Source: Mesoplasma lactucae ATCC 49193 (GTDB lineage: Bacteria > Bacillota_I > Bacilli_A > Mycoplasmatales > Mycoplasmataceae). From it: DNA of 64,000 nt. The stretch lies in the NCBI RefSeq assembly GCF_002441935.1, contig NZ_CP023668.1:186001-250000 (forward strand), read 5' to 3'. A program made the position numbers and the translations under genes. The notes beneath the pieces were generated by a model. The model searched no databases, had not been told where the DNA came from, and worked only from the letters and a program-made list of their open reading frames with translations. How positions within the stretch are numbered: position 1 is the first letter of the stretch; each line of letters starts with the position of its first letter. This document shows positions 1 to 64,000 of the stretch, one piece after another.

Positions 1-1931
1 ATCCTGCTAAAGTCTTTGAATTTGGAGACGGAATTAACTTTAATGATTGAGAATTTAATCCTGGTAATAAAGCTTATGTTCAAGCTTCAGTTAAAGGAAG
101 CAAGTTAACTATTAAACCAGTTGCAATTGGTGACACTCAAGTTAGCTTACATAAAGTTGGATATATTGATATTGTTATTAACATTTCAGTTAAAGACAAA
201 GCTACAACTAAACCAACTGGTCCAAACTTAACACCAGATAAGGACGGAACTTATATTTTAAATACTTATGTTGGAATTACAAAAGATATTACTTTTGATG
301 AATCTATTAATTTAAGTTCTAATGTAGCTAATGTTAACGTTGCAAATAATGGAAACAACGAAAACATAACTTATAGAAAAGATAAGAATGTTTTATCTGT
401 TACTGGTAAAGTAGCTACAAATAACAATCCTGTTATCATTACAGTTCAATATCCTGGATATGATGAAATTACTATTAAGGTAAATGTTCAAAAACTTGAT
501 GTTCCAACAGTTACAGTTCCAGATAACAATCCAGGATGAAATAACAATGGAAATAATCAATATACATTAAATATGTTTAAAGGTGATAGTCAAACTATTA
601 GTTTTGGTTTAATTGATTTACCTAAAAAAACCGCTTTAACTAATAGTGACCCTAATGTTGTTGATGCACGTATTGAAGGAAAATTTGCCTTAAATAACCT
701 AGTTGTTATAGATGCTAAAAAGACTGGAAATTCTATCATAACTGTTAAAAAAGAAGGTATTGAAACTGTAACAATTAATGTTTTTGTTACTGAAAAACAA
801 ACAATCAAAATCGATGATAATAAATCAGACAATAATAACTTAACTGATGGTGTAGATGAATTCCACAAGAAGCTAAGCATTTATCAAGGAACTTCTGACA
901 CATTTAACTTCGGTACATCAATTACTTCTGATAATCTAAAAAACACAAATAATACTATCGCTTCAATAGAAGCCTTGGGAGATGTTGTTAAAGTAAATGC
1001 TTTGAAAACTGGGACAACAAAAATTACTATTACAAAACGTGGATTTAATGACTTAACAATTGATGTTACTGTTTTACCAACAAGAAATATCCCAGATGAA
1101 CCAATCGGAGATATTGATGGATCAAATAACCATTACTCAATGATTATTGATGTTGAAGATACTAATAAGATAACTTTCCCACATGTTGATTTAACTAATG
1201 GAAAAATCAGCGTTGTTGATATAGACCAAAATACAAAAGCAAAACACGTATCTTATAAAGTTGATAAAAATAACTTAAGCGTTACTGGATTATCAAAAGG
1301 AAAATCAAAAATGACTATTAATGTTCCTGGTTATAATGAAATCACAATTGATATCACTATTAATCAAAAACAAATGATTCCAGAAGGTGGAGGAGTTATT
1401 CCAAGTGGTGATGGATACAATGTAACAATGAGACCAAATGTTCACCAAAAATTTGATTTAGGAAATATTAGTGGGTTAACTCAAAAAGATGTTGTCTTTG
1501 ATTCAAACTATGTAATTGCTAGATTAGATGGAAATACTTTAGATGTTTATACTCTTCAAACTCCAACTGATAGAACAACAATTACTATTAAGAAAAAAGG
1601 ATATGAAGATCTAAAAATTAATATTAGAATCCTTAATACTCCACTTGGAAAAGTTACTATGAGTACTAATAAGGTAGACTTAAAAGTTGGTGAATCACAA
1701 ACTATTGAAATCACAAACTGAACAACTTTAGTAACTGGTTATGATTTAACAATGAATAATGTAAGAGATGATCAAGGAAGAAGAATTCAAACTAATCCTT
1801 ATTACGTTGTTCAAGTTCAAGATCACGGTCAAGGTAAAATTCAATTAACTGGAATGAAACCTGGAACTTCTGAACTTACTGTTTCATTTAACGGTGGTTA
1901 TTCAACTGTAAAGATTACTGTAACAAAATAA
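1..1931 (+). CDS. Surface protein of Ig-like (BIG-type) repeats, 5' end outside window
   Basis: Open from base 3 to the TAA at 1929-1931, reading TGA as Trp; the start lies upstream, so no signal peptide is visible. The 642 residues are tandem units of about 95-100 residues, each beginning with an aromatic strand such as YTLNMFKG, followed by a D/N-rich core and ending in a strand like GYDEITIKVNV. Pro/Gly/Asn/Asp linkers separate units. The last unit (KVDLKVGESQTIEI...GTSELTV) looks like a classical BIG_2 fold. The unit is the same as in the larger protein at 2294-7369, so the two are paralogues. Known BIG-repeat proteins are extracellular adhesins; a surface role here is inferred. Confidence is high for the gene and moderate for function. 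Confidence 0.85.
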
Positions 1932-1970
1932 AAACCTTTTTTAACACTTAAAAATTACATAATTCTTAAA

Positions 1971-2010
1971 AGAACTAAGACCTTAGAAAAGTCCTAGTTC
2001 TTTTTTTCTT
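1971..2010 (+). terminator. Rho-independent terminator of the repeat protein gene
   Basis: An 11-base arm starting AGAACTAAG pairs with CTAGTTCT, with one mismatch, and is followed by a run of T. It lies 40 bases after the stop codon. Confidence 0.8.
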
Positions 2011-2017
2011 TTACCTC

Positions 2018-2045
2018 TTAACATAATTTTTGCTAAGAGTATAAT
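2018..2045 (+). promoter_or_regulatory. Sigma-70-type promoter for the structured leader RNA
   Basis: TTAACA (2018-2023), a 16-base spacer and TATAAT (2040-2045). Transcription would start near 2052, about 240 bases upstream of the next start codon, leaving a long untranslated stretch. Confidence 0.65.
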
Positions 2046-2051
2046 GATTTA

Positions 2052-2247
2052 AGATAAAAGAAGAATGTTTTATTGCTAAATAAAACAATGACTTCTTGAA
2101 GTTAATAAAATGAGAAATTTATAAATAAAGAAAAACTTTAATATAACAGGGGAAAAATATTTTAAAGTTTTTTAAAAGTGATTTATTTAAGAAAAACTAA
2201 ATAAACGAGAAAAAAGGTTTGATAAGCGTCAGCAACCTTTTTTAACG
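2052..2247 (+). ncRNA. Candidate structured small RNA or attenuator leader
   Basis: Between the promoter at 2018-2045 and an intrinsic terminator at 2210-2247 lies about 190 bases without an open frame but with several perfect hairpins: 2066-2074 with 2079-2087 (9 bp), 2131-2140 with 2163-2172 (10 bp) and 2182-2189 with 2198-2205 (8 bp). It does not carry the signatures of SRP RNA, tmRNA or RNase P RNA. It may be a free small RNA or a leader that attenuates the large lipoprotein gene 47 bases further on. Low-complexity AT sequence makes chance stems likelier, so confidence is moderate. Confidence 0.45.
2210..2247 (+). terminator. Intrinsic terminator upstream of the giant lipoprotein gene
   Basis: A perfect 10-bp stem, AAAAAAGGTT (2210-2219) with AACCTTTTTT (2234-2243). 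It stands before rather than after a gene, so it either ends a small RNA or works as an attenuator. Confidence 0.7.
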
Positions 2248-2293
2248 TGTATTTTTTATAAACCCCATTTTTTTAGAAGGGAAACTAAAAATT

Positions 2294-5200
2294 ATGAAGA
2301 AATTTTTAAGCTTACTTGGAGCAATTACTTTAACTGCCTCAGCTACTAGTGGAGTTGTAGCTTGTGGGGTTACTGCTGATAGTCAAATCCAACCACCAGA
2401 TGGTGATTCAAGTAGAATAAAAAGTCTTGAAAAACAAGTTGCAGATCAAAAGAAACAAATTAGTGATTTAGAATCAGAAAGAGATAGTTTAGAAAAACAA
2501 CGTAATGATTTAACAAAAAATCTAGCAGAAGCTAAACAAGAACAAGACATATTAGTCAAAACTGTTGATGATTTAACTGCTGATAACAAAGCAAAGGACA
2601 AAAAGATAACTGAATTAGAAGGAACTAAAGCAGTTTTAGAAAGTAAATTAAGCGACTTACAAAGTAAATATGACTCACTTTCTAAAGAATTAGAAGATGC
2701 CAAAAAAGAACTTCTAGGTGTTGAACAACAACGTGACTTATTAGAATGAAAATGTGCTCAATTAGATCAAGAACGTCAACGTTTACAAGGTGAACTTGAT
2801 AAAGAACGTGAAGCTAATGAACGTAATAAAACTGAAATCAAAGTTCTTGAAGGAACTATTCAAAATTTAATTAATAATTCTGATAAAAATGATCAAGCAG
2901 CCCAAGAAAAGATTTCTCAATTAGAACAACAAAAAGAAGCTTTGATTCAAGCTGGTAATGAATCACTTAGAAAAATTAGTGGCTTAGAACAACAAATTAA
3001 AAAATTAGATAAACAAATTGATGGTTACAAAGCTCAAATTGAATCATTAAAAAATGAATTAACTGATTTAACTAACAAATATAACTCAGCTTTAAATGAG
3101 TTGAAAATTGCTTATATAGATATTTTGAATTTAAAAAATCAAATTCAAGACTTAAATTCTACAATTGAAGATGCTAGAAAAGTAATTAAATACCAAATTG
3201 GAAGAATTGAAGATTTAAATAATCAGATTTCAACTCTTAACAAGAACATTAATAAATTAAATTCTGATTTAATAAGAGTTCAAAGAGAATGAGAAAAAGC
3301 AGCTGAAGCATATGAACTTTCACAAGAAGCTTTAAACAAAGCTGTTGCAGAAATTTCTAAATTACAAGGTGAATTAGAAAAAGCTATTAAAGATAAAGAA
3401 AATAGTTCAGTAAGTATTGCTGATATGAATATCTATACTTCTCAATCTAAATCTCCAATTATTATGGCAAATTTCTTAAATACACCTCTTGTTTGAACTG
3501 AAATAATTAATCACAATATGGAAATTAATAATGAAATGCCACAAGAAGCAGGAATTATTAACATTAATAATGAAACAGGACAAATTACCGGACTTAAAGC
3601 AGGTGATGCATGAGTTCAATTTAAAGCTGAACATATTCGTCCCGTGACATTTAAAATAACTGTAACAAATCCAAATGATCCAAACCCAAGCACTGGAGGA
3701 GATGGTGGATTAACACCAGTAAATCCAGATCCAAAACACCCAGATAAACCTTTAAATCCTGCGGATCAAAACTACAACTTAACTGTTTATCAAAATACAA
3801 CTAAAACAATTACTTGAGCCCAAGGAATTAATTTAACTAATGAAATGATAACAACTACTCCTGATAATGTAGTTGATTGAATTGTTAATGGAAACGTTTT
3901 AAAAATTACTGGTAAAACTGTAGCAAATACTAAGATGGTTATTGATATTCCAAATTATCCACAAATAACAATTAATATTACTGTTTTAGGACAATCTCCA
4001 ATTACTCCACCAGATAACGGTGGAACTGGTGGAGACAACGGAAATGGTGGAATTACACCAGTTGATCCAAATGATTTAAGTAAAGGATACAAACTTGAAC
4101 TTTTTGAAAAAGAAACTAGAAAAATTAATTTAGGAACTACTTTAACTAAACCTGAAGCAAAATTCTCAAGTGAAGGTGTTGCTAGTCAATCAATTGCTGG
4201 TGAAATCTTAACAATTGCTGGTCTAAAACCTGGAAATACTATTTTAACTATTACAACTGAAAAGAATGGTACTCTAACTATTCAAATTACTGTTGATAAA
4301 TTAAATAATGTAACACCAACAGACCCAGACTTAAAACCAGGTGAAAATGGTCAATACAACTTATCAATGTATACTGGTGATGTTAAAGATATTACTTTAC
4401 CAAAAATTAATATTCCAACCAATGCTGATTTAACAAGTAGTAATGAAACTGTTGCTACTGTAAAAAGAAAATCAAACAACGTAATTACAATTTCAGCCTT
4501 AACTGCTGGTCAATCTACAATTACACTTGCAAATATTCAAGGTTATGAAAACTTTGTTATTAACTTAACAGTTGATCAAACTAAAACCGCAAAACCGGGA
4601 GATGGAAGTGGACTTGTTCCAGATCCTAGTGATAAAACTGGAAACACTTATAAAACAACTGTTTATATGGGCGAACCAAGAATAATTACATTTAATGGTG
4701 TTGATGATTTAACCAATGCTGCTGTTGATGTTGTTACTAACCCTGATATTGTTACTGCATCACACAATAGCAATTCATTATTACCTAACCAATTGGAATT
4801 AACTGGTAAACAACCTTCAAAAAATGAAGCAAAAGTAACTGTTAAAATTCCAGGTTATAACTTAATTACAATTTTTGTAACTGTTAAAGATAAAACAAAC
4901 ATCACACCTCCAACTGATGGTGGAGATAATGGTAATAATGGTGGAATTGTACCAACACCTGGAAAAGATCATGAATATGATTTAAAAATGTTTGTTAACG
5001 AAACAAGAAACATTAACATGGGTGTTGATATTACTAACGCTGATATCAAACAAGTAACAGAAGAAGGTCAAAAACAACTTGTAAGTTTTGAAAAAGATTC
5101 TAATAATTTAAAAATCACTTCAAACACAAATACAGGAGTTGCTACTTTAATTGTTTCAATGGAAGGCTATAACACTACTAAGATTCATGTTAGTGTTCAA

Positions 5201-7369
5201 CCTAACAAAGATTTCCCACCAGTAACTCCTGGTGAAGGAAATGGTAACTTAAAACCTATTGACCCAAGTAATCCTTACTTAATGTCAATGGAAATGTTTG
5301 TTAATGATACAAAGAACATTGATTTAGGTGTTCAACTATCTGATAAAGACATTACAATAGACAATGCATTATTAACAACTAAAGCAAATGGAACTAATTT
5401 AGAAGTAAAATCTGGTGCAACTAGTGGTCCTTCTCAAATTAAAGTTAAAGTTGAAGGATACAATGAAATTACAATTAATGTAACTATTAAACCCAATGGA
5501 AATACAGGTAATCTACCTGACCCAAGTGATAACAACGGATTAACTCCAAATGGAGAAAATAAATTTACATTACAAATGTTTACTAATGAAGATAAGCCAT
5601 TTGATTTAGGTGCTAACTTAATTGGTGCAGAAATTGCATATCAACCTACAATCAATGGAGTTGTTACAACTGGTACTCAAAAAGGACTTGAAATTAAAAC
5701 TGGTGCTAATACTGGTAAAACAACAATTACCATTACTAAATACGGATTTAATACAATCACTATTGATTTAACAATTAGTAAACGTCAACCAATTACTCCA
5801 CCAAATCAAGGAGGAGGAAACAATGGATTTGAACCATCAGATCCTAAAAATCCTGATAATGGAGTTTGAAACTTAATTATTGGAATTAATCAAACTGTTT
5901 CAATTAATGTTGGTATTGATTTAACTGACCCAAAAGCTTTAGTTAAACCTGTTAATGACGATAATGATGAATACTTCAGTTTCGTTAAAGACCCAACAAA
6001 CAGACAAAACTTATCTGTAACCGGAAAACAACCAAACGAAAACAAAGGAAGTCAAATTATCATTAGTGTTCCAGGACACAATGATTTAACAATTAATGTA
6101 ACTGTTCAAAACAGAAACTTTACTCCACCAAATACAGGAAATGGAGTAGAACCAACAGATGATCCAAACGTATATAAAGTAAATATGTATGTTAACGATA
6201 TTAAATTTGTTGACTTCCCAAGTAGTACAATCAAAAATGGAAAAATTGATTTTGATAACAATTTATTCGCAGATGTCAGCTGAGTTTCTACTGTTAATTC
6301 ACTATCTATTAAATCTAATCAAATTGCTACACAAACTCGCATTATAATTACTCAACCAGGTTATAATCCATTAACACTTGTTGTAAACATACAAGATAAT
6401 AATTCATTTGATATTCCAGCAGATAGTGGATTAACAACTGATAGTAATGGTGCATTTCATTTAGGAGTTCACATTGGAGAAACTAAATTTATTAAACTTA
6501 ATGCTGATTTAGTAGGCGATAACGCCGTAGTTAGTTCTTCTGATCAAAACATCAATGCTACTATTAACCATAATGGTAGTGTTGCTGTAACTGGAAAAAA
6601 AGCAAATAAAGATTCTGTATTAACTGTTTATGATCAAAAACAACATAAAGAAATTAAAGTTCATGTTGAAGTTTATGCGAATGTTACACCAGACCCAATA
6701 ACTGGAGATGGTGATGGATATTTAAATGGTCCTGATGAAAACGGTCAATATTCTCTAGTTCTATATACTACTGATAACAGAACAATTAATTGACCAAGCG
6801 CTGATACAAGTAACGCAAAAGATAAATTTTCTCCAGATAATGGAGTGATTGAATTCACACCAGGTGCACATTCATTCACACTTAGTGTTGCAAACTCAAT
6901 TCCAAGTGGAAATGAAATGAAAACTCAATTAACAGTTACTAACGTAATTGGATATAATCCATTAATAATTAACATTACTGTTAAATATGCTAAACAACCT
7001 CTTTTACAAGGTAGCACATTAGTTCCTGTTGATGGTAATAACCCAAACAATGCTAGTTATAACTTAAATACAGGCGTTGGTACTAAAAACATAATTTCTA
7101 TTAATGCAGATGGTCAACCTATTTCTTTAGTTGGACGTGGGGTTGAAATTTATGGTGATAACATTATTTCTATAAACACTGAAGAATATGTCTTAGTTGA
7201 TAGTTCTTCAAAAGCGAATATTGAATATGAAGTTGGTCCTAATCTAAAAGATGGTTTAACAAACAACCAAATTAGTATTACGATTCTTGACTCAAGTTTA
7301 AATGGAAAAACATTTAGACTTTACATCGCTGGATTCTACCTATGTTCAGTCACAATTAATTTAAATTAA
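2294..7369 (+). CDS. Giant lipoprotein: coiled coil plus about 12 Ig-like repeats
   Basis: 1691 residues, reading TGA as Trp throughout. The N-terminus is a lipoprotein signal with lipobox GVVAC and lipidated Cys24, preceded by SD-like AGAAGGGA. Residues about 35-390 are heptad-rich, high in K/E/Q/L, with almost no Pro or Gly: a long coiled-coil stalk. A BIG_2-like domain follows (about 390-470, GQITGLKAGDAWVQF), then about twelve repeats of ~98 residues, starting near 493, 598, 687, 785, 894, 993, 1091, 1191, 1293, 1387, 1485 and 1588. Each has an entry strand (YKLELFEKETRKINLG type) and an exit strand (GYNEITINVTI type), joined by P/G/D/N linkers. The architecture fits a membrane-anchored stalk displaying an adhesin-like rod; ligand unknown. 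Repeat-number variation by recombination with the paralogue upstream is plausible. Confidence 0.9.
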
Positions 7370-7380
7370 AATAATTTTTA

Positions 7381-7410
7381 AAACTCTGTTAAAAACAGTG
7401 TTTTTTATTT
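7381..7410 (+). terminator. Terminator of the giant lipoprotein gene
   Basis: AACTCTGTT (7382-7390) pairs with AACAGTGTT (7394-7402) with one mismatch, followed by T-rich sequence. Confidence 0.7.
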
Positions 7411-7425
7411 ATTTTGAAATAAATC

Positions 7426-7452
7426 GGGACAATTTCATGATTTTTATCTTAT
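7426..7452 (+). promoter_or_regulatory. GGGAC-N16-TCTTAT element, copy A
   Basis: GGGAC at 7426-7430, 16 bases, then TCTTATTC from 7447. It lies just after the preceding terminator and 95 bases before the lipoprotein start at 7548. It matches the copy in front of recA in both boxes and spacing. The lipoprotein also has a possible ordinary TATAAA at 7510, so the target of this copy is unclear. Confidence 0.55.
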
Positions 7453-7547
7453 TCTTTATTAAAGGCACAAAACTTAAATAATACAAGATACATATATAAG
7501 TGTGTTTGTTATAAAATTAAGTCATAAAATTGAGGGAGAAAAATTTT

Positions 7548-8321
7548 ATGAAAAAATTATTATCTATATTAGGAGCCGTTGGTTTGACTGCAACAGCTTC
7601 TAGTTCAGTTGTTGCTTGTTCAAGCGACAAAGCAACTGTTAAAGTCGATGGGAACATCATAGAAAATGATGCTAAGACAATGAAGTTTACTATTAGTCAA
7701 GGTGACGCTTCTAAACTTGGGATTATTAAATTAACAGATAGCACATATTCAATGAATAAAGATGATGGAATGGATTTAAACAATCTTATATCAACAAGTA
7801 AACAAGCATTACTTTCTACAGTAACTTGTGATCCATCTACAGGTGTTGTAAACGGATTAATGAGAGCAGCAGTTAATATTCCAAATAACTCACAAGTTAA
7901 ATTCAAACTTGCTAATAAACAAGTTTTAGGAATTGATTTAAAAGCTGATTTAGTTGCAAACACTTTTTATTCACCAGATTTAAAAGATATCATTATTGAT
8001 AACTCAAATGGAGATACAGTTGTCAATGCACAATATAAATTATCAAAACCAAAAGACAAAGAAGGAGTTTATGAACCATCAACAATTGCCTTTGATAGCA
8101 AAAGTATTGCTGCTAATACTTTAATTGGAGTAGTTGTCCTTTCAGAAGAAACAGCTTTCAAAAGCGATAATGGAGTTAATATCTCATATGATCAAAGTAC
8201 TCATGTTGTAATCATTGCTCCATCAAATACCACTAAAAAAGCTGATTTACAAAAAGCGTTCACAATGAATAGTGCTGATCCTTTATCTTGAAAATTAGTT
8301 GTTTCAATTCAAATTGCTTAA
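7548..8321 (+). CDS. Lipoprotein, small paralogous family member 1
   Basis: 257 residues. I chose ATG 7548, which follows GAGGGAGAAA at a good distance; a TTG at 7530 in the same frame lies upstream of that SD and would spoil the signal peptide. The leader MKKLLSILGAVGLTA ends in the lipobox VVAC with Cys24, followed by SSDKATVKVD. The body has no transmembrane segment and no motif I recognise. An internal TGA (8289) is Trp near the C-terminus (WKLVVSIQIA). The leader and first residues of the mature chain are nearly the same as in the next gene, showing recent duplication. Expected location is the outer face of the membrane; function unknown. Confidence 0.9.
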
Positions 8322-8421
8322 TTAGTTAATTTAAAAAAACGATTATGTTAAGAATTCATTTTACATACATAAGTGTAAGAATGGTAAAATGCACATAATA
8401 TAAAACAAAGGAGATAAAATA

Positions 8422-9162
8422 ATGAAAAAATTATTATCTATTTTAGGAGCTGTTGGATTAACTGCAACTGCTTCAACTGCAGTTGTTGCTTGTTCAAGTG
8501 ACAAAGCAGGCGTTAAAGTTGATACAACTGATACAGCTTCAACCAATAGTGCTAACTTTAAAATTAGTGCCGAAGATGCAAAGAAATTAGAAATCGTTAA
8601 ACAAGATTCAAATAATAAATGAGTTTTAAACACTGATTCTGGAAAAGAAATTAAATTTTCTACTTCAAAAGATCACAGAGTTGCTATAACAGATGCTTCA
8701 GCAAACGCAGAAACAGGTGAAGTAACTGCTGTAATGCAATCTGCAGTTAAGATTTCAAGTGATACTCAAGTTAAATTTAGTTATGGTAAAAAAATCTTAG
8801 GTGTAACTTTAAAACAAGATTTACAAGCAAATGCTCCAGTTATTAACGGAGCTGACGCTACAGTTGATGGTGGTCAAAAACCATATGTTAAGTCAAGTTA
8901 CTCATGAGCGAAAGGTAATAGACCACAAACATTAACTATTCCAGTTGATAATGCATCAACCATTGGAGAATTAACATTTAGTGAAGAAGGCCAAGATCCT
9001 TCTTTCAAAAATAACAACATTTCTTTTGCTTTAAGTGAAGATAAAAAATCTGTTGTTGTTACCGCAACATCAAAAGACACTAAATTTGCATCAGCAAAAG
9101 CATTTACTTTAAAAGGTGCTAATGGTACATGAACCACAGAGGTTTGATTCCAAGCTCTTTAA
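8422..9162 (+). CDS. Lipoprotein, small paralogous family member 2
   Basis: 246 residues, SD AAAGGAG upstream, Cys24 in lipobox VVAC. The N-terminus (Cys-SSDKAGVKVD) closely copies that of the gene at 7548, and the middle shares the pattern of a sentence-like segment (GEVTAVMQSAVKISSDTQVKF here, GVVNGLMRAAVNIPNNSQVKF there), so the two are tandem duplicates. The C-terminus ends with a Trp-rich strand (TWTTEVWFQAL, Trp encoded by TGA). Probable beta-rich extracellular lipoprotein; function unknown. Confidence 0.9.
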
Positions 9163-9180
9163 TAAAATAAAATAGTTGTA

Positions 9181-9213
9181 AAACATTACTTTTTTCAAAG
9201 TAATGTTTTTCTT
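9181..9213 (+). terminator. Terminator after lipoprotein 2
   Basis: AAACATTACTTT (9181-9192) pairs perfectly with AAAGTAATGTTT (9197-9208), followed by T-rich sequence. Confidence 0.85.
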
Positions 9214-9292
9214 TTCCCAAAAATTCTTTTTTAATATATAATTTCGAAGTAAAAATAATTTTTAAGGAAAAGAGAATTAAAGGGAAATGAAA

Positions 9293-9793
9293 ATGAAGAA
9301 ATTCTTAGCAATTGTTGCTGCAGTTGGACTAACTAGTTCAATTACAAGTTCAGTTGTTAGTTGTACTAATCAAAATAATACTTCTAAAGTTAGGGCTGAA
9401 GTTGATGAGGCTGGCCCAAAAGATATTGCTGATGGAATAATCAAAGTAACTCAAGCAATTAACTTGCGATTACTTCCAACTCCAGAAATTGGTTCACCAC
9501 AAGAATATAAACCATTCTTGAACTGACCCCCCAATAATCAATTAGAAAAAGAAGGAGTTATTCTAAAATTAAGTGATCCTAAAAAAATTGATGATAAAGG
9601 AATTAAATTCACTTTAGCATCAAAAGAAAATCTTCCAAATGGAACTAAAATCACTTTTGAGCTTAGACCTGGTGGAAGTGATATTCCAACTGATAACTCT
9701 CAATCTACTAAAATTAATTCTTCTACTTACCTTGAAGTTACTATTGTTGGCGACTTACAAGGAACTAACCCAACTTCTAATAAAGAAAATTAA
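9293..9793 (+). CDS. Small lipoprotein, family member 3
   Basis: 166 residues. Two in-frame ATGs exist at 9287 and 9293; the SD AAAGGGA ends at 9285, so 9293 has the proper spacing and gives the canonical MKKFLAIVAAVG leader with Cys24 in lipobox VVSC. The mature chain starts TNQNNTSK and contains DPKKIDDKGIKFTLASKE and LPNGTKITFELRPGG, echoing the strand pattern of neighbouring lipoproteins. A TATAAT at 9237-9242 could be its promoter. It is shorter than its neighbours; function unknown. Confidence 0.85.
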
Positions 9794-9811
9794 ATAAATT
9801 TAAAATAATTC

Positions 9812-9838
9812 GGGACAAATGATAATAATTCTTCTTAT
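9812..9838 (+). promoter_or_regulatory. GGGAC-N16-TCTTAT element, copy B, inside a terminator arm
   Basis: GGGAC at 9812-9816, 16 bases, TCTTATACC from 9833. The second box lies inside the left arm of the terminator at 9821-9869. A transcript starting about seven bases downstream would contain only the right arm and so escape termination. The lipoprotein at 9986 is 147 bases further on and has its own standard promoter. Confidence 0.5.
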
Positions 9839-9869
9839 ACCTATATGAGAAGGATTATTGTCTTTTTTT
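9821..9869 (+). terminator. Long terminator hairpin after lipoprotein 3
   Basis: A 16-base left arm (9821-9836) pairs with 9847-9862, including several G-T wobbles, and is followed by seven T. Confidence 0.8.
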
Positions 9870-9914
9870 GTTTTTCTTTGAAAACTGAATAATTTATAAA
9901 ACTCATAAATCTAT

Positions 9915-9944
9915 TTGAGAAGTTAACTAACTTTTAGATACAAT
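9915..9944 (+). promoter_or_regulatory. Promoter of the lipoprotein at 9986
   Basis: TTGAGA (9915-9920), 18 bases, TACAAT (9939-9944), 42 bases before the start codon. Confidence 0.5.
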
Positions 9945-9985
9945 AGAACTAATATAAAGATATATAAGGGATTTAAAAGATAATT

Positions 9986-10789
9986 ATGAGAAAATTTTTA
10001 ACTTTACTAACTGCTTTTAGTTTTACAACAACCATAGTTAGTCCGGTTGTCAGTTGTACGAAAACAACTGTTAGTAAAACTGCTAACTTAAGTTATTATG
10101 ATTCTTTTGCAACCACTAAGTTTACTAGTAAAGAAGCACAAGAATTAGGGTTAACTAAAATTATTGATGATCAAGAAAGAATTATTTTAAATTCTAGTTG
10201 ATTAACAACAAATTATAAAGATGGACAAGTTGTTGCTTACTTAAATGAAAACCAAAATGAAGGTGGGGTTGCCTTAACAATTAGTTCAACTGTTTATATT
10301 CCTAAAAATAAGAAGATAACTTTTAAAGTTCCAAACACTAATAAAGCTTTTGCTATTAGTTTTGATAAATCTTTAGTTGGTTATTCTAAAACTCATGTAA
10401 ATGCGCAAGTCGGGACATTAGTACAAAGCGGATTACCAGCAGCAAAAGTTGAATTAAGTTATGACATTGCTCATCGCTTAAATCTAACCGATTATGATGA
10501 GAAGTCTAATACTTATGTTCCGGGTTTAAGCCTCACAAATAAAAAGATACAAAACTTTAAAAATGGCGATATTGCTTGAGGGTTTATTTCTTTAGCAAAT
10601 CAAGATAATACTAATTTTGTATTCAATACTTTTAGTTCAAGAGTAGATGGATCGATAGCCATAATTATTCAATCTGATAATTATTTCGATGGAACATTAA
10701 CATGAAGATTTAAAAATTCAATTGGGACAGGAATTCGAGATTTAGAAATAGATATTCTTGGTTTGAACGGTATTCGTTTACAAATTTAG
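9986..10789 (+). CDS. Lipoprotein, diverged family member 4
   Basis: 267 residues. The leader begins MRKFLTLLTAF, with Cys24 in lipobox SPVVSC. The mature part has a domain plan like that of its neighbours: a strand with TSKEAQELGLTKI, then GGVALTISSTVYIPKNKKITFKV, matching the MRAAVNIPNNSQVKFKL segment of the 7548 protein. It is more diverged than the 7548/8422/10953 group. TGA is Trp at three sites. SD is weak. Probable surface lipoprotein of unknown role. Confidence 0.85.
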
Positions 10790-10952
10790 CTTTTATAACT
10801 TTTAGATTGTATACAATCATAATATTTCTCTTTTAATTCTATTTAAAAGGCTTTTTCATTAAGTTATAATTTCAAATGTGATTAGAAAGGAAATTCTTTC
10901 TTTCTATAAAAACTTATTTAAAAATAGAAATCTTATTTAGGAGATAAATAAA

Positions 10953-11738
10953 ATGAAAAAATTATTATCAATTCTTGGAGCAGTTGGTTTAACAGCTACT
11001 GCATCATCTGCAGTTGTATCTTGTTCAAACACCCCAGATGTAATTGCAAAAACTGGAAGTACTGCAACAATCGAAACAAAAAAAGCTGAAGAATTGGATT
11101 TAGTTAAAGTTGAAAAAGTTGAGGGAATTCCTACAGGGCTATACCAACCAGGTGTAAACTGACCAACTGACCAATCAAAAAAATCATTAACACTTGCAGA
11201 TGATAGTTCTAAAACATATAAAACAACTACAAAATTACAATACAAAAAGGCAAATATTATCGCCACTCTTACATTAGATGGTGAAACAGGTAAGGTTAAA
11301 CTTGCTATTAAAACTGATAAAGATTTAGATACTTATTCATTAATTAAATTTACCTTTAACAACGCGGCTGGAACAAATGAAAAATCAGTAAAAATTGGGT
11401 TCAAAGCAAAACAAACTGAAGTATTAAAAGAACTTACCGGCGCAGATACAAGTGTATTCTACGATGGTGCCGAATTACAATTTGCAGATAATAAATCTGC
11501 TCCTACAGAATACGAATTAGCATACAAAGATATCAATGGAGACAAACACGAAGTTCCAGCTGGCACAGATTTAACAATTGATGTTGAATATAAAGAGGTT
11601 GTTGATGTAACAACATTTGTAAAAGACGGAAAAATGTTTGTTAAAGTAGCTCCTAAAGGACATGATGGACAAAAAACATCAGTTAAAGTTTCTGGGGCAG
11701 GATTTAATAACTTATCATTCTGAGTACAAGTTGGATAA
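10953..11738 (+). CDS. Lipoprotein, small paralogous family member 5
   Basis: 261 residues, SD AGGAGA, leader MKKLLSILGAVGLTA and Cys24 in lipobox VVSC, nearly the same leader as at 7548 and 8422. The mature chain opens SNTPDVIAKTG, carries KKAEELDLVKVEKV (the same position as KLEIVKQD in the 8422 protein) and ends with a Trp-containing strand FWVQVG. TATAAT at 10865-10870 is a likely -10 box. Same family, probably expressed as a separate unit; function unknown. Confidence 0.9.
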
Positions 11739-11779
11739 AAAGCTCAATAGTTTCAAAATAAAACAATTAAAATAATATT

Positions 11780-11815
11780 AACCAAAGAATTATGAAGTTC
11801 TTTGGTTTTCTTTTT
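11780..11815 (+). terminator. Terminator after lipoprotein 5
   Basis: AACCAAAGAA (11780-11789) pairs perfectly with TTCTTTGGTT (11798-11807), followed by T-rich sequence. Confidence 0.85.
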
Positions 11816-11879
11816 CTTAGAAAAACTTCAAATTGAAATCAATTTTTAATAAACAATGCTTTTGCGATAAAATATATTC

Positions 11880-12262
11880 ATGAGATTTTGATTTAATCGC
11901 TATATTTGAAAAATAATATAGAGGAAACTCCACGCTTGCACGACCTGTGATGGTTGTAATGATTATGCTAACTGAAAAAATAAGGTTAGGCTGACTTTGG
12001 AGAAAAGTTAGACGGCAAAACTTAATCTAAGGTAATTTATTGCTATGATGATGTTTTTGAAAGTGCCATAGAGACGAGAAAAAGGGAAACCTTTGAGATG
12101 GAACGCGGTAAACCCCATAAGCAAGAAACTCAAATTTTGGTAGAGGAGTCGTTTCAAGGTAATCAGAACTGAGAAACGGACAGTATTTATACTGTAGATA
12201 GATGGTTAAAACTAAACTTTTGTTTAGAACAGAACGTGGGTTATGATAAATCTCATCATATT
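11880..12262 (+). ncRNA. rnpB: RNase P RNA (bacterial type B-like)
   Basis: The catalytic RNA of RNase P, which removes 5' leaders from pre-tRNAs. Seen directly: the 5' conserved block GAGGAAACTCCACGCT near 11931, the ATAGAGACGAG block near 12068, GGAACGCGGTAAACCCC near 12102, and the 3' block ACAGAACGTGGGTTAT near 12230. The ends pair as helix P1 (TGAGATTT at 11881-11888 with AAATCTCA at 12248-12255). Length about 380 bases is normal. A T-run follows at 12261. A -10-like TAAAAT lies at 11868. Ends are approximate. Confidence 0.95.
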
Positions 12263-12287
12263 TTTTAAAGGTTTGTTAGGTGATAAT

Positions 12288-12782
12288 ATGCCAGAAGAAT
12301 TAAAATTAAAAATTCAAGAAATTTTTCAACTTCTAAAACAAGAAAATTGAACAATGGCAAGCGCTGAAAGTTTTACTGGTGGTGGGTTTGCAAACACCAT
12401 TACTAATGTTAGCGGTTCTAGTGCTGTTTTCTTAGGTTCATTAGTAACTTATACAAACGAAATGAAACATGATTTTTTAGATATTGATGAACGAATCTTT
12501 AAAAAATATGGAGCAATTTCAAAAGAATGCGCAACAGCAATGGTTGTTGGTTGTCAAAAGAAAACCATTGCTAACTTAACTGTTGCTTTCACAGGAAATG
12601 CTGATCGTAATGTTAGTGAGAATAAACCAGCTTTTGCTGGTTTTATTGCTATCAAATTAAATGATCAAGAACCTGAAATTTTTGAATTTAAACAAGAAAA
12701 TACTATGAATATGAATCGAGAATTGTTTAAAGAATTAGCAATTAATTTTGCGATTGAAAAAATTTTGGGACTTTTAAGCTAA
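12288..12782 (+). CDS. cinA: CinA C-terminal domain protein (nicotinamide-nucleotide amidase, PncC type)
   Basis: 164 residues, the stand-alone CinA C-domain. The signature AESFTGGGFANTIT followed by GSSAVFLGSLVTYTNEMK is seen from about residue 25; the family's usual AESCTGG has Phe in place of Cys here, while the catalytic Ser is kept. The family deamidates NMN to nicotinic acid mononucleotide. The residue pattern AFTGNAD matches the usual TG.AGP region weakly. It sits directly before recA, the order known from Firmicutes, where both are competence-induced. The recA promoter-like element overlaps its last codons. Confidence 0.88.
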
Positions 12783-12793
12783 AAACTTCTTAT
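12767..12793 (+). promoter_or_regulatory. GGGAC-N16-TCTTAT element, copy F, in front of recA
   Basis: GGGAC at 12767-12771 inside the last codons of cinA, 16 bases, then TCTTATACC from 12788. The recA SD (GGAGG) follows seven bases later and the ATG 19 bases after the second box. No TATAAT-type box is visible upstream of recA. Confidence 0.7.
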
Positions 12794-12812
12794 ACCTATT
12801 TGGAGGAAGAAA

Positions 12813-13889
12813 ATGGAAGCTTTAAATACAAATACAAAAAATAATTTAAAAAATGAGGTTCTAACACAAATGGCAAAAGATAAAAAAGACGATGATATTT
12901 GAAATGATGAAACTCTTAAAGGACTTTTAAAAGATATTGAAAAATCTTTTGGGAAAGGTTCAATCCATCGTTATGGCGATGTTGAAGTATCTTCAAAACA
13001 AGAAGTTATTTCATCAGGTTCAATTCTTTTAAATAACGCGATTGGTGTTAATGGATATCCAAAAGGAAGAATCACAGAAATTTATGGTCCTGAATCAAGT
13101 GGGAAAACTACTTTAGCATTACATGCAATTGCAGAATCACAAAAAACTGGAGGAGTTGCTGCTTTTATTGATGCAGAACATGCTTTAGATCCAAGATATG
13201 CAAAAAGAATTGGTGTTGATATTAATAACTTATTAGTTTCACAACCAGATAACGGAGAACAAGCATTAGACATTTTAGAAATGCTAGTTAAATCAAACAC
13301 AATTGATATTGTTGTGATTGATAGTGTGGCAGCCTTAGTTCCCAAATCAGAACTTGAAGGTGAAATGGGAGATCAAAACATCGGTCTTCAAGCGAGAATG
13401 ATGTCAAAAGCTTTACGTAAGCTAAACGGAATTGTTGCAAAAACTAATACAACTGTAATTTTTATTAACCAAATTAGAGAAAAGGTTGGAGTTGTTTTTG
13501 GAAATCCAGAAGTAACATCTGGTGGAAGAGCATTACGTTTCTATTCATCATTAAGAATTGAAACAAGAAAAGGTGAAACCATTATTAAAGATGGTGAAGC
13601 AACTGGAAATAAAATCAAAATCAAAGTTGTTAAAAATAAAGTAGCCCCACCTTTTAGAACAGCAATAATTACAATTAACTACAACGAAGGAATTGATAAT
13701 GAAAATGAAATTATCGATTTAGCTTCAACTTATGAAATTCTAGATAAAGCTGGAGTTTGATATTCATATAATGGTGAAAAAATTGGTCAAGGACGAGAAA
13801 ACACTCGTAAATGACTTCAAGACAACCCAGATAAAAAACAAGAAATTTATGACAAACTTTATCAAATTTTAGAAAACAACAATAAATAA
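12813..13889 (+). CDS. recA: Recombinase RecA
   Basis: 358 residues, full length. It forms filaments on single-stranded DNA and drives strand exchange in recombination and repair. Walker A GPESSGKT is at about residue 92, followed by the RecA motifs [32 protein letters not shown], and the L2 region [32 protein letters not shown] encodes Trp at three sites. The start at 12813 follows GGAGGAAG; it adds about 20 residues before the family's usual start, and ATG 12870 is an alternative. Preceded by the GGGAC/TCTTAT element, suggesting separate regulation from cinA. A hairpin follows at 13925. Confidence 0.97.
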
Positions 13890-13910
13890 GAAGTTTTAAA
13901 GACAAATCGT

Positions 13911-13916
13911 TATAAT
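13911..13916 (+). promoter_or_regulatory. -10 box for rny
   Basis: TATAAT 70 bases before rny; no convincing -35 box at the right distance. Confidence 0.35.
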
Positions 13917-13924
13917 AGATATAG

Positions 13925-13948
13925 GTTTTATCATTGATAAAACTTTTA
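13925..13948 (+). terminator. Hairpin between recA and rny
   Basis: GTTTTAT (13925-13931) pairs with ATAAAAC (13937-13943), followed by TTTT. It may end recA transcripts or sit in the rny leader. Confidence 0.45.
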
Positions 13949-13982
13949 CACTTTCCTTTCTAAAGATAGGAAGAACTTTATT

Positions 13983-15500
13983 ATGACAACAAAAATACTT
14001 GCTATTGTGTTCGGTGTCTTACTTGGTATTTCACTAATAGCATTAATTATCTGAACAAGTTTCTATTTCTCAAAATCACAAAAGAACATTCGTGAAAAAG
14101 CGAGAAAAGAAGCAAAAAAAGAAAAACAACAAATTATTGGTTCTGGTTATAAAGAAATTAACCAAGAACGAAGAAAAATCAATGACGAAGTTGAGCAAAC
14201 AAAAATCTTTATAGCAAAAGAAATGACCAACTTAGAATTTGAAAAACAACAATTAAATAGCATGAAAGCTACTTTAAATAATCGTGAGATTAACGTTGAA
14301 AACTATGAAAATAGTTTAAAAAAACAAGAAAAAGAATTAAACATCTTATCTGAAAAACTTGAAAACGATTTAGCAAATGTTGCAAGCATTTCTAAAGAGG
14401 AAGCAAAAGAAAAGATGTTTGAAGTAGTTAAACATAATACTGCTAAAGAACTTAGCGCTTATGTTAGATCACAAGAATTAGAAGCATCAAAAACTGCTAA
14501 GAAAAAAGCTGCTGACATTCTTCTTGAAGCAATGGAAAAATTTAAAACCGATTTTGCTTCAGAAAGAGTAACAACAGTTGTTAAAATTCCTGACGAACAA
14601 ATGAAGGGAAGAATCATCGGAAAAGATGGAAGAAACATTAAAACTTTCGAACAATATGCTGGAGTTGATATCGTCATTGATGACACACCAGATATGATTC
14701 TGGTTTCAAGTTTCAACCCAATCCGTAGAGAAATCGCTGTTAAAACATTAGAAAAATTAATTAGTGATGGAAGAATTCAACCTGTGAGAATTGAACAAGA
14801 ATTAATTGAACAAGAAAAACTATTAAATGATGTAATTTTGGAAACTGGTCAAAAGGTTACTGAAGAATTAGGTATTTATGACATGGACTTACAACTTGTT
14901 AAGCTTGTAGGGCAATTGAAATACAGAACTAGTTATACACAAAATGTTTTAACTCACTCAATTGAAGTTGCGCAAATCTCAAGAACAATTGCAGAAGAAC
15001 TTGGTTTAAATGCTCATGATGCAGTTAGAGCTGGTTTATTACACGATATTGGTAAAGCAGTTGACTTTGAAGAAGAAGGAAACCACGTTGAACTTGGTGT
15101 TGAACTTGCAAGAAAATATGGTGAAAACGAAGTTGTAGTTAATGCAATTGCTGCTCACCATGAAGATGTTCCAAAACAAACTTTCATCGCATCAATTGTT
15201 GCAATCGCTGATTCAATTTCAGCTTCAAGACCTGGAGCTAGAAATGAACAAACAGAAGATTTTGTTAAAAGAATTAATGAAATTGAAGAAATCTGTAACC
15301 AAATTCCTGGAGTAACTAGAAGCTATGCTTTACAATCTGGAAGACAAGTTAGGGTTATTGTTGATCCTGCGGTTGTTTCTGATTATGATATTTCTCAGTT
15401 ATCACAAGAAATTGCAGATAAATTAAAAGAAGTTTCAATTCCTGGTAATACAACTTTAACTATTATTCGTGAAAGAAGAGAAACTACAATAATCAAATAG
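13983..15500 (+). CDS. rny: Ribonuclease Y
   Basis: 505 residues, the membrane-bound endoribonuclease that starts mRNA decay in Firmicutes and Mollicutes. An N-terminal membrane helix spans residues about 5-28 (Trp from TGA inside it), followed by a charged coiled coil to about 190, a KH RNA-binding domain with GRIIGKDGRNIK near 209, and an HD domain with metal-binding HDIGKA near 354 and HHEDVP downstream. The length and order are those of the family. The start at 13983 is needed to include the membrane helix; SD AGGAAG is 9 bases upstream. Confidence 0.96.
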
Positions 15501-15524
15501 AGGCTTATGGTCTCTATTTTGCTT
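15496..15524 (+). terminator. Terminator after rny
   Basis: AAATAGAG (15496-15503, overlapping the stop) pairs with CTCTATTT (15513-15520), then TGCTTTT. Confidence 0.6.
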
Positions 15525-15572
15525 TTATAAGTTAAAATGTAATAGAATAGTTTTTGAAAGAGTGTTAACAAG

Positions 15573-15986
15573 ATGTTTAATCAAACAGTTGAAAATTTAA
15601 AAAACAATATTTTAGATAGTGAAGGTTTGGGAGCAGAACTTTATTTAAAAAATGAATTTGCAACCTTAACTAACTTTATTGATGAATCAGAAAAGTTAGA
15701 TTCAGCTATCGTTTGTCTAATTGATGAAGAAATAAATCTTGTAGCTTTTAGCGATAAACGACTTTTCATCATTAAAAAAGCTTCATTATTAGGAAGTATG
15801 ATAAAAAGAATCGGTTTAGAAGGAATTAGAGACTTACAATTATTAGTTGATGAAGGAAATGGCGAAATTCTTTTTTCATTATTTGATAATAAGGAATTTA
15901 AATTAACATCAATTTCACTTTCAAAAGCCCAAAAGTTTGGGAAACATATCGTAAAAAGAATACAAAGCTGAAACGACAGCTTTTAA
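15573..15986 (+). CDS. Small protein with bacterial PH-like domain
   Basis: 137 residues. The core (about 45-130) reads as alternating strands: SAIVCLIDEEINLVAFSDKRLFIIKKA, then IRDLQLLVDEGNGEILFSLFDN, then a closing helix, the pattern of bacterial PH/GRAM-like domains. This assignment is by strand pattern only. No signal peptide or membrane segment. The C-terminus continues through a TGA (Trp) to WNDSF. It lies 19 bases before ffh and may be co-transcribed with it. Function unknown. Confidence 0.75.
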
Positions 15987-16005
15987 TTAAAAAGGAGTTA
16001 AAACT

Positions 16006-17361
16006 ATGGCATTTGGTGATTTTTTAGCAAAAAGAATGAAAAAAAGTTTAGAAAAAAAGGTTAATAAATCTACTCTAAACGAAGAAAACATTAAAGATAC
16101 ATTACAAGAAATTCGTCTTGCTTTATTAGAAGCCGACGTTAACAACGAAGTTGTTAAAGAACTTATTAGCAGAATTAAAGATAAAGCTTTAGGTGGATAT
16201 ATCGAAGAAGGCGCTAACGCAAACCAACAATTAATTAAAATTGTTCACGATGAACTTCAATCTATTTTAGGACAAGATAAAAAAGGTTTAGATTTAAACA
16301 AAAAACCATCAGTAATTATGATGGTTGGTTTACAAGGGTCTGGGAAAACTACAACCGCTAATAAACTTGCTTACTTATTAAAGAAAAAAGAAGGTAAAAA
16401 ACCTTTATTAGTTGGATTAGATATTTATAGACCAGGGGCAATTGACCAATTAAAAGAATTGGGAGAACAAACTGGAATTGAAGTTTTTGAAAAAGGAAAA
16501 CAAGATCCAGTTAAAACTGCCAAACAAGCAATTGACTATGCTAATGAAAATGGTTATGACACTATCATTTTAGATACTGCTGGACGTTTACAAATTGATG
16601 AACAATTAATGGACGAATTAAATGAATTGAGAAAAACAACTTCTCCTTCTGAAATTCTTTTAGTAGTTGATGGAATGATTGGACAAGAAATCATCGAAGT
16701 AACTAACGCCTTCAACAAATTATTAAAATTAACTGGAGTAGTTGTAACAAAACTTGATGGGGACGCACGTGGGGGTGCTACTTTATCAATTGCTTATATG
16801 ACTAACTTACCAATTAAATTTATTGGGGAAGGTGAAAAAGTTAATGCTTTAGCACCATTCTATCCAAAACGTATGGCTGATCGTATCTTGGGAATGGGTG
16901 ATATTGAAACTTTATTTGAAAGAGCAATGGAAAGCATTGATGAACGTTCAATTGAAAAAACAATGAAAAGAATGTTCATGGGACAATACGATTTAGAAGA
17001 TTTAAGAAACCAACTTGCTCAAACTGCTAGAATTGGGAACTTATCTGGAATTATGAAAATGATGCCAGGTTTAAACGGACAAATCTCTGAAAAACAAATT
17101 GCTGAAGCACAACGTAAATTAGTTATCTTCTCAATTTTGATGGATTCAATGACAATTAAAGAACGTAGAGAACCTAAATTATTAAAATCATTAAAACGTA
17201 AAGACAGAATCATTAAAGGTTCTGGAAGAAGTGAAAAAGAACTAAACGAACTTTTAAATAACTTTGATAAAGGTCGTAAACAAGTTTTAGATATGACTAA
17301 AAAATTCAAGAAAGGTGGAATGAATGCCTTTGGTAAAGGCAAACTTCCATTTGGAATGTAA
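16006..17361 (+). CDS. ffh: Signal recognition particle GTPase Ffh
   Basis: 451 residues. It binds signal peptides and SRP RNA and delivers nascent membrane and secreted proteins to FtsY. The N domain (to about 90) is followed by the GTPase: GLQGSGKT near 108, DTAGRLQ near 190, TKLDGDARGG near 249. The Met-rich M domain runs from about 300 to the end (MKMMPG, GSGRSEKELNELL) with GMNAFGKGKLPFGM at the tail. SD AAAGGAG upstream. No internal TGA. The stop overlaps the rlmH start by one base. Confidence 0.97.
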   Translation: MAFGDFLAKRMKKSLEKKVNKSTLNEENIKDTLQEIRLALLEADVNNEVVKELISRIKDKALGGYIEEGANANQQLIKIVHDELQSILGQDKKGLDLNKKPSVIMMVGLQGSGKTTTANKLAYLLKKKEGKKPLLVGLDIYRPGAIDQLKELGEQTGIEVFEKGKQDPVKTAKQAIDYANENGYDTIILDTAGRLQIDEQLMDELNELRKTTSPSEILLVVDGMIGQEIIEVTNAFNKLLKLTGVVVTKLDGDARGGATLSIAYMTNLPIKFIGEGEKVNALAPFYPKRMADRILGMGDIETLFERAMESIDERSIEKTMKRMFMGQYDLEDLRNQLAQTARIGNLSGIMKMMPGLNGQISEKQIAEAQRKLVIFSILMDSMTIKERREPKLLKSLKRKDRIIKGSGRSEKELNELLNNFDKGRKQVLDMTKKFKKGGMNAFGKGKLPFGM

Positions 17362-17825
17362 TGAATATTAAAATTATTTGTTTTGGAAAACTAGATAATA
17401 AATGTTTTCAAGAATCATTTGACTTCTATGCTGATAAAGTTAAAAAAAGAAATGATTTAGAAGTCATTGAATTAAAAGAAGAATTTAATTCTGAACTTGA
17501 AGTTAATAAAAAGAATAATTGCGAAATCTTATTGAATAAATTAGATAAATATCAAGATTATGAAAAAATTGTTCTTGATGTGAACTCAAAAGAAGTTAGT
17601 TCACCAGAACTTGCTGAAATCTTAATGCAAAATAAAGATTTCAAAGGTGCTAAGATTCTTTTTATCATTGGGCCAAGTGATGGTTTTACCTCAGATTTCA
17701 AAAAGCAATTTCAAAGAATTAGTTTTGGAAAAATCACTTTACCACACCAACTTTTTAGAGTTGTATTAATAGAACAAATTTATCGTGCGATTAAAATCAA
17801 TAATAACGAAAAATATCATAAATAA
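17361..17825 (+). CDS. rlmH: 23S rRNA pseudouridine-1915 N3-methyltransferase RlmH
   Basis: 154 residues, the usual length of the SPOUT-fold RlmH family, which methylates pseudouridine 1915 in helix 69 of 23S rRNA. The SAM-binding knot is visible as ILFIIGPSDGF (about residue 100), with the trailing HQLFRVVLIEQIYRAIKI and final YHK motifs. The start codon ATG shares its A with the last base of the ffh stop codon (TAATG), so translation is probably coupled. Confidence 0.95.
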   Translation: MNIKIICFGKLDNKCFQESFDFYADKVKKRNDLEVIELKEEFNSELEVNKKNNCEILLNKLDKYQDYEKIVLDVNSKEVSSPELAEILMQNKDFKGAKILFIIGPSDGFTSDFKKQFQRISFGKITLPHQLFRVVLIEQIYRAIKINNNEKYHK

Positions 17826-17866
17826 AAAATAGGTGTAAAGTAAAAATGCTTGACACCTATTTTTGT
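17825..17866 (+). terminator. Terminator after rlmH
   Basis: AAAATAGGTGT pairs with ACACCTATTTT, loop of about 15 bases, followed by TTGTTTTG. Confidence 0.8.
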
Positions 17867-17877
17867 TTTGTTAAAAT
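17850..17877 (+). promoter_or_regulatory. Promoter of the rpsP operon
   Basis: A perfect TTGACA (17850-17855) lies in the right half of the rlmH terminator, followed by 16 bases and TAAAAT (17872-17877). Confidence 0.7.
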
Positions 17878-17907
17878 TATAAAGGATTTTATTTAAGGAG
17901 GTAAAAA

Positions 17908-18261
17908 ATGGTTAAATTAAGACTAAAAAGAATCGGGAAAAAACAAGTTCCTTTTTACAGAATTGTTGCTGCTGATTCACGCGTAAACCGTAACGGTGAA
18001 TACATCGAATTAATTGGTACTTTTGACCCATTAAAAAATGATATTAAAGTTAATAAAGAATTAGCATTAAAATGATTAAACAATGGTGCTCAACCAACTG
18101 ATACAGTAAGAAGCATTTTTTCAAAAGAAGGAATTATGACTGACTTACATAACCAAAAATTAGAAGCTGCTAAAGCTAAACCAGCTAAAGCAAAAAAAGA
18201 AAAAGCTGCTAAACCAGCTGCAAAAAAACCAGCAACTAAAAAAGCTGCTGCAGCAAAATAA
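17908..18261 (+). CDS. rpsP: Ribosomal protein bS16
   Basis: 117 residues. The core (1-85) carries the S16 signature [24 protein letters not shown], and [14 protein letters not shown] Lys/Ala/Pro-rich tail of about 30 residues extends past the normal length, like the tail on L19 in the same operon. SD AAGGAGG is strong. First gene of rpsP-rimM-trmD-rplS, an order conserved across bacteria. Confidence 0.97.
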
Positions 18262-18274
18262 GAAATTAAAATAG

Positions 18275-18793
18275 ATGAATAATTTAGAATCACAATTAAT
18301 TTTAATAGGTAAAATAGTTAACACTTTTGGAAAAAACGGACAAGTTAAACTCTTATTAGACGATAACTTAGAACTGGTTAGTGATGATCTTGTTAATAAA
18401 ATCTTCTTTTATGAAGATGCTAATAAAATCTTACAACCTTTAAAGATAGTTCAATCTACTCAAACTCAACAAAATCTCTTACAAATTAAATTTGAAGGTA
18501 TCGATAATATTTCTCAAGCAGAAGCATTAAAGAACCGTAAAGTTTATAGCTTAAGAAAAGATAATCTTTTCGATGAAGTTCCAGATTTTACAACTTACAA
18601 TCTTATCTTCACTTTAAATGACAAAGAAAGAAAAACTCCTATCATTTCAGTAATGGAAAACGGCCAATACAATTTGTTTAAAATTAAATGAAATGGTAAA
18701 GAAATTTGAGTTCCTGGAGTTGAAGAGTATATTGAAAATATTGATACAATACAAAAGAATATATTTGCAAAAAATATAGAAAGACTAATTTAA
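18275..18793 (+). CDS. rimM: 16S rRNA processing/ribosome maturation factor RimM
   Basis: 172 residues, normal size. Helps assemble the 30S head. The N-terminal RimM barrel starts [19 protein letters not shown]; the C-terminal PRC barrel carries [14 protein letters not shown] close to the end, where the family has lPf...v..vD. Trp at two TGA codons. Position between rpsP and trmD supports the call. No clear SD; it lies 13 bases after rpsP, so translation may be coupled. Confidence 0.92.
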
Positions 18794-18795
18794 AT

Positions 18796-19524
18796 ATGAA
18801 ATTCTCTATATTAACTTTATTTCCAAAGGTAATTTATTCATACATTGAAGAATCAATCATCAAAAAAGCAATTGATGAAAAGAAAATTGAAGTTGAAGTT
18901 GTCGATATTCGCGACTTTACAAACTTAAAACACAACCAAGTTGATGACTATCAATATGGTGGAGGAAAGGGAATGGTTTTAATGCCTGAACCTGTTGTAG
19001 CTGCAATTGAGAGTGTAAAAACTGCAAATAGCTTTACAATCCTCACATCACCTCAAGGTAAAACTTGAAATCAAAAACAAGCAAGACAATTTGCCAACGA
19101 TTATGATCATTTGATTATTGTTTGTGGGCATTACGAAGGATTTGATCGTCGAATCCTTGATTATGTTGATATGGAAATCTCAATTGGAGATTATGTGTTA
19201 ACTGGGGGAGAATTAGCTTCTCTAGTAATGGTTGATTCAATCACAAGAGTTGTTCCAGACGTTATTCAAACTGAGTCTCATCTAAATGAAAGCTTTGAAA
19301 ACAATCTCTTGGATTACGATGTATATACAAAACCTGTGGAATGAAGAGGAAAAAAAGTTCCAGAAGTATTATTAAGTGGTCATCATAAAAATATTGATGA
19401 GTTTAGAGAGAAATCTTCACTTGAAAATACGTTAACTAAAAGACCAGATTTAATTGATGAAAATAAATTGTCTGATTATCAAAAGAAATTATTAAAAGAA
19501 TTGAAAACGAAAGGAGATAAATAG
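18796..19524 (+). CDS. trmD: tRNA (guanine-37 N1)-methyltransferase TrmD
   Basis: 242 residues, full length. It adds the m1G37 mark next to the anticodon that prevents frameshifts. Visible motifs: [13 protein letters not shown] at the start, [27 protein letters not shown], the SPOUT knot [14 protein letters not shown], and [21 protein letters not shown]. The SD of rplS (AAAGGAG) lies inside its last codons. It begins two bases after the rimM stop. Confidence 0.97.
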
Positions 19525-19526
19525 AC

Positions 19527-19988
19527 ATGAGTTCAATCAAAACAAAAACTATGAAATCTAATTACGACGTTGTAAATGACCAACTACGTAACGACTTACC
19601 AGACTTTACTTCTGGAGACACTATTCGTGTTGACGTAAGAATTAAAGAAGGAGACAAATTCCGTATCCAATCATTCGAAGGGTTAGTAATTAAAACTCAA
19701 GGATCAGGAATTTCATATTCTGTAACTGTTAGAAAATTATCTAACGGAGTATTCGTAGAAAGAACTTTCCCATTACATTCACCAATTATCGACAGTGTAA
19801 CTGTTGTTAAACGTGGTCGTGTACGTAGAGCAAGAATTTACTACATCAGAAACTTACGTGGAAAAGCAGCTCGTATTAAAGAAGTTTTACCAACTAAAAA
19901 AGCTGTTAAACCTGCAAAAGAAGATGCTAAAAAAGCACCAGCTGCTAAAGCAACTACTGAAGCAAAACCTGCTAAAGAAAGCAAATAA
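19527..19988 (+). CDS. rplS: Ribosomal protein bL19
   Basis: 153 residues. The L19 core (about 5-115) shows [44 protein letters not shown] and [21 protein letters not shown] Lys/Ala-rich tail of about 35 residues follows, longer than usual. Last gene of the operon; a terminator follows. Confidence 0.97.
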
Positions 19989-19993
19989 TAATT

Positions 19994-20022
19994 ATGAGCC
20001 ATTTCAATGGTTCATTTTTTTA
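19994..20022 (+). terminator. Terminator of the rpsP-rplS operon
   Basis: TGAGCCATT pairs with AATGGTTCA across a TTC loop, followed by seven T. Confidence 0.85.
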
Positions 20023-20071
20023 TTCCATAAAACCTTATAGTATAATTAAAAAATAAAAGGAGTTGATTTGA

Positions 20072-21028
20072 ATGGCATCAGCAAATAACTGATTCCCAGG
20101 GCACATGAATAAGGCTCTGAAAGAAATTGAAAATTTAATTGAGGCTGTTGATGTCGTTGTTGAAGTTGTTGATGCACGTGCTCCTTATTCAAGTCAAAAT
20201 CCAATTTTCCGTCGTGTTTTAAAAAACAAAGCTGTGATTTATGTCATGAACAAAGTCGATGTAGCAGATCCAGAAATCACTAAACAATGAGACGAATATT
20301 TTAAAACCCAATCTGATCATAAATATGTTTTAGAAGTTGAAAAAAATTCTCAAAATATTACTAATAAACTTGTGAATTTAATTAATGAAGCCACTAAAGA
20401 ACGACAAGAAAAAATGAAAAGAAAAGGGTTAGTTAATCCGCAAATTAACGCCTTAGTGATTGGTTTACCAAACGTTGGTAAATCAACTTTTATTAATAAA
20501 ATTGTTAAAGGTAAAAAAGTTAAAGCTGGTAATAAACCAGGATTAACGCGCGGATTACAACGAATTACTTTAACTAAAAATATTACTTTAATTGATACAC
20601 CAGGAATTATGCCTTCAAAAATTCCAAATGAATCAACTGCATGTAACTTAACAATGATTAACTCAGTTAAAGAAGGAGTTTTTTCTTTAGAAAGAATGGC
20701 TGCTCGTGCGATGCGTTATGTTTATAATAACTATCCTGGAAGAGTTGAAGAAAGATATGATGCAAGAATTGGTTTAATCCCTCCAATTGAAATTAGTGAT
20801 ACTTACCGTGTCTTTGAAAAAATTGCTAAGAAAAACAACTGAGTATTATTAAATGATATGTATGATGTTGAACGAGTAATGCTAACTTTTGTTCGTGATT
20901 TACAAAACGGTAAATTAGGAAGAATGAGTTTTGAAACTCCAGAAATGATTGAAGATTTATCAATTGAAAAATCAGAAAAAGATGAAGAAATTGAGGATAA
21001 AACTGTTGATGTTACACAAGAATGATAA
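20072..21028 (+). CDS. rbgA: Ribosome biogenesis GTPase YlqF/RbgA
   Basis: 318 residues. Needed for late 50S assembly in Bacillus. The GTPase is circularly permuted, which identifies the family: NKVD (G4) comes first, near residue 60, then GLPNVGKST (G1) near 130 and DTPG (G3) near 174. The N-terminus WFPGHMNKAL is the family signature. The C-terminal domain ends in an acidic tail and WTrp from TGA. SD AAAGGAG, TATAAT at 20041. Its end overlaps rnhB by 20 bases. Confidence 0.96.
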
Positions 21029-21638
21029 TTCAAGATGAGAATTTGATAATCAATACCGCAAAAATGGCGAAATAATTGCTGGATGTGATGAAGCTGGACG
21101 TGGTGCTTTAGCTGGACCAATCGTTGTAGCTTCAGTTGTTTTTCCATCAGATTATCAAAATCCAGAAATCAAAGATTCTAAAAAAATGACAGCTTACCAA
21201 CGTGAACTTCAATTTGAAGAAATTAAGAAAAATGCTTTAAGTTATTCAATTGCCATTCTTTCAAAAGAAATTGTTGAAAGAAGAAATCCAAAAGCAACTT
21301 CAATCAAAGGAATGGAATCTACTTTAGAGGATTTAGAAGTTGAAATTGATATTGCTTTAGTTGATGGTGAAAAACTTCCAGACACGCACGATTTTGAAGC
21401 AATTCAATTAATCAAAGGTGATGATAAATCTTTAACAATTGCTGCTGCAAGTGTTTTAGCAAAAGTAACAAGAGATCGTATTATGGATGATTATGATGAA
21501 ATTTATCCTTGATATGGTTTTAAAAATAATAAAGGTTATGGGACTAAAACACACATGGATGGTTTAAAACAAAAGGGTGCAAGTGATATTCATCGTCGCA
21601 CTTATAAACCAGTTAAAGATGTTTTGAAAAAAAGTTAA
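21009..21638 (+). CDS. rnhB: Ribonuclease HII
   Basis: 209 residues. Cleaves RNA in RNA/DNA hybrids and at misinserted ribonucleotides. The catalytic DEAGRGALAGP motif starts near residue 27; later motifs are DSKKMT, the acidic VDGEKLPD, and AAASVLAKVTRDRIMDDY. I chose ATG 21009 in the overlap with rbgA because it is the only ATG upstream of the DEAGRG motif in this frame without an intervening stop; GAGGAT nearby could serve as SD. The rbgA-rnhB order is conserved in Firmicutes. Confidence 0.93.
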
Positions 21639-21659
21639 TTTTTTTCTTATTAAAAATCT

Positions 21660-21836
21660 AATGACTTATTGCTAAGTATCGTGTATCTTAAAAAAGGGTA
21701 GTCAAGGAGTTGATTACTTACACAAAAGAATGGAAACATTTTTTTAACAACACAATCAAAGCAACAGGATTTAAGCGGTCCTGACTAGATAAAATAAATA
21801 TAAAAACATTCTCGTGAGTAAGGAGAATGTTTTTTT
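21660..21836 (+). other. Noncoding stretch after rnhB with hairpins and a strong terminator
   Basis: No convincing gene. Visible structure: GTAGTCAA (21698-21705) with TTGATTAC (21710-21717), flanked by GTGTA/TACAC; CAGGA (21765-21769) with TCCTG (21779-21783); and a terminator of 11 bp (21803-21813 with 21823-21833) ending in TTTTTT. The segment may be an unassigned small RNA or simply the rnhB 3' end. Its relatively GC-rich patch at 21760-21785 stands out from the surroundings. Confidence 0.35.
21803..21836 (+). terminator. Terminator downstream of rnhB
   Basis: AAAACATTCTC pairs with GAGAATGTTTT, nine-base loop, then a T-run. Confidence 0.85.
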
Positions 21837-21864
21837 ATTTTTTTAAAGAAATTTAAAATAATTT

Positions 21865-21891
21865 GGGATTTTTTATTAACTTTTCTCTTAT
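21865..21891 (+). promoter_or_regulatory. GGGAT-N16-TCTTAT element, copy C, in front of a structured RNA
   Basis: GGGAT (21865-21869), 16 bases, TCTTATTC from 21886. The structured RNA begins at 21895, where transcription would be expected to start (about 21898). Confidence 0.6.
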
Positions 21892-21894
21892 TCT

Positions 21895-22013
21895 AATGTG
21901 AGGGAGAAGAACGGAATCCGCTATATGATAAGTTTTTCGGCAAAAACAATTAAATAGGTATTATTGAGAGGTTTTCTTATTTAATGTCATATCCAATCTT
22001 TTCTCTCACCATT
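21895..22013 (+). ncRNA. Novel candidate RNA with three-way junction
   Basis: A closing stem P1 pairs 21895-21910 with 21997-22013 (about 16 bp with G-T wobbles and one bulge). Inside, P2 pairs 21923-21929 with 21986-21992. P2 encloses exactly two hairpins: GTTTTT/AAAAAC with loop CGGC (21932-21947) and ATTAAATA/TATTTAAT (21949-21985). Only a few unpaired bases separate the helices, so the junction is compact. A 3-bp CGG-CCG hairpin sits at 21912-21920. There is no start codon behind the GAGGGAG in its 5' arm. It does not show SRP, tmRNA, 6S or known riboswitch signatures that I recognise. It may be a free RNA or an upstream element of the ssb-dprA transcript. Confidence 0.6.
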
Positions 22014-22068
22014 ACATTGGTGTTCAAAATCTAATATTTAAACTTTTAAAATAATTTCACAAAAATGT

Positions 22069-22094
22069 GGGATTATTTTTTATTTTCTTCTTAT
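22069..22094 (+). promoter_or_regulatory. GGGAT-N15-TCTTAT element, copy D, in front of ssb-dprA
   Basis: GGGAT (22069-22073), 15 bases, TCTTATTC from 22089; the SD GGAGGAAG follows and the ATG is 21 bases after the second box. No TATAAT nearby. Confidence 0.65.
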
Positions 22095-22115
22095 TCTATA
22101 TTGGAGGAAGAGAAA

Positions 22116-22424
22116 ATGAATAATGTAATTATGATGGGAACTCTTGAAGGTGACGCAGAAGTTATCTACACTAGTCCTGATGGAAATAAAAGTTTATATA
22201 AATTTTTATTAAAAGTTCCAAAACCTTATAAATCTAAAGATGGGACAAACCCACCAGAAGATTTAGTAAATATCAAAGTTTGATCAACACAACTAACTGA
22301 TGAATATATTCTTCATGACCAAGCATATGTTGGAATTGAAGGAAGAATTAATTCATATGCTGGCAAAGATTATAAAAATGTTGTCAACGACATCATTGCA
22401 AACAAGGTAATTTACTTAGCTTAA
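22116..22424 (+). CDS. Small single-stranded DNA-binding (OB-fold) protein
   Basis: 102 residues. The N-terminus MNNVIMMGTLEGDAEVIYTS and the strand pattern LYKFLLKVPKPY, VNIKVWSTQL, AYVGIEGRINSYAGKDYKN, IIANKVIYL follow the OB fold of SSB proteins. It lacks the acidic C-terminal tail (DDDIPF type) that recruits partners, so it is not a typical housekeeping SSB; it resembles the short second SSB-like proteins linked to recombination. The start is ATG 22116 behind GGAGGAAGAG. Its stop overlaps the dprA-like start (TAATG), so the two are translationally coupled. Confidence 0.75.
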
Positions 22425-23152
22425 TGCAAATGGATAAAGTTCTTTTACACTTTGCTTTGAAATATGATGGTGAATGAGAAAAAATCTATGATGCACTTGA
22501 TAGAAAAGAAAAAATCAGTGCTAAAGATTTAGAAACAGTTGAAACAAAAATCAATTGTAAATATATGACAATCCTAAACCCCTTATACCCTAATAATCTA
22601 AAGAATTGTCATCGTCCACCATTTGTTATCTTCTATCAAGGAAAGATTGATTTACTAATTAACTACTATAGTATTTTTACTTATCTTTATGAAGAAGGGC
22701 TTGAACCAACAACCATTAGTGATTTTGAAAAAATGACTAAGAGTTTTGTGAAAGCTGATAAAACTTTCTTATTAGGTAATTTAAATTTAATGTCTAACTT
22801 TATTAACAAAACCATAAAACAACAAACTGATAATTGAATCGAATTAAAAGATGCGATTAAAGATTGTCCTGACACTGAAACTACCCTTTATATCAGTGAA
22901 GCATACGAAAAGAATGCAAACGACAAATGATTTATTAATCGCGTCTTACCAGGTTTAGCAACTGCAACGATTGTTTTAGAAGCTAATCGTGGTTCAGAAG
23001 TTGATGACGTAATTAAATATGGAATTAATGAAAATAAAGAAATATTTGTTTTACCCCTAGCAACAAATATTAAAAAGAAAGTTAATAACTTTTTAATCAA
23101 ACAAGGTGCTAAATTAATTGAAAAACCAAGTGATGTTTTGAACGAATTTTAA
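22424..23152 (+). CDS. dprA: Diverged DprA/Smf-like DNA processing protein
   Basis: 242 residues, shorter than the usual 280-360. DprA loads RecA on incoming single strands in transformation. Support: YPNNLKNCHRPPFVIFYQGK (family YP..L..i.dpP.vLf.rG) and, near the C-terminus, NRVLPGLATATIVLEANRGS...ENKEIFVLPLATN...NFLIKQGAKLIEKPSDVL, which follows the family order RNRIIAGLS..vvVvEA..SGS...gReVfAVPG..N.LI..GA. The central nucleotide-binding motif SGGARGID is not recognisable, so activity may be altered. Alternative start ATG 22430. Coupled to the SSB-like gene upstream. Confidence 0.75.
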
Positions 23153-23171
23153 AGATATGTTTTATCCAGAA

Positions 23172-23198
23172 AGTAGCGAACCCTTCGCTATTTTTTTG
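23172..23198 (+). terminator. Terminator after dprA
   Basis: TAGCGAA (23174-23180) pairs with TTCGCTA (23184-23190), then seven T. Confidence 0.85.
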
Positions 23199-23225
23199 CT
23201 TATTGGGTGTTATAATTTGTATAAT
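23196..23225 (+). promoter_or_regulatory. Promoter of the ABC exporter operon
   Basis: TTGCTT (23196-23201), 18 bases, TATAAT (23220-23225); the -35 box touches the end of the terminator T-run. A second TATAAT is at 23211. Confidence 0.55.
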
Positions 23226-23251
23226 GTTTAAATATACGAAAGGGGAAAAGT

Positions 23252-25285
23252 ATGGCTAAAGACATAGAATCACTAGATAAAAAAGAGCACGAAGAAGCTA
23301 TTAAAACTAGTGACGAAGAAATTGCTGCAATTGATGAATTAGATAGTTCTAATGAATCTAATGTAGCAACTTCAAAAGAAAATTTAGTAACTTCTGTTAG
23401 TGGTATTAAGAAAAAACCTAATAAACTAGATGACAATCGTGGCGTTCCAAAAGAACCTAAAGTTGGTTTCATGAAATTGGTTTCACACTACTTTGTTAAA
23501 AAATGACCTATTGGATTACTTATACTTCTAATGATGTTAATTGCTGGAATAGCAACTGCTGCTGGTCCATTTATGATGAACAGCATGACTAAAGTTATTA
23601 CTTGAAAATCAGATACGCATATTCCTGGATTTGATGTAGTGGCTAGAGATATTCCATATGATCAATTACCATCAAACATGAAACCAATTTGAGACATCTC
23701 ATGACAAGCTTATATGGGAATTCAAATTGGATTATTCGTTTTAATTGCTGCTACAACTTTAACTGGAACAATGCTTGCAGGTTTCTTAGGTAAATACATT
23801 GAAGTTGATTTAAGAAATAAAACAATTGCGCGACTAATTACGCAAGATATGAGTTATTACTCAGATAAAAAAATTGGGGACTTATTAACAAAAGTTGTTT
23901 CTGATACTCAAAACGTTGGAGATCAATCACAAGCAATCCCAACTGCATTTTTATCAGCATTATTTACAACAGTATTTGCGCTTGTGTTTGGATTTGTAAT
24001 CAATTGACAATTAAGTTTAGTAATTATTGTAATGTTCTTATTAATCTTAGTTTTCATGGGATTAATCTTTACAAGTTTAAGAAAATTAATGTTCAATGCT
24101 CGTGACGTTATTACCAAAGTTAACGGAACTGTTATTAATAGAATTAACACTGTTCAATTAATTAAAACTTCAGGAACTGAAGAATATGAAAAAGAAGGTT
24201 TTGCAAAAGACCACGTTGAATATGCTGATGCATATAAAAAAGTTGTTACTGTTCAATCAATGATGATTACAGTTCTAATTATGGGAATTTCTTCAATTCA
24301 AGTTGTTTTAGTTGTTGCAGCTGGAATTATGTACAGACATGACACAACAACTTTAATTAATGTTTTACCATCATTCCTATTATTAGCTGGAATTATGATT
24401 GGTCCTTTAATGCAAGTTATTAGGGTAACTGCTGGAATTGTTATTGCTTCAACTTCAGCTGAACGTATTGCAGAAATTCTTTACTCAAAATCAAGAATTA
24501 ATGCTCACTTAAAAGAAAACGAAGGAATTTATATCAATGAAATTAATGGAGACATTCTTTTCAAAGACGTCGTTTTCGCATATCCTGAAAAACCATCAAA
24601 AGTAATTCTGCCAAAAACAGATTTTACTTTTAAAGAAGGAAAATCATATGCCTTTGTTGGAGAAACTGGAGCAGGTAAATCTACAATCTCTAAATTATTA
24701 TTAAGATTCTACGATCCAACTTATGGAGAAGTGTTGATTAATAATGATATCAATTTAAAAGATATTCACCTATCTTCATACCTAGAACACGTTGGTTATG
24801 TTGAACAAGAACCACAAATTCTATTAGGAAACATTTGAGAAAATGTTCGTTATGGTACTGAAGGAAAAACTGATGAAGAAGTTATTGAAGCATGTAAAAA
24901 AGCTGATTTAGATGGAATCATTAGTCAATGACCAAAAGGTTATGACACAATTCTTGGAGAACGCGGATTTATGTTATCTGGAGGGCAAAAACAACGTTTA
25001 GTTATTGCTCGTATGTTCTTAAAAGACCCTCAATTATTAATCCTTGATGAAGCAACTTCTGCTTTAGATAATATTGTTGAAAAAGAAATTCAAGGAAAAT
25101 TAAATGAATTGATGAAAAACAGAACAACAGTTTCTATTGCTCACCGTTTATCAACAATTAAAAATGCTGATCAAATTATCGTTTTAGCACCAGGTGAAGG
25201 TGTAACTCAAATCGGTACATTTGATGAATTAAAAACACAACCAGGCCACTTCAAAGAATTATATGAAGCTGGGTTAATGAAATAG
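23252..25285 (+). CDS. ABC exporter half-transporter, membrane and ATPase domains (1)
   Basis: 677 residues, type IV exporter. A long charged cytoplasmic N-terminal extension (about 80 residues) precedes six membrane helices (about 88-400). The ATPase shows GETGAGKST near 469, LSGGQKQR near 574, and [12 protein letters not shown] near 595 with the catalytic Glu present, then the H-loop SIAHRLS. Next gene starts 16 bases downstream and encodes a paralogue, so the two probably form a heterodimer, though both sites look intact and homodimers are possible. Substrate (drug, lipid or peptide) cannot be read from sequence. Confidence 0.92.
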
Positions 25286-25301
25286 AGAAGGGGGAAAATA
25301 A

Positions 25302-27179
25302 ATGGATAATCAAACCGCAACAAAAACTGTGCCATCAGGAAAAACTACTTCAAAAGTAACTGATAAATACAAAGGCGGAGCGAAAAATCACAAATCAGAT
25401 AAGCAATTTACTTGAGGAAAAATGAGTAGTTTCTTAAAGATTGTTATGACTAATGCCAAACAAAATAAAGCTTTATTCATAACTATGGTTTTAGTAACAA
25501 TTGCTAATGCTGTCTTTTCTACTCTTGCTCCTTTGGCAGCTTCACAAATGGTAGCTGCTTTAATAGACACTAAAACACAAACTTATTTTGGTGCTATTGC
25601 TATGACTTGATGAGGATGAATCATTGTAACAGTCGCTGTCTTAATCGTTCAAGCGATTTTTGAATATGCAACTGACTATACAATTGGAATTTTCTCAATG
25701 AAAGTTGAAATTCAACAACGTTTAGCTATTCTAGATAGTTTAGTTGATCAAGATTTAGATTTCTTCTTTGATCATGTAAGTGGAAATATTCTTACAAGAT
25801 TAGTTGGAGATACTCAAGGTTTAGCTTTAGGAATTCAACAATTCTTAACTAACGTTATTTTCTTAGTTGCAGCAGTTATTTCAGCTGCAGTTATCTTATT
25901 TACTAAAAATGCAATGTTAACTGGAATTGCTTTAGGATATATTATTGTAGTTTTATTAATTGGATTTATTATCTTTGTTTACTTCAGACGTGCTTTAATT
26001 TACATGTTTGATATTAAACGTGATATTGATACTGATATGACCGACAGAATTAACAACATTACTTTAATTAAATCTTCAGGAACTGAAGTTGAAGAAATCC
26101 AAAGAAATGCAGAACAAAATGAAGTTTATTCAAAAGCTGGAAACAAACAAGTTGTTCTTTCGGTTTGTTTAAATGTTTGAATTTATATTGCTAATGCATT
26201 CTTACCAACTATCATCTTATTAATCGCTATTGCACATTATCAAAATGATACTCATCAATTAATTATTACAATCACAACATTCTTACCAAACGTTGGAATG
26301 TTATCATTACCAATTGTTATGATGATTCAAACATTACGTGCGGCAACAAGAGCATCTAACTGTGCTGATAGAATTGGTCAATTAACAGATCCAAAACCTA
26401 CAATCTTACCAAATACTGATGGTAAAAAAATTGATCATATTGATGATGTTATCTTCGATAAAGTAACTTTTGCATATCCTCAAGACAAAACCAACATCAT
26501 CATTCCTGAAACTAACTTAACTTTAGAAAAAGGTAAATCATATGCCTTTGTTGGAGAAACTGGTTCAGGTAAATCAACAATCGGAAGATTATTATTAAGA
26601 CTATATGATCCAACATCAGGAAAAATTCTTATTAACAATACTGATGATTTAAAGAAAATTAACTTACCAACTTATTTAAGTAAAGTTGGATATGTTGAAC
26701 AAAACCCACAAATGTTTTATGGAAACTTCTGAGATAACATTGGGTATGGATGTTTCAACGCAACTCATGATGAAATTATTGCTGCTGCTAAAAAAGCAAA
26801 CCTACATGACTTTATTATGTCTCTTCCAGAAGGATATGAAACTATTCTTGGAGAAAGAGGGTTCTTATTATCAGGAGGACAAAAACAACGTTTAGTTATT
26901 GCTCGCGTCTTCTTAAAAGATCCTGATTTAATCATTCTTGATGAAGCAACTTCAGCTTTAGATAATATTGTTGAAAAAGAAATTCAAGAAGAATTAGATA
27001 AATTAGTTGCTGATAAAACATCAGTAACTATCGCTCATAGATTATCGACAATTAAAAACGTTGATGAAATCTTTGTCTTAGAACCTAAAAAAGGAATTAC
27101 CCAAAAAGGTACATTTGACGAATTAAAAACACAACCAGGCCACTTCAAAGAATTATATGAAGCTGGATTAATGGATTAA
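25302..27179 (+). CDS. ABC exporter half-transporter, membrane and ATPase domains (2)
   Basis: 625 residues, paralogue of the preceding gene with a shorter, basic N-terminal extension (about 45 residues). Six membrane helices follow, then GETGSGKST near 417, LSGGQKQR near 522 and [12 protein letters not shown]. The catalytic Glu and H-loop (TIAHRLS) are intact. SD AAGGGGGA. The last ~20 codons are almost identical in DNA to those of the first gene, evidence of gene conversion or recent duplication. Many TGA Trp codons in the membrane part (for example at WWGW). Confidence 0.92.
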
Positions 27180-27189
27180 GGTGAAAAAC

Positions 27190-28917
27190 ATGTACAACAA
27201 GCAAGATTCAATATTTTGATGAACACTTGAACCATATGTTAAAAACAATCCAGAATATAAAAATTTATCATTAAGTGAAAAAACCATAATTGAGCAAGGC
27301 TTCCGTCTTGCTTATTATGGTTTATTCCAATATGAGTTATATACTGGAAGAGAACTAACATATATCGAACAAGCGCATATTCAAGAAGTTTCAAATTATA
27401 TCATTGAAAACTATGATGCTCTTTATAAAACTGTTTATAAAGATTTGGAATCACCAATTGATATGACCAATCCAAATCACGTAAAAAGATTTCAAGATTT
27501 ATTAGACACTTTGGTTATTCCATATATCAATGATTATTCATTTGTCACAAAAGATAAACTCGGTTTATCTAACGAAGTTATTTCAACAATTGAAATGCAA
27601 TTATGTTTTAAAAATCGTTATGATATTAATACGCAAAAATTAGATGCAGAAAAAGAATTAAAAGATCAACAAGCTGCAAATAACAATCCTTATTGTGTTG
27701 TTAAAGTTGATGAAGAAACTATTAAAAAAGAAGAATTTGAAAACTGAAAACCAAAATTTTCACAACTATATCCTTTTTTAGTAACAGTTCTAATAATTGA
27801 TCCAACTCATCCTGAAAATATTTGTAAAAATATTAAATCGGTTTTCACAAAAGATAATTTGAAACAAGCTTATGATAGTGGAAGAAAATTAAGTGATGCT
27901 GAATTAAAACATCTAGAGTCAACTATTGATATGGTTGAAAATGAAGAAGATTTAAAAAGTACATTACTAGCTTTTACAGAAGATCATTGATTAAACGCTG
28001 ATATTGATACTCGTTTTAAAATGACATTTCAATTATCTAAATTAACTTCAATCTTCTTTAAAGACAAAATGGATGAAACAACAATGATTAACCATGAATC
28101 TGATATTTATGATTTATTAAAGAACTATTTAAGTACTATTTTAGTTTGTGAAGATGAAAAAGAAGAAGATATTATTGATTCAACCATCCCAGAAGTTACC
28201 CAACCAACACCAGAAGATGTTGAAAAGAGAAAACAATTTTTATATCCAATTTCAATGCGTGATTTTGATGTTGATGACATCACAAACTATTATGAAAATA
28301 TGAAAAAAGGAAAACAAATATCTTTTTCACCAGTTAAATTAGAAGACTATATTAACGGGATTATTTATTCAATTTCTTATTTAAGATTAGTTAAAGTAAT
28401 GTCTCAAGATTGTGAATTGTTGAAAAACTTTTTTATTGAAAGAAAACGCGTTGCTTTGGTAAACTCTTTAAAATTATTTAAAGATGATGGGGACAATCAT
28501 TTTGAAAACATAACTGATTATCCCTATAACCTTGATCAAATCTTTTTAACTTCATCAATCTTGTCTAACATGATTGATGAATCAAAAGATTGCAAAATTG
28601 AAGGAAACAATTATGAATTAAACAAGCAATTAGAAACAATGTTAAAAGTTATTTCTATGCTTGTAGCCTTAGATCCAAGAATCGTTAGAGAAATGGATTA
28701 TTCAATTGAACAAATTATTGAATATTATCTAATTTGTCTTGGCCCTTATAAAAAAACAAAACTTGGTTTTGATAAAAATGATGTTAAAGATTTAATTAAT
28801 GTTGTTAAAAAAATAAATAAGAAGATAAACAAAAAAGATTCTAATAGAGAAAATGATTATTACTCAACTCTCTACTTAATTAATAAACTTATTCATTTCG
28901 ACAAAAAAATAGATTAA
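27190..28917 (+). CDS. Hypothetical cytoplasmic protein, 575 residues
   Basis: Not recognised. I start at ATG 27190, behind AAGGTG at 27177-27182; a GTG at 27181 is in frame but sits in that SD. No signal peptide or membrane helix. The chain is acidic and helix-rich, with an aromatic N-terminus (WWTLEPYVKNNPEY), a central acidic linker (EDEKEEDIIDSTIPEVTQPTPEDVEKR) splitting it into two helical halves, and a Lys-rich end. It follows the ABC exporter by 10 bases and is probably in the same transcript; a link to the exporter is only positional. Confidence 0.8.
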
Positions 28918-28922
28918 ATGTT

Positions 28923-28950
28923 TTGATTTCCCAAGAAATAATGGTATTAT
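28923..28950 (+). promoter_or_regulatory. Promoter of tRNA-Arg
   Basis: TTGATT (28923-28928), 16 bases, TATTAT (28945-28950) with an upstream TGG extension; the tRNA starts 16 bases later. Confidence 0.65.
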
Positions 28951-28965
28951 TTTTTTGTGGAAATT

Positions 28966-29042
28966 GCCCATGTAGCTCAGTAGGATAGAGCACGTGCCTT
29001 CTAAGCATGAGGTCGGAGGTTCGAACCCTCTCGTGGGCACCA
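28966..29042 (+). tRNA. tRNA-Arg (anticodon UCU)
   Basis: Complete cloverleaf: acceptor GCCCATG pairs with CGTGGGC, D arm with AGCTCAGTAGGATAGAGC, anticodon stem CGTGC/GCATG around loop CTTCTAA giving UCU, and T arm GGAGGTTCGAACCCTC. CCA is encoded. It decodes AGA, the main Arg codon in this AT-rich sequence. Confidence 0.97.
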
Positions 29043-29056
29043 TTATTGAAAATTAT

Positions 29057-29083
29057 TCATGCCAAAATGGCATGATTTTTTTA
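29057..29083 (+). terminator. Terminator after tRNA-Arg
   Basis: TCATGCCA (29057-29064) pairs with TGGCATGA (29068-29075), followed by seven T. It shows that the ATG inside it (29059) is not a start codon. Confidence 0.85.
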
Positions 29084-29106
29084 TACCAAGAAAAGGAGAA
29101 TTAAAA

Positions 29107-29829
29107 GTGAATTTTTATGAAGAAAGATTATTAGAACTTCAAAAACTAATTGATCAAAATGAAATTGAACAAGCTTTGAAATTAATTAATGAAGAACTAT
29201 CAATGCCATATGTACCAAAAGATTTTGAAGATGACTTAATTAAGTTAAGAACAAGAATCTTAGTTGAAAAAATTAATAATGAAGAACATCATTTATCTTC
29301 TGATAAGATTTTTAGTTTAATTAAATCTGATCAAACTGACTTAGTTGAAAAGGTTGGTTTAGTTAAACAATTAGAAGAATCGAATCTGAGAAAACATATT
29401 TCTGAATTACAAGATTTATTAAATAGTGATTTAACAAATGAAGTTAAGATGATGATTATTTATTTATTAAATCAACAAGGAATCAATAATGACTTTAACT
29501 ATAAGAAAAACTCAAAAACTTTAAAAATTAATCCTATGACTTTTGATTTTCAAACTCAAGAAATGGTGCCCTTAGAAACTATTAAATTAATTGATGATGA
29601 ACTTGGAAGTTTTTCACCTCAACTTGTTGAAATGGGCAAACAAATCATGGTTTCTTTATACGGAAAGCTATTTCCAATCCAAAATGAAATTGATTGTGCA
29701 ATTTTAGCAAAAGCAATTATCAAAATTGTTTATGAATTAAACGATTTACCTTATAATAGTAATAATGGTCTTGATGAAAACAAGATTAATGAATACAAAC
29801 AAATGATTAAAGATTTAGAAGTGATTTAA
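29107..29829 (+). CDS. Mollicute-type helical protein (DUF3196-like)
   Basis: 240 residues from GTG 29107, which sits 8 bases behind AAAAGGAG. An in-frame ATG at 29059 lies inside the tRNA terminator and is rejected. The N-terminal half is TPR-like (YEERLLELQKLIDQNEIEQALKLINEEL, about 1-110); the C-terminal half is alpha/beta with FDFQTQEMVPLETIKLIDDE. The overall plan resembles the mollicute-specific DUF3196 proteins; that assignment is from memory of the family and uncertain. Cytoplasmic; function unknown. The next gene follows without a gap. Confidence 0.8.
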   Translation: MNFYEERLLELQKLIDQNEIEQALKLINEELSMPYVPKDFEDDLIKLRTRILVEKINNEEHHLSSDKIFSLIKSDQTDLVEKVGLVKQLEESNLRKHISELQDLLNSDLTNEVKMMIIYLLNQQGINNDFNYKKNSKTLKINPMTFDFQTQEMVPLETIKLIDDELGSFSPQLVEMGKQIMVSLYGKLFPIQNEIDCAILAKAIIKIVYELNDLPYNSNNGLDENKINEYKQMIKDLEVI

Positions 29830-30132
29830 ATGGAACCAAAATTTAATAAAAATGATTATGAACCATTTAATGACTATAAAGATATTATGATTCAAGCTTT
29901 TGGAATTGCTTGTTCATGATGTGGTGATCCTTCAATCACTTATGTGAGAAAAAATCACCCAGAAACAATTGGAAATTTAGTTAAAAAATACGATGGAAAA
30001 CTATCTGATGAAGAATTGGATATGAAATTAATTAAACCAATTGATGAATGACAAACATTCGATGATCACAATACCGATAATGGAATTCCAACTTATCTTT
30101 GTGATGAATGTTATAACTCATTCACTGAATAA
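29830..30132 (+). CDS. Small protein with four-cysteine zinc-ribbon-like pattern
   Basis: 100 residues, starting immediately after the stop of the preceding gene (TAAATG). Two Cys pairs, CSWCG near residue 25 and CDEC near 93, could bind one zinc ion as a split ribbon. Between them is a helical, acidic stretch. I do not recognise the family. Probably co-transcribed with the DUF3196-like gene upstream. Function unknown. Confidence 0.75.
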
Positions 30133-30151
30133 TAATCAATAAAGGAAATAA

Positions 30152-31711
30152 ATGGCTAAGAAACTAACAAGCAAAAAAAGTTTAGAATTTTTAACTATTA
30201 TGACAACTGTTGTGGGAACAATGGTTGGTGCTGGAATTTATGTTAAAAATGATAACCATAACGGGCACGTTTTAGGACAAATTCAAAACCCTTACGTAGC
30301 TTTAATTTTGTGAGCTGTAACAGGTGTGATTGTTATGGCTGCAATTATGATTTTTTTAGAGGTTGCTTCTGCAACTGCTAAAAAGGGTAACGGAACTGTT
30401 GCCAACTGAATTAGATTATTCTTAAATACAAAAACTGCTAGATTGGCAAGTATCTACTATATCTTTGTTTACTTACCAGTAAACTATGGATTTTTTGCAA
30501 CTTTAGTAATTCAGTATGTCTTAACAGCTGCTGGAAACCCAATTACGAATAAAGGTGTTATGATTGCGCTTTATTTATCAATTGGAACTGTTTTTATTGT
30601 TGGATTTTCTTCAATTAATGCTTTTGCTAGAAAAACTGGGAAATCAATTCAAATCGTTGGAACTATTGTTAAGTTTTTACCTTTAATTTTAGTTTTAATC
30701 GCAATCTTTGTTCCAGATAAAAGTTGAGGAGTTATCTTTAATAAATCTGGAATGGTTGTAGATGAAAACGGAAAACAATTAGGAAATCTTTGAAACACAA
30801 GTTTTGAAGATGTCACTGGCACAAAAGTAATGAGTGGATTTACACCAATCTTATTTGCTTTTAACGGATTTATTTATGCTGCAAATATGCAAGCAGAAGT
30901 TGAAAATAAAGATGCTGTTGCTAAAGGAATTTTAGCTGGAGTTATCTTTACAACAATCTTTTATATCTTGATTTCACTTTCATTATTTTTAGGAAGTGCT
31001 GATGGATCTGTAGTTTCATTCTTTAACTACATGTTTAACGGATTTAAAACAGTCCCTAAAGAAGTTATGATTGATGGAAAATTAACTAATGTACCTATGA
31101 TTCCAACTCACGGAGCTTCAATTATTGCTTCAAACATCATTCTTTCAGTTGTTTGTTTACTTGGTTTAAATAGTTATACTTTAACTGGAACTAACTTTTA
31201 TAACACTGATGCCAATGCTGGAATTGTTTTTTCAGATAATAAATACATCAAACAAGGACAATCAGGAATGATTCAAATGGGAATTGGATTATTCTTCTTC
31301 TATGTTCTTGCTACAATCGCAATCTTAATTGGGAAACCAGCATCATACTTAATGGACTTAACAGGAAATGCTGGAGCAATCATTGGATTCAGCTTTTATA
31401 CATTATTAATCTTTTTAGCAATGCGAAATCGATTCACTAAAAAGGTAGAAGTTGATAGAATTAATAAATACGTCTTTTGATTCTGTGGACCATTTAGTTT
31501 CATTTCATTATTAGGAATCTGTATTTATTCATACTTAGATTTCTTCGGAGCTTTTGGAAACTTTAAATTAGAAAACGTTCTTGCTATGGCTGGTAGTGTA
31601 GTTGTAATCTTAATCCTTTGAGTAATCAACGAAATTTGCTTTAAAAAAGTACCTTTTGATGCTAAATCAATGGAAGAACAAAAAGAAAAAATTAATGAAA
31701 AATTACACTAA
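30152..31711 (+). CDS. APC-family amino acid permease
   Basis: 519 residues, about 12 membrane helices. The first helix carries TIMTTVVGTMVGAGIYVKN, the APC signature in which G-x-G-x-G breaks the helix for substrate binding. A hydrophilic loop follows helix 1 (NDNHNGHVLGQIQNPY). SD AAAGGAAA. The family imports amino acids by proton or sodium coupling or exchange; mollicutes depend on uptake because they lack amino acid synthesis. The particular substrate cannot be read. The C-terminus ends in a charged cytoplasmic tail. Confidence 0.88.
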
Positions 31712-31741
31712 TAATTATTTTTAGAAAAAGGAGGGAACATT

Positions 31742-33037
31742 ATGAAATTTATCGATACTGCGAAATTTACAATCGAAGCTGGTAAAGGTGGAGATGGTGC
31801 TGTAAGTTTTAGACACGATCTTTACGTACCAAATGGTGGACCAAATGGTGGCGATGGTGGAAATGGTGGAAACGTGATTTTCGTCGGAGATTCTGGAAAA
31901 CACTCACTGTTAGACTTAAAACTTAACAAAACTTTTAAAGCTGAAGATGGTGGCAAAGGTGATATTAAAAATATGCACGGAGCCAAAGGAGATAACTTAA
32001 TCATTCGTGTTCCGGTTGGAACTGTGTTAATCAACGCTGAAAATGGAGAGATTTTAGCTGACATTGACAAAGCTGATGAAGAAGTTATTGTTGCTAAAGG
32101 TGGAAAAGGTGGAAAAGGGAATGCAAGATTTGCAAACTCAAGAAACAAGGCCCCATCATTATTTGAAGCTGGAACTTTAGGAGAAGACTTTGATATTCGT
32201 GCTGAATTAAAAGTTTTAGCTGACGTTGGTTTTGTTGGTTTACCAAATGCTGGAAAATCAACTTTATTAAGAGCAATTACAAACTCAAAACCAGAAGTTG
32301 CTGATTATCCTTTCACTACTTTAAATCCTCAACTTGGAGTTGCTAAAGCACCAGATGGAGACACATTTGTTGTAGCTGACTTACCCGGATTAATTGAAGG
32401 TGCAAGTTTAGGAAAAGGTTTAGGACATGAATTTTTAAAACATATTGAACGTTGTAAAGTAATTTGTCACGTTGTTGATATGTCTGGAAATTATGGAACT
32501 GAAGATGTAATTGCGAACTATGAAACTATTCGCGCGGAATTAAAAGACTACAATCAACATCTAGATGAACGTCCAGAAATTGTTGTCTTAAACAAAATGG
32601 ATACTGATGAAGCTCAAATCAATATGATGGATGAAAGAATCAAAGAATTCTTTAAAGATAAAAATACTGTTCAAGTTTCTGGTTTAAAACGTGAAAACTT
32701 GAAAGCTTTCTTAGCAGATATTTCAGAAACTTTAAAAACTACTACTTACAAACCTCTATGAGAAGTTAAAGACAAGTATAATGGAGTTAAAGTTTATGGT
32801 TTTGAAGACGACAAACCTGAAGTTATTATTCAAAACAAAGGAAATGGTCGTTGAGAAGTTTCTGGTAAAACTATTTTTGATATTTACCAAAGAACTCCTT
32901 TATGAACTGATGACAACTTATTATGATTCAATGAAAAATTGAAAAACTTGGGAGTTTATGATCAATTAAGAGAAAAAGGAATCCAAGCAGGAGACCTTGT
33001 TAAAATCTTTGATTATGAACTTGAATGAGTAGATTAA
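31742..33037 (+). CDS. obg: GTPase Obg (CgtA)
   Basis: 431 residues, three domains. The Gly-rich Obg fold (1-158) has GGKGGDGAVSFRHD and GGNGGNVIFVGD; the GTPase has GLPNAGKST near 166, DLPGLIEGAS near 214 and NKMD near 284; the C-terminal OCT domain (about 345-431) has YNGVKVYGFEDD and is rich in Trp read from TGA. Reading TGA as a stop would lose the whole OCT domain. Obg acts in 50S maturation and stress response. SD AAAGGAGG. nadE follows by 16 bases. Confidence 0.97.
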
Positions 33038-33053
33038 GAAAGAAGTTATAAAT

Positions 33054-33794
33054 ATGGAATTAAAAGAATACCTTGATTATTTAGTTAAATTTATTAGACA
33101 AACTGTTAAAGACGCTCACTGTGATGGTGTTGTTGTTGGGATTAGTGGTGGAATTGATTCAGCAGTAGTTGCAATGCTAGCAAAAAAAGCTTTTCCAGAT
33201 AACAGTTTAACTATTTGAATGCCATGTGATTCTTCAAAAGAAGATTATGATTGTGCTAACCAATTAATTAAAGCTGGAGATTTAAACACTTTAACAATTG
33301 ATTTAAAAGCTACTTTTGAAGCAATGTTAAACACTTTTAAACAACAAAATTTTGAACTATCAAAATTAGCAACAGCAAATATTAAAGCGCGTTTAAGAAT
33401 GACAACTTTATATGCAACAGCACAAACTAAAAATTATTTAGTTTTAGGAACTGATAATGCTGATGAATGATACATTGGTTATTTCACTAAATTTGGTGAT
33501 GGTGGAGTTGATGCTGTGCCATTAATTCACTTATTAAAATCAGAAGTAAGAGAAGCTGCTAAAATGTTAGGCGTTCCAGAAGATATTATTACTCGTAAAC
33601 CAACTGCTGGTTTATGAGAAAATCAAACCGACGAATCTGAAATCGGGTATAGTTATGATCAAATTGATAACTATTTAAAGACAAAACATTCAGATGATGC
33701 TAAACTAGTTGAAAGAATCGAAACATTACACAAAAATTCTGAACACAAAAGACATCCAGCAATTCAACCGTTGCAATTTGAAAGAAATAATTAA
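33054..33794 (+). CDS. nadE: NH3-dependent NAD+ synthetase
   Basis: 246 residues, the short ammonia-dependent form without a glutaminase domain. It makes NAD+ from deamido-NAD+, ATP and ammonia. The ATP-binding PP-loop SGGIDSA is near residue 30; [27 protein letters not shown] is the substrate-site block, followed by [17 protein letters not shown] and the terminal HKRHPA. All are family signatures. TGA is Trp in several of them. Obg and nadE adjacency is seen in related mollicutes. Confidence 0.96.
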
Positions 33795-33832
33795 AAAATA
33801 GGGTACAATTAAAGCAAGGAGCAATGATTGTA

Positions 33833-34102
33833 ATGTTAATGACACCAATTCAAATCTTAGATCTTAAGATTCCAGAGAAAGTTATTTTCATTATTTTTAT
33901 CATTCTTGCCGGGATTGCCCTATTTTTATATATTTTTAACTTGATCTTTAAAAAAAGCCGAAATAGAAGCGATGTAAAATTTTCAACAGCAGAATTAGAA
34001 AAACAACATAAATTTGATACTGAGATGGATAATGTTGATAGTGAGATTAATTTAATCTTACAAGTTAATAAAAATCCAGATCAGGTTGTAGAAGGTGACT
34101 AA
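33833..34102 (+). CDS. Small single-pass membrane protein
   Basis: 89 residues from ATG 33833; in-frame ATGs exist at 33824 (too close to the SD AAGGAG at 33816-33821) and 33839. One membrane helix (about 15-38, VIFIIFIILAGIALFLYIF) is followed by KKSRNRS, consistent with N-out/C-in topology, and an acidic cytoplasmic tail. Not recognised. It precedes another membrane protein by two bases, so the two may form one unit. Confidence 0.75.
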   Translation: MLMTPIQILDLKIPEKVIFIIFIILAGIALFLYIFNLIFKKSRNRSDVKFSTAELEKQHKFDTEMDNVDSEINLILQVNKNPDQVVEGD

Positions 34103-34104
34103 AA

Positions 34105-34968
34105 ATGGATTTTGAAAATCAAAATCATATTAATTTTGGTCAAAACCAGAACTTTGACCAACTTAAACAAGAGCATAACCAAATAAAGCCAAACTTTACT
34201 AAAACTCAACTAGATTCAGTTGAACTACCAGACTGAGTTGCTAAAGATATTAGACAAGAAAAGTATCGTATTTTCTTTTTATCTTTAGTTTCTGGAGTTT
34301 TATTCTTAATTTCGCTCTTTTTTGTTTTGGCTTACTTCATTCCGACCGCTACAACTTCAAAAACAACTGGTGAAACTACCAAATGAAGTATTCCCACTAA
34401 CTGAATCCCACATCCTGCGTTCACAATTATTATTTGTGTTTTAACAGCTTTGGTTTTCACTTTAGCAATTGTTCATTATATTCATTTAATTAACTCTGTT
34501 AAGAGTTATAAAGGTGATTTATTAATGAATAATAATACAATGCCATACTTTATCATCCAAGATTATCGCTCATTAGTTGCTAGAGTTGTTTATACCAACT
34601 GAATTTGTTGCTCAATTTATCTAGTTACTGGTATTACTATTGGAGTTTTTTGAATCTTAAAAGCAGCTCATGTTAATCATGGTAATAGCTTTAACACTGA
34701 ATTAATCATTCTTTATGTAATTCTTGGAGTTACTTTTGCAATTCACATGATATCTTTAATTGCAATTAAATTAAGAAAAGGAAATCTTTGTGCTCACGCT
34801 AATGGGTCAATTGTTTCACTTGAAGATGAAAAACTAATTTCTAAATCAGCTAACAAAAAATGTTTAGTTATCTTCTTAGTTGTTGCAGCAATTTTACTAT
34901 TTGCCATTTTTATTCCCTATGTGATTATCAGAAAATCACAAGGTAAGAAAATCTTTTCAAATAAATAA
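34105..34968 (+). CDS. Hypothetical membrane protein, four helices
   Basis: 287 residues. A soluble Asn/Gln-rich N-terminus (about 50 residues) precedes helices near 55-75, 110-130, 165-185 and 200-220; a fifth near 255-275 is followed by a basic tail. Not recognised as a known transporter. It starts two bases after the small membrane protein gene and ends at a strong terminator, so this pair is a unit of its own. Two Cys-rich spots (WICCSIY, GNLCAHAN) lie near the membrane. Function unknown. Confidence 0.78.
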
Positions 34969-34978
34969 TAATTTAATT

Positions 34979-35010
34979 AATTAACCAAAAAATTGGTTAA
35001 TTTTTTTATT
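34979..35010 (+). terminator. Terminator after the membrane-protein pair
   Basis: AATTAACCAA (34979-34988) pairs perfectly with TTGGTTAATT (34993-35002), then T-run. Confidence 0.85.
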
Positions 35011-35015
35011 TTTTT

Positions 35016-35042
35016 GGGACAAAACTCTGATTTCTTTCTTAT
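35016..35042 (+). promoter_or_regulatory. GGGAC-N16-TCTTAT element, copy E, in front of an orphan gene
   Basis: GGGAC (35016-35020), 16 bases, TCTTATACC from 35037, in the same form as at recA. The orphan gene's ATG is 32 bases after the second box. No TATAAT in the interval. Confidence 0.65.
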
Positions 35043-35074
35043 ACCAAGATAGAGGAGAAAAGAGAAAAGAATTT

Positions 35075-35812
35075 ATGCAAATAGAATTATTAAAAAATAA
35101 GGATACCAATGTTGTTGAACGCTTAAGTATCCAACATTACAACCAAGAGGTATTAAAAGCGGTTTGTAATTTAAACCTTACACATGAAGATAGTATGGTT
35201 TATTTAGGAAGACTAGATATTAAGTGACACAACTTATTTATCAATTATGATCCAGACAAAAAGTTAGAGTTTTTAAAAACTGGGTTTATTGATTTTAACC
35301 AAAACAAAGAAGTTGAGTACTTCTTAAACTACTTTGTTGATTATCAAGACAAGTTAAAAGAAATGACAAGTGATGATGTGAAAAAAGACATGTGATTTAT
35401 TAACTATTATTTCTGATGTATGTTTTATATTATGATAAAAGATTTATGCTGAAGTCAAGAACTTGTGATTGGTAATCAAGTTGATGAAGAATATTCAGCG
35501 GTTTATGATCCGATGATTTTGTTTTGTTTAGAGGGAATTGATTATTTAAAGAAATTTAATTTAATTACTAAACAACAAAGCTTAATGTTTGATTTCATTT
35601 TTTATATGGATTTAGATACAAAACCAGATTCGTTATTTAAATACCTAAAAGATATGAAAATTAATAATCAAAATATTAATTTATTAGTTTTTGAAAAAGA
35701 AATCTTATTAACTTCTGAAGCTGAAAACCAAGACCATGTTTTTTGAATGTTAAAACAAAAAGCAATTAGTGGGGTTGTTTTAGAAATTATTAAAGAAAAA
35801 AATAAAGCCTAA
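35075..35812 (+). CDS. Hypothetical protein in the putative recombination regulon
   Basis: 245 residues, not recognised. Start ATG 35075; AGAGGAG lies 17 bases upstream, farther than usual, so the true start is slightly uncertain, though no other start codon fits. The chain is cytoplasmic, helix-rich and unusually rich in aromatics, with a cluster read through TGA codons (DMWFINYYFWCMFYIMIKDLCW, about 105-126), which may be a buried or membrane-associated helix pair. It is bounded by terminator upstream and clpB control region downstream, so it is transcribed alone from copy E. The recA-type element is the only clue to its role. Confidence 0.78.
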
Positions 35813-35827
35813 AATCTAAGGGTCAAA

Positions 35828-35854
35828 TTATCACTCTTATATTGCTTTTGCTAA
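35828..35854 (+). promoter_or_regulatory. Degenerate CIRCE operator before clpB
   Basis: TTATCACTC, nine bases, TTTTGCTAA. The left arm has one mismatch to TTAGCACTC and the right three mismatches to GAGTGCTAA; the spacing is exactly that of CIRCE. It overlaps a promoter TTGCTT (35842-35847), 16 bases, TAGAAT (35864-35869). Confidence 0.5.
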
Positions 35855-35920
35855 GCAAATTGTTAGAATATACATAAGAAAAGAAATTTCTAATAGTTAT
35901 AAGATAGGAGTTGAATTTAT

Positions 35921-38065
35921 ATGGATTTTCAACAAAAACAAGACCCACAAAATGATCCTAATGTGTTAGAAAAATACACAACCGATTTGACTAAAAATGC
36001 CAAAGACGGCAAATTGGATCCTGTAATTGGGAGAGAAGATGAAATTTTACGTGTAACTAGAATTTTATCTCGTAAAACAAAAAACAATCCTGTTCTAATC
36101 GGAGAACCTGGGGTTGGTAAAACTGCTGTTGTTGAAGGATTAGCACAACGTATTGTTAGTGGCGATGTGCCTTCAAACTTAAAAGACAAAAAAATTCTTG
36201 AACTAGACATGGGATCACTTATGGCTGGTGCTTCATATTTAGGTGAATATGAAGCTAGAGTTAAAGGAATTGTTAACGCAGTTGAAAAATCAAATGGAGA
36301 AATTATTCTCTTTATTGATGAAATTCACTTAATCGTTGGTGCTGGGAAAACTGGTGATGGAGGAATGGATGTTTCAAACTTATTGAAACCTGCTCTTGCT
36401 CGTGGCGAATTAAAAGTAATTGGAGCAACTACTTTAAACGAATATCGTGAATATATGGAAAAAGATACTGCTTTAGAAAGACGTTTTCAAAAAGTTAATG
36501 TTCCTGAACCAACAGTTGATGAAACTATTTCAATCTTACGTGGTTTAAAAGAACGTTTTGAAGCGTATCATGGAGTATTAATTCATGATAATGCTTTGGT
36601 TAGTGCTGCTAAATTATCAAACCAATACATCACTGATCGTTTCTTACCAGATAAAGCAATCGATTTAGTTGATGAAGCTAGTGCCACAATTAAAACTGAA
36701 TTAGCTTCAGTTCCAACTGATTTAGATCACGTTAATCGTCGTGTGATGCAACTTGAAATTGAACGTGCTGCGTTAAGTAAAGAAGTTGATGAAAAATCTA
36801 AAAAACGTTTGACTGAAACTGATAATGAATTAACTGATTTAAAGAAAAAACAAGCTGAATTAAATGACAAGTGAAAAAATGACAAGAAACAAATTGATAA
36901 TGTTACAAAACTACGTCAAACTCTTGATTCATTAAAATCAGAATTAACTCAAGCTCAAAATGAAGCAAACTACCAAAGAGCTTCAGAATTGCAATATTCA
37001 TTAATTCCAGCAATGGAAAAACAATTAAGAACTGCTCAAGATAACTTGAACAAAGGCGCTTTAATTAACGATGAAGTTACTGAAAGTGAAATTGCTGCAA
37101 TTGTTTCTCGCTGAACAGGAATTCCTGTTAACAAATTGGTTGAATCTGAACGTAAACGTTTATTAGAATTACCAAATGATTTAAAGAAAAACGTTAAAGG
37201 ACAAGATAAAGCAATCGAAATTGTTTCTGATGCAATTATCCGTTCTCGTGCTGGAGTTAAAAACCCAGATAAACCAATTGGATCATTCTTATTTTTAGGA
37301 CCAACTGGAGTTGGAAAAACTGAAGTTGCTAAAACTTTAGCAGATGTTTTATTCTCATCAGAAAAGAAAATGATCAGAATTGATATGTCTGAATTTATGG
37401 ACCGTGAAAGTGTCAATAAATTAATTGGAGCTCCTCCAGGATACATTGGATATGGAAAAGGTGGAGTTTTAACTGAAGCTGTTCGTCGTAACCCATATTC
37501 AATCGTGTTATTTGATGAAATTGAAAAAGCACACCCAGATGTATTTAACGTGTTCTTACAAATTTTAGATGATGGACGTGTTACTGATTCTAGTGGTCGT
37601 TTAATCGACTTTAAAAACACAATCATTATCATGACTTCAAACATTGGATCTGAATACATTTTAAATGCTGAAGACCCTGATGAAATTAATATGAAAATGA
37701 TTATGGCAGAATTACAAAAACACTTCCGTCCAGAATTCTTAAACCGTATTGATGACATTATTCCATTTAATGCTTTATCAAAAGATACTATTAAAGAAAT
37801 TATCAAAAAAGATTTAAATCAATTAAGTGAACGTATGAGACAACAATCTGATTATGACATTGACTTTGATGATGGTGTTGTTGATAAAATTAAAGAAGAA
37901 GGATATGACCGTCAATTTGGTGCAAGACCAATCACCAGATATATTGAAAACAATTTAGAAACAATGATTGCAAAAGAAATCATTGAAGGAAAAATTGCTC
38001 ATGGTAAAAAATATTTAGTAATTGTTAACAAAGACAAAGAATTTGAAGTTACTGAAAAAAACTAA
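35921..38065 (+). CDS. clpB: ATP-dependent disaggregase ClpB, without N domain
   Basis: 714 residues against about 860 in typical bacteria. Works with DnaK to dissolve protein aggregates. It begins directly with the linker and first AAA+ domain ([11 protein letters not shown]); the N-terminal substrate-binding domain is absent, as I recall for other mollicutes. Walker A motifs are GEPGVGKT near 60 and GPTGVGKT near 459; the middle coiled coil (about 310-400) looks short. [12 protein letters not shown] and [10 protein letters not shown] (TGA Trp) are family signatures. SD AGGAG. A degenerate CIRCE upstream suggests weak HrcA control. Confidence 0.96.
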
Positions 38066-38078
38066 AATAATATTCAAA

Positions 38079-38105
38079 TTAGCACTTGCTCTTAGCGAGT
38101 GCTAA
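38079..38105 (+). promoter_or_regulatory. CIRCE operator of the hrcA-grpE-dnaK operon, with promoter
   Basis: TTAGCACTT, nine bases, GAGTGCTAA: one mismatch to consensus. It contains the -35 box (TTGCTC at 38086-38091); TATAAT follows at 38109-38114 with a 17-base spacer. HrcA binding here would block transcription. Confidence 0.95.
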
Positions 38106-38144
38106 TTGTATAATATAGGTGATATTGATATAGGAGGAATCCTC

Positions 38145-39176
38145 ATGATAACACCAAGAGAAGAAGAAATTCTTAAGATTATCGTCAATGAATATACTTC
38201 ATCAGCTCAACCAGTTAGTTCTAAAAGAATTATGGAGTTGATGGGAAATACAGTCTCATCTGCGACAATCAGAAATGAATGTGCGTTTTTAGAAAATCAA
38301 AATTATCTTGAAAAAGAACACACTTCTTCTGGAAGAGTGCCTTCTTCAAAAGGATATCGATACTATGTTGATAATCTAATGGGCAACGATGCTTTTGATA
38401 CAAGTATTTTTGATAGCATCGAAGCTTTATTTGATAATAGAAGCTATTCAATTGACCAAATTATTGAAAAGTCTTCAAACATAATTAGTGAAATGACAAA
38501 TTCATTAGCAATCGTTTCAACAAGAGAAGACGTTGATCATTTAAAAATCCGCAAGATTGAAATGATCCCGTTAACTAATAAAACCGCTTCTGTAATTTTC
38601 ATTTTAAATAATGGAGATGCGATTAATAAAGTCTATTGTTTAGATGAACAACATATGAATGACTTACCAATTGCGGTCAAATTATTCAATGATAACTTAA
38701 CTGATATGTACGTTGAAGACATTCCAAGAAGCCTTAGTGGCATCGAAGGTGAGTTAAAAACGATGGTTAAGAATTATGAAGATTTATTTCGTCAATTCTT
38801 AAGTGCGGTTGTCGAACAAACCAAAGCTAAATCACAAACGTATGGAATTAGTAATATGTTAGTAAATCCTGAATTTACTGATATTAGCCGATTAAAAAAT
38901 GTGATGAAAATCATTACAAGTGTGTCGCCATTCGATTGGTTTGATTATAACTACCAAGGTTCACAAAAAAATATTTCAATCACAACCAAAATTGGATTTG
39001 AAATTAACCCAGATATTGATGGGGTTGATGATTTAGCAATCATTGGTGCAGAATTTAACACTAATGGTTCACAAAAAAACGCAATTACCTTGATTGGACC
39101 TAAGCGTATGCGTTATGATGAAGCAAACATCTTATTGCAATTCTTAATCGATAAGATTAATGGATTGACTAAGTAA
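38145..39176 (+). CDS. hrcA: Heat-inducible transcription repressor HrcA
   Basis: 343 residues. Binds CIRCE and represses chaperone genes. The N-terminal winged helix reads MITPREEEILKIIVNEY...PVSSKRIMEL...VSSATIRNE, and LEKEHTSSGRVPSSKGYRYYVD is the family signature. Start ATG 38145 lies 7 bases behind AGGAGG; an in-frame TTG at 38106 is inside the operator/promoter and rejected. It uses TGG once (DWFDY), rare in this window. First gene of the operon; it is autoregulated. Confidence 0.96.
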   Translation: MITPREEEILKIIVNEYTSSAQPVSSKRIMELMGNTVSSATIRNECAFLENQNYLEKEHTSSGRVPSSKGYRYYVDNLMGNDAFDTSIFDSIEALFDNRSYSIDQIIEKSSNIISEMTNSLAIVSTREDVDHLKIRKIEMIPLTNKTASVIFILNNGDAINKVYCLDEQHMNDLPIAVKLFNDNLTDMYVEDIPRSLSGIEGELKTMVKNYEDLFRQFLSAVVEQTKAKSQTYGISNMLVNPEFTDISRLKNVMKIITSVSPFDWFDYNYQGSQKNISITTKIGFEINPDIDGVDDLAIIGAEFNTNGSQKNAITLIGPKRMRYDEANILLQFLIDKINGLTK

Positions 39177-39191
39177 AAGGGGGACAAACGA

Positions 39192-39827
39192 ATGAAAGAC
39201 AAAGACAAAAAACAAGATTCTAAACTTGATGATACAATTCATGAAGAAAAAATCTCAACAGAGCAATCTGAAGAAAAATTAGAACCAAAAGTTATGAATA
39301 TTTTTAAAGCTCATCCTGATGATGAAAACTTACAAATTATTCAACAATATGTTGATTCTTTAAATAAAGAAATCGACTTATTAAATAACGAAGTAAAATC
39401 AGTTGTTGCTGATAATAGAAATACTATTAAAAGACGTGACGATCAAGAACAAGAACTCCGCAAATATGGTGCTAAAAAACTTGGAGAAGCTATCGTTCCA
39501 GATATTGAATTATTTAGAACTGTTTTAAAAACATCTGAAAATAATGCAAGTGCAGAAGTGCAAAATTATTTAAAAGGTTTTGAAATGGTTATTACAAGAA
39601 TGGACGATGCTTTAAGTCAAGTTGGGATTAAAGAAATGAATATCAAACTTGGAAGTGAAGCCGATTCTCACACAATGAACATCACTGATGTTGTTGAAAG
39701 TGATGAATATGATGAAGGTCAAGTTGTAAAAGTTGTTTCAAACGGATATACAATTTATGACAAAGTATTAATTCATGCTAATGTCCAAGTTGCTGGTAAA
39801 AAACCAAGCAAAGAAGAAGAAAAATAA
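39192..39827 (+). CDS. grpE: Nucleotide exchange factor GrpE
   Basis: 211 residues. Promotes ADP release from DnaK. The long N-terminal helix (about 45-85, NEVKSVVADNRNTIKRRDDQEQELRKYG) is followed by the beta domain with GEAIVPDIELFRTVL, VITRMDDALSQVGIKEM and the signature DEGQVVKVVSNGYTIYDKVLIHANVQV. The acidic N-terminal extension is disordered. Third chaperone-operon position between hrcA and dnaK fits. Confidence 0.95.
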   Translation: MKDKDKKQDSKLDDTIHEEKISTEQSEEKLEPKVMNIFKAHPDDENLQIIQQYVDSLNKEIDLLNNEVKSVVADNRNTIKRRDDQEQELRKYGAKKLGEAIVPDIELFRTVLKTSENNASAEVQNYLKGFEMVITRMDDALSQVGIKEMNIKLGSEADSHTMNITDVVESDEYDEGQVVKVVSNGYTIYDKVLIHANVQVAGKKPSKEEEK

Positions 39828-39830
39828 TAA

Positions 39831-41636
<1,806 letters not shown>

Positions 41637-41661
41637 TAGTTTAACTTATTAATAATGTGAT

Positions 41662-41696
41662 AATAGATATAGGAAACTATATCTATTATTTTTTAG
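41662..41696 (+). terminator. Hairpin between dnaK and dnaJ
   Basis: AATAGATATAG (41662-41672) pairs perfectly with CTATATCTATT (41677-41687) around GAAA, followed by ATTTTTT. It probably reduces read-through from dnaK into dnaJ. Confidence 0.75.
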
Positions 41697-41712
41697 AAGG
41701 GAATTTTAAAAC

Positions 41713-42879
41713 ATGGCTACAGATAATAAAAGAGATTACTACGAAGTCTTAGGTGTCTCAAAAGATGCGAGTGAACAAGAAATTAAAAAAGCTTATCGTA
41801 CTTTAGCAAAAAAATATCACCCTGATTTAAATAAAGAACCAGGCGCTGAAGAAAAATTTAAAGAAGTTTCAGAAGCTGCTGAGGTGTTGTTAGATAAAGA
41901 TAAACGTGCAAAATATGATCGTTATGGCTTTAACGCCTTTAATCAAAACGGCGCTGGAGCTGGTTTTGAAGACTTTTCAGATTTCTTTAACAACATGGGC
42001 GGTTTTGGAGATATCTTAAACGACCTATTTGGTGGAGGAGCTAGTTTTCAAACTGGTGGAAATAGCGGTTTTGCTAGTGGCTTTGGTCAAGGATTTGGTG
42101 GATTTTCACAACAATCACGTCATTCAAAAGGTGAAGATATCCTCTTAAGCGTTGCTTTAGATTATAAAGAATTTGTTTTTGGAACAACAATTAAAGAAAA
42201 TATTAATGTTATTCAAAAATGTGCAAAATGTAATGGAACTGGCGCTAAAAACCCAAATGATGTAAAAACTTGCGAACGTTGTCATGGTCAAGGTGTGATT
42301 AATGAAACTCAACAAGTTGGAACCATTTCATTTAATCAAACCGTTCCTTGTCCTGAATGCCATGGATCTGGAAAAGTTATCAAAGATAAATGTCCAGATT
42401 GTGATGGAAAAGGATTTATCCGTGCTCCAAAAGAAATTGAAGTAAATATTCCTCATGGATTAAGACCAGATCAACAACTTCGTTTAGCTGGAGAAGGTAA
42501 TGCTAGTTTAGACGGTGGGCCTAATGGAGATATTTATGTTCGCGTTAGTGTAAGACCATCAACAAGTATGTTTATTGACCAATATGGAGTACTTTCACAA
42601 ATCTATAACATTAGTTATCTAGATGCTATTTTAGGAAATTTCGTTGAAATTCAAACAGTTGATGGATTAATTAAAATTAAAGCTCCAAGAGGATTAAAGA
42701 ATGGTGACTTTACAACTGTTCCAAATAAAGGATTGTATGCAAGTCCTGAATCAAATATTCGCGGTGATTTAAAAATTATCTTTAACATTGTTATCCCAAC
42801 AACTGTTGATGATGATGATAAAAAATTATTAGAACAAGTAGCTGCCAATTCTAAATTTAAGCCTAAGAACGAATTATAA
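41713..42879 (+). CDS. dnaJ: Co-chaperone DnaJ (Hsp40 type I)
   Basis: 388 residues. J domain (1-70) with HPD near residue 36, which stimulates DnaK ATPase; a Gly/Phe-rich stretch (about 85-135); four zinc motifs [24 protein letters not shown] and CPDCDGKG (about 170-235); then the substrate-binding C-domains. SD AGAAGGGA. No separate TATAAT is evident after the dnaK hairpin, so expression may depend on partial read-through. Confidence 0.97.
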
Positions 42880-42893
42880 TTTTAATTAGAATA

Positions 42894-42902
42894 TGCTATT
42901 AT
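42894..42902 (+). promoter_or_regulatory. Extended -10 promoter before the purine riboswitch
   Basis: TGC followed by TATTAT, 31 bases before the aptamer. Confidence 0.4.
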
Positions 42903-42932
42903 AGTTTTGTAACTGCATATTGAAATATATAA

Positions 42933-43062
42933 AAACTTATATAATCCAACATATCGGGTTGGAGTCTCTACCTAGCACCAATGCTAGATTATAAGTGACT
43001 TAATTACTTTTTAATTAGTAACCAAGAGAAGTTTTTTGATTTCTTTCGGTTACTATTTTCAT
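42933..43062 (+). ncRNA. Purine riboswitch (U74 type) with expression platform
   Basis: The aptamer (42933-42998) has P1 ACTTATA/TATAAGT, the conserved TATAATCC, P2 CCAAC/GTTGG, junction GTCTCTACC, P3 CTAGC/GCTAG and closing GATTATAAG. The base at the specificity position (C in GACTAT of guanine sensors) is T here, which by the known pairing rule predicts adenine. It lacks the junction changes of the Mesoplasma 2'-deoxyguanosine variant. Downstream, AGTAACC (43017-43023) pairs with GGTTACT (43048-43054), followed by ATTTTCATTTG: a likely switchable terminator. It controls the NCS2 permease. Confidence 0.9.
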
Positions 43063-43083
43063 TTGTAAGAAAGGAAAAATTTC

Positions 43084-44580
43084 GTGCCAAAAATTAAAAA
43101 ACAAAAAAAAGACTTCCATATTAGTTCATGAAAAGCTTGAAAAAATATCGAGAAGTATTTTAAATTTGATAATTTAGGTGCAACAATGAAAAAAGAAATC
43201 ATTGGTGGAATTACAACATTCCTAGCTATGATTTATATTCTTTCAGTTGAACCAGCAATCCTTAGTGGTTCTGGAAGTGTAACTGGTGATGGTACAACTA
43301 TGAATTACTTTGGTATTTTCTTAGGCGTATGTATCGCTTCATTTGCATCAACCTTTGTAATGGGACTATTTGCAAATGTTCCTTTAGCTTTAGCTCCAAG
43401 TATGGGAGTTAACGTTATGTTTGCGGTAAATATTGCCGGAGGAACTGGAGCTAATGGTCATCCTCCTACAATCATTGGGTATGAAGGAGCATTGATCGCA
43501 ACAATGATTTCATCAATCTTCTTCTTAATCTTCTCAATTACCCCATTAAGAAAGATTATCATTAACGCAATTCCTGAGCAATTAATGATTGCTATTGGAG
43601 TTGGAATCGGATTCTTCATTGCCTATGTTGGGCTTTCAAGTATTGGATGAGTAGCCCACACTGAAACTGGTTTACCAGTTGCTGACTTGGGTAGATTAAA
43701 AGATAACTATCCTCAAATCCTTTTAGGAACCGGATTATTCTTGATCATGTTACTATTCATGTTTATGAAAGTTAACGGAGGAGTTGCAATCTGTATTCTA
43801 ATTGGAACTGTAATTGCACTTATTGTTGCAAACGCAGGACCAAACCTGGCCGTTTCAAAAGAAGGAGGTATTTTCTATAATGCCAACTTCGTTGATGGTG
43901 GTGGTAAATGAGAATACGACTTCAATGGATTTGCTTCAAATATTAAAAATACTTGAAAAGAATTTACAAACGTAGAAATTTGAAATAAACCAACAATGTA
44001 TATTTCAATTTTCATCTTAATGTTCTTGAACTTCTTTGATGCAACTGGAACTATTACTACAGTTAACCGTCAATTAAATGAAGCTGCTGGAACTGATAGA
44101 CCATTAAGTCATGAAGCATTAATTATTGACTCAGGAGCAACTGTTGTTGGTTCTGCTGTTGGGGTTTCTCCAATGGGAGTTTATGTTGAATCAGGAGCTG
44201 GAATTGCCCAAGGTGCAAGAACTGGTTTTGCTTCAATCATAACTTCAGTCTTCTTCCTAATTTCAATTGCCTTATTCCCAATCTTTAAAGCTGTGCCTGG
44301 TTGTGTAACTGGAGCTGCCACATTATTTGTTGGAGTAATGATGATGGGTTCAATCAAAGACTTAGATTGAAAGAAACCAGAAATTGCTATTTCTGCCTTC
44401 TTTGCAATCCTATTCATGGTTGTAACTTACTCAATTGCTAACGGAATTGGAGTCTTAATTATTCTTTATGTATTAATTAAAACTTTCAAAAAAGAAGTAA
44501 AAGAAGTACCAATCACTCTTTGAATTGTTTCATTGATATTTATTGCCTACTTCATAGCTTACGCATTCATTCAATTATAA
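43084..44580 (+). CDS. NCS2/AzgA-type purine permease
   Basis: 498 residues from GTG 43084, 8 bases behind AAAGGA. About 12-14 membrane helices. KKEIIGGITTFLAMIYILSVEPAIL is the AzgA/PbuG entry, LALAPSMGVNVMFAV the substrate half-helix, NFFDATGTITTVNRQL and SPMGVYVESGAGIAQGARTGFAS the second repeat motifs; the family has similar NxFDTxGT and TYxESxxGI. This clade imports adenine, hypoxanthine or guanine. The U74 riboswitch upstream suggests adenine as the sensed base, which fits a mollicute that salvages purines. A terminator follows. Confidence 0.93.
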
Positions 44581-44586
44581 TTTTTA

Positions 44587-44618
44587 AACCTGAAATTCTT
44601 GAAATTTCAGGTTTTTTA
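44587..44618 (+). terminator. Terminator after the purine permease
   Basis: AACCTGAAAT (44587-44596) pairs with ATTTCAGGTT (44603-44612), followed by TTTT. Confidence 0.85.
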
Positions 44619-44633
44619 TTTTCAAAGTAGAAT

Positions 44634-44641
44634 GATATAAT
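44634..44641 (+). promoter_or_regulatory. Extended -10 promoter of mnmA
   Basis: TGA directly before TATAAT (44636-44641), 70 bases before the gene. Confidence 0.45.
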
Positions 44642-44674
44642 AATAACTATTAAAAACAACTAACTTATAGATAG

Positions 44675-45838
<1,164 letters not shown>

Positions 45839-45905
45839 ACAAGGTATTTTTACTATTAATGTTTTATAATAAATTATAAGTTCAAACTTTAAGGGAGATA
45901 TAAAC

Positions 45906-46529
45906 TTGAGTACAATAAACATAATCTTAATACTTGTGGTTGTTGCGATTATCATCTTTATTATCGTTACTACAATCACTGGGAAAAAAGCTTCTAAAAA
46001 AGAACGTTCAAAACGTAAAAAAGAAGTTCGTGAAGCAATTAAACAATATATTGCTGATAATGAAAACCAAAAGAATGTACGAGTAGACTTTGAAAAAGTC
46101 TATGCTCGTAAAGGTGCTGAATATAAATACCGTGACGTTTTTGACGTTGTTGTAGATTTAATCGAACCAAAAACTAACGAAATCAAAGAAACTCGTGCCT
46201 ACGAAGTTGAAGGTATTACCCAAAAAATAGATAAAAAAAATTACAATACTGTTTGAAAAGTAAATGGAAGTCTTGACTTAGATGAAACTAAGAGAAGAAT
46301 TGCGATTGCTGAAAAAGAAATTAAATTATCTAAAAAAGAAAAAGAAATTATTAAACGCGAAGAAAAAGCAAAAGAACGTAAAGCTAGAGAAGACCGTAAA
46401 AAAGAATTAGCTGAAGCTAAGAAATCTTCAAAGGAAAACAAAAAAGCATCAAAAAATGATGCTTCATTAGAACGACCAAACAAAGTTGTTGGTGAAAAAT
46501 TTGTTCCTTCACGTCGTAAAAACGATTAA
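45906..46529 (+). CDS. Membrane-anchored charged protein
   Basis: 207 residues from TTG 45906, the only start codon that fits GGGAGA at 45892. One N-terminal helix (residues 4-24, IILILVVVAIIIFIIVT) is followed directly by a strongly basic stretch (GKKASKKERSKRKKE), so the body faces the cytoplasm. Residues about 50-115 form a small alpha/beta domain (VRVDFEKVYARKGAEYKYRDVFDVVVDLIEP); the rest is a Lys/Glu-rich helix. TATAAT at 45865-45870. Not recognised; the layout resembles scaffolding or RNA-binding proteins but that is a guess. Confidence 0.78.
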
Positions 46530-46535
46530 TTCTTA

Positions 46536-46562
46536 AATGACCTTTCAAGGGTCATTTTTTTG
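46536..46562 (+). terminator. Terminator after the membrane-anchored protein
   Basis: AAATGACC pairs with GGTCATTT around TTTCAAG, followed by a T-run. Confidence 0.8.
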
Positions 46563-46592
46563 AGTAAAATTAACTTAGAATTGAGGGATTTG

Positions 46593-48770
46593 ATGATTTA
46601 TAAAACACATGTTGGAAAAGAAGATTTTAAAAGAGCATACACTACTTGTTTAAAAGAAGCTTGAATCTTACATTCCAAAGAAAACTTTAATATGGCAAAA
46701 AAGTTTTATGATGAAAAGCTTTTTCAATATAATATTGATCAAACAATTGATGATGAAGCAGATTTCAATGATGATGCTAGTGCAATTAACTTGTTTGAAG
46801 CCTTTAAACAAGCTTTTGAAACTGAAAAAGATATTGAATCTTTAGAAAAATGAAATAAAGCTTGAGAAGCTGAAGATGGTTTTGATTTTGAAGTTTATGC
46901 TGGAGATTCAATTGTTGATGGGAACGAAGTTGGAGAAAAAGCACGCGAACTTTTTGATTTAAAACTTTTTAACTATAATGAAAAACACAATACTAACCTT
47001 CAATCTTTAGATTTAGGTTATTTAACTTTCAAAGATGCTTTAAAAAGAACAAAAGAAGTTTTTAAAGATGCTAATAAACTAAGTCAATATAAATATATGT
47101 ATGAACCAGCTTTTGAATTTGATAATTCTAATTTAAGAACTCGTTGTGATATTTTAGAAATCCTTGATAATAATCGTGTGAATATTTATGAAGTAAAAGG
47201 GACAACCAAAATTAAACCTGATCACTTTTTTGACTTGGCTTACCAAATCTTTGTTTTAGAAAAAAACGGATTAAAAGTTAATAAAATCTTTTTAACTCAT
47301 TTAAATCCTGAATATGTTTATGGATGAAAACAATCTGTTGATATGAAAGAGCTTGGAAATGATGTTGCTGAAAAATATAAAGATGTAACTTATGAAGAAG
47401 TTTTGGATTATATTAAAGAAAATAATCTTTTAGAACCATTTACAAACGAAGCAGAAGAAGATGTTGATTTAGAAAAACTATTTATTTTAGATGAAAACTT
47501 TAAAGAACCAAAAGGTAAAGAACCAATTACTTTAAAACAAGCTTATCAAATGTTAAACAGTACTCATCCAATGAATACTTTAATTAGTAATTTAGCAGAA
47601 AAACTTGCTATGAGTAATGAAGAACAAGTCAAGTCATTATTTAAACAAAAAACCTGTATGACTAAAATGAGTTTCACACCAAAAAACGGTTGAAACTATG
47701 GTGAAGCTAAGGATTATTTAGAACCATATTGTTATCATGTGGTTCCTTATTATGATGCGACAAAAGATACAATTTTTAATTTAACTGGTTCATCTGCTTT
47801 TTCAAATCGTGATAAAGCAGAATTAGTGCGTGAATCTGGAATTGTTTATCTTTCAGACTTGGTTCATACAAACCTTTCAACTTTACCTGAAAAAGCTGGT
47901 GCAAAAGGAACTTTTAAACCGTTTTTAAGACCAGAACATGACCGAATTTTAGATGTTTATCGTGCTTATACTGATAATGGAAATGTTGGTTTTGATGAAA
48001 TTCTTGATACAAATCATTTAAATGAAATTTATTATGTTTTAAGTGAGTATAAAGAAGCTCAGAAAATTTACATGTATGATTTTGAAACTGTAAAATTTGC
48101 TGTACCAAGATTTTGAATTTCAAAATCATATCAACAAATTCCGTTTCAATATTCTGTTGATGTTATTTATGATGATAAATATGACTATAACCATCCAGAA
48201 ACTATGTACCATGATGACTTCTTACCAAAAGATAAAAGAAGTGATCCTCGTCCAGATTTTATTGTTAAATTTTTAAATGATATGCTTTTAAAATATGGTG
48301 AAGGTGTTTATGTTGCTTATAATAAATCTTTTGAAAAGTCAGTTTTAAAATACTTAGCAGTTAACTTTCCAAAATATGCTTTACCATTGTGTTATATTGC
48401 CAATCACACAATTGATTTAATGGACTTTTTTAAAGGAAAACAAGCAAATAAAAAAATAGAAAATGATAATAATCGTGAATGATTCTTGATATATCATCCA
48501 GATTTTCACGGAAGTTATTCAATTAAAAAAACACAACCAGCTTTAGAACCAGAATTTAATTACCATGATTTGATTATTAATAAAGGTGATAAAGCAGCGC
48601 AAACTTTTAGACAATTTGTTACTGGTGATTTAACAGATAAACAATGAGAAACAATTTGACCTGCAATGTTAAAATATTGTAATCGTGATACTTTAGCTAT
48701 GGTTGTTATTTTAAAACGAGTTGAAGAAATGTTAAAAGAATATGAAGAGGAGAAAAGAAATAATGAATAA
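46593..48770 (+). CDS. DUF2779-type protein: PD-(D/E)XK nuclease fused to DEDD exonuclease domain
   Basis: 725 residues. The N-terminal half has a RecB/Cas4-like nuclease core: RCDILEILDNNRVNIYEVKG (D near 185, E-V-K near 200). The C-terminal half has DnaQ-like exonuclease motifs: YMYDFETV (D and E near 496/498), YVAYNKSFEKSVL (about 572-584) and YCNRDTLAM (D near 699). This combination is that of DUF2779 proteins as I remember them. It suggests DNA end processing in repair or nucleotide scavenging. Start ATG 46593 behind GAGGGA. Its end overlaps fmt by 8 bases. Many TGA Trp codons. No Cas genes are nearby, so Cas4 function is not implied. Confidence 0.82.
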
Positions 48771-49734
48771 AATGAAAGTTGTCTTTTGTGGAACTCCTGA
48801 AATTGCTGCAGGAATTTTACAACAATTAATTGCTATGGATGATGTTGAAATTCTAGCTACAATTTCACAACCAAATAAACCAGTTGGAAGAAAAAAAGTT
48901 TTAACCCCAACTGCTGTTAAAACTGTTTCTGATGAAAATCAAATTCGTTGTTTTCAACCAACTAAAATTTCAGAAATTTATGACGATTTAAAACAATTGG
49001 ATTTCGATTTCTTAATTACTTGTGCCTATGGTCAATTTATTCCAACTAAAATTTTAAACTTAGCAAAAGTCGAACCATTAAATGTTCATGGAAGTTTACT
49101 ACCTCAATACAGAGGTGGCGCTCCAATTCAAAGAGCAATTATTAATGGTGATAAAACAACCGGAGTATCTTTGATGAGAATGGTTAAGCAAATGGATGCT
49201 GGTGATGTTTTTGCTGAACTTGAATGTGTCATTGAAGATAAAGATACAAGTGGAACTTTATTTAAAAAAATTGAAATTTTAGGACAAAAGATTATTAAAG
49301 ATAATTTATTAAAAATCTATAATCATGAAATTGAACCAATCCCACAAGAATCAAAATTTGTAACTTTTGCACCAATCATAACTTCAGAAGAAGAAAATAT
49401 TGATTGAACAAAATCAGCAATTGATATCTTTAATTTAACAAGAGGATTACTACCAACTCCTGTAGCTCATACTTTCATGAATCATGAACGTTATAAAATT
49501 GGAGCTACAAGAGTTATGAAGGAAAATGAATATTTTGTTACAACTATGATGGTTCACAACCCTGGAGAAATTCTTTCAATTGATAATGAGGGAATTATTA
49601 TTCAAACTGGAAATGGGTTTTTAAAAATCTTAGAACTACAAAGACCTGGTAAGAAAATGCAACCAGCAAATATTTACTATAATAATCACAATCTAAACGA
49701 CATTAAAGTTGGAGCAAGATTTGATACAATATAG
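48763..49734 (+). CDS. fmt: Methionyl-tRNA formyltransferase
   Basis: 323 residues. Formylates the initiator Met-tRNA with 10-formyl-THF. MKVVFCGTPEIAAGIL at the start and VHGSLLPQYRGGAPIQRAI (near 108) plus TGVSLMRMVKQMDAGDV are signatures. Start ATG 48763, 10 bases behind AGAGGAG, is preferred over ATG 48742 (no SD, inside the upstream gene) and ATG 48772. The C-terminal domain contains RPGKKM. Overlaps the preceding nuclease gene by 8 bases. Confidence 0.95.
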
Positions 49735-49774
49735 TTAACTAACAATAAAATGAAAAATAAAGAGGAGATAATAT

Positions 49775-50335
49775 ATGTCAGTTAATGATTTAAGACCTGG
49801 AACTACATTTATGCACGATGGAAACATTTATGTAGTTTTAGAACAATCTTTTTCTAAAACAGGACGTCAACAAGGTAAAGTAACTGTTAAAGTACGTAAC
49901 ATGCGCACTGGTGCTAGAACTGAAATGACTTTCACTGGAGGAGAAAAAGTTGATAAAGCAATCATCGATCGTGTTGATGTGCAATACTTATACAACGATG
50001 GAAATGATGCTTACTTAATGGACGTCGATACCTATGATCAATTTACAATTCCAATGGATACTTTGGAATGAGAAAAAAACTTTTTAACAGATGGACTAAT
50101 GTTAAAAATGACTAAATTTGGTGAAGAAATTTTAGGAATTGATTTACCAGATAAAGTTGAAATGGAAATCGTTGAAGCAGAACCTGCTGTTAAAGGTGAC
50201 ACTTCATCTGGTGCTCAAAAGAAAGCAAAAGTACAAACTGGATGAGAAATCCAAGTTCCTTTATTTATTAAAGAAGGAGAAAAAGTACTTATCTCAACTA
50301 CTGATGGAAAATACAGTGGTCGTTCTAACCAATAA
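49775..50335 (+). CDS. efp: Elongation factor P
   Basis: 186 residues. Relieves ribosome stalling at polyproline. MSVNDLRPGTTFMHDGNIYVVLE starts the KOW-like domain I; VRNMRTGARTEMTFTGGEKVDKA and the C-terminal IQVPLFIKEGEKVLISTTDGKYSGR follow. The loop that carries the modified residue reads SKTGRQQGK: aligned without gaps to KPGKGGA, the tip is Arg31 rather than Lys. That resembles the Arg-type EF-Ps (rhamnosylated by EarP in some bacteria), but no earP is in the window. SD AGAGGAG. Confidence 0.96.
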
Positions 50336-50344
50336 TTAAAAGAG

Positions 50345-50381
50345 AAGCAACATTAACACATTGGTGTTTTATGTTGCTTTT
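50345..50381 (+). terminator. Terminator after efp
   Basis: AAGCAACAT (50345-50353) pairs with ATGTTGCTT (50371-50379), with an inner AACAC/GTGTT stem. Confidence 0.75.
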
Positions 50382-50389
50382 GATATAAT
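50361..50389 (+). promoter_or_regulatory. Promoter of tig within the efp terminator
   Basis: TTGGTG (50361-50366), 17 bases, TATAAT (50384-50389). The -35 box lies in the loop of the efp terminator hairpin. Confidence 0.65.
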
Positions 50390-50426
50390 CTAATTTAGAA
50401 AAAACATGTAGAGAGGCTGAAAATAT

Positions 50427-51710
50427 ATGAAATTTACAGACAAAAAAACCGCAGATAATACACAAGGGGAATGAATCGTAACTGTTGATGGTGATGATTG
50501 AAAAAAAGCAATCGAAAACGCTAAAAAAACCTTATCAGAAAACGTTGAAGTTCCTGGATTCAGAAAAGGTAAAGCACCTAAATCAGAAGTTGCTAAACAA
50601 TTAACTCCTGCAAGAATCTACAATGAAGCATTTAATGAAGAAATCAGACCTGCATTTGATTTTGCATTAAAACAAAATTCAAAAATTGAACCAATGAACG
50701 CTCCAGTTCCAGCATTAACTAATGCAAACGATAATGAAGCTACAATTACTTTTAGTTTTGACTTAAGACCAGAAGTTAAATTAGGAGAATACAAAAACTT
50801 AGGAATTAAAAAAGAACCAATCTCAATTACTGAAGAAGAAATTAAAGATGTTTTAAATGAATTCCAACAACGTTTTGCAATGGAAGTTCCTCAACCAAAA
50901 GGAGCAAAAATTGAAAACGGTGATGTTGTAACCTTTGACTTTAAAGGATACATGGATGGAAAACCATTCGCTGGTGGAGAAGCTAAAGATTACAAATTAG
51001 AAGTTGGATCAGGACAATTCATTCCTGGATTTGAAGAACAAATGATCGGAATGCAAGTTGGACCAGATCAAAAAATCGAAGTAACCTTCCCTGCAAACTA
51101 CCCTGGAGAAATGGGTGGTAAAAAAGCTGAATTCGTATTGGATATTAAAGAAATTGCTAAAAAAGAATTACCGGCTATCGATGATGAATTAGCAAAAGAT
51201 GCTAACATGGATGGAGTTAAAACTCTTGATGAATTAAAAGCTCGTATCAAAGAAGATATGACTAAACAAAAAGAACAAATCGAAAAAAACAAACACGTTG
51301 ACAAAGTAATGGAAAAAGCTATTGCTAATGCTGATGTAACTGTTCCAAAATCAGCTATCCGTAGAGAAGCTAAATCATTGAAAAAACAATTTGAACAACA
51401 ATTACAACAACAAGGTATGACTTTAAAAGATTACAAAAAAGCAACTGGATTAACTGAAGAACAATTAGATAAAGACTTAGAAGAAGACGCTAAAATTAGA
51501 TTACAAACTTATTTAGTGGTTTCTGAAATTCAAGAAATTGAACCTCAATTAAAAGAAGTTACTGATGAAGAAGTTAATGAAAAATTAAATCAATTTTCAA
51601 AACAATTTGGAGTACCTGTTGATCAATTAAAACAATTATTACCAATGGACCAAATTAAAGCTGAAATTGCTAATGAAAAATTAATTGATTTCTTATATGA
51701 AAACAACTAA
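50427..51710 (+). CDS. tig: Trigger factor
   Basis: 427 residues. Ribosome-bound chaperone with peptidyl-prolyl isomerase. The ribosome-binding signature VPGFRKGKAPKSEV is near 45; the FKBP domain (about 150-235) contains GDVVTFDFKGYMDGKPFAGGEAKDY and FIPGFEEQMIGMQVG; the rest is the helical chaperone arm. SD AGAGAGG. A promoter is embedded in the terminator upstream. Confidence 0.96.
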
Positions 51711-51743
51711 TAATTAGTAAGCAAAATAATTAAATAAACTATT

Positions 51744-51776
51744 AAAACTAAGCATGCAAATGTTTAGTTTTTTAGC
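51744..51776 (+). terminator. Terminator after tig
   Basis: AAAACTAAGCAT (51744-51755) pairs with ATGTTTAGTTTT (51760-51771); its T-run runs into the CIRCE operator of lon. Confidence 0.75.
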
Positions 51777-51798
51777 ACTCTATTGTAGAAAGTGCTAA
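51772..51798 (+). promoter_or_regulatory. CIRCE operator of lon
   Basis: TTAGCACTC, nine bases, AAGTGCTAA: one mismatch to consensus. A TATGAT -10-like box lies just downstream (51803 or 51808). HrcA control of lon is inferred; it is known from other mollicutes. Confidence 0.92.
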
Positions 51799-51845
51799 AA
51801 AATATGATATGATTATTCTATACAAATAAGGAGGGCATTTTATAT

Positions 51846-54191
51846 ATGAATCCAAACAAAAAATATCCTTTGGTAATCACAAATACAGGGAATCTTGTCT
51901 TTCCAACTGCAGAAGGACCATTGGAATTTGTAGACCAATTTTCTCTTGCTGCAATTGAAGAAGCAATTAGCAAGTATGATGGAAAGATTATCCTTGGGAT
52001 TGAAAAAAATAATACCAAAAAAGATGAAGATGCCTCATCAAATCTATATAAATATGGGATTTTAGCAACAGTAAGCATTATGAAAAAATGACATGACGGA
52101 AGTTTAACTGTAATGGTTAAAGCAGAAGAACGTGTTGAAGTTAAAAATGTAGAAAAATTTGAAGATAAATTCTACATGGCAACTGCTGAAGAAACTAAAA
52201 ACGAAAAATTATCAGACTCTGAATTAGCTGATTTCAAAAAAGAAGCTGAAAGAATGATTAATCTTGGTGGAGACCGTGAAGAAGCTTTAGCAAACTTAAT
52301 CGCTTCTGATGATTTACAAAATAATGCCGATATTAATAAAACTTTATTAAAGATTTATACTGATACACCAGTAATTGATAAAGTAGCTGCAAATGCTATT
52401 TTCCAAGAATTAAACCCGTTAAGTCAAATTACTACTTTAATGCGTTTAATTGCTGCAACTATTGATACATCTGATATTGAAAAAAATATTAACAAACGTA
52501 TTAAAACTAAAATTGATGATCAACAAAAAGAATTTTATTTACGTGAAAAATTAAGAGCAATTAAAGAAGAATTAAATGAATCAGGTGAAGGAGAAGAAAA
52601 CAGTTTAGAAAGTTATAAAAAACGTTTAGAAACTGAACCTTATCCAAAACATGTTAAAGAAAGAATCTTATCTGAAATCGATAAATTAGATGGAATTCAA
52701 CCAACCAGTGCTGAAGCAAATATTCAACGTACTTATGTTGATTGAATGATGTCATTACCATGATGAGAAAAAACAGAAGATATTAAAGACTTAGGTTTTG
52801 CAAAAACTACTTTAGATAAGAACCACTTTGGTTTAAAGAAAGTTAAAGACCGTATCTTAGAACACTTAGCAGTAATGCAAAAAACTGATAGTGTTAAAGG
52901 ACAAATCATTACTTTAGTAGGGCCTCCTGGAGTTGGTAAAACTTCATTAGCTAAATCTATTGCTGAAGCAATGGGAAGAGATTTTGTTAAAGTTTCATTA
53001 GGAGGAATTCGTGATGAAGCTGAAATCCGTGGACACCGTAAAACTTATATTGGAGCTATGCCTGGAAGAATTATTCAAAGCATGAAACGCGCCAAAGTTA
53101 CTAACCCTGTCTTCTTATTAGATGAAATTGACAAAATGGCAACTGATTATAAAGGAGATCCTTCAGCAGCAATGTTAGAAGTATTAGATCCAGAACAAAA
53201 CAAAGAATTCTCAGATAACTACATTGAAGAACCTTACGATCTAAGTAATGTTTTATTCATTGCCACTGCTAACTATCCAGAAGATATTCCTGAAGCTTTA
53301 TATGACAGAATGGAAATCATTAACTTATCAAGCTATACAGAAATTGAAAAATTAAAAATTGCAAGAGAATATTTAGTACCTAAAGTTTTAAAAGAACACA
53401 ACTTAGAAAATGGTGAATTAATCTTCACTGATGAAGCTTTAGAAGAAATTATTAAATACTACACTCGTGAAGCTGGAGTTCGTCAACTTGAAAGATGATT
53501 ATCATCAATGGCTCGTAAATTTATTGTTAAAGAATTAAGTGGTGAATTAACTTCATTAGAAGTAACCCCACAAATCATTAATGAATATTTAGGAAAAAGA
53601 ATTTTTGAACACACTAAGAAACAAGAATCTGCACAAGTTGGGGTTGTTACTGGTTTAGCTTATACACAATTTGGTGGAGATATCCTTCCAATTGAAGTTA
53701 ATTACTTCCCAGGAAAAGGAAACTTAGTTTTAACTGGTAAACTTGGAGATGTTATGAAAGAATCAGCACAAATCGCTTTTGACTACGTGCGTTCTAACTA
53801 TAAAGAATTTGGAATTCCAAAAGAAATCTTTGAAGAAAATGATGTTCATATCCACGTTCCAGAAGGAGCTGTACCGAAAGATGGACCTAGTGCTGGTGGT
53901 GCTTTAACTACTGCAATTATTTCTGCATTAAGTAACCGTCCGGTTTCAGAAAACATTGGTATGACTGGTGAAATCACTTTAAGAGGGCATATTTTACCAA
54001 TCGGAGGATTAAGAGAAAAATCAATTTCAGCTGCAAGATCAGGATTAAAAGAAATTTTAATTCCAGCAGAAAATGAAAAAGATTTAGAAGATATTCCAGA
54101 TGAAGTAAAAGCAGTTTTAAAAATTAAACCTGTTAAAGAATATAAAGAAGTTTATGATGAAGTGTTTAACACTAAACATGACTTTAATTAA
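51846..54191 (+). CDS. lon: ATP-dependent protease Lon
   Basis: 781 residues. N-terminal substrate domain, AAA+ with [15 protein letters not shown] near 359 and the [26 protein letters not shown] block, and a Ser-Lys protease with DGPSAGG (Ser near 681) and the Lys in [12 protein letters not shown] near 724. It removes misfolded and regulatory proteins. SD AAGGAGGG. Trp residues at MSLPWWEK come from TGA. CIRCE upstream ties it to the heat-shock response. Confidence 0.97.
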
Positions 54192-54203
54192 ATAAGAATC
54201 TTT

Positions 54204-54234
54204 AAAAGTAACTAAAATTAGTTACTTTTTTATA
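54204..54234 (+). terminator. Terminator after lon
   Basis: AAAGTAACTA (54205-54214) pairs with TAGTTACTTT (54219-54228), then T-rich. Confidence 0.8.
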
Positions 54235-54266
54235 TAGTAAAATTAAACATAGAAAGAAGTGAAATT

Positions 54267-55511
54267 ATGGAACCATTAGCATCTTATTTAAGACCAAAAT
54301 CTATTAAAGACATTGTTGGTCAAAAACAACTTCTTGATAAAAATGGAGTTATTCAAAGAATGGTTCAGGCGAAATTCACTTCGAACCTAATCTTTTATGG
54401 GCCTCCTGGAGTTGGGAAAACTTCATTTGCCAATGCTTTAGCAAATGATTTAGGTAAAAAAGTTTATAACTTTAATGCTGGAATTGATAAAAAAGAAAAA
54501 TTAGACAAAATTTTAAAAGAAAGTTCAGTTGAAGATCCTGCCATCATCGTTATTGATGAAGTTCATCGTATGAACCAACAAAAACAAGATATCCTTTTAG
54601 AATATATGGAAAAAGGACAAGTAATTGTCTATTTCACAACAACTGAAAATCCATACTTTGTCATTAACCCAGCCATTCGTTCTCGTTCAACAATCTTAGA
54701 ACTGAATCCAATCTCAACAGATGATATTTTTGATTTCTTAAAAGAAAAGATTAAAAATAAAGAAATCAGCTTAGACATTGAGGATGAACCTTTAATGTTA
54801 TTAGCTGAAATGAGTAGTGGAGATTTAAGAGTTGCGATTAATAAAATTGAACTTTTAACAAAACTTTATCAAAACACAAAAATTGATATTTCAATTATTA
54901 AAAAAATCTTTGATAATCGTGGAAACCAAATGGGTTCTAAATATGGAGATACCTTCCATGATTTAAAATCCGCTTTACAAAAATCAATCCGTGGAAGTGA
55001 TGTTGATGCTTCACTTTATTATTTTGCAAGATTATTAGAACTTGGAGAATATGAAGCTTTAATGAGAAGAATGATTGTTATGTCATATGAAGATATCGGT
55101 TTAGCAAATCCAGCCGTTCCTCAGCATGTGGTAACTGCCACTCAAGCTTTTAGACAATTAGGAATGCCTGAAGGATTATTACCTTTAGGACTGGCGATTT
55201 GTGAAATGGCATTAAGTGAAAAATCCAATTCTTCTGCTTTAGCTAGTTGAGCTGCACAAGCTGATGTTAAGAAAGGTAAAGTTTATGACATGCCAAGTTA
55301 CTTAAAAGATGCTCATTATGCTTCTGCAAGTAAATTAAATAGGGGTGTTGGTTATAAATATCCCCATGATTACCCAAATGCTTATGTTAAACAACAATAT
55401 TTACCAGATCAATTAAAAGATAGAAAATACTACAACCCAAAAACTACTTCTGCTTATGAAAGAAAAGTTAATGCTTTGTATGAACAATTTAAAAACCCAG
55501 TTAAGAAATAA
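54267..55511 (+). CDS. rarA: Replication-associated recombination protein RarA (MgsA)
   Basis: 414 residues. AAA+ ATPase that acts at stalled forks. MEPLASYLRPKSIKDIVGQKQLL starts the family; Walker [15 protein letters not shown] near 45; Walker B with DEVHRMNQQKQD; sensor region VYFTTTENPYFVINPAIRSRS. C-terminal part has MSYEDIGLANPAVPQHVVTATQAFRQLGMPEG, typical of RarA. The end HDYPNAYVKQQYLPDQLKDRKYY is also family-like. Stop lies in the loop of the shared terminator. Confidence 0.94.
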
Positions 55512-55530
55512 ATCTTAACTGGGTTTTTTA
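55491..55530. terminator. Bidirectional terminator between convergent genes
   Basis: A 16-bp perfect stem, left arm 55491-55506 and right arm 55513-55528. The A-run at the left and T-run at the right allow function on both strands, ending rarA and the minus-strand lipoprotein gene. Confidence 0.9.
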
Positions 55531-55538
55531 TTATGAAA

Positions 55539-58457
55539 TTATTTCATTAATTTGACTAGTTGTCATCCAACTCCGTCATAGTTTCCACCAGTTCCACCTT
55601 GATTTGGTGCAAGTGCTGAATTTCTAACTCATTCAACATCATAAACCACAGCTTCACCATTATCTGGATTTAAGAATTTTAATTTATAAGTTAATTTTTG
55701 TTTTGTATCTCAACTTGAACGTTTATCTAGGTTTTCACTTTTTACATCCATAATTTGGAAGTTTTTGCGATCTAAGTATTTTCCATAAACGTCATTTGTA
55801 AATGAAGAAACTGATTTAGCAGTCATTTTACCGATTTCAGTGAATAAATCGAACATTTTAATTGGCGCTTTAGTCATTGCAACTACAGTTCCATCAACAA
55901 TTTTGTTTCTACTAAAATATGGGTTAATGGTTGTATTAGTGTTTTCATAGTGATGACCATACATTCTTGAAAGAGAATAGAAGAAAGTTCCTTTATAGAA
56001 ATCTTCATTTGGAGTTAATCCAACTAATCTATCAATAATGTTGTTATCTAGATAAATTTTTCCAGCTTGATCTTTTGTAAAAATATTAATCGCTTTACCT
56101 TCACGATAAATAACTCCACTTCCACCTGCTGCTCCATAAGCATTGAAAATATCTAAGTCTTCTTGTGGAAGTGTTTTTATTTCTTTACCACCATCGATAA
56201 TTGAATAAATGATTAATTCAATCGGACTGACATTAACTTCTTCGCCTTTAATCATTTTTTTAACAGCATTATATGGTTTGCCATCAGCAGTAGTTGCTTC
56301 TGGTAATAATGAATTAACGATTTTCTTAACATCTTGAGAGTTTAAGAAATAAAGATTATTTTCTTTAGCTGTTTTATAACGACTTGTATTATAGAATTCT
56401 TCTCCAGCAAGGATGTTAATTAAATCAGCAATCGAATTATTTCTAAGTTCATATAATGAATCATATAAAGATTCACTTAAATTAACTCCGAACATATCAA
56501 AGATTGTATAAATATCAGTTGTTAAAATAGTTTTAATATTTCCGATTGCTTTAATTTTCTTTAATAAATTATTATCTAAATTAAGTACAGGTTGTAAAGC
56601 TTTCATGATGTCATATACAAAAGTTCCTTTGTATAATCCAGTTCATGGTTTTTGTAATGATCCTTTTCCAGGTCCTTGTAAATAACGTGAAACTTGGTTA
56701 ATCTTTCCACTAATATCAGAAATTTTTTGAATTGCATTTTTAATTTTATCGACATCAAGTGGAATTTTCTTACCATCTGGAAGAAGGTCATCAATTTTTT
56801 TAATTATTTGTTCAAGTGCATCAACAACCTTATCTATTTGACTAGTAAGTTTATTAAGTTCTCCTGACAGTAAAGTAGCAACATCAATTATTGCTCCGTA
56901 TTTATTTGTTCAACTTCCATTGGTTAAAACACAATCGATAGTAACATTTATAAAGTTTGAAACTAATCCTGGAATTGGTTGAAGTAAACCACTAATAGAA
57001 TCAGCAACAGTGTTAGGAATTAAACTAGCAATCTTATTACCAACTGCATAACTTATTCCGTTTTCAACGATTGTTTCAGTAATTGGTGAACTACCATAAT
57101 CGGCAATAGGGTTATTGCCTTTTCTTCCATCAATTGTAGGTCTACCAAATAAGATAGTAAATAATTTTAAAGTTTGATATCCTTCTCTATCTTCTGGATC
57201 TGGAGAGAAAAACATTTGTAAAGTACTTACTAAATTTTGAAAATTAATAATCGCATATTTAGTTTGATTACCATTTTCTTGATATCAAGCATATTCATTA
57301 GATTTATATTTAGAATCTAAAATATCTCTAATGATTTCACCATTTGTTTTTTTACGATTAAATAAATGATCGATCGAAACTGGTTGTCCTCATTCTTCTG
57401 TATAAGATTTATATTTATCAAACATTGAAATATATTGATAAATAGCATTGGTACAATTTAAAATTCCAGCAACTGCTAAAATTGTTTCACTAATTTTTGT
57501 ATCTGCATTAGCTTCGGTTAATAAACCATCAGGGATATTCCCACCTAATAAGGAAACAAAGAAAAGTTTACTTGCAGATCATTCCTCATTTTCTTTCTTT
57601 TTTAATTCATCTTGATTAATTTTTTGATTTTTAACTAAAAATAGTAAGCTTGAGAATAAAGACTGCATCCCATTTGATAATACATCACGCATTGAAATGT
57701 CATTGGCAATATTTTCTTGAGTAATGGCTGTTAAAACTTCATTAATCGCACCTGCATTATTTGAATCATTAATAATTGATTCAGCTTTGTTGATAGCGTT
57801 TTTAACAGGGTTGTTATCAGTATGGAACATACCACCTAAAGCATTAGAAACAACACCACTCTTAATAATCCCAGTTAATAAACCAGCGGTTTGTGGTGTA
57901 AAGTCATTTCCAAAAACAATTTTTAAAGTAGATGAAATTAAATTTAAAGTTTTCGAAATTGAATTATCTGGTTGAGCTGTTTCAACATCTGGTGCTTTAT
58001 CATTAGTTTGCTTTTCAATAAAGTCTGCAATATTACTTCCAGCACTAACTCCATCAAGTTTTAAATCTCCATATTTAACACTTGATTCAAAAGTATAGTT
58101 GAATCCATCACGCCCAGTTCCAAAAGCCATTTTGTAAAGCTCTGCAACTTCACTATCATTTGAAATAGAAATGTTCTTATTTTCGTTTATTAAGTTTGGG
58201 AAAACATCTTTAATTAATGCACTTTTGTAATAACCTGATGAAAAGTCATTGTTAATAGCAACACTTTTTCCTCTGATGTCAAAGTTTTGATCATATAAAA
58301 CAGCTGATTTTAAAGCTTCAGCACTGATTTCAGCATAGCGTTTTGTTTCTTCTTCACTGGCGTGTTTCATATCACTGTGATATGAACATGAAATAACGCT
58401 AGTAGCTGATGAGGCAGTGATTAAAATCGCACTTAAAGACATCAATAGTTTTTTCAT
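55539..58457 (-). CDS. Large lipoprotein, 972 residues
   Basis: Reads from ATG at 58457 down to TAA at 55541-55539, passing several TGA Trp codons; I checked the gaps between apparent fragments and found no TAA or TAG in frame. The leader MKKLLMSLSAILITA ends in lipobox VISC, Cys24, followed by SYHSDMK. SD AAAGGGA. The body is soluble, helix-rich, with Asn/Ser-rich parts; the last domain ends GGNYDGVGWQLVKLMK. No motif recognised. It is divergent from a giant FtsX-type permease; such large lipoproteins next to a permease in mollicutes may work together, which is only inferred from position. Confidence 0.88.
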
Positions 58458-58488
58458 TAAATGTATTTCCCTTTCATTAACTTATTTT

Positions 58489-58520
58489 TAAACGTAAAAA
58501 ATAATTGAACTATACGTTTA
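58489..58520. promoter_or_regulatory. Inverted repeat, candidate operator in the divergent promoter region
   Basis: TAAACGTA (58489-58496) and TACGTTTA (58513-58520): perfect 8-bp arms separated by 16 bases, 32-63 bases upstream of the lipoprotein start and overlapping a possible -10 (TATAGT on the minus strand). Spacing is compatible with binding of a dimeric repressor on adjacent helix faces. The rest of the 247-base intergenic region holds only AT-rich sequence and weak promoter-like boxes for the permease (TATATT near 58673). Confidence 0.45.
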
Positions 58521-58704
58521 TTCTATCATAATCAACTTTTAAAAAAATAAAAAAACAAACTCATATGTTGTTATTTTCTACAAAAGTATACTTACTAAAA
58601 TAAACATAAATAAGTGTTAAAAAATCTCTTTGTTTGTGGATAAATAAGAAAAAAACATTTAAGATATAAGAGTATATTCAAAAAGGGTAATAGCGGGGGA
58701 TAAA

Positions 58705-61700
58705 ATGCACAAATTTTCAAACTTCTTTTTAATGCTTAAACAAGGTATTAAAGGTGTATTCAAATTTCGTATTCAATTTATCATCATTTTAGTCCTAACT
58801 TTTATCGCTACTTTTATTTTGTCAGTCTCATTTTCAACCCAAAGAAGAATGAGCAATTCTTATAATAATATTGTTAAAAAAGTTGATCGTTTCTCATATC
58901 AAGGAAACATCCAAATGGATTCATCAGTTAACGATTCTAGTGATGTTTTTATCATTAGTAATATTTTAAATAATGCCGATTCAGTTTCTATTCAACAATG
59001 GGTGAAAGATGACAAAGGCAATGAAAAAATCTTAAATAATAAAGATTCTTATAACTATGTTTTTTCTAATTTCAATGATGTTGAAGGCATCGAAAACTAT
59101 TCTCAAGAACACCAAAACTTCTTTACAAGAATGATTGAAGAACAAGGGTTTAAAGACTTATTTGCAAAAAATACCCGCTATAACGATTGAGCTTGAAATG
59201 ATGATGCTTCTCAAGATGGAAAAGTTAAATTCTGAAATGAAGTTTATCAATACAGTTTGATTTCATTTTTTAATGCTTTAGATGATTTAAATAAAAATGG
59301 TCACAAAGATTCTTATAACGACCCATTAAAATACACAACAATCGGAAAATACACACTTGCAAAACCAGGTTGATATGAAAAACAAGTTAATAGAAAAGAC
59401 AATAAACCTGATGGAAGAATCGAATCATTAATTGATTCTTATGACTATACGCCAGAACAACGTGCAAAAAATGGTTTATCTTATATTTCTCCAGATGATT
59501 TAGCAATCACTAATACTGTTGTTGTTTCAATGATGAAAATTTCTGGATGAATGAAAAATGCAACAGAAGATTATTTAACAAATGCAACAGGTGTTGCTAA
59601 AGCTACTAATGCCACATTAGCAGATATTTATGCTTTTTTATTTGGTAAAAAAGTTTCAGATGATAATACCTTATATAACTTAGCAAATGATAAAGACTTT
59701 TCTTGAATTGTTGGTCAAACTGATGAAACAACAAGTCAAATCATTAGACCTTATTCAATTGATGTTACTAACCAAGGTGATAAAAAATATTCTGATGGTT
59801 CTTATTTAGAATATGGTAAAAAACAAAACCCAAATGATGATAAAGATCTCGCAAATCAACAAATGGTTGCAGCAGTTGCAAATCATGGTTTTCGTGGAGT
59901 TTTAAACCCAACAATTCACACAGGAACTACTAACGATTATTCATTTGATTCACTTTCAACATTAGATTATTTTAAAGGTTTCTCATTAGTTTGAGATGAT
60001 GAAACATTATTTAATGAAATGTCTAACTATAACAACTTCCATGGTTGATATGGGTTTGGAGATCCATTTAGCCAAATTAGAAACGGAAGAGTTTCTGGAG
60101 TTCAACCAAAAGAAGTAATTTACTATTCATACCAAAAAATGCTAGCTATAGCTTCAGGTTTTGATTTTGGAATCAGACGTGAAATTACTTATTTTGATAC
60201 TTCTCACCAAGTTAAATACCGTGGGATTGTTTTAAATGAAGATGAAAATTACAACACAACAATTTTAGATGGTAGAGCACCATCAGCTGTTGGAGAAATC
60301 GCTATTTCTGAACAATATGCTCGTAAGCAAAAAATTAAACCAGGTGATGTTATTAAAGCTGGTGATGGTGTATTTACTATTTCTGGATTAGTAACCGATG
60401 CTTTCTCATATGTTCCTTCACAAGATTTAATGAACCCAATTCCAAACCCAAAAGTTTCAACTTTTGCCTATGGAAGTGAAAAAACATTAAAAGCTATGCG
60501 TGATGGAACTATGACTAGTGCTGGTTCTGCTGATGGAATTACAGAACTTTATTCATACTTCTTATGAAATAACGGCAGTGATGATACTAAAGACAACAGA
60601 AAAGAAGTCTTTTTAGCATTAACCGCTGATCATACTTCAGGATTAAAACAAAACTTTAACTTAGTTAAAAGCTTTACTAATAATAATGATCTTGGGGGAA
60701 ATAGTTCAAGTTCAAACATTGGTTTAACAAACTTTGATAAATCAAACTTCAGATATTCTTGAACTTTAGAACCACAAGTCTTTAGAGTTTATTCAGCAGT
60801 TACATATACAGCAGCTGGAATTATTGCTTTAATTGCAATTATCGCCTTAGTTGTTTGTGTACGTAAAACAATTGATTTAAACTCAAAACAAATTGGTATC
60901 TTAAAGGCTTTAGGAGAAGGACCGGGACAAATTTCTTGTTCATATCTTTCTTATTCAATTATCATTACCTTCATTATTATTCCGCTAGCTTGAATTGCTG
61001 GAATGGTCTTACAAATTCCGTTTGTAAATATGTTCTTAACTTACTTTAGTGCGCAACCTTATGAAATCTTATGAGATTGAACTTCATTAGTAATTGCTTT
61101 ATTTGGAATCGGAGTTCTTTCTGGAATAGTTGCGTTCGGGACTGCTTATCATTTAACTGCTCAACCAGTAATTAAAATTTTAGGAGTCTCAGTTAAATGA
61201 AGTGATTCAAAAATTCTTGATTGAATTAAAAATACCTTCTTTAAAAAAGCTTCATTCAGTACTCGTTTCTCATTAACATTAACAAGTTCAGGATCAAGAC
61301 AAATTAACTTAATGGTTGTTGTGATTTTAATTACGTCCTTATTAATGACGTTTGGTTTAGCAATTCCATCAGTTGCAATTACTGCTAACAATTCTTACTA
61401 TAAATCTGTTAAGTATCAAAACAGTTATACTCAGTTCCCATTAACTTCGAATTCTCCGCACTCTAAGAACGTTATTTCTTATTGAGATGGTCAAGAATAC
61501 CTAGAAGACAATTATGTGCCACCAGAAGTCGCTAAATTGAAATTAGACTCTTCTGATAATTACTATGGATACTATAAAGATGCTGAAGATTACACTTCAA
61601 CAATTACTAGTTCATCAGTACTAGCACCATATATTAATGGAGCAAATGGAGTTGAAAATACTTATCCTTACATTCTTAAAAATAACGCTAACTTACTTTC

Positions 61701-64000
61701 TGTGATTGCTGGAATGTTTGGAAACAACTTCTATGTTGATACAGGACAATCATTCTCATTAGGAATGATTGATAAGTTCTTCGGAGTTTTATTCCAATCA
61801 TATGATGATTTAAGAAGCCAAGCGAATTTTGATAAAACTAAAGGACTTGATGAAAAACCTAACTTTAGTGATAATGACAAAATGCTTCAATCACAAGTTT
61901 TATCAACTTGATTAACTTCATCAATCCCACAAGTTATTGCTGCAATTGTTAATACTAACTCAAGCAATCAAGGTGGGGATGCTGATAAAAACGGAGGAAA
62001 CACTACTTGAAAAGATGACGTTATGAACGTTATTTATAAAGTAATTCCTTCATATGTTAAAGGTTATGTACAAAAATCAGAATCACGTAAAGATCAGTAT
62101 GCAATTTCATATCAAAATGATATTTATACTCCAGGAAAAGAAACATTAACTACCTTGGTTGACGGTAATTCTACTGGAATTAATAAAAACCTAACTTTAA
62201 CTGGTTTAGATGAATATCAAAACTCAATCGTTATTTCTGATGATGTTAAAAATAAAGCTTACTTACCTGAAAATGTTAAAGAACAAATTTATAAAGTCTT
62301 AGATAATGACCCACAAGCAATGACAAAAGACATTGTTTATAATGGTGAAATGTTATTTAACCACTCAACTAAAACTTTAACTTTACCAGTTGTTCCAAAC
62401 CAACAAGCAAAGTCTGCTTATGAGTTTAAAAAACATGATAATCAATTAACTAATTGAACAAACAATGTGCAAAGAATTGAATATCAATCAAAAAACGGAA
62501 CCATTCCTTTACCAAAAGAAGCTTGAATTTATGATGATACAGATTATGTCAATTACGCAAGTAAACAAGATAATAAATATTATGTAAATAAAGATTCTAA
62601 AGTTTATGAAAAGGCTGAAAAAGGTTCACAAGAACATTACTTCTTAGACCCTTATACATTATCAAATAATAAATATACGCAAAACGTACAATATGATTTA
62701 GATGCAAACAAGAACTTAAGAAAAAATGCTTATCTATTTAGTGATTGAAAAGAAGATGAAAAAGGACAAATTACTGGAGCTTATGTTCGTCCTTACTACA
62801 CTTTCACAAACCTAAAAATGATGATTCCAAGAAGTCAAATTGGAGATTTAGATTCATTCTTATATCCTGATGGAGTTAAATCAATTGATGGTAATAAAAC
62901 CAATACTTGATATGATGAAAACTATGATGCTGCCTTAGTGCCAGAATCTACTAAAGCGGCTTATAAGAAAATTGGTTTAAGTGATGCTGATATCAACGGT
63001 CCTTGATTAGCAATTAACCCATATGATATTTCTTTCTATGATCGTGAAATCTATAAAAAAGCTGCAACTGCAAGTGGGGGAGAACTTTCAAACCTACTAA
63101 GTGGTCCTGCTTATTGATACAGATATGTTACAAAAGGTGCTAAACCTCCATTAGTAATGACTAGAAATCAACAAAATTATTACAACAATAACGTAACTAT
63201 TAACTTGAAATCTGTTGGAACAATCGATGCTTACAACGATAAATTAGTTGTTATTGATTCTGATTTAGCTAACCGCATGTTAGATTATTCAAATAATCGT
63301 GATTATCACTATGATTATCAAATCTTTGATAGAAAAACACCTGGAAGCTTTGTTCCTGCTGGAACACCTGCACGTGATGGAACTATTTCTAGATTTGATA
63401 GATATCGAATTCTTGATGTAAATGACATTATGAATGTTGATGGATTTGAAAATAATTTATGACAACCAAAATCATTTAAATTAGAAAATCCTCAATTATA
63501 TGCCCCTCATGCTTGATATAATGCGAAATTATCTAACTACGAAGAAGCTGTAAACTTCACTTCTCAAGTGTCATTTACAAGAACTGATCGTTGAGGACAA
63601 TTCTCAATTAACTTAGGTGGTTCAACTAGTGGTGATTCATCAATTATTAATGGTTCACAATTATTAAGTGAATCTAAAGCTTTAATTCGTCAAGTTTCAA
63701 TGCTTGCTATTGCAATTGGAATGATGTTAATCATTGCTTTAATTATTACTGCTTCATTATTGATTATGTTAACTGGAGATATTTATATTTCTCAATACAA
63801 ACGTTTTATGGTCTTATTAAGAGCCTTAGGTTACTCAAATAAACAAATTATTGGTTATACTTTTGGAACCGTAACAATCTTAAGTATTCTTGCTTGATTG
63901 GGTGGAACAATTGTTGCTTGAGTCTTAATCTTTGTTGGAGTAAGAATGATTGGAAATGCTGGATTTGCTTTACCAGTTGGAATTACTTGATGACCAATTG
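58705..64000 (+). CDS. Giant FtsX-type ABC transporter permease, 3' end outside window
   Basis: At least 1765 residues, still open at the window end. Start ATG 58705 behind GCGGGGGAT. An N-terminal membrane helix (about 20-42) leads to a ~640-residue extracellular domain. Three or four helices at about 690-820 form the first FtsX unit (KQIGILKALGEGPGQI is the typical FtsX loop). Another helix lies near 870. A second extracellular domain of about 770 residues follows, then the second FtsX unit from about 1665 with RALGYSNKQIIGYTFG. The plan is that of MacB/LolE-like permeases enlarged by huge ectodomains. A partner ATPase is expected outside the window. Many Trp are TGA, with a rare TGG near 59000. 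Confidence 0.9.

Follow-up and report, generated by a model that had tools for sequence, protein, structure and literature searches.

Does the folded stretch at 21895-22013, which lies between rnhB and the ssb-dprA operon of the mollicute Mesoplasma lactucae ATCC 49193, represent a small RNA that is transcribed with this operon, or a spare promoter copy followed by neutral sequence? Coordinates are positions within the window, that is, the 64,000-nt stretch of contig NZ_CP023668.1 that was analysed. The genome is a single contig of 837 kb in which TGA is read as tryptophan, and the three neighbouring proteins were identified with Pfam (Table 1). Positions 1-84 of the contig (G000:C1) are repeated at 837388-837471 as an 84-base untrimmed circular overlap. 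We tentatively favour a reading that falls a little short of being probable, namely that a sigma-H-like, competence-type promoter drives an untranslated RNA of ~185 nt ending at a terminator that overlaps the ssb promoter.

Table 1. Features of the rnhB-ssb region and of the loci compared with it. L numbers name loci.
Feature	Position	Strand	Basis
Third window copy of the motif, upstream of lipoprotein gene (7551-8321)	7426-7456	+	motif pattern, matrix
rnhB (ribonuclease HII), upstream gene	21021-21638	+	Pfam PF01351, E 8.9e-35
Strong terminator hairpin AAAAACATTCTC...GAGAATGTTTTTTT, closing the hairpin-rich stretch 21655-21845 before the motif	21802-21843	+	sequence; fold of 21656-21850
Copy C: -35-like GGGATT 21865-21870, -10-like TATTCT 21889-21894, spacer 18	21846-21894	+	matrix score 27.8
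Folded body: P1 13+3 bp, P2 6 bp, P3 6 bp, P4 10 bp	21898-22009	+	RNA folding, pair by pair
Predicted transcript, start about 21900-21902, end at terminator	21900-22086	+	motif position and 6-7 nt rule; fold -41.9 kcal/mol
AT-rich terminator-like hairpin, 14 bp, loop AAAA, -11.5 kcal/mol, T-rich tail	22048-22086	+	folding
Copy D, promoter-like site of ssb-dprA: GGGATT 22069-22074, TATTCT 22092-22097	22069-22098	+	motif pattern, matrix
ssb	22116-22424	+	Pfam PF00436, E 5.4e-6
dprA-like gene (DNA_processg_A)	22424-23152	+	Pfam PF02481, E 1.9e-14
Divergent sigma-70-family gene, M. lactucae; congener	L142 1204-1797; L143 1357-1947	-; +	region 2 search
sRNA-like units, outside the window	L086 about 6686, 6565, 6452; L085 about 6615; L083 about 7461; L084 about 489, 395	all -	scan

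The element that precedes the RNA (21846-21894) has further copies in the genome. Its core is bipartite, with GGGATT or GGGACA separated from TATTCT by 17-18 bases, a promoter spacing. We take the -10-like TATTCT to differ from the -10 of Firmicutes sigma-H. With a motif matrix built from four entries, all outside the window, the sites at 7426, 21865 and 22069 scored 31.0, 27.8 and 27.1, respectively; a one-base shift of copy C (19.4) aside, the next-best window site reached 14.9, and the best score in any of 60 shuffled windows was 20.6. The pattern GGGA-N19/20-TATTCTW gave ten matches in the genome versus two for the reversed control, one place entering the count twice owing to the 84-base overlap of the contig ends, and its numbers in ten relatives were at background. 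Sites precede ssb-dprA, the lipoprotein gene, a secreted-protein gene (100574), a HAD phosphatase gene (817429) and the RNA, and further sites belong to a Fic-family gene and its paralogue near the contig ends (837409, 836080). At two of the four hairpin-rich loci described further below (L083 7561-8304 and 6141-6866, minus strand) the element precedes paralogues, a Fic-domain protein with HKFNDGNKR and one without this motif. The bases of copy C next to the -10 (TATTCTAATG) depart from the consensus TATTCTATA/TTTA. The element was also considered as a coding repeat (KKKFKIIWDFFQFF) and this was rejected: the start codon is lost in two copies, the window copy is frame-shifted and no other protein match was obtained.

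Among the relatives, a related T-rich/-10-like sequence stands before ssb, and in the congener G001 the motif precedes a peptidase-C39 transporter. In G013 it (TTTTTTTCTAATCCTATATAGGAGG) lies before the genes of a small membrane protein and of a protein whose DUF4131 match falls narrowly short of the curated cut-off; DUF4131 is the N-terminal domain of ComEC. Copies C and D, together with the similar motif before the ComEC-like gene of G013, give the RNA and competence genes a promoter motif in common. The preliminary description had assigned the RNA to "the same regulon". As far as the DNA motif goes, this has good support, given the score of copy C, the motif before ssb-dprA and a second sigma factor, but the match between that factor and the motif is presumed.

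Mollicutes, to our knowledge, are regarded as having kept hardly any regulators or alternative sigma factors. A search with sigma-70 region 2 recovered the primary factor and one further, weak match in both M. lactucae and G001. These weak matches are sigma-70-family proteins of 196-197 aa (197 aa in M. lactucae) with 46% identity, and in both genomes the gene lies between rlmB and rpmG-secE; we interpret the gene preceding rlmB as the 3' portion of cysS. NCBIfam placed the protein in the sigma70-ECF superfamily (E 1.8e-6) and near SigI-like proteins (E 2.5e-7), all below the curated cut-offs, and a low-confidence structure model (pLDDT 63.6) matched mostly sigma factors with E above 0.01. The gene and its synteny are direct observations, and we infer that its product is cognate to the GGGAtt/TATTCT motif.

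Comparison with known systems gives this gene its context. MG428 of Mycoplasma genitalium is linked to recombination, and we know of no noncoding RNA in its regulon. It is cited as an alternative sigma factor in PMC5138195, and the candidate here would be another such factor at work in a mollicute. The cysS-nusG locus is the sigH site in many Firmicutes (PMC3364868). In Lactobacillus sakei, sigma-H activates dprA and com genes. Judged by gene order, the putative second sigma factor of M. lactucae occupies this sigH-type position, so that the genome does encode a candidate for the second sigma factor that a separate regulon calls for. As far as the available parts of PMC3364868 and PMC3486894 describe them, the sigma-H regulons of L. 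sakei and Staphylococcus aureus are alike in having a second sigma factor at the cysS-nusG locus and dprA and com targets, whereas the mollicute protein has diverged strongly and scores under every curated cut-off; those parts mention no noncoding target. The regulon part of the interpretation, now with a candidate sigma factor, is supported at the level of sequence.

The fold of 21895-22013 itself has an energy of -30.1 kcal/mol versus -19.4 +/- 3.1 kcal/mol for dinucleotide shuffles (z -3.49), and none of 200 shuffles was as stable. An equal or lower z was found in 39 of 1278 same-length windows on both strands of the window and a raw energy as extreme in 50 of 3196, so the fold alone belongs to the top few per cent and is not unique; on its own it is a moderate signal, not a striking one. 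Pair by pair, the 16 bp earlier given for P1 were recovered as 13 continuous pairs (21898-21910 with 21997-22009) and three pairs (21913-21915 with 21992-21994) across a 2x2 internal loop, and P2 comprises six pairs instead of the seven described. Joints with only 0-2 unpaired bases are found at the P2/P3/P4 junction, but between P1 and P2 eight unpaired bases lie on the 5' side. Derivation of the P1 arms from further promoter copies was rejected, since local alignments were no better than shuffles.

P1 closes over the SD-like GAGGGAG, which, as had been noted, has no start codon at the usual distance; at this position, after the same -10, ssb and the G001 genes have their ribosome-binding sites. 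The pyrimidine arm complementary to GAGGGAG is present as well, but the purine run finds an equally good partner in the pyrimidine tract of the upstream motif (12 bp), which makes base composition part of the explanation. Pairing of the P1 3' arm with other Shine-Dalgarno sequences, also proposed earlier, found no support: its complementarity to the start region of ssb amounts to 8 bp (AGAGAAAA), and the window contains this word 11 times. The stretch lacks a long open reading frame, in line with the earlier view that it is noncoding, but two short frames are present, of 16 codons from ATG 21984 and of 19 codons from GTG 21898. The 16-codon frame (21984-22034, MSYPIFSLTITLVFKI) overlaps the P1 3' arm, continues past P1 and may encode a short hydrophobic peptide.

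These properties bear on the possibility that the stretch, transcribed or not, is functionless, consisting of an extra promoter copy and neutral sequence whose fold arises from purine/pyrimidine tracts and AT-rich self-complementarity. The 3% of window stretches that equal the fold by z, and the equal pairing of the P1 purine run with the motif's own pyrimidine tract, fit such an origin; the absence of any equally stable fold among the 200 shuffles and the closing stem of 13 continuous bp speak against it. A non-functional promoter copy is a quite possible explanation, nearly as plausible as the co-regulated RNA.

The model of a co-regulated RNA was built on the rule from Mesoplasma florum that transcription starts 6-7 nt after the -10 (PMC7745072). 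Read by the second sigma factor, copy C would give an RNA that starts at about 21900-21902 and stops at the hairpin 22048-22086, the 3' arm of which overlaps the -35-like GGGATT of copy D. With this start P1 would lose its outermost 2-4 pairs, and the remainder still folds. The resulting transcript, untranslated and about 185 nt long, would form a unit of its own that is regulated together with the ssb-dprA competence operon, and read-through would add a second upstream start for ssb-dprA. An independent sRNA should have a promoter and a terminator of its own, and both are predicted here (copy C and the hairpin 22048-22086). The RNA is probably transcribed with the ssb-dprA regulon, and its exact placement from promoter-like motif to terminator speaks against neutral sequence.

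The same arrangement could also be read in cis, with copy C as a second upstream ssb-dprA promoter and the folded RNA and hairpin as an attenuator or spacer that slows entry into ssb. Strand and motif are the same as those of ssb, the terminator-like hairpin lies directly before ssb, and a CACCA...TGGTG hairpin 3' of P1 competes with the P1 end. However, relatives with ssb after rnhB get by with a single promoter-like site immediately upstream of ssb, no competing structure that would abolish the terminator was observed, and the stretch is without a ligand-type conserved core and without homologues. We consider a cis-acting leader rather improbable.

A separate RNA of this kind has counterparts in pneumococcus. 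There, srf-01 and srf-29 are measured noncoding transcripts directly behind a ComX promoter, with function not known; srf-01 lies next to an IS element, and srf-29 precedes a competence gene and has a terminator at its end (PMC6560143). The RNA here would be alike in being a noncoding RNA directly behind a competence-sigma-type promoter and, as with srf-29, in being ended by a terminator before a competence gene. It is unlike them in that the transcript is predicted and theirs are measured, and in its other promoter sequence and other class of bacteria; no sequence relation is expected. Competence-sigma-dependent noncoding RNAs are therefore already known in pneumococcus, and the RNA of M. lactucae would add one. 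The judgement that srf-01, although driven by ComX, is unlikely to be functional (PMC6560143) in turn favours neutral sequence.

The RNA had been called undescribed, and the database searches agree. In Rfam 15, the search of which had been suggested beforehand and was run at two thresholds, no family reached the gathering threshold for the stretch, the best sub-threshold match being Yfr11 (25 bits, threshold 44) outside the three-way junction. BLAST in 60 relatives gave no homologue of the RNA, and plasmid and phage collections gave no match to it. A covariance model from the single sequence, applied to 119 genomes, found only the RNA itself convincingly and no homologue to align; the best foreign match (G039, E 0.016 per genome) equals the chance expectation over 119 genomes. 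The RNA was likewise found in none of six relatives from a contig scan based on an SSB alignment (Williamsoniiplasma, Mesoplasma, Spiroplasma and others). This lack of conservation in the 60 and 119 relatives again favours neutral sequence.

In G001, the only congener compared, the RNA is missing at the same place: ssb follows ~70 bases after rnhB, with a terminator-like hairpin and then TTTTTTTCTTATTCTATAACGGAGG between them, and other relatives with ssb after rnhB have a like layout without the RNA. Since G001 and these relatives are without it, 21640-22046 would be an insertion, or a lineage-kept sequence, between rnhB and the terminator-plus-promoter of ssb. By this comparison, the ~400-bp stretch holding the RNA appears lineage-specific. 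One form of insertion would be the remnant of a MITE, a mobile inverted-repeat element that entered a promoter copy with TA duplication. The stretch does have imperfect terminal inverted repeats of ~16 bp with TA at each end, and excision yields TTATTCTACATTGG, near TTATTCTATATTGG of other motif copies, but several copies with common terminal inverted repeats were not found: BLAST, the terminal-repeat pattern and the covariance model gave no second copy, and plasmid and phage records were without a match. Because the sequence is single-copy, a MITE is highly improbable. The part of the stretch between rnhB and copy C (21655-21845) is noncoding and hairpin-rich; its 3' end folds with a z of about -4.9, and this part may represent a further small RNA or the 3' end of rnhB.

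If a sigma-H-type factor and its motif before ssb-dprA and before the ComEC-like gene of a relative hold true, natural competence of mollicutes becomes directly testable. The co-regulated RNA would then serve as a reporter of the regulon and as an example of a small RNA that one lineage acquired together with a promoter copy; as a by-product, it would still mark a clean promoter for finding targets of the sigma factor. The RNA is a prediction from the fold, the motif and the terminator-like hairpin, and any function of it is putative. We regard action of the transcript in trans as a regulator as unlikely. Less likely again is the widest reading, in which the mollicute keeps a working sigma-H-like competence regulon (GGGAtt/TATTCT) that includes a dedicated structured sRNA between two promoters, tuning ssb-dprA or other uptake genes.

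Four other loci of the genome end with the same element and are rich in hairpins. A relation of the RNA to them was rejected, alignments being no better than shuffles, and for 21640-21845 a relation was at most marginal and to one locus. These loci hold seven short sRNA-like units on one plan, partly in tandem (Table 1): a TAaAAT box, ~20 variable unpaired bases, a hairpin (e.g. GTTTCGAAAGAAAC), an A-rich linker (AACACATC-like) and an intrinsic terminator. The same scan found no such unit in the window and, over roughly 900 kb of other loci, about three that are ascribed to chance; at gathering thresholds, Rfam gave no match to the units. An exact copy of the last unit's variable segment lies ~260 bp downstream, 19 nt long in L085 (6382-6400 and 6641-6659) and 17 nt long in L086 (6215-6231 and 6476-6492). 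These repeats differ between the two loci and sit in the hairpin-rich stretch that ends with the GGGATT/TATTCT element, and changes in the hairpins appear compensatory when L085 is compared with L086.

Follow-up and report, generated by a model that had tools for sequence, protein, structure and literature searches.

A short SSB and an eroded DprA in Mesoplasma lactucae: a probable single unit of a pared-down regulon for late competence

The genes for a short single-stranded DNA-binding protein (ssb2) and a diverged DprA in Mesoplasma lactucae probably form one transcription unit of a reduced SigH/ComX-type late-competence regulon, in which an alternative sigma factor would drive comE, ssb2-dprA, recA, and ruvAB. 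This reading is based on features that are observed: the protein families and their folds, the operon itself, a clade-specific box shared by these genes, the sigma gene with its conserved gene order, and a comEC frame that is intact. The genome is a single contig of 837471 bp that uses the Mollicute code, with TGA read as Trp; the window is the whole stretch of 64,000 nt that was analysed, and positions refer to it unless they are given as contig positions.

The ssb2-dprA operon

The operon and its upstream neighbours are as follows.

20063..21028, + strand: rbgA/ylqF GTPase gene, upstream neighbour (TIGR03596, 7.2e-90)
20931..21638, + strand: rnhB (ribonuclease HII), upstream neighbour (NF000594, 2.5e-69)
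22069..22096, + strand: 'copy D', putative sigma-dependent promoter of ssb2-dprA (GGGA-N17-CTTATTC, GGGATTATTTTTTATTTTCTTCTTATTC)
22116..22424, + strand: ssb2 (SsbB-like), encoding a 102-aa OB-fold SSB (PF00436, AlphaFold model)
22424..23152, + strand: dprA (smf) orthologue, 242 aa with eroded Rossmann motifs, downstream of rbgA-rnhB (PF02481, fold, profile)

A first-pass annotation, made from the sequence alone, had described an SSB-like protein without the acidic tip, linked through a TAATG overlap to a DprA-like protein without a clear SGGARGID motif, the pair being preceded by copy D. Each of these points holds. The stop TAA of ssb2 and the ATG of dprA overlap as TAATG at 22422-22426, and the operon starts 20 bp downstream of copy D, which lies at 22069-22096. 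Homologues of dprA begin with the Met of MDKVLL, the second one here (ATG at 22430), so either dprA ATG may be the true start.

Read with TGA as Trp (code 4), the ssb2 frame ends in NKVIYLA and has no acidic tip, and its product scores 26.9 bits with PF00436, just above the Pfam cut-off of 26. The AlphaFold model (pLDDT 79) has the OB fold that the annotation had anticipated, and in the PDB it is most similar to SsbA/SsbB proteins (E 2.8e-7). The second, standard ssb that was to be sought is also present: a 169-aa frame at contig position 671554, ending in DDDSILWD and located among ribosomal protein genes, near rpsF and rplI. With its OB fold, its SSB profile, the absence of the tip, and a separate full-length SSB, the 22116-22424 product meets, as judged from sequence and model, the description of an SsbB-type SSB. 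The SsbB proteins of B. subtilis and S. aureus are likewise short OB-fold SSBs present as a second copy beside a full-length SsbA; ssb2 differs from them in lying in an operon with dprA, and identity in fold alignments is only ~21-24%.

The DprA frame scores 53.8 bits with PF02481 (Pfam cut-off 29.6), and its model (pLDDT 86) has the predicted Rossmann fold, with S. pneumoniae DprA (3uqz) as the top PDB match (E 2.5e-13, TM 0.71; profile match 2.7e-25). The two proteins share an N-terminal helical region and a Rossmann core, but at 17% identity the M. lactucae protein has lost the glycine-rich GSR and SGGARGID loops of 3uqz. In a comparison with relatives these loops are absent from DprA of the whole genus; they are degenerate in the relatives and present in an Erysipelotrichaceae relative (L215). 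The curated equivalog TIGR00732 is not reached (42.9 bits against a cut-off of 191), which, together with the lack of glycine loops, indicates a diverged DprA-family protein rather than a canonical DprA. The missing SGGARGID is part of a graded erosion of Rossmann motifs across Mollicutes, and membership of the family is not in doubt; the function could have changed, the glycine motifs being lost. The gene also retains the ancestral DprA neighbourhood, with rbgA-rnhB upstream; rbgA-rnhB-dprA is the ancestral Firmicute order, as in B. subtilis. Of the family's 60 genomes, 54 carry a DprA homologue, with ssb directly upstream in nearly all those outside genus g7.

A recurrent promoter-like site

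Copy D is one instance of a site, GGGA-N17/18-CTTATNC, of which the window contains the following further copies and associated features.

7426..7454 (contig 193426), + strand: site before a lipoprotein-like gene (motif search)
9812..9840 (contig 195812), + strand: site before a lipoprotein-like gene (motif search)
12243..12782, + strand: CinA C-terminal-domain gene directly 5' of recA, giving the order cinA-recA (PF02464, 5.2e-37)
12767..12795, + strand: site GGGA-N18-CTTATAC before recA (motif search)
12813..13889, + strand: recA (TIGR02012, 490.8 bits)
21865..21893, + strand: second site, 204 bp before copy D, before a predicted hairpin RNA (motif search)
21893..22015, + strand: predicted hairpin transcript in the rnhB-ssb2 gap (z -2.56, 1 of 200 shuffles as stable)
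35016..35044, + strand: site before a gene for a 245-aa protein of unknown family (35075-35812), followed by a clpB-like AAA+ gene

The site is not a product of chance, since the window has 6 copies against 0.18 expected (none of 100 shuffles reaches 6) and the genome has 14 against 1 for the reversed pattern used as a control. The genes that follow the 14 sites include recA, ssb2-dprA, and ruvA-ruvB; besides these they are mostly genes for lipoproteins or secreted proteins, along with a HAD-type gene, a Fic-type gene, and the gene for the 245-aa protein, which has no Pfam match. (The HAD and clpB labels were read from the sequence, without a profile.) Many of the other sites stand before genes for secreted proteins or lipoproteins that are not known to take part in competence, and this counts against the competence reading; such surface proteins may themselves belong to the regulon. 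In streptococci, ComX targets include ssbB and cinA-recA.

Several other observations concern the site. Five copies (contig positions 100576, 193426, 195812, 485206, and 521609) precede genes for predicted lipoproteins, secreted or unknown proteins. Three near-identical copies lie at the contig ends (24-51, 836082, and 837411), one of them before a Fic/Doc-type gene, and perhaps represent a repeat that spans the point where the circular record begins. Right after the second site, 21893-22015 would fold into a long imperfect hairpin and has no long reading frame; a search of this RNA against Rfam returned no family at gathering score, and the regulon may thus include it as a small RNA. A less strict pattern, GGGA-N-CTTATNNNTA, was set aside, as its 7 matches against 2 in the control represented little gain.

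ComEC and the box across the family

The search for comEC and comEA proposed in the annotation was borne out in part: comEC is present, and the small protein encoded with it (94 aa) has no Pfam match and no recognisable ComEA helix-hairpin-helix. With the Pfam model PF03772, ComEC goes undetected here, as it does in Mesoplasma and in several further genera. A family profile built from relatives (A1) matches at contig 290478-292538 with E 1.4e-128, within a single intact open frame of 700 codons; of the 19 genomes tested, 18 match the profile strongly (the exception, G004, reaches only 0.004). Once this profile had found the gene, an earlier idea of a module that persisted after the loss of ComEC was given up. 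The comEC of genome G009, which we take to be Mesoplasma florum L1, is also matched, with one in-frame TAA reported at the match. The comE operon consists of the small membrane protein and ComEC, and in M. lactucae a near-copy of the site, TTCTTACTCTTATTGAAGGAG, lies before the small upstream gene, deviating by one base (CTTACTC).

Across the family, a clade-specific box just 5' of the ribosome-binding site is common to ssb-dprA, recA, and ruvA, and in most clades the comE operon carries the same box as the other genes of its clade. The box is CGAT in g8 and CTAAT, CTTAA, ACGTT, or CTTATWC elsewhere; the box expected before recA, ssb-dprA, ruvAB, and comE in M. florum is of the CTTAATAA type. 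Boxes were counted 8-48 nt before start codons and compared with other gene starts of the same loci. CGAT in g8 precedes comE in 7 of 8 cases, ssb in 13 of 17, recA in 17 of 18, and ruvA in 13 of 15, that is 50/58 starts against 4/224 other gene starts (Fisher 5e-42). Seven other genera gave p values of 6e-8 (g12), 5e-6 (g11), 1e-5 (g1), 5e-5 (g10), 8e-5 (g6), 1e-3 (g9), and 0.02 (g2). (It should be kept in mind that the patterns were picked after seeing the data and that related genomes were treated as independent.) What is expected of a SigH/ComX regulon, a shared promoter-like box before comE, dprA, ssbB, and recA, is met as far as comparison of sequences can establish it. The g9 box, ACGAA/ACGAT, is close to CGAATA, the core of the streptococcal ComX box. 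A -35 shared across clades was considered and rejected, GGGA being clear only in the genus of M. lactucae.

A single suggestive example comes from M. genitalium, whose recA (genome G070, within 412000-431900) is preceded by TTGCACTTATTTATAAGG, which resembles the box CTTATTCTATATTGG of the M. lactucae genus; ruvA was not found in the M. genitalium stretches examined.

An alternative sigma factor in the sigH locus

Once the housekeeping factor is set aside, the genome's strongest sigma-70 match is a protein of 197 aa (contig 662401-662991), the only other full-length sigma-like gene found. It lies in the order rlmB-sigma-secE-nusG. The sigH locus of Firmicutes has been described (PMC3364868), and on gene order the 197-aa factor occupies that locus; in g6 and g11 the gene has moved from its place between rlmB and secE-nusG. 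The sigma-70 model TIGR02937 recognises all 17 aligned members, and SigH models recognise 5 of them. A profile built on them (A3) finds matches in 174 of 298 genomes of the order, M. florum included; in several g8 genomes the factor is very diverged or not found. In M. genitalium, A3 matches 533876-534274 (E 3.5e-10), between osmC-like and ptsI genes, which is the place of MG428, so that the M. lactucae factor is, by profile and position, homologous to M. genitalium sigma-20 (MG428). The M. florum L1 homologue is encoded at 323363-323932 of its contig; yet only one sigma factor is reported for M. florum (PMC7745072).

In g7 the sigma gene and the putative regulon decay together. The six genomes with an intact sigma gene all keep comEC, ruvB, and recA; in the eight where it is broken or absent, every genome has a disrupted or missing comEC, and seven a disrupted or missing recA (sigma-comEC co-loss, p 3e-4). 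The states of the g7 genes were assigned manually, overall decay of these genomes is a confounder, and the longest comEC frame seen in one genome (G015) is 568 codons. In a g6 genome (G011), stops or splits interrupt the sigma gene, dprA, and ruvB alike, while recA is intact.

A proposed mechanism and its rivals

By analogy with SigH/ComX systems, the sigma factor of the sigH locus would direct RNA polymerase to a dedicated promoter just 5' of the ribosome-binding sites of comE (the small membrane protein and ComEC), ssb2-dprA, recA, and ruvAB. ComEC would then bring in single-stranded DNA, which the short SSB would coat and protect; DprA would displace SSB and load RecA, RecA would pair the strand with the chromosome, and RuvAB would process the joints, completing the exchange. 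That the sigma factor reads the box, that the regulon is induced, the order of these steps, and DNA uptake itself are all inferred, there being no expression or binding data, and the link between sigma and box is one of association only. The annotation's suggestion that SSB and DprA, co-regulated with recA, form a single-strand module for uptake or recombination is supported by the confirmed folds, by the box common to recA, ruvAB, and (in most clades) comE, and by the intact comEC.

SigH-like factors of non-sporulating Firmicutes turn on late com genes (PMC3364868, PMC3486894). As here, SigH of Lactobacillus sakei and Staphylococcus aureus lies in the cysS-nusG sigH locus, and the SigH/ComX regulons of L. 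sakei, S. aureus, and Streptococcus have comE and dprA among their targets; the M. lactucae regulon is unlike these in its very few genes, its inclusion of ruvAB, its wall-less host, and the change of box from clade to clade. With the sigma-20 regulon of M. genitalium it shares a homologous small sigma factor and the targets recA and ruvAB. In the part of PMC9262362 that was available, no ssbB-dprA or comEC targets are reported for sigma-20, whereas the M. lactucae regulon includes comE and ssb-dprA and its sigma gene is still in the sigH locus. No literature on competence regulation in Spiroplasma or Mesoplasma was found in a search that left out most subscription papers and preprints.

The main rival explanation is an internal role as in M. 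genitalium, that is, a sigma-20-type recombination regulon for reshuffling chromosomal genes, such as those for surface proteins, with uptake of outside DNA no longer its present role and ComEC a leftover. The homology of MG428, its control of recA and ruvAB for antigenic variation (PMC9262362), and the M. lactucae sites before surface or lipoprotein genes all fit such a role. We nevertheless judge it unlikely: comEC is intact, shares the box in most clades, and decays with sigma in g7, and ssbB together with dprA usually marks transformation, not gene conversion.

It is less likely still, though conceivable, that co-regulation is real and the regulator wrong, with the housekeeping sigma, or some activator not yet identified, reading the box. 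In its favour, transcription-start data from M. florum gave one promoter motif only, TAWAAT (PMC7745072), and sigma is very diverged or not found in several g8 genomes; yet the box is unlike TAWAAT and nearly absent from other gene starts, and the sole other full-length sigma-like gene decays with the regulon. Hardly credible, in our estimate, is that ComEC imports DNA as food (nucleotides) and that the recombination genes serve only repair. A nucleotide-uptake role has been proposed for other mycoplasmas in which comEC lies near thymidine genes (cited in PMC11004492), but shared control with dprA, ssb, recA, and ruvAB is what one would expect if an incoming strand is recombined, not digested.

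Implications

Beyond the late-competence reading of ssb2-dprA, a wider proposal can be put forward only tentatively. The regulon would be a near-minimal transformation programme kept in Spiroplasma, Mesoplasma, and relatives, in which ComEC, SSB, an eroded DprA, RecA, and RuvAB are under the control of a relic of SigH, with a promoter code that has drifted from clade to clade; M. genitalium sigma-20 would be the remnant after loss of the uptake genes. According to earlier descriptions, Mollicutes have almost no transcription factors and often lack ComEC. The box shared by ssb2-dprA, recA, ruvAB, and comEC nevertheless points to an overlooked programme of natural transformation in M. lactucae and its relatives, run by a SigH-like sigma factor, and a shared competence regulon would explain DNA exchange among small genomes. 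It would also account for the evolutionary origin of sigma-20, serve as a clear example of joint change in a sigma factor and its promoters across many clades, and provide a natural route to transform minimal-cell chassis.

Follow-up and report, generated by a model that had tools for sequence, protein, structure and literature searches.

What is the unrecognised gene next to clpB in a tiny wall-less bacterium, and why does it carry the same predicted on-switch as recA? We examined a 64,000-nucleotide stretch of Mesoplasma lactucae ATCC 49193 (the window), part of an 837-kb single-contig genome (here G000), and compared it with its relatives. The element also precedes genes for DNA uptake and recombination (comEC, ssb-dprA, recA, ruvAB and recU), and the gene is therefore probably an unknown part of a natural competence programme, which according to a 2025 paper has not been described in mycoplasmas.

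The gene and its shared element

The genes of the window read through only when TGA is translated as Trp, which identifies a mollicute. The features that bear on the question are as follows.

34105-34968 (+), conserved membrane-type ORF, whose orthologue directly precedes clpB in two other genera (g3 and g9) that lack the target
34977-35015 (+), terminator-like hairpin and T-run of the upstream gene, ending at the element
35016-35021 (+), -35-like block GGGACA of the shared element
35025-35064 (+), inverted repeat pairing the spacer with the Shine-Dalgarno (GAGGAG at 35052-35057), a predicted fold
35038-35045 (+), -10-like block CTTATACC, with a 17-bp spacer between GGGACA and TTATAC (35039-35044)
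35075-35812 (+), target gene, 245 aa (code 4), no known family
35921-38065 (+), clpB, the downstream neighbour, also downstream of the counterparts in genera g11 and g6
12767-13889 (+), element (12767) and recA (12813-13889), regulon member
22069-22424 (+), element (22069) and ssb-like gene (22116-22424), regulon member
22424-23152 (+), dprA-like gene in the same operon (Pfam PF02481)

The observation made in the first-pass annotation, an isolated orphan ORF between a terminator and the clpB control region with the recA-type element upstream, is confirmed, and all its coordinates hold. The ORF contains five TGA codons and its ATG lies about 30 bases after the element. Searches of Pfam, NCBIfam (best E 0.09, chance), PHROGs, PADLOC, PDB sequences and plasmids gave no convincing match. 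The protein is aromatic-rich (14.7% F/W/Y), but its best 19-residue hydropathy window averages only 1.06, below transmembrane strength, and the proposed membrane-associated helix pair is not supported. Structure prediction had been named beforehand as a way to identify the protein; the AlphaFold model, built from two sequences, was poor (pLDDT 46.6) and was not used for a fold search.

The element, GGGACAAAACTCTGATTTCTTTCTTATACC, consists of two conserved blocks, GGGA(C/T) and CTTAT(A/T)C, at a nearly fixed distance with an unconserved spacer. The strict form (GGGACA-N17-TTATAC at the target) occurs 13 times in the genome against 0.7 expected from a second-order Markov model. Copies within about 60 bases of a start codon precede recA, recU, ruvA-ruvB, an ssb-like gene with dprA, a C39-peptidase/ABC-type protein, three unknown genes and the target, some with one or two mismatches in the first block. 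A divergent variant (GCGAAA...CTTACTC) precedes a 94-aa comEA-like ORF followed by comEC. RecA, DprA and the comEC relatives rest on Pfam, whereas we assigned the names RecU, RuvAB, SSB, C39 and comEA-like from sequence. PF03772 did not find comEC in G000 or in the sister species, but the proteins of relatives did. The other unknown proteins under the element are encoded at contig positions 100604 (-), exported-looking; 485233 (-), 528 aa with a C-terminal membrane segment; and 521635 (-), 405 aa. A further member, p134 (contig position 134160 (+), 14760-15212 of locus L009, 151 aa; orthologue in locus L119), starts MRKLNNHEKKKIKAGKGASG (sister species MKKLTIQAKKQIKAGKGVSG), like a double-glycine leader. 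Together with the C39-peptidase ABC-type protein, which has a degenerate ATPase (locus L013, 1820-3634), it could represent an exported bacteriocin or signal of competence.

Other copies have no gene attached. At window 9812-9870 a copy forms a nearly perfect long hairpin followed by a T-run, like a terminator. At window 21865-22070 a second element lies 200 bases before the ssb-dprA element without an open frame, and the stretch between has complementary segments and could be a small RNA. Copies at contig positions 51(-), 836109(-), 837438(-), 817459(-) and 174470(-) have no adjacent start codon; most are preceded by TAAAATAATT(T/C)GGGA or a close form, and three near the contig ends are near-identical. 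These boxes raise the alternative that the element is a structured 5' leader, with transcription started at GGG by the housekeeping sigma from an upstream TAAAAT box, and with the hairpin that hides the Shine-Dalgarno opened by a protein, RNA or condition. The boxes, found mostly before orphan copies, resemble the M. florum -10 box TAWAAT, with starts 6-7 bases downstream (PMC7745072), and the hairpins are real by statistics (see below). However, the blocks keep a fixed promoter-like spacing with an unconserved spacer; at the target, and at ruvA and p521 of the sister species, a terminator runs directly into the element and leaves no room for an upstream start; and the sister species lacks the TAAAAT box in front of most elements. 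The element matched no known RNA family in Rfam. Because of the fixed spacing and the terminators that end directly at the element, we set the pure RNA reading aside in favour of a promoter and consider it unlikely. The window also holds an RNase P RNA (class B) before cinA-recA (11885-12248) and a purine riboswitch (42917-43011).

Conservation and a second sigma factor

Orthologues lacking the element had been set in advance as evidence against a recombination, uptake or anti-invader factor regulated with recA. The only other species of the genus (G001) has the target's orthologue in the same place at 47% identity, and it keeps the element. All 11 of 11 regulon orthologues tested there have an upstream element of the same architecture: recA, recU, ruvA, C39, p134, p485, p521, the target, the sigma gene itself, ssb and comEC, the last a divergent variant in both species. 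A strict -10-like pattern close to the Shine-Dalgarno was found in only six of 419 called genes of G001, three of them regulon members. Co-occurrence with dprA, which had likewise been proposed as a criterion, was uninformative, since dprA is in all 19 relatives tested while the recognisable target is in one genus.

Other genera of the family show their own version of the element before recA, ruvA and ssb-dprA. A contig scan with RecA, meant to show recA upstream regions, returned only distant bacteria. In the three genomes with a Pfam-level comEC hit, the first gene of the comEC operon has the matching version: TTTCTAATC in g3, AACGATAT in g11 and AACGAAATA in g12. These cross-genus matches were read by eye, without a statistical test. 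The g11 and g12 versions (CGATTAATA, ACGAAATA) resemble the streptococcal cin-box, for which PMC4497675 quotes TGCGAATA and TCCGAATA. Because the motif of the window's genus differs and only g11 and g12 resemble the classical TACGAATA-like box, this comparison does not settle whether the element is a cin-box in the classical sense. The versions differ between genera but stand before the same genes.

Besides the main sigma factor, the genome encodes a 197-aa sigma-70-family protein at 662401-662991(-), between rlmB and rpmG-secE-nusG, the place of sigH in Bacillus. NCBIfam models of SigI, ECF and SigB/F/G sigma factors match it below their cut-offs. Its AlphaFold model (pLDDT 86.9) has as best PDB match 9a4r_A 'RPSH' (E 6.8e-5), which we read as B. 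subtilis SigH from the name and the length of 218 residues. Homologues are in 33 of 60 relatives at E 0.01; in g11 the factor was undetected or very weak, and the g12 relatives are divergent. In G001 and, by eye, in two g9 genomes the sigma gene itself has the element, which points to autoregulation, but in G000 no element is visible before it. That this sigma factor reads this motif is an inference; no expression data were included, and neither transcription by the sigma factor nor uptake of DNA was measured. SigH-like factors drive competence genes in L. sakei (PMC3364868) and S. aureus (PMC3486894).

Inverted repeats at the Shine-Dalgarno

Most regulon elements in both species are part of an inverted repeat that pairs the spacer with the Shine-Dalgarno, with the -10-like block at or near the loop. 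Compared with the called genes of the same genome, regulon start regions are more structured (median MFE -9.2 against -3.8 in G000, p 3e-5; -10.2 against -4.2 in G001, p 5e-5) and the Shine-Dalgarno is more often paired (p 5e-4 and 9e-6 respectively). The target was not counted in the G000 set because its Shine-Dalgarno lies outside the search range, but it folds in the same way; its hairpin is weak in G001. In simulated transcripts that begin just after the -10, median pairing of the Shine-Dalgarno falls from 0.82 to 0.36, though not for every gene. A partner-swap test showed gene-specific complementarity in G000 (p 5e-5) but not in a second set of G001 plus one g9 element (p 0.38), and part of the effect may be a pyrimidine-rich spacer facing a purine-rich Shine-Dalgarno. 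By eye, recA of g11 and g10 (loci L207, L208, L209, L217 and L218), where the sigma factor was weak or undetected with this query, also has inverted repeats that overlap the Shine-Dalgarno.

We propose, but have not shown, that the repeat acts as a lock against read-through transcription. In this view, RNA reading through from the upstream gene would fold and hide the start site, whereas RNA begun at the sigma promoter would lack the 5' half and could be translated. An inverted repeat near a start codon also lowers translation of a competence gene in S. aureus (PMC3486894), but there it lies before sigH only, while here it lies before most regulon genes and encloses the putative -10. The proposed logic recalls that of phage T4 late genes, whose start site is hidden in early read-through RNA so that only the late transcript is translatable; this has not been demonstrated here, where we deal with a bacterial regulon and hairpins of modest strength.

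Reach of the gene and its likely role

Among 320 genomes of the order, only the two species of the genus match the target convincingly. In g3 and g9 genomes the gene before clpB is the orthologue of the ORF at 34105 and nothing lies between. In g11 and in one genome of g6, a ~250-aa protein stands directly before clpB in most of the genomes that have it, and is preceded by the genus version of the element wherever the start codon is clear. In genome G006, for example, TTTTTTGCGTAAGACTAAGG stands before this gene and TTTTTTTTGCGTTAACCTAAGTGG before recA. The family diverges very fast even within g11. It shares place, length and a genus-specific competence element with the target, together with a co-linear C-terminal stretch around LEKE, but the sequence similarity is not significant (hhalign E 0.22; HMM search negative, rank 441 of 699). 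The profile alignment was the longest of 151 decoy comparisons (70 columns) and lay at nearly the same position in both proteins (offset 4), but it ranked only 15th by score, and the length measure was chosen after seeing the alignment. The similarity tests thus leave the relationship undecided; homology is suggestive, not proven, and we consider orthology somewhat more likely than not.

Our data are best explained by a model in which the target belongs to a competence regulon switched on by an alternative sigma factor of the SigH/ComX kind, with the element (-35 GGGACA, -10 CTTATACC) as its promoter; we put this at roughly 0.7. The motif, the regulon, its conservation and the sigma gene come directly from our analysis, whereas the use of this motif by this sigma factor, the hairpin switch and the role of the protein are inferred. 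The biochemical function of the product is unknown and it has no recognisable domain. Made in competent cells together with ComEC, SSB, DprA, RecA, RuvAB and RecU, it would most likely be a cytosolic, mainly helical accessory protein of DNA uptake or recombination, or of the sigma factor itself, and it probably belongs to a very fast-evolving family that keeps its place before clpB in other genera. The interpretation in the first-pass annotation is thus partly supported: co-regulation with recA is supported and extends further than had been proposed, and a recombination or uptake factor is the best-supported reading, but the membrane and anti-invader readings are not supported. A defence or immunity protein expressed during competence is conceivable, given the restricted distribution and fast evolution of the gene and the presence of the C39 transporter and the leader-bearing peptide in the regulon. 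We regard it as very unlikely, since PADLOC and PHROGs gave no match and the gene is not adjacent to those genes.

The late-competence regulons of Firmicutes under SigH/ComX (SigX), as in L. sakei, S. aureus and streptococci, likewise combine an alternative sigma at the sigH locus with one short promoter motif before comEA/comEC, dprA, ssb and recA. In the window's genus the motif is GGGACA-N17-TTATAC, ruvAB and recU are included, the element usually overlaps a Shine-Dalgarno hairpin, and several members are unknown. No comG pilus (pseudopilus) genes were seen among the members found, although they were not searched for.

The sigma20 (MG428) regulon of Mycoplasma genitalium, in which a mollicute alternative sigma controls recA, ruvA, ruvB and unknown genes (PMC9262362), suggests a different role: recombination or repair, used for antigenic variation of the neighbouring lipoproteins or for DNA damage and not for uptake of outside DNA, with the target as a recombination helper. 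An array of lipoprotein-like genes and two large proteins with repeated domains lie just upstream of recA (window 1-11750), two orphan elements lie among the lipoprotein arrays, and recA, ruvAB and recU are in the regulon. Whether recA and ruvAB are under the alternative sigma here is left undecided by the shared motif alone, and neither homology of the sigma factor to MG428 nor the promoter consensus was compared. Since comEA-like/comEC and ssb-dprA, typical of transformation, are in the regulon in several genera, we find this reading doubtful.

It is also possible, though unlikely, that the target is a sigma accessory or feedback factor, as ComW is for SigX or RrlA/RrlB for sigma20, and not a DNA-handling protein. 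Its fast evolution, the absence of a catalytic-looking conserved motif and its place in the regulon would fit, and sigma20 needs such factors, which are themselves in its regulon (PMC9262362). There is no direct evidence, and the target is longer than ComW.

A bolder reading, tentative and in our estimate less likely than not, is that Spiroplasma/Entomoplasma-type mollicutes, to which kinship is inferred, have a sigma-H-driven natural competence programme that annotation has missed. Its promoters would lie inside Shine-Dalgarno-hiding hairpins that silence read-through RNA, and the gene before clpB (the target and its fast-evolving counterparts) would be a core transformation protein of a new family. 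One promoter-like element ties an overlooked sigma factor to comEC, ssb-dprA, recA, ruvAB, recU and a handful of unknown genes, and versions of it recur across genera. This makes natural transformation in near-minimal cells directly testable, and gives a short list of unknown proteins, the target among them, whose role can be tested by knock-out.
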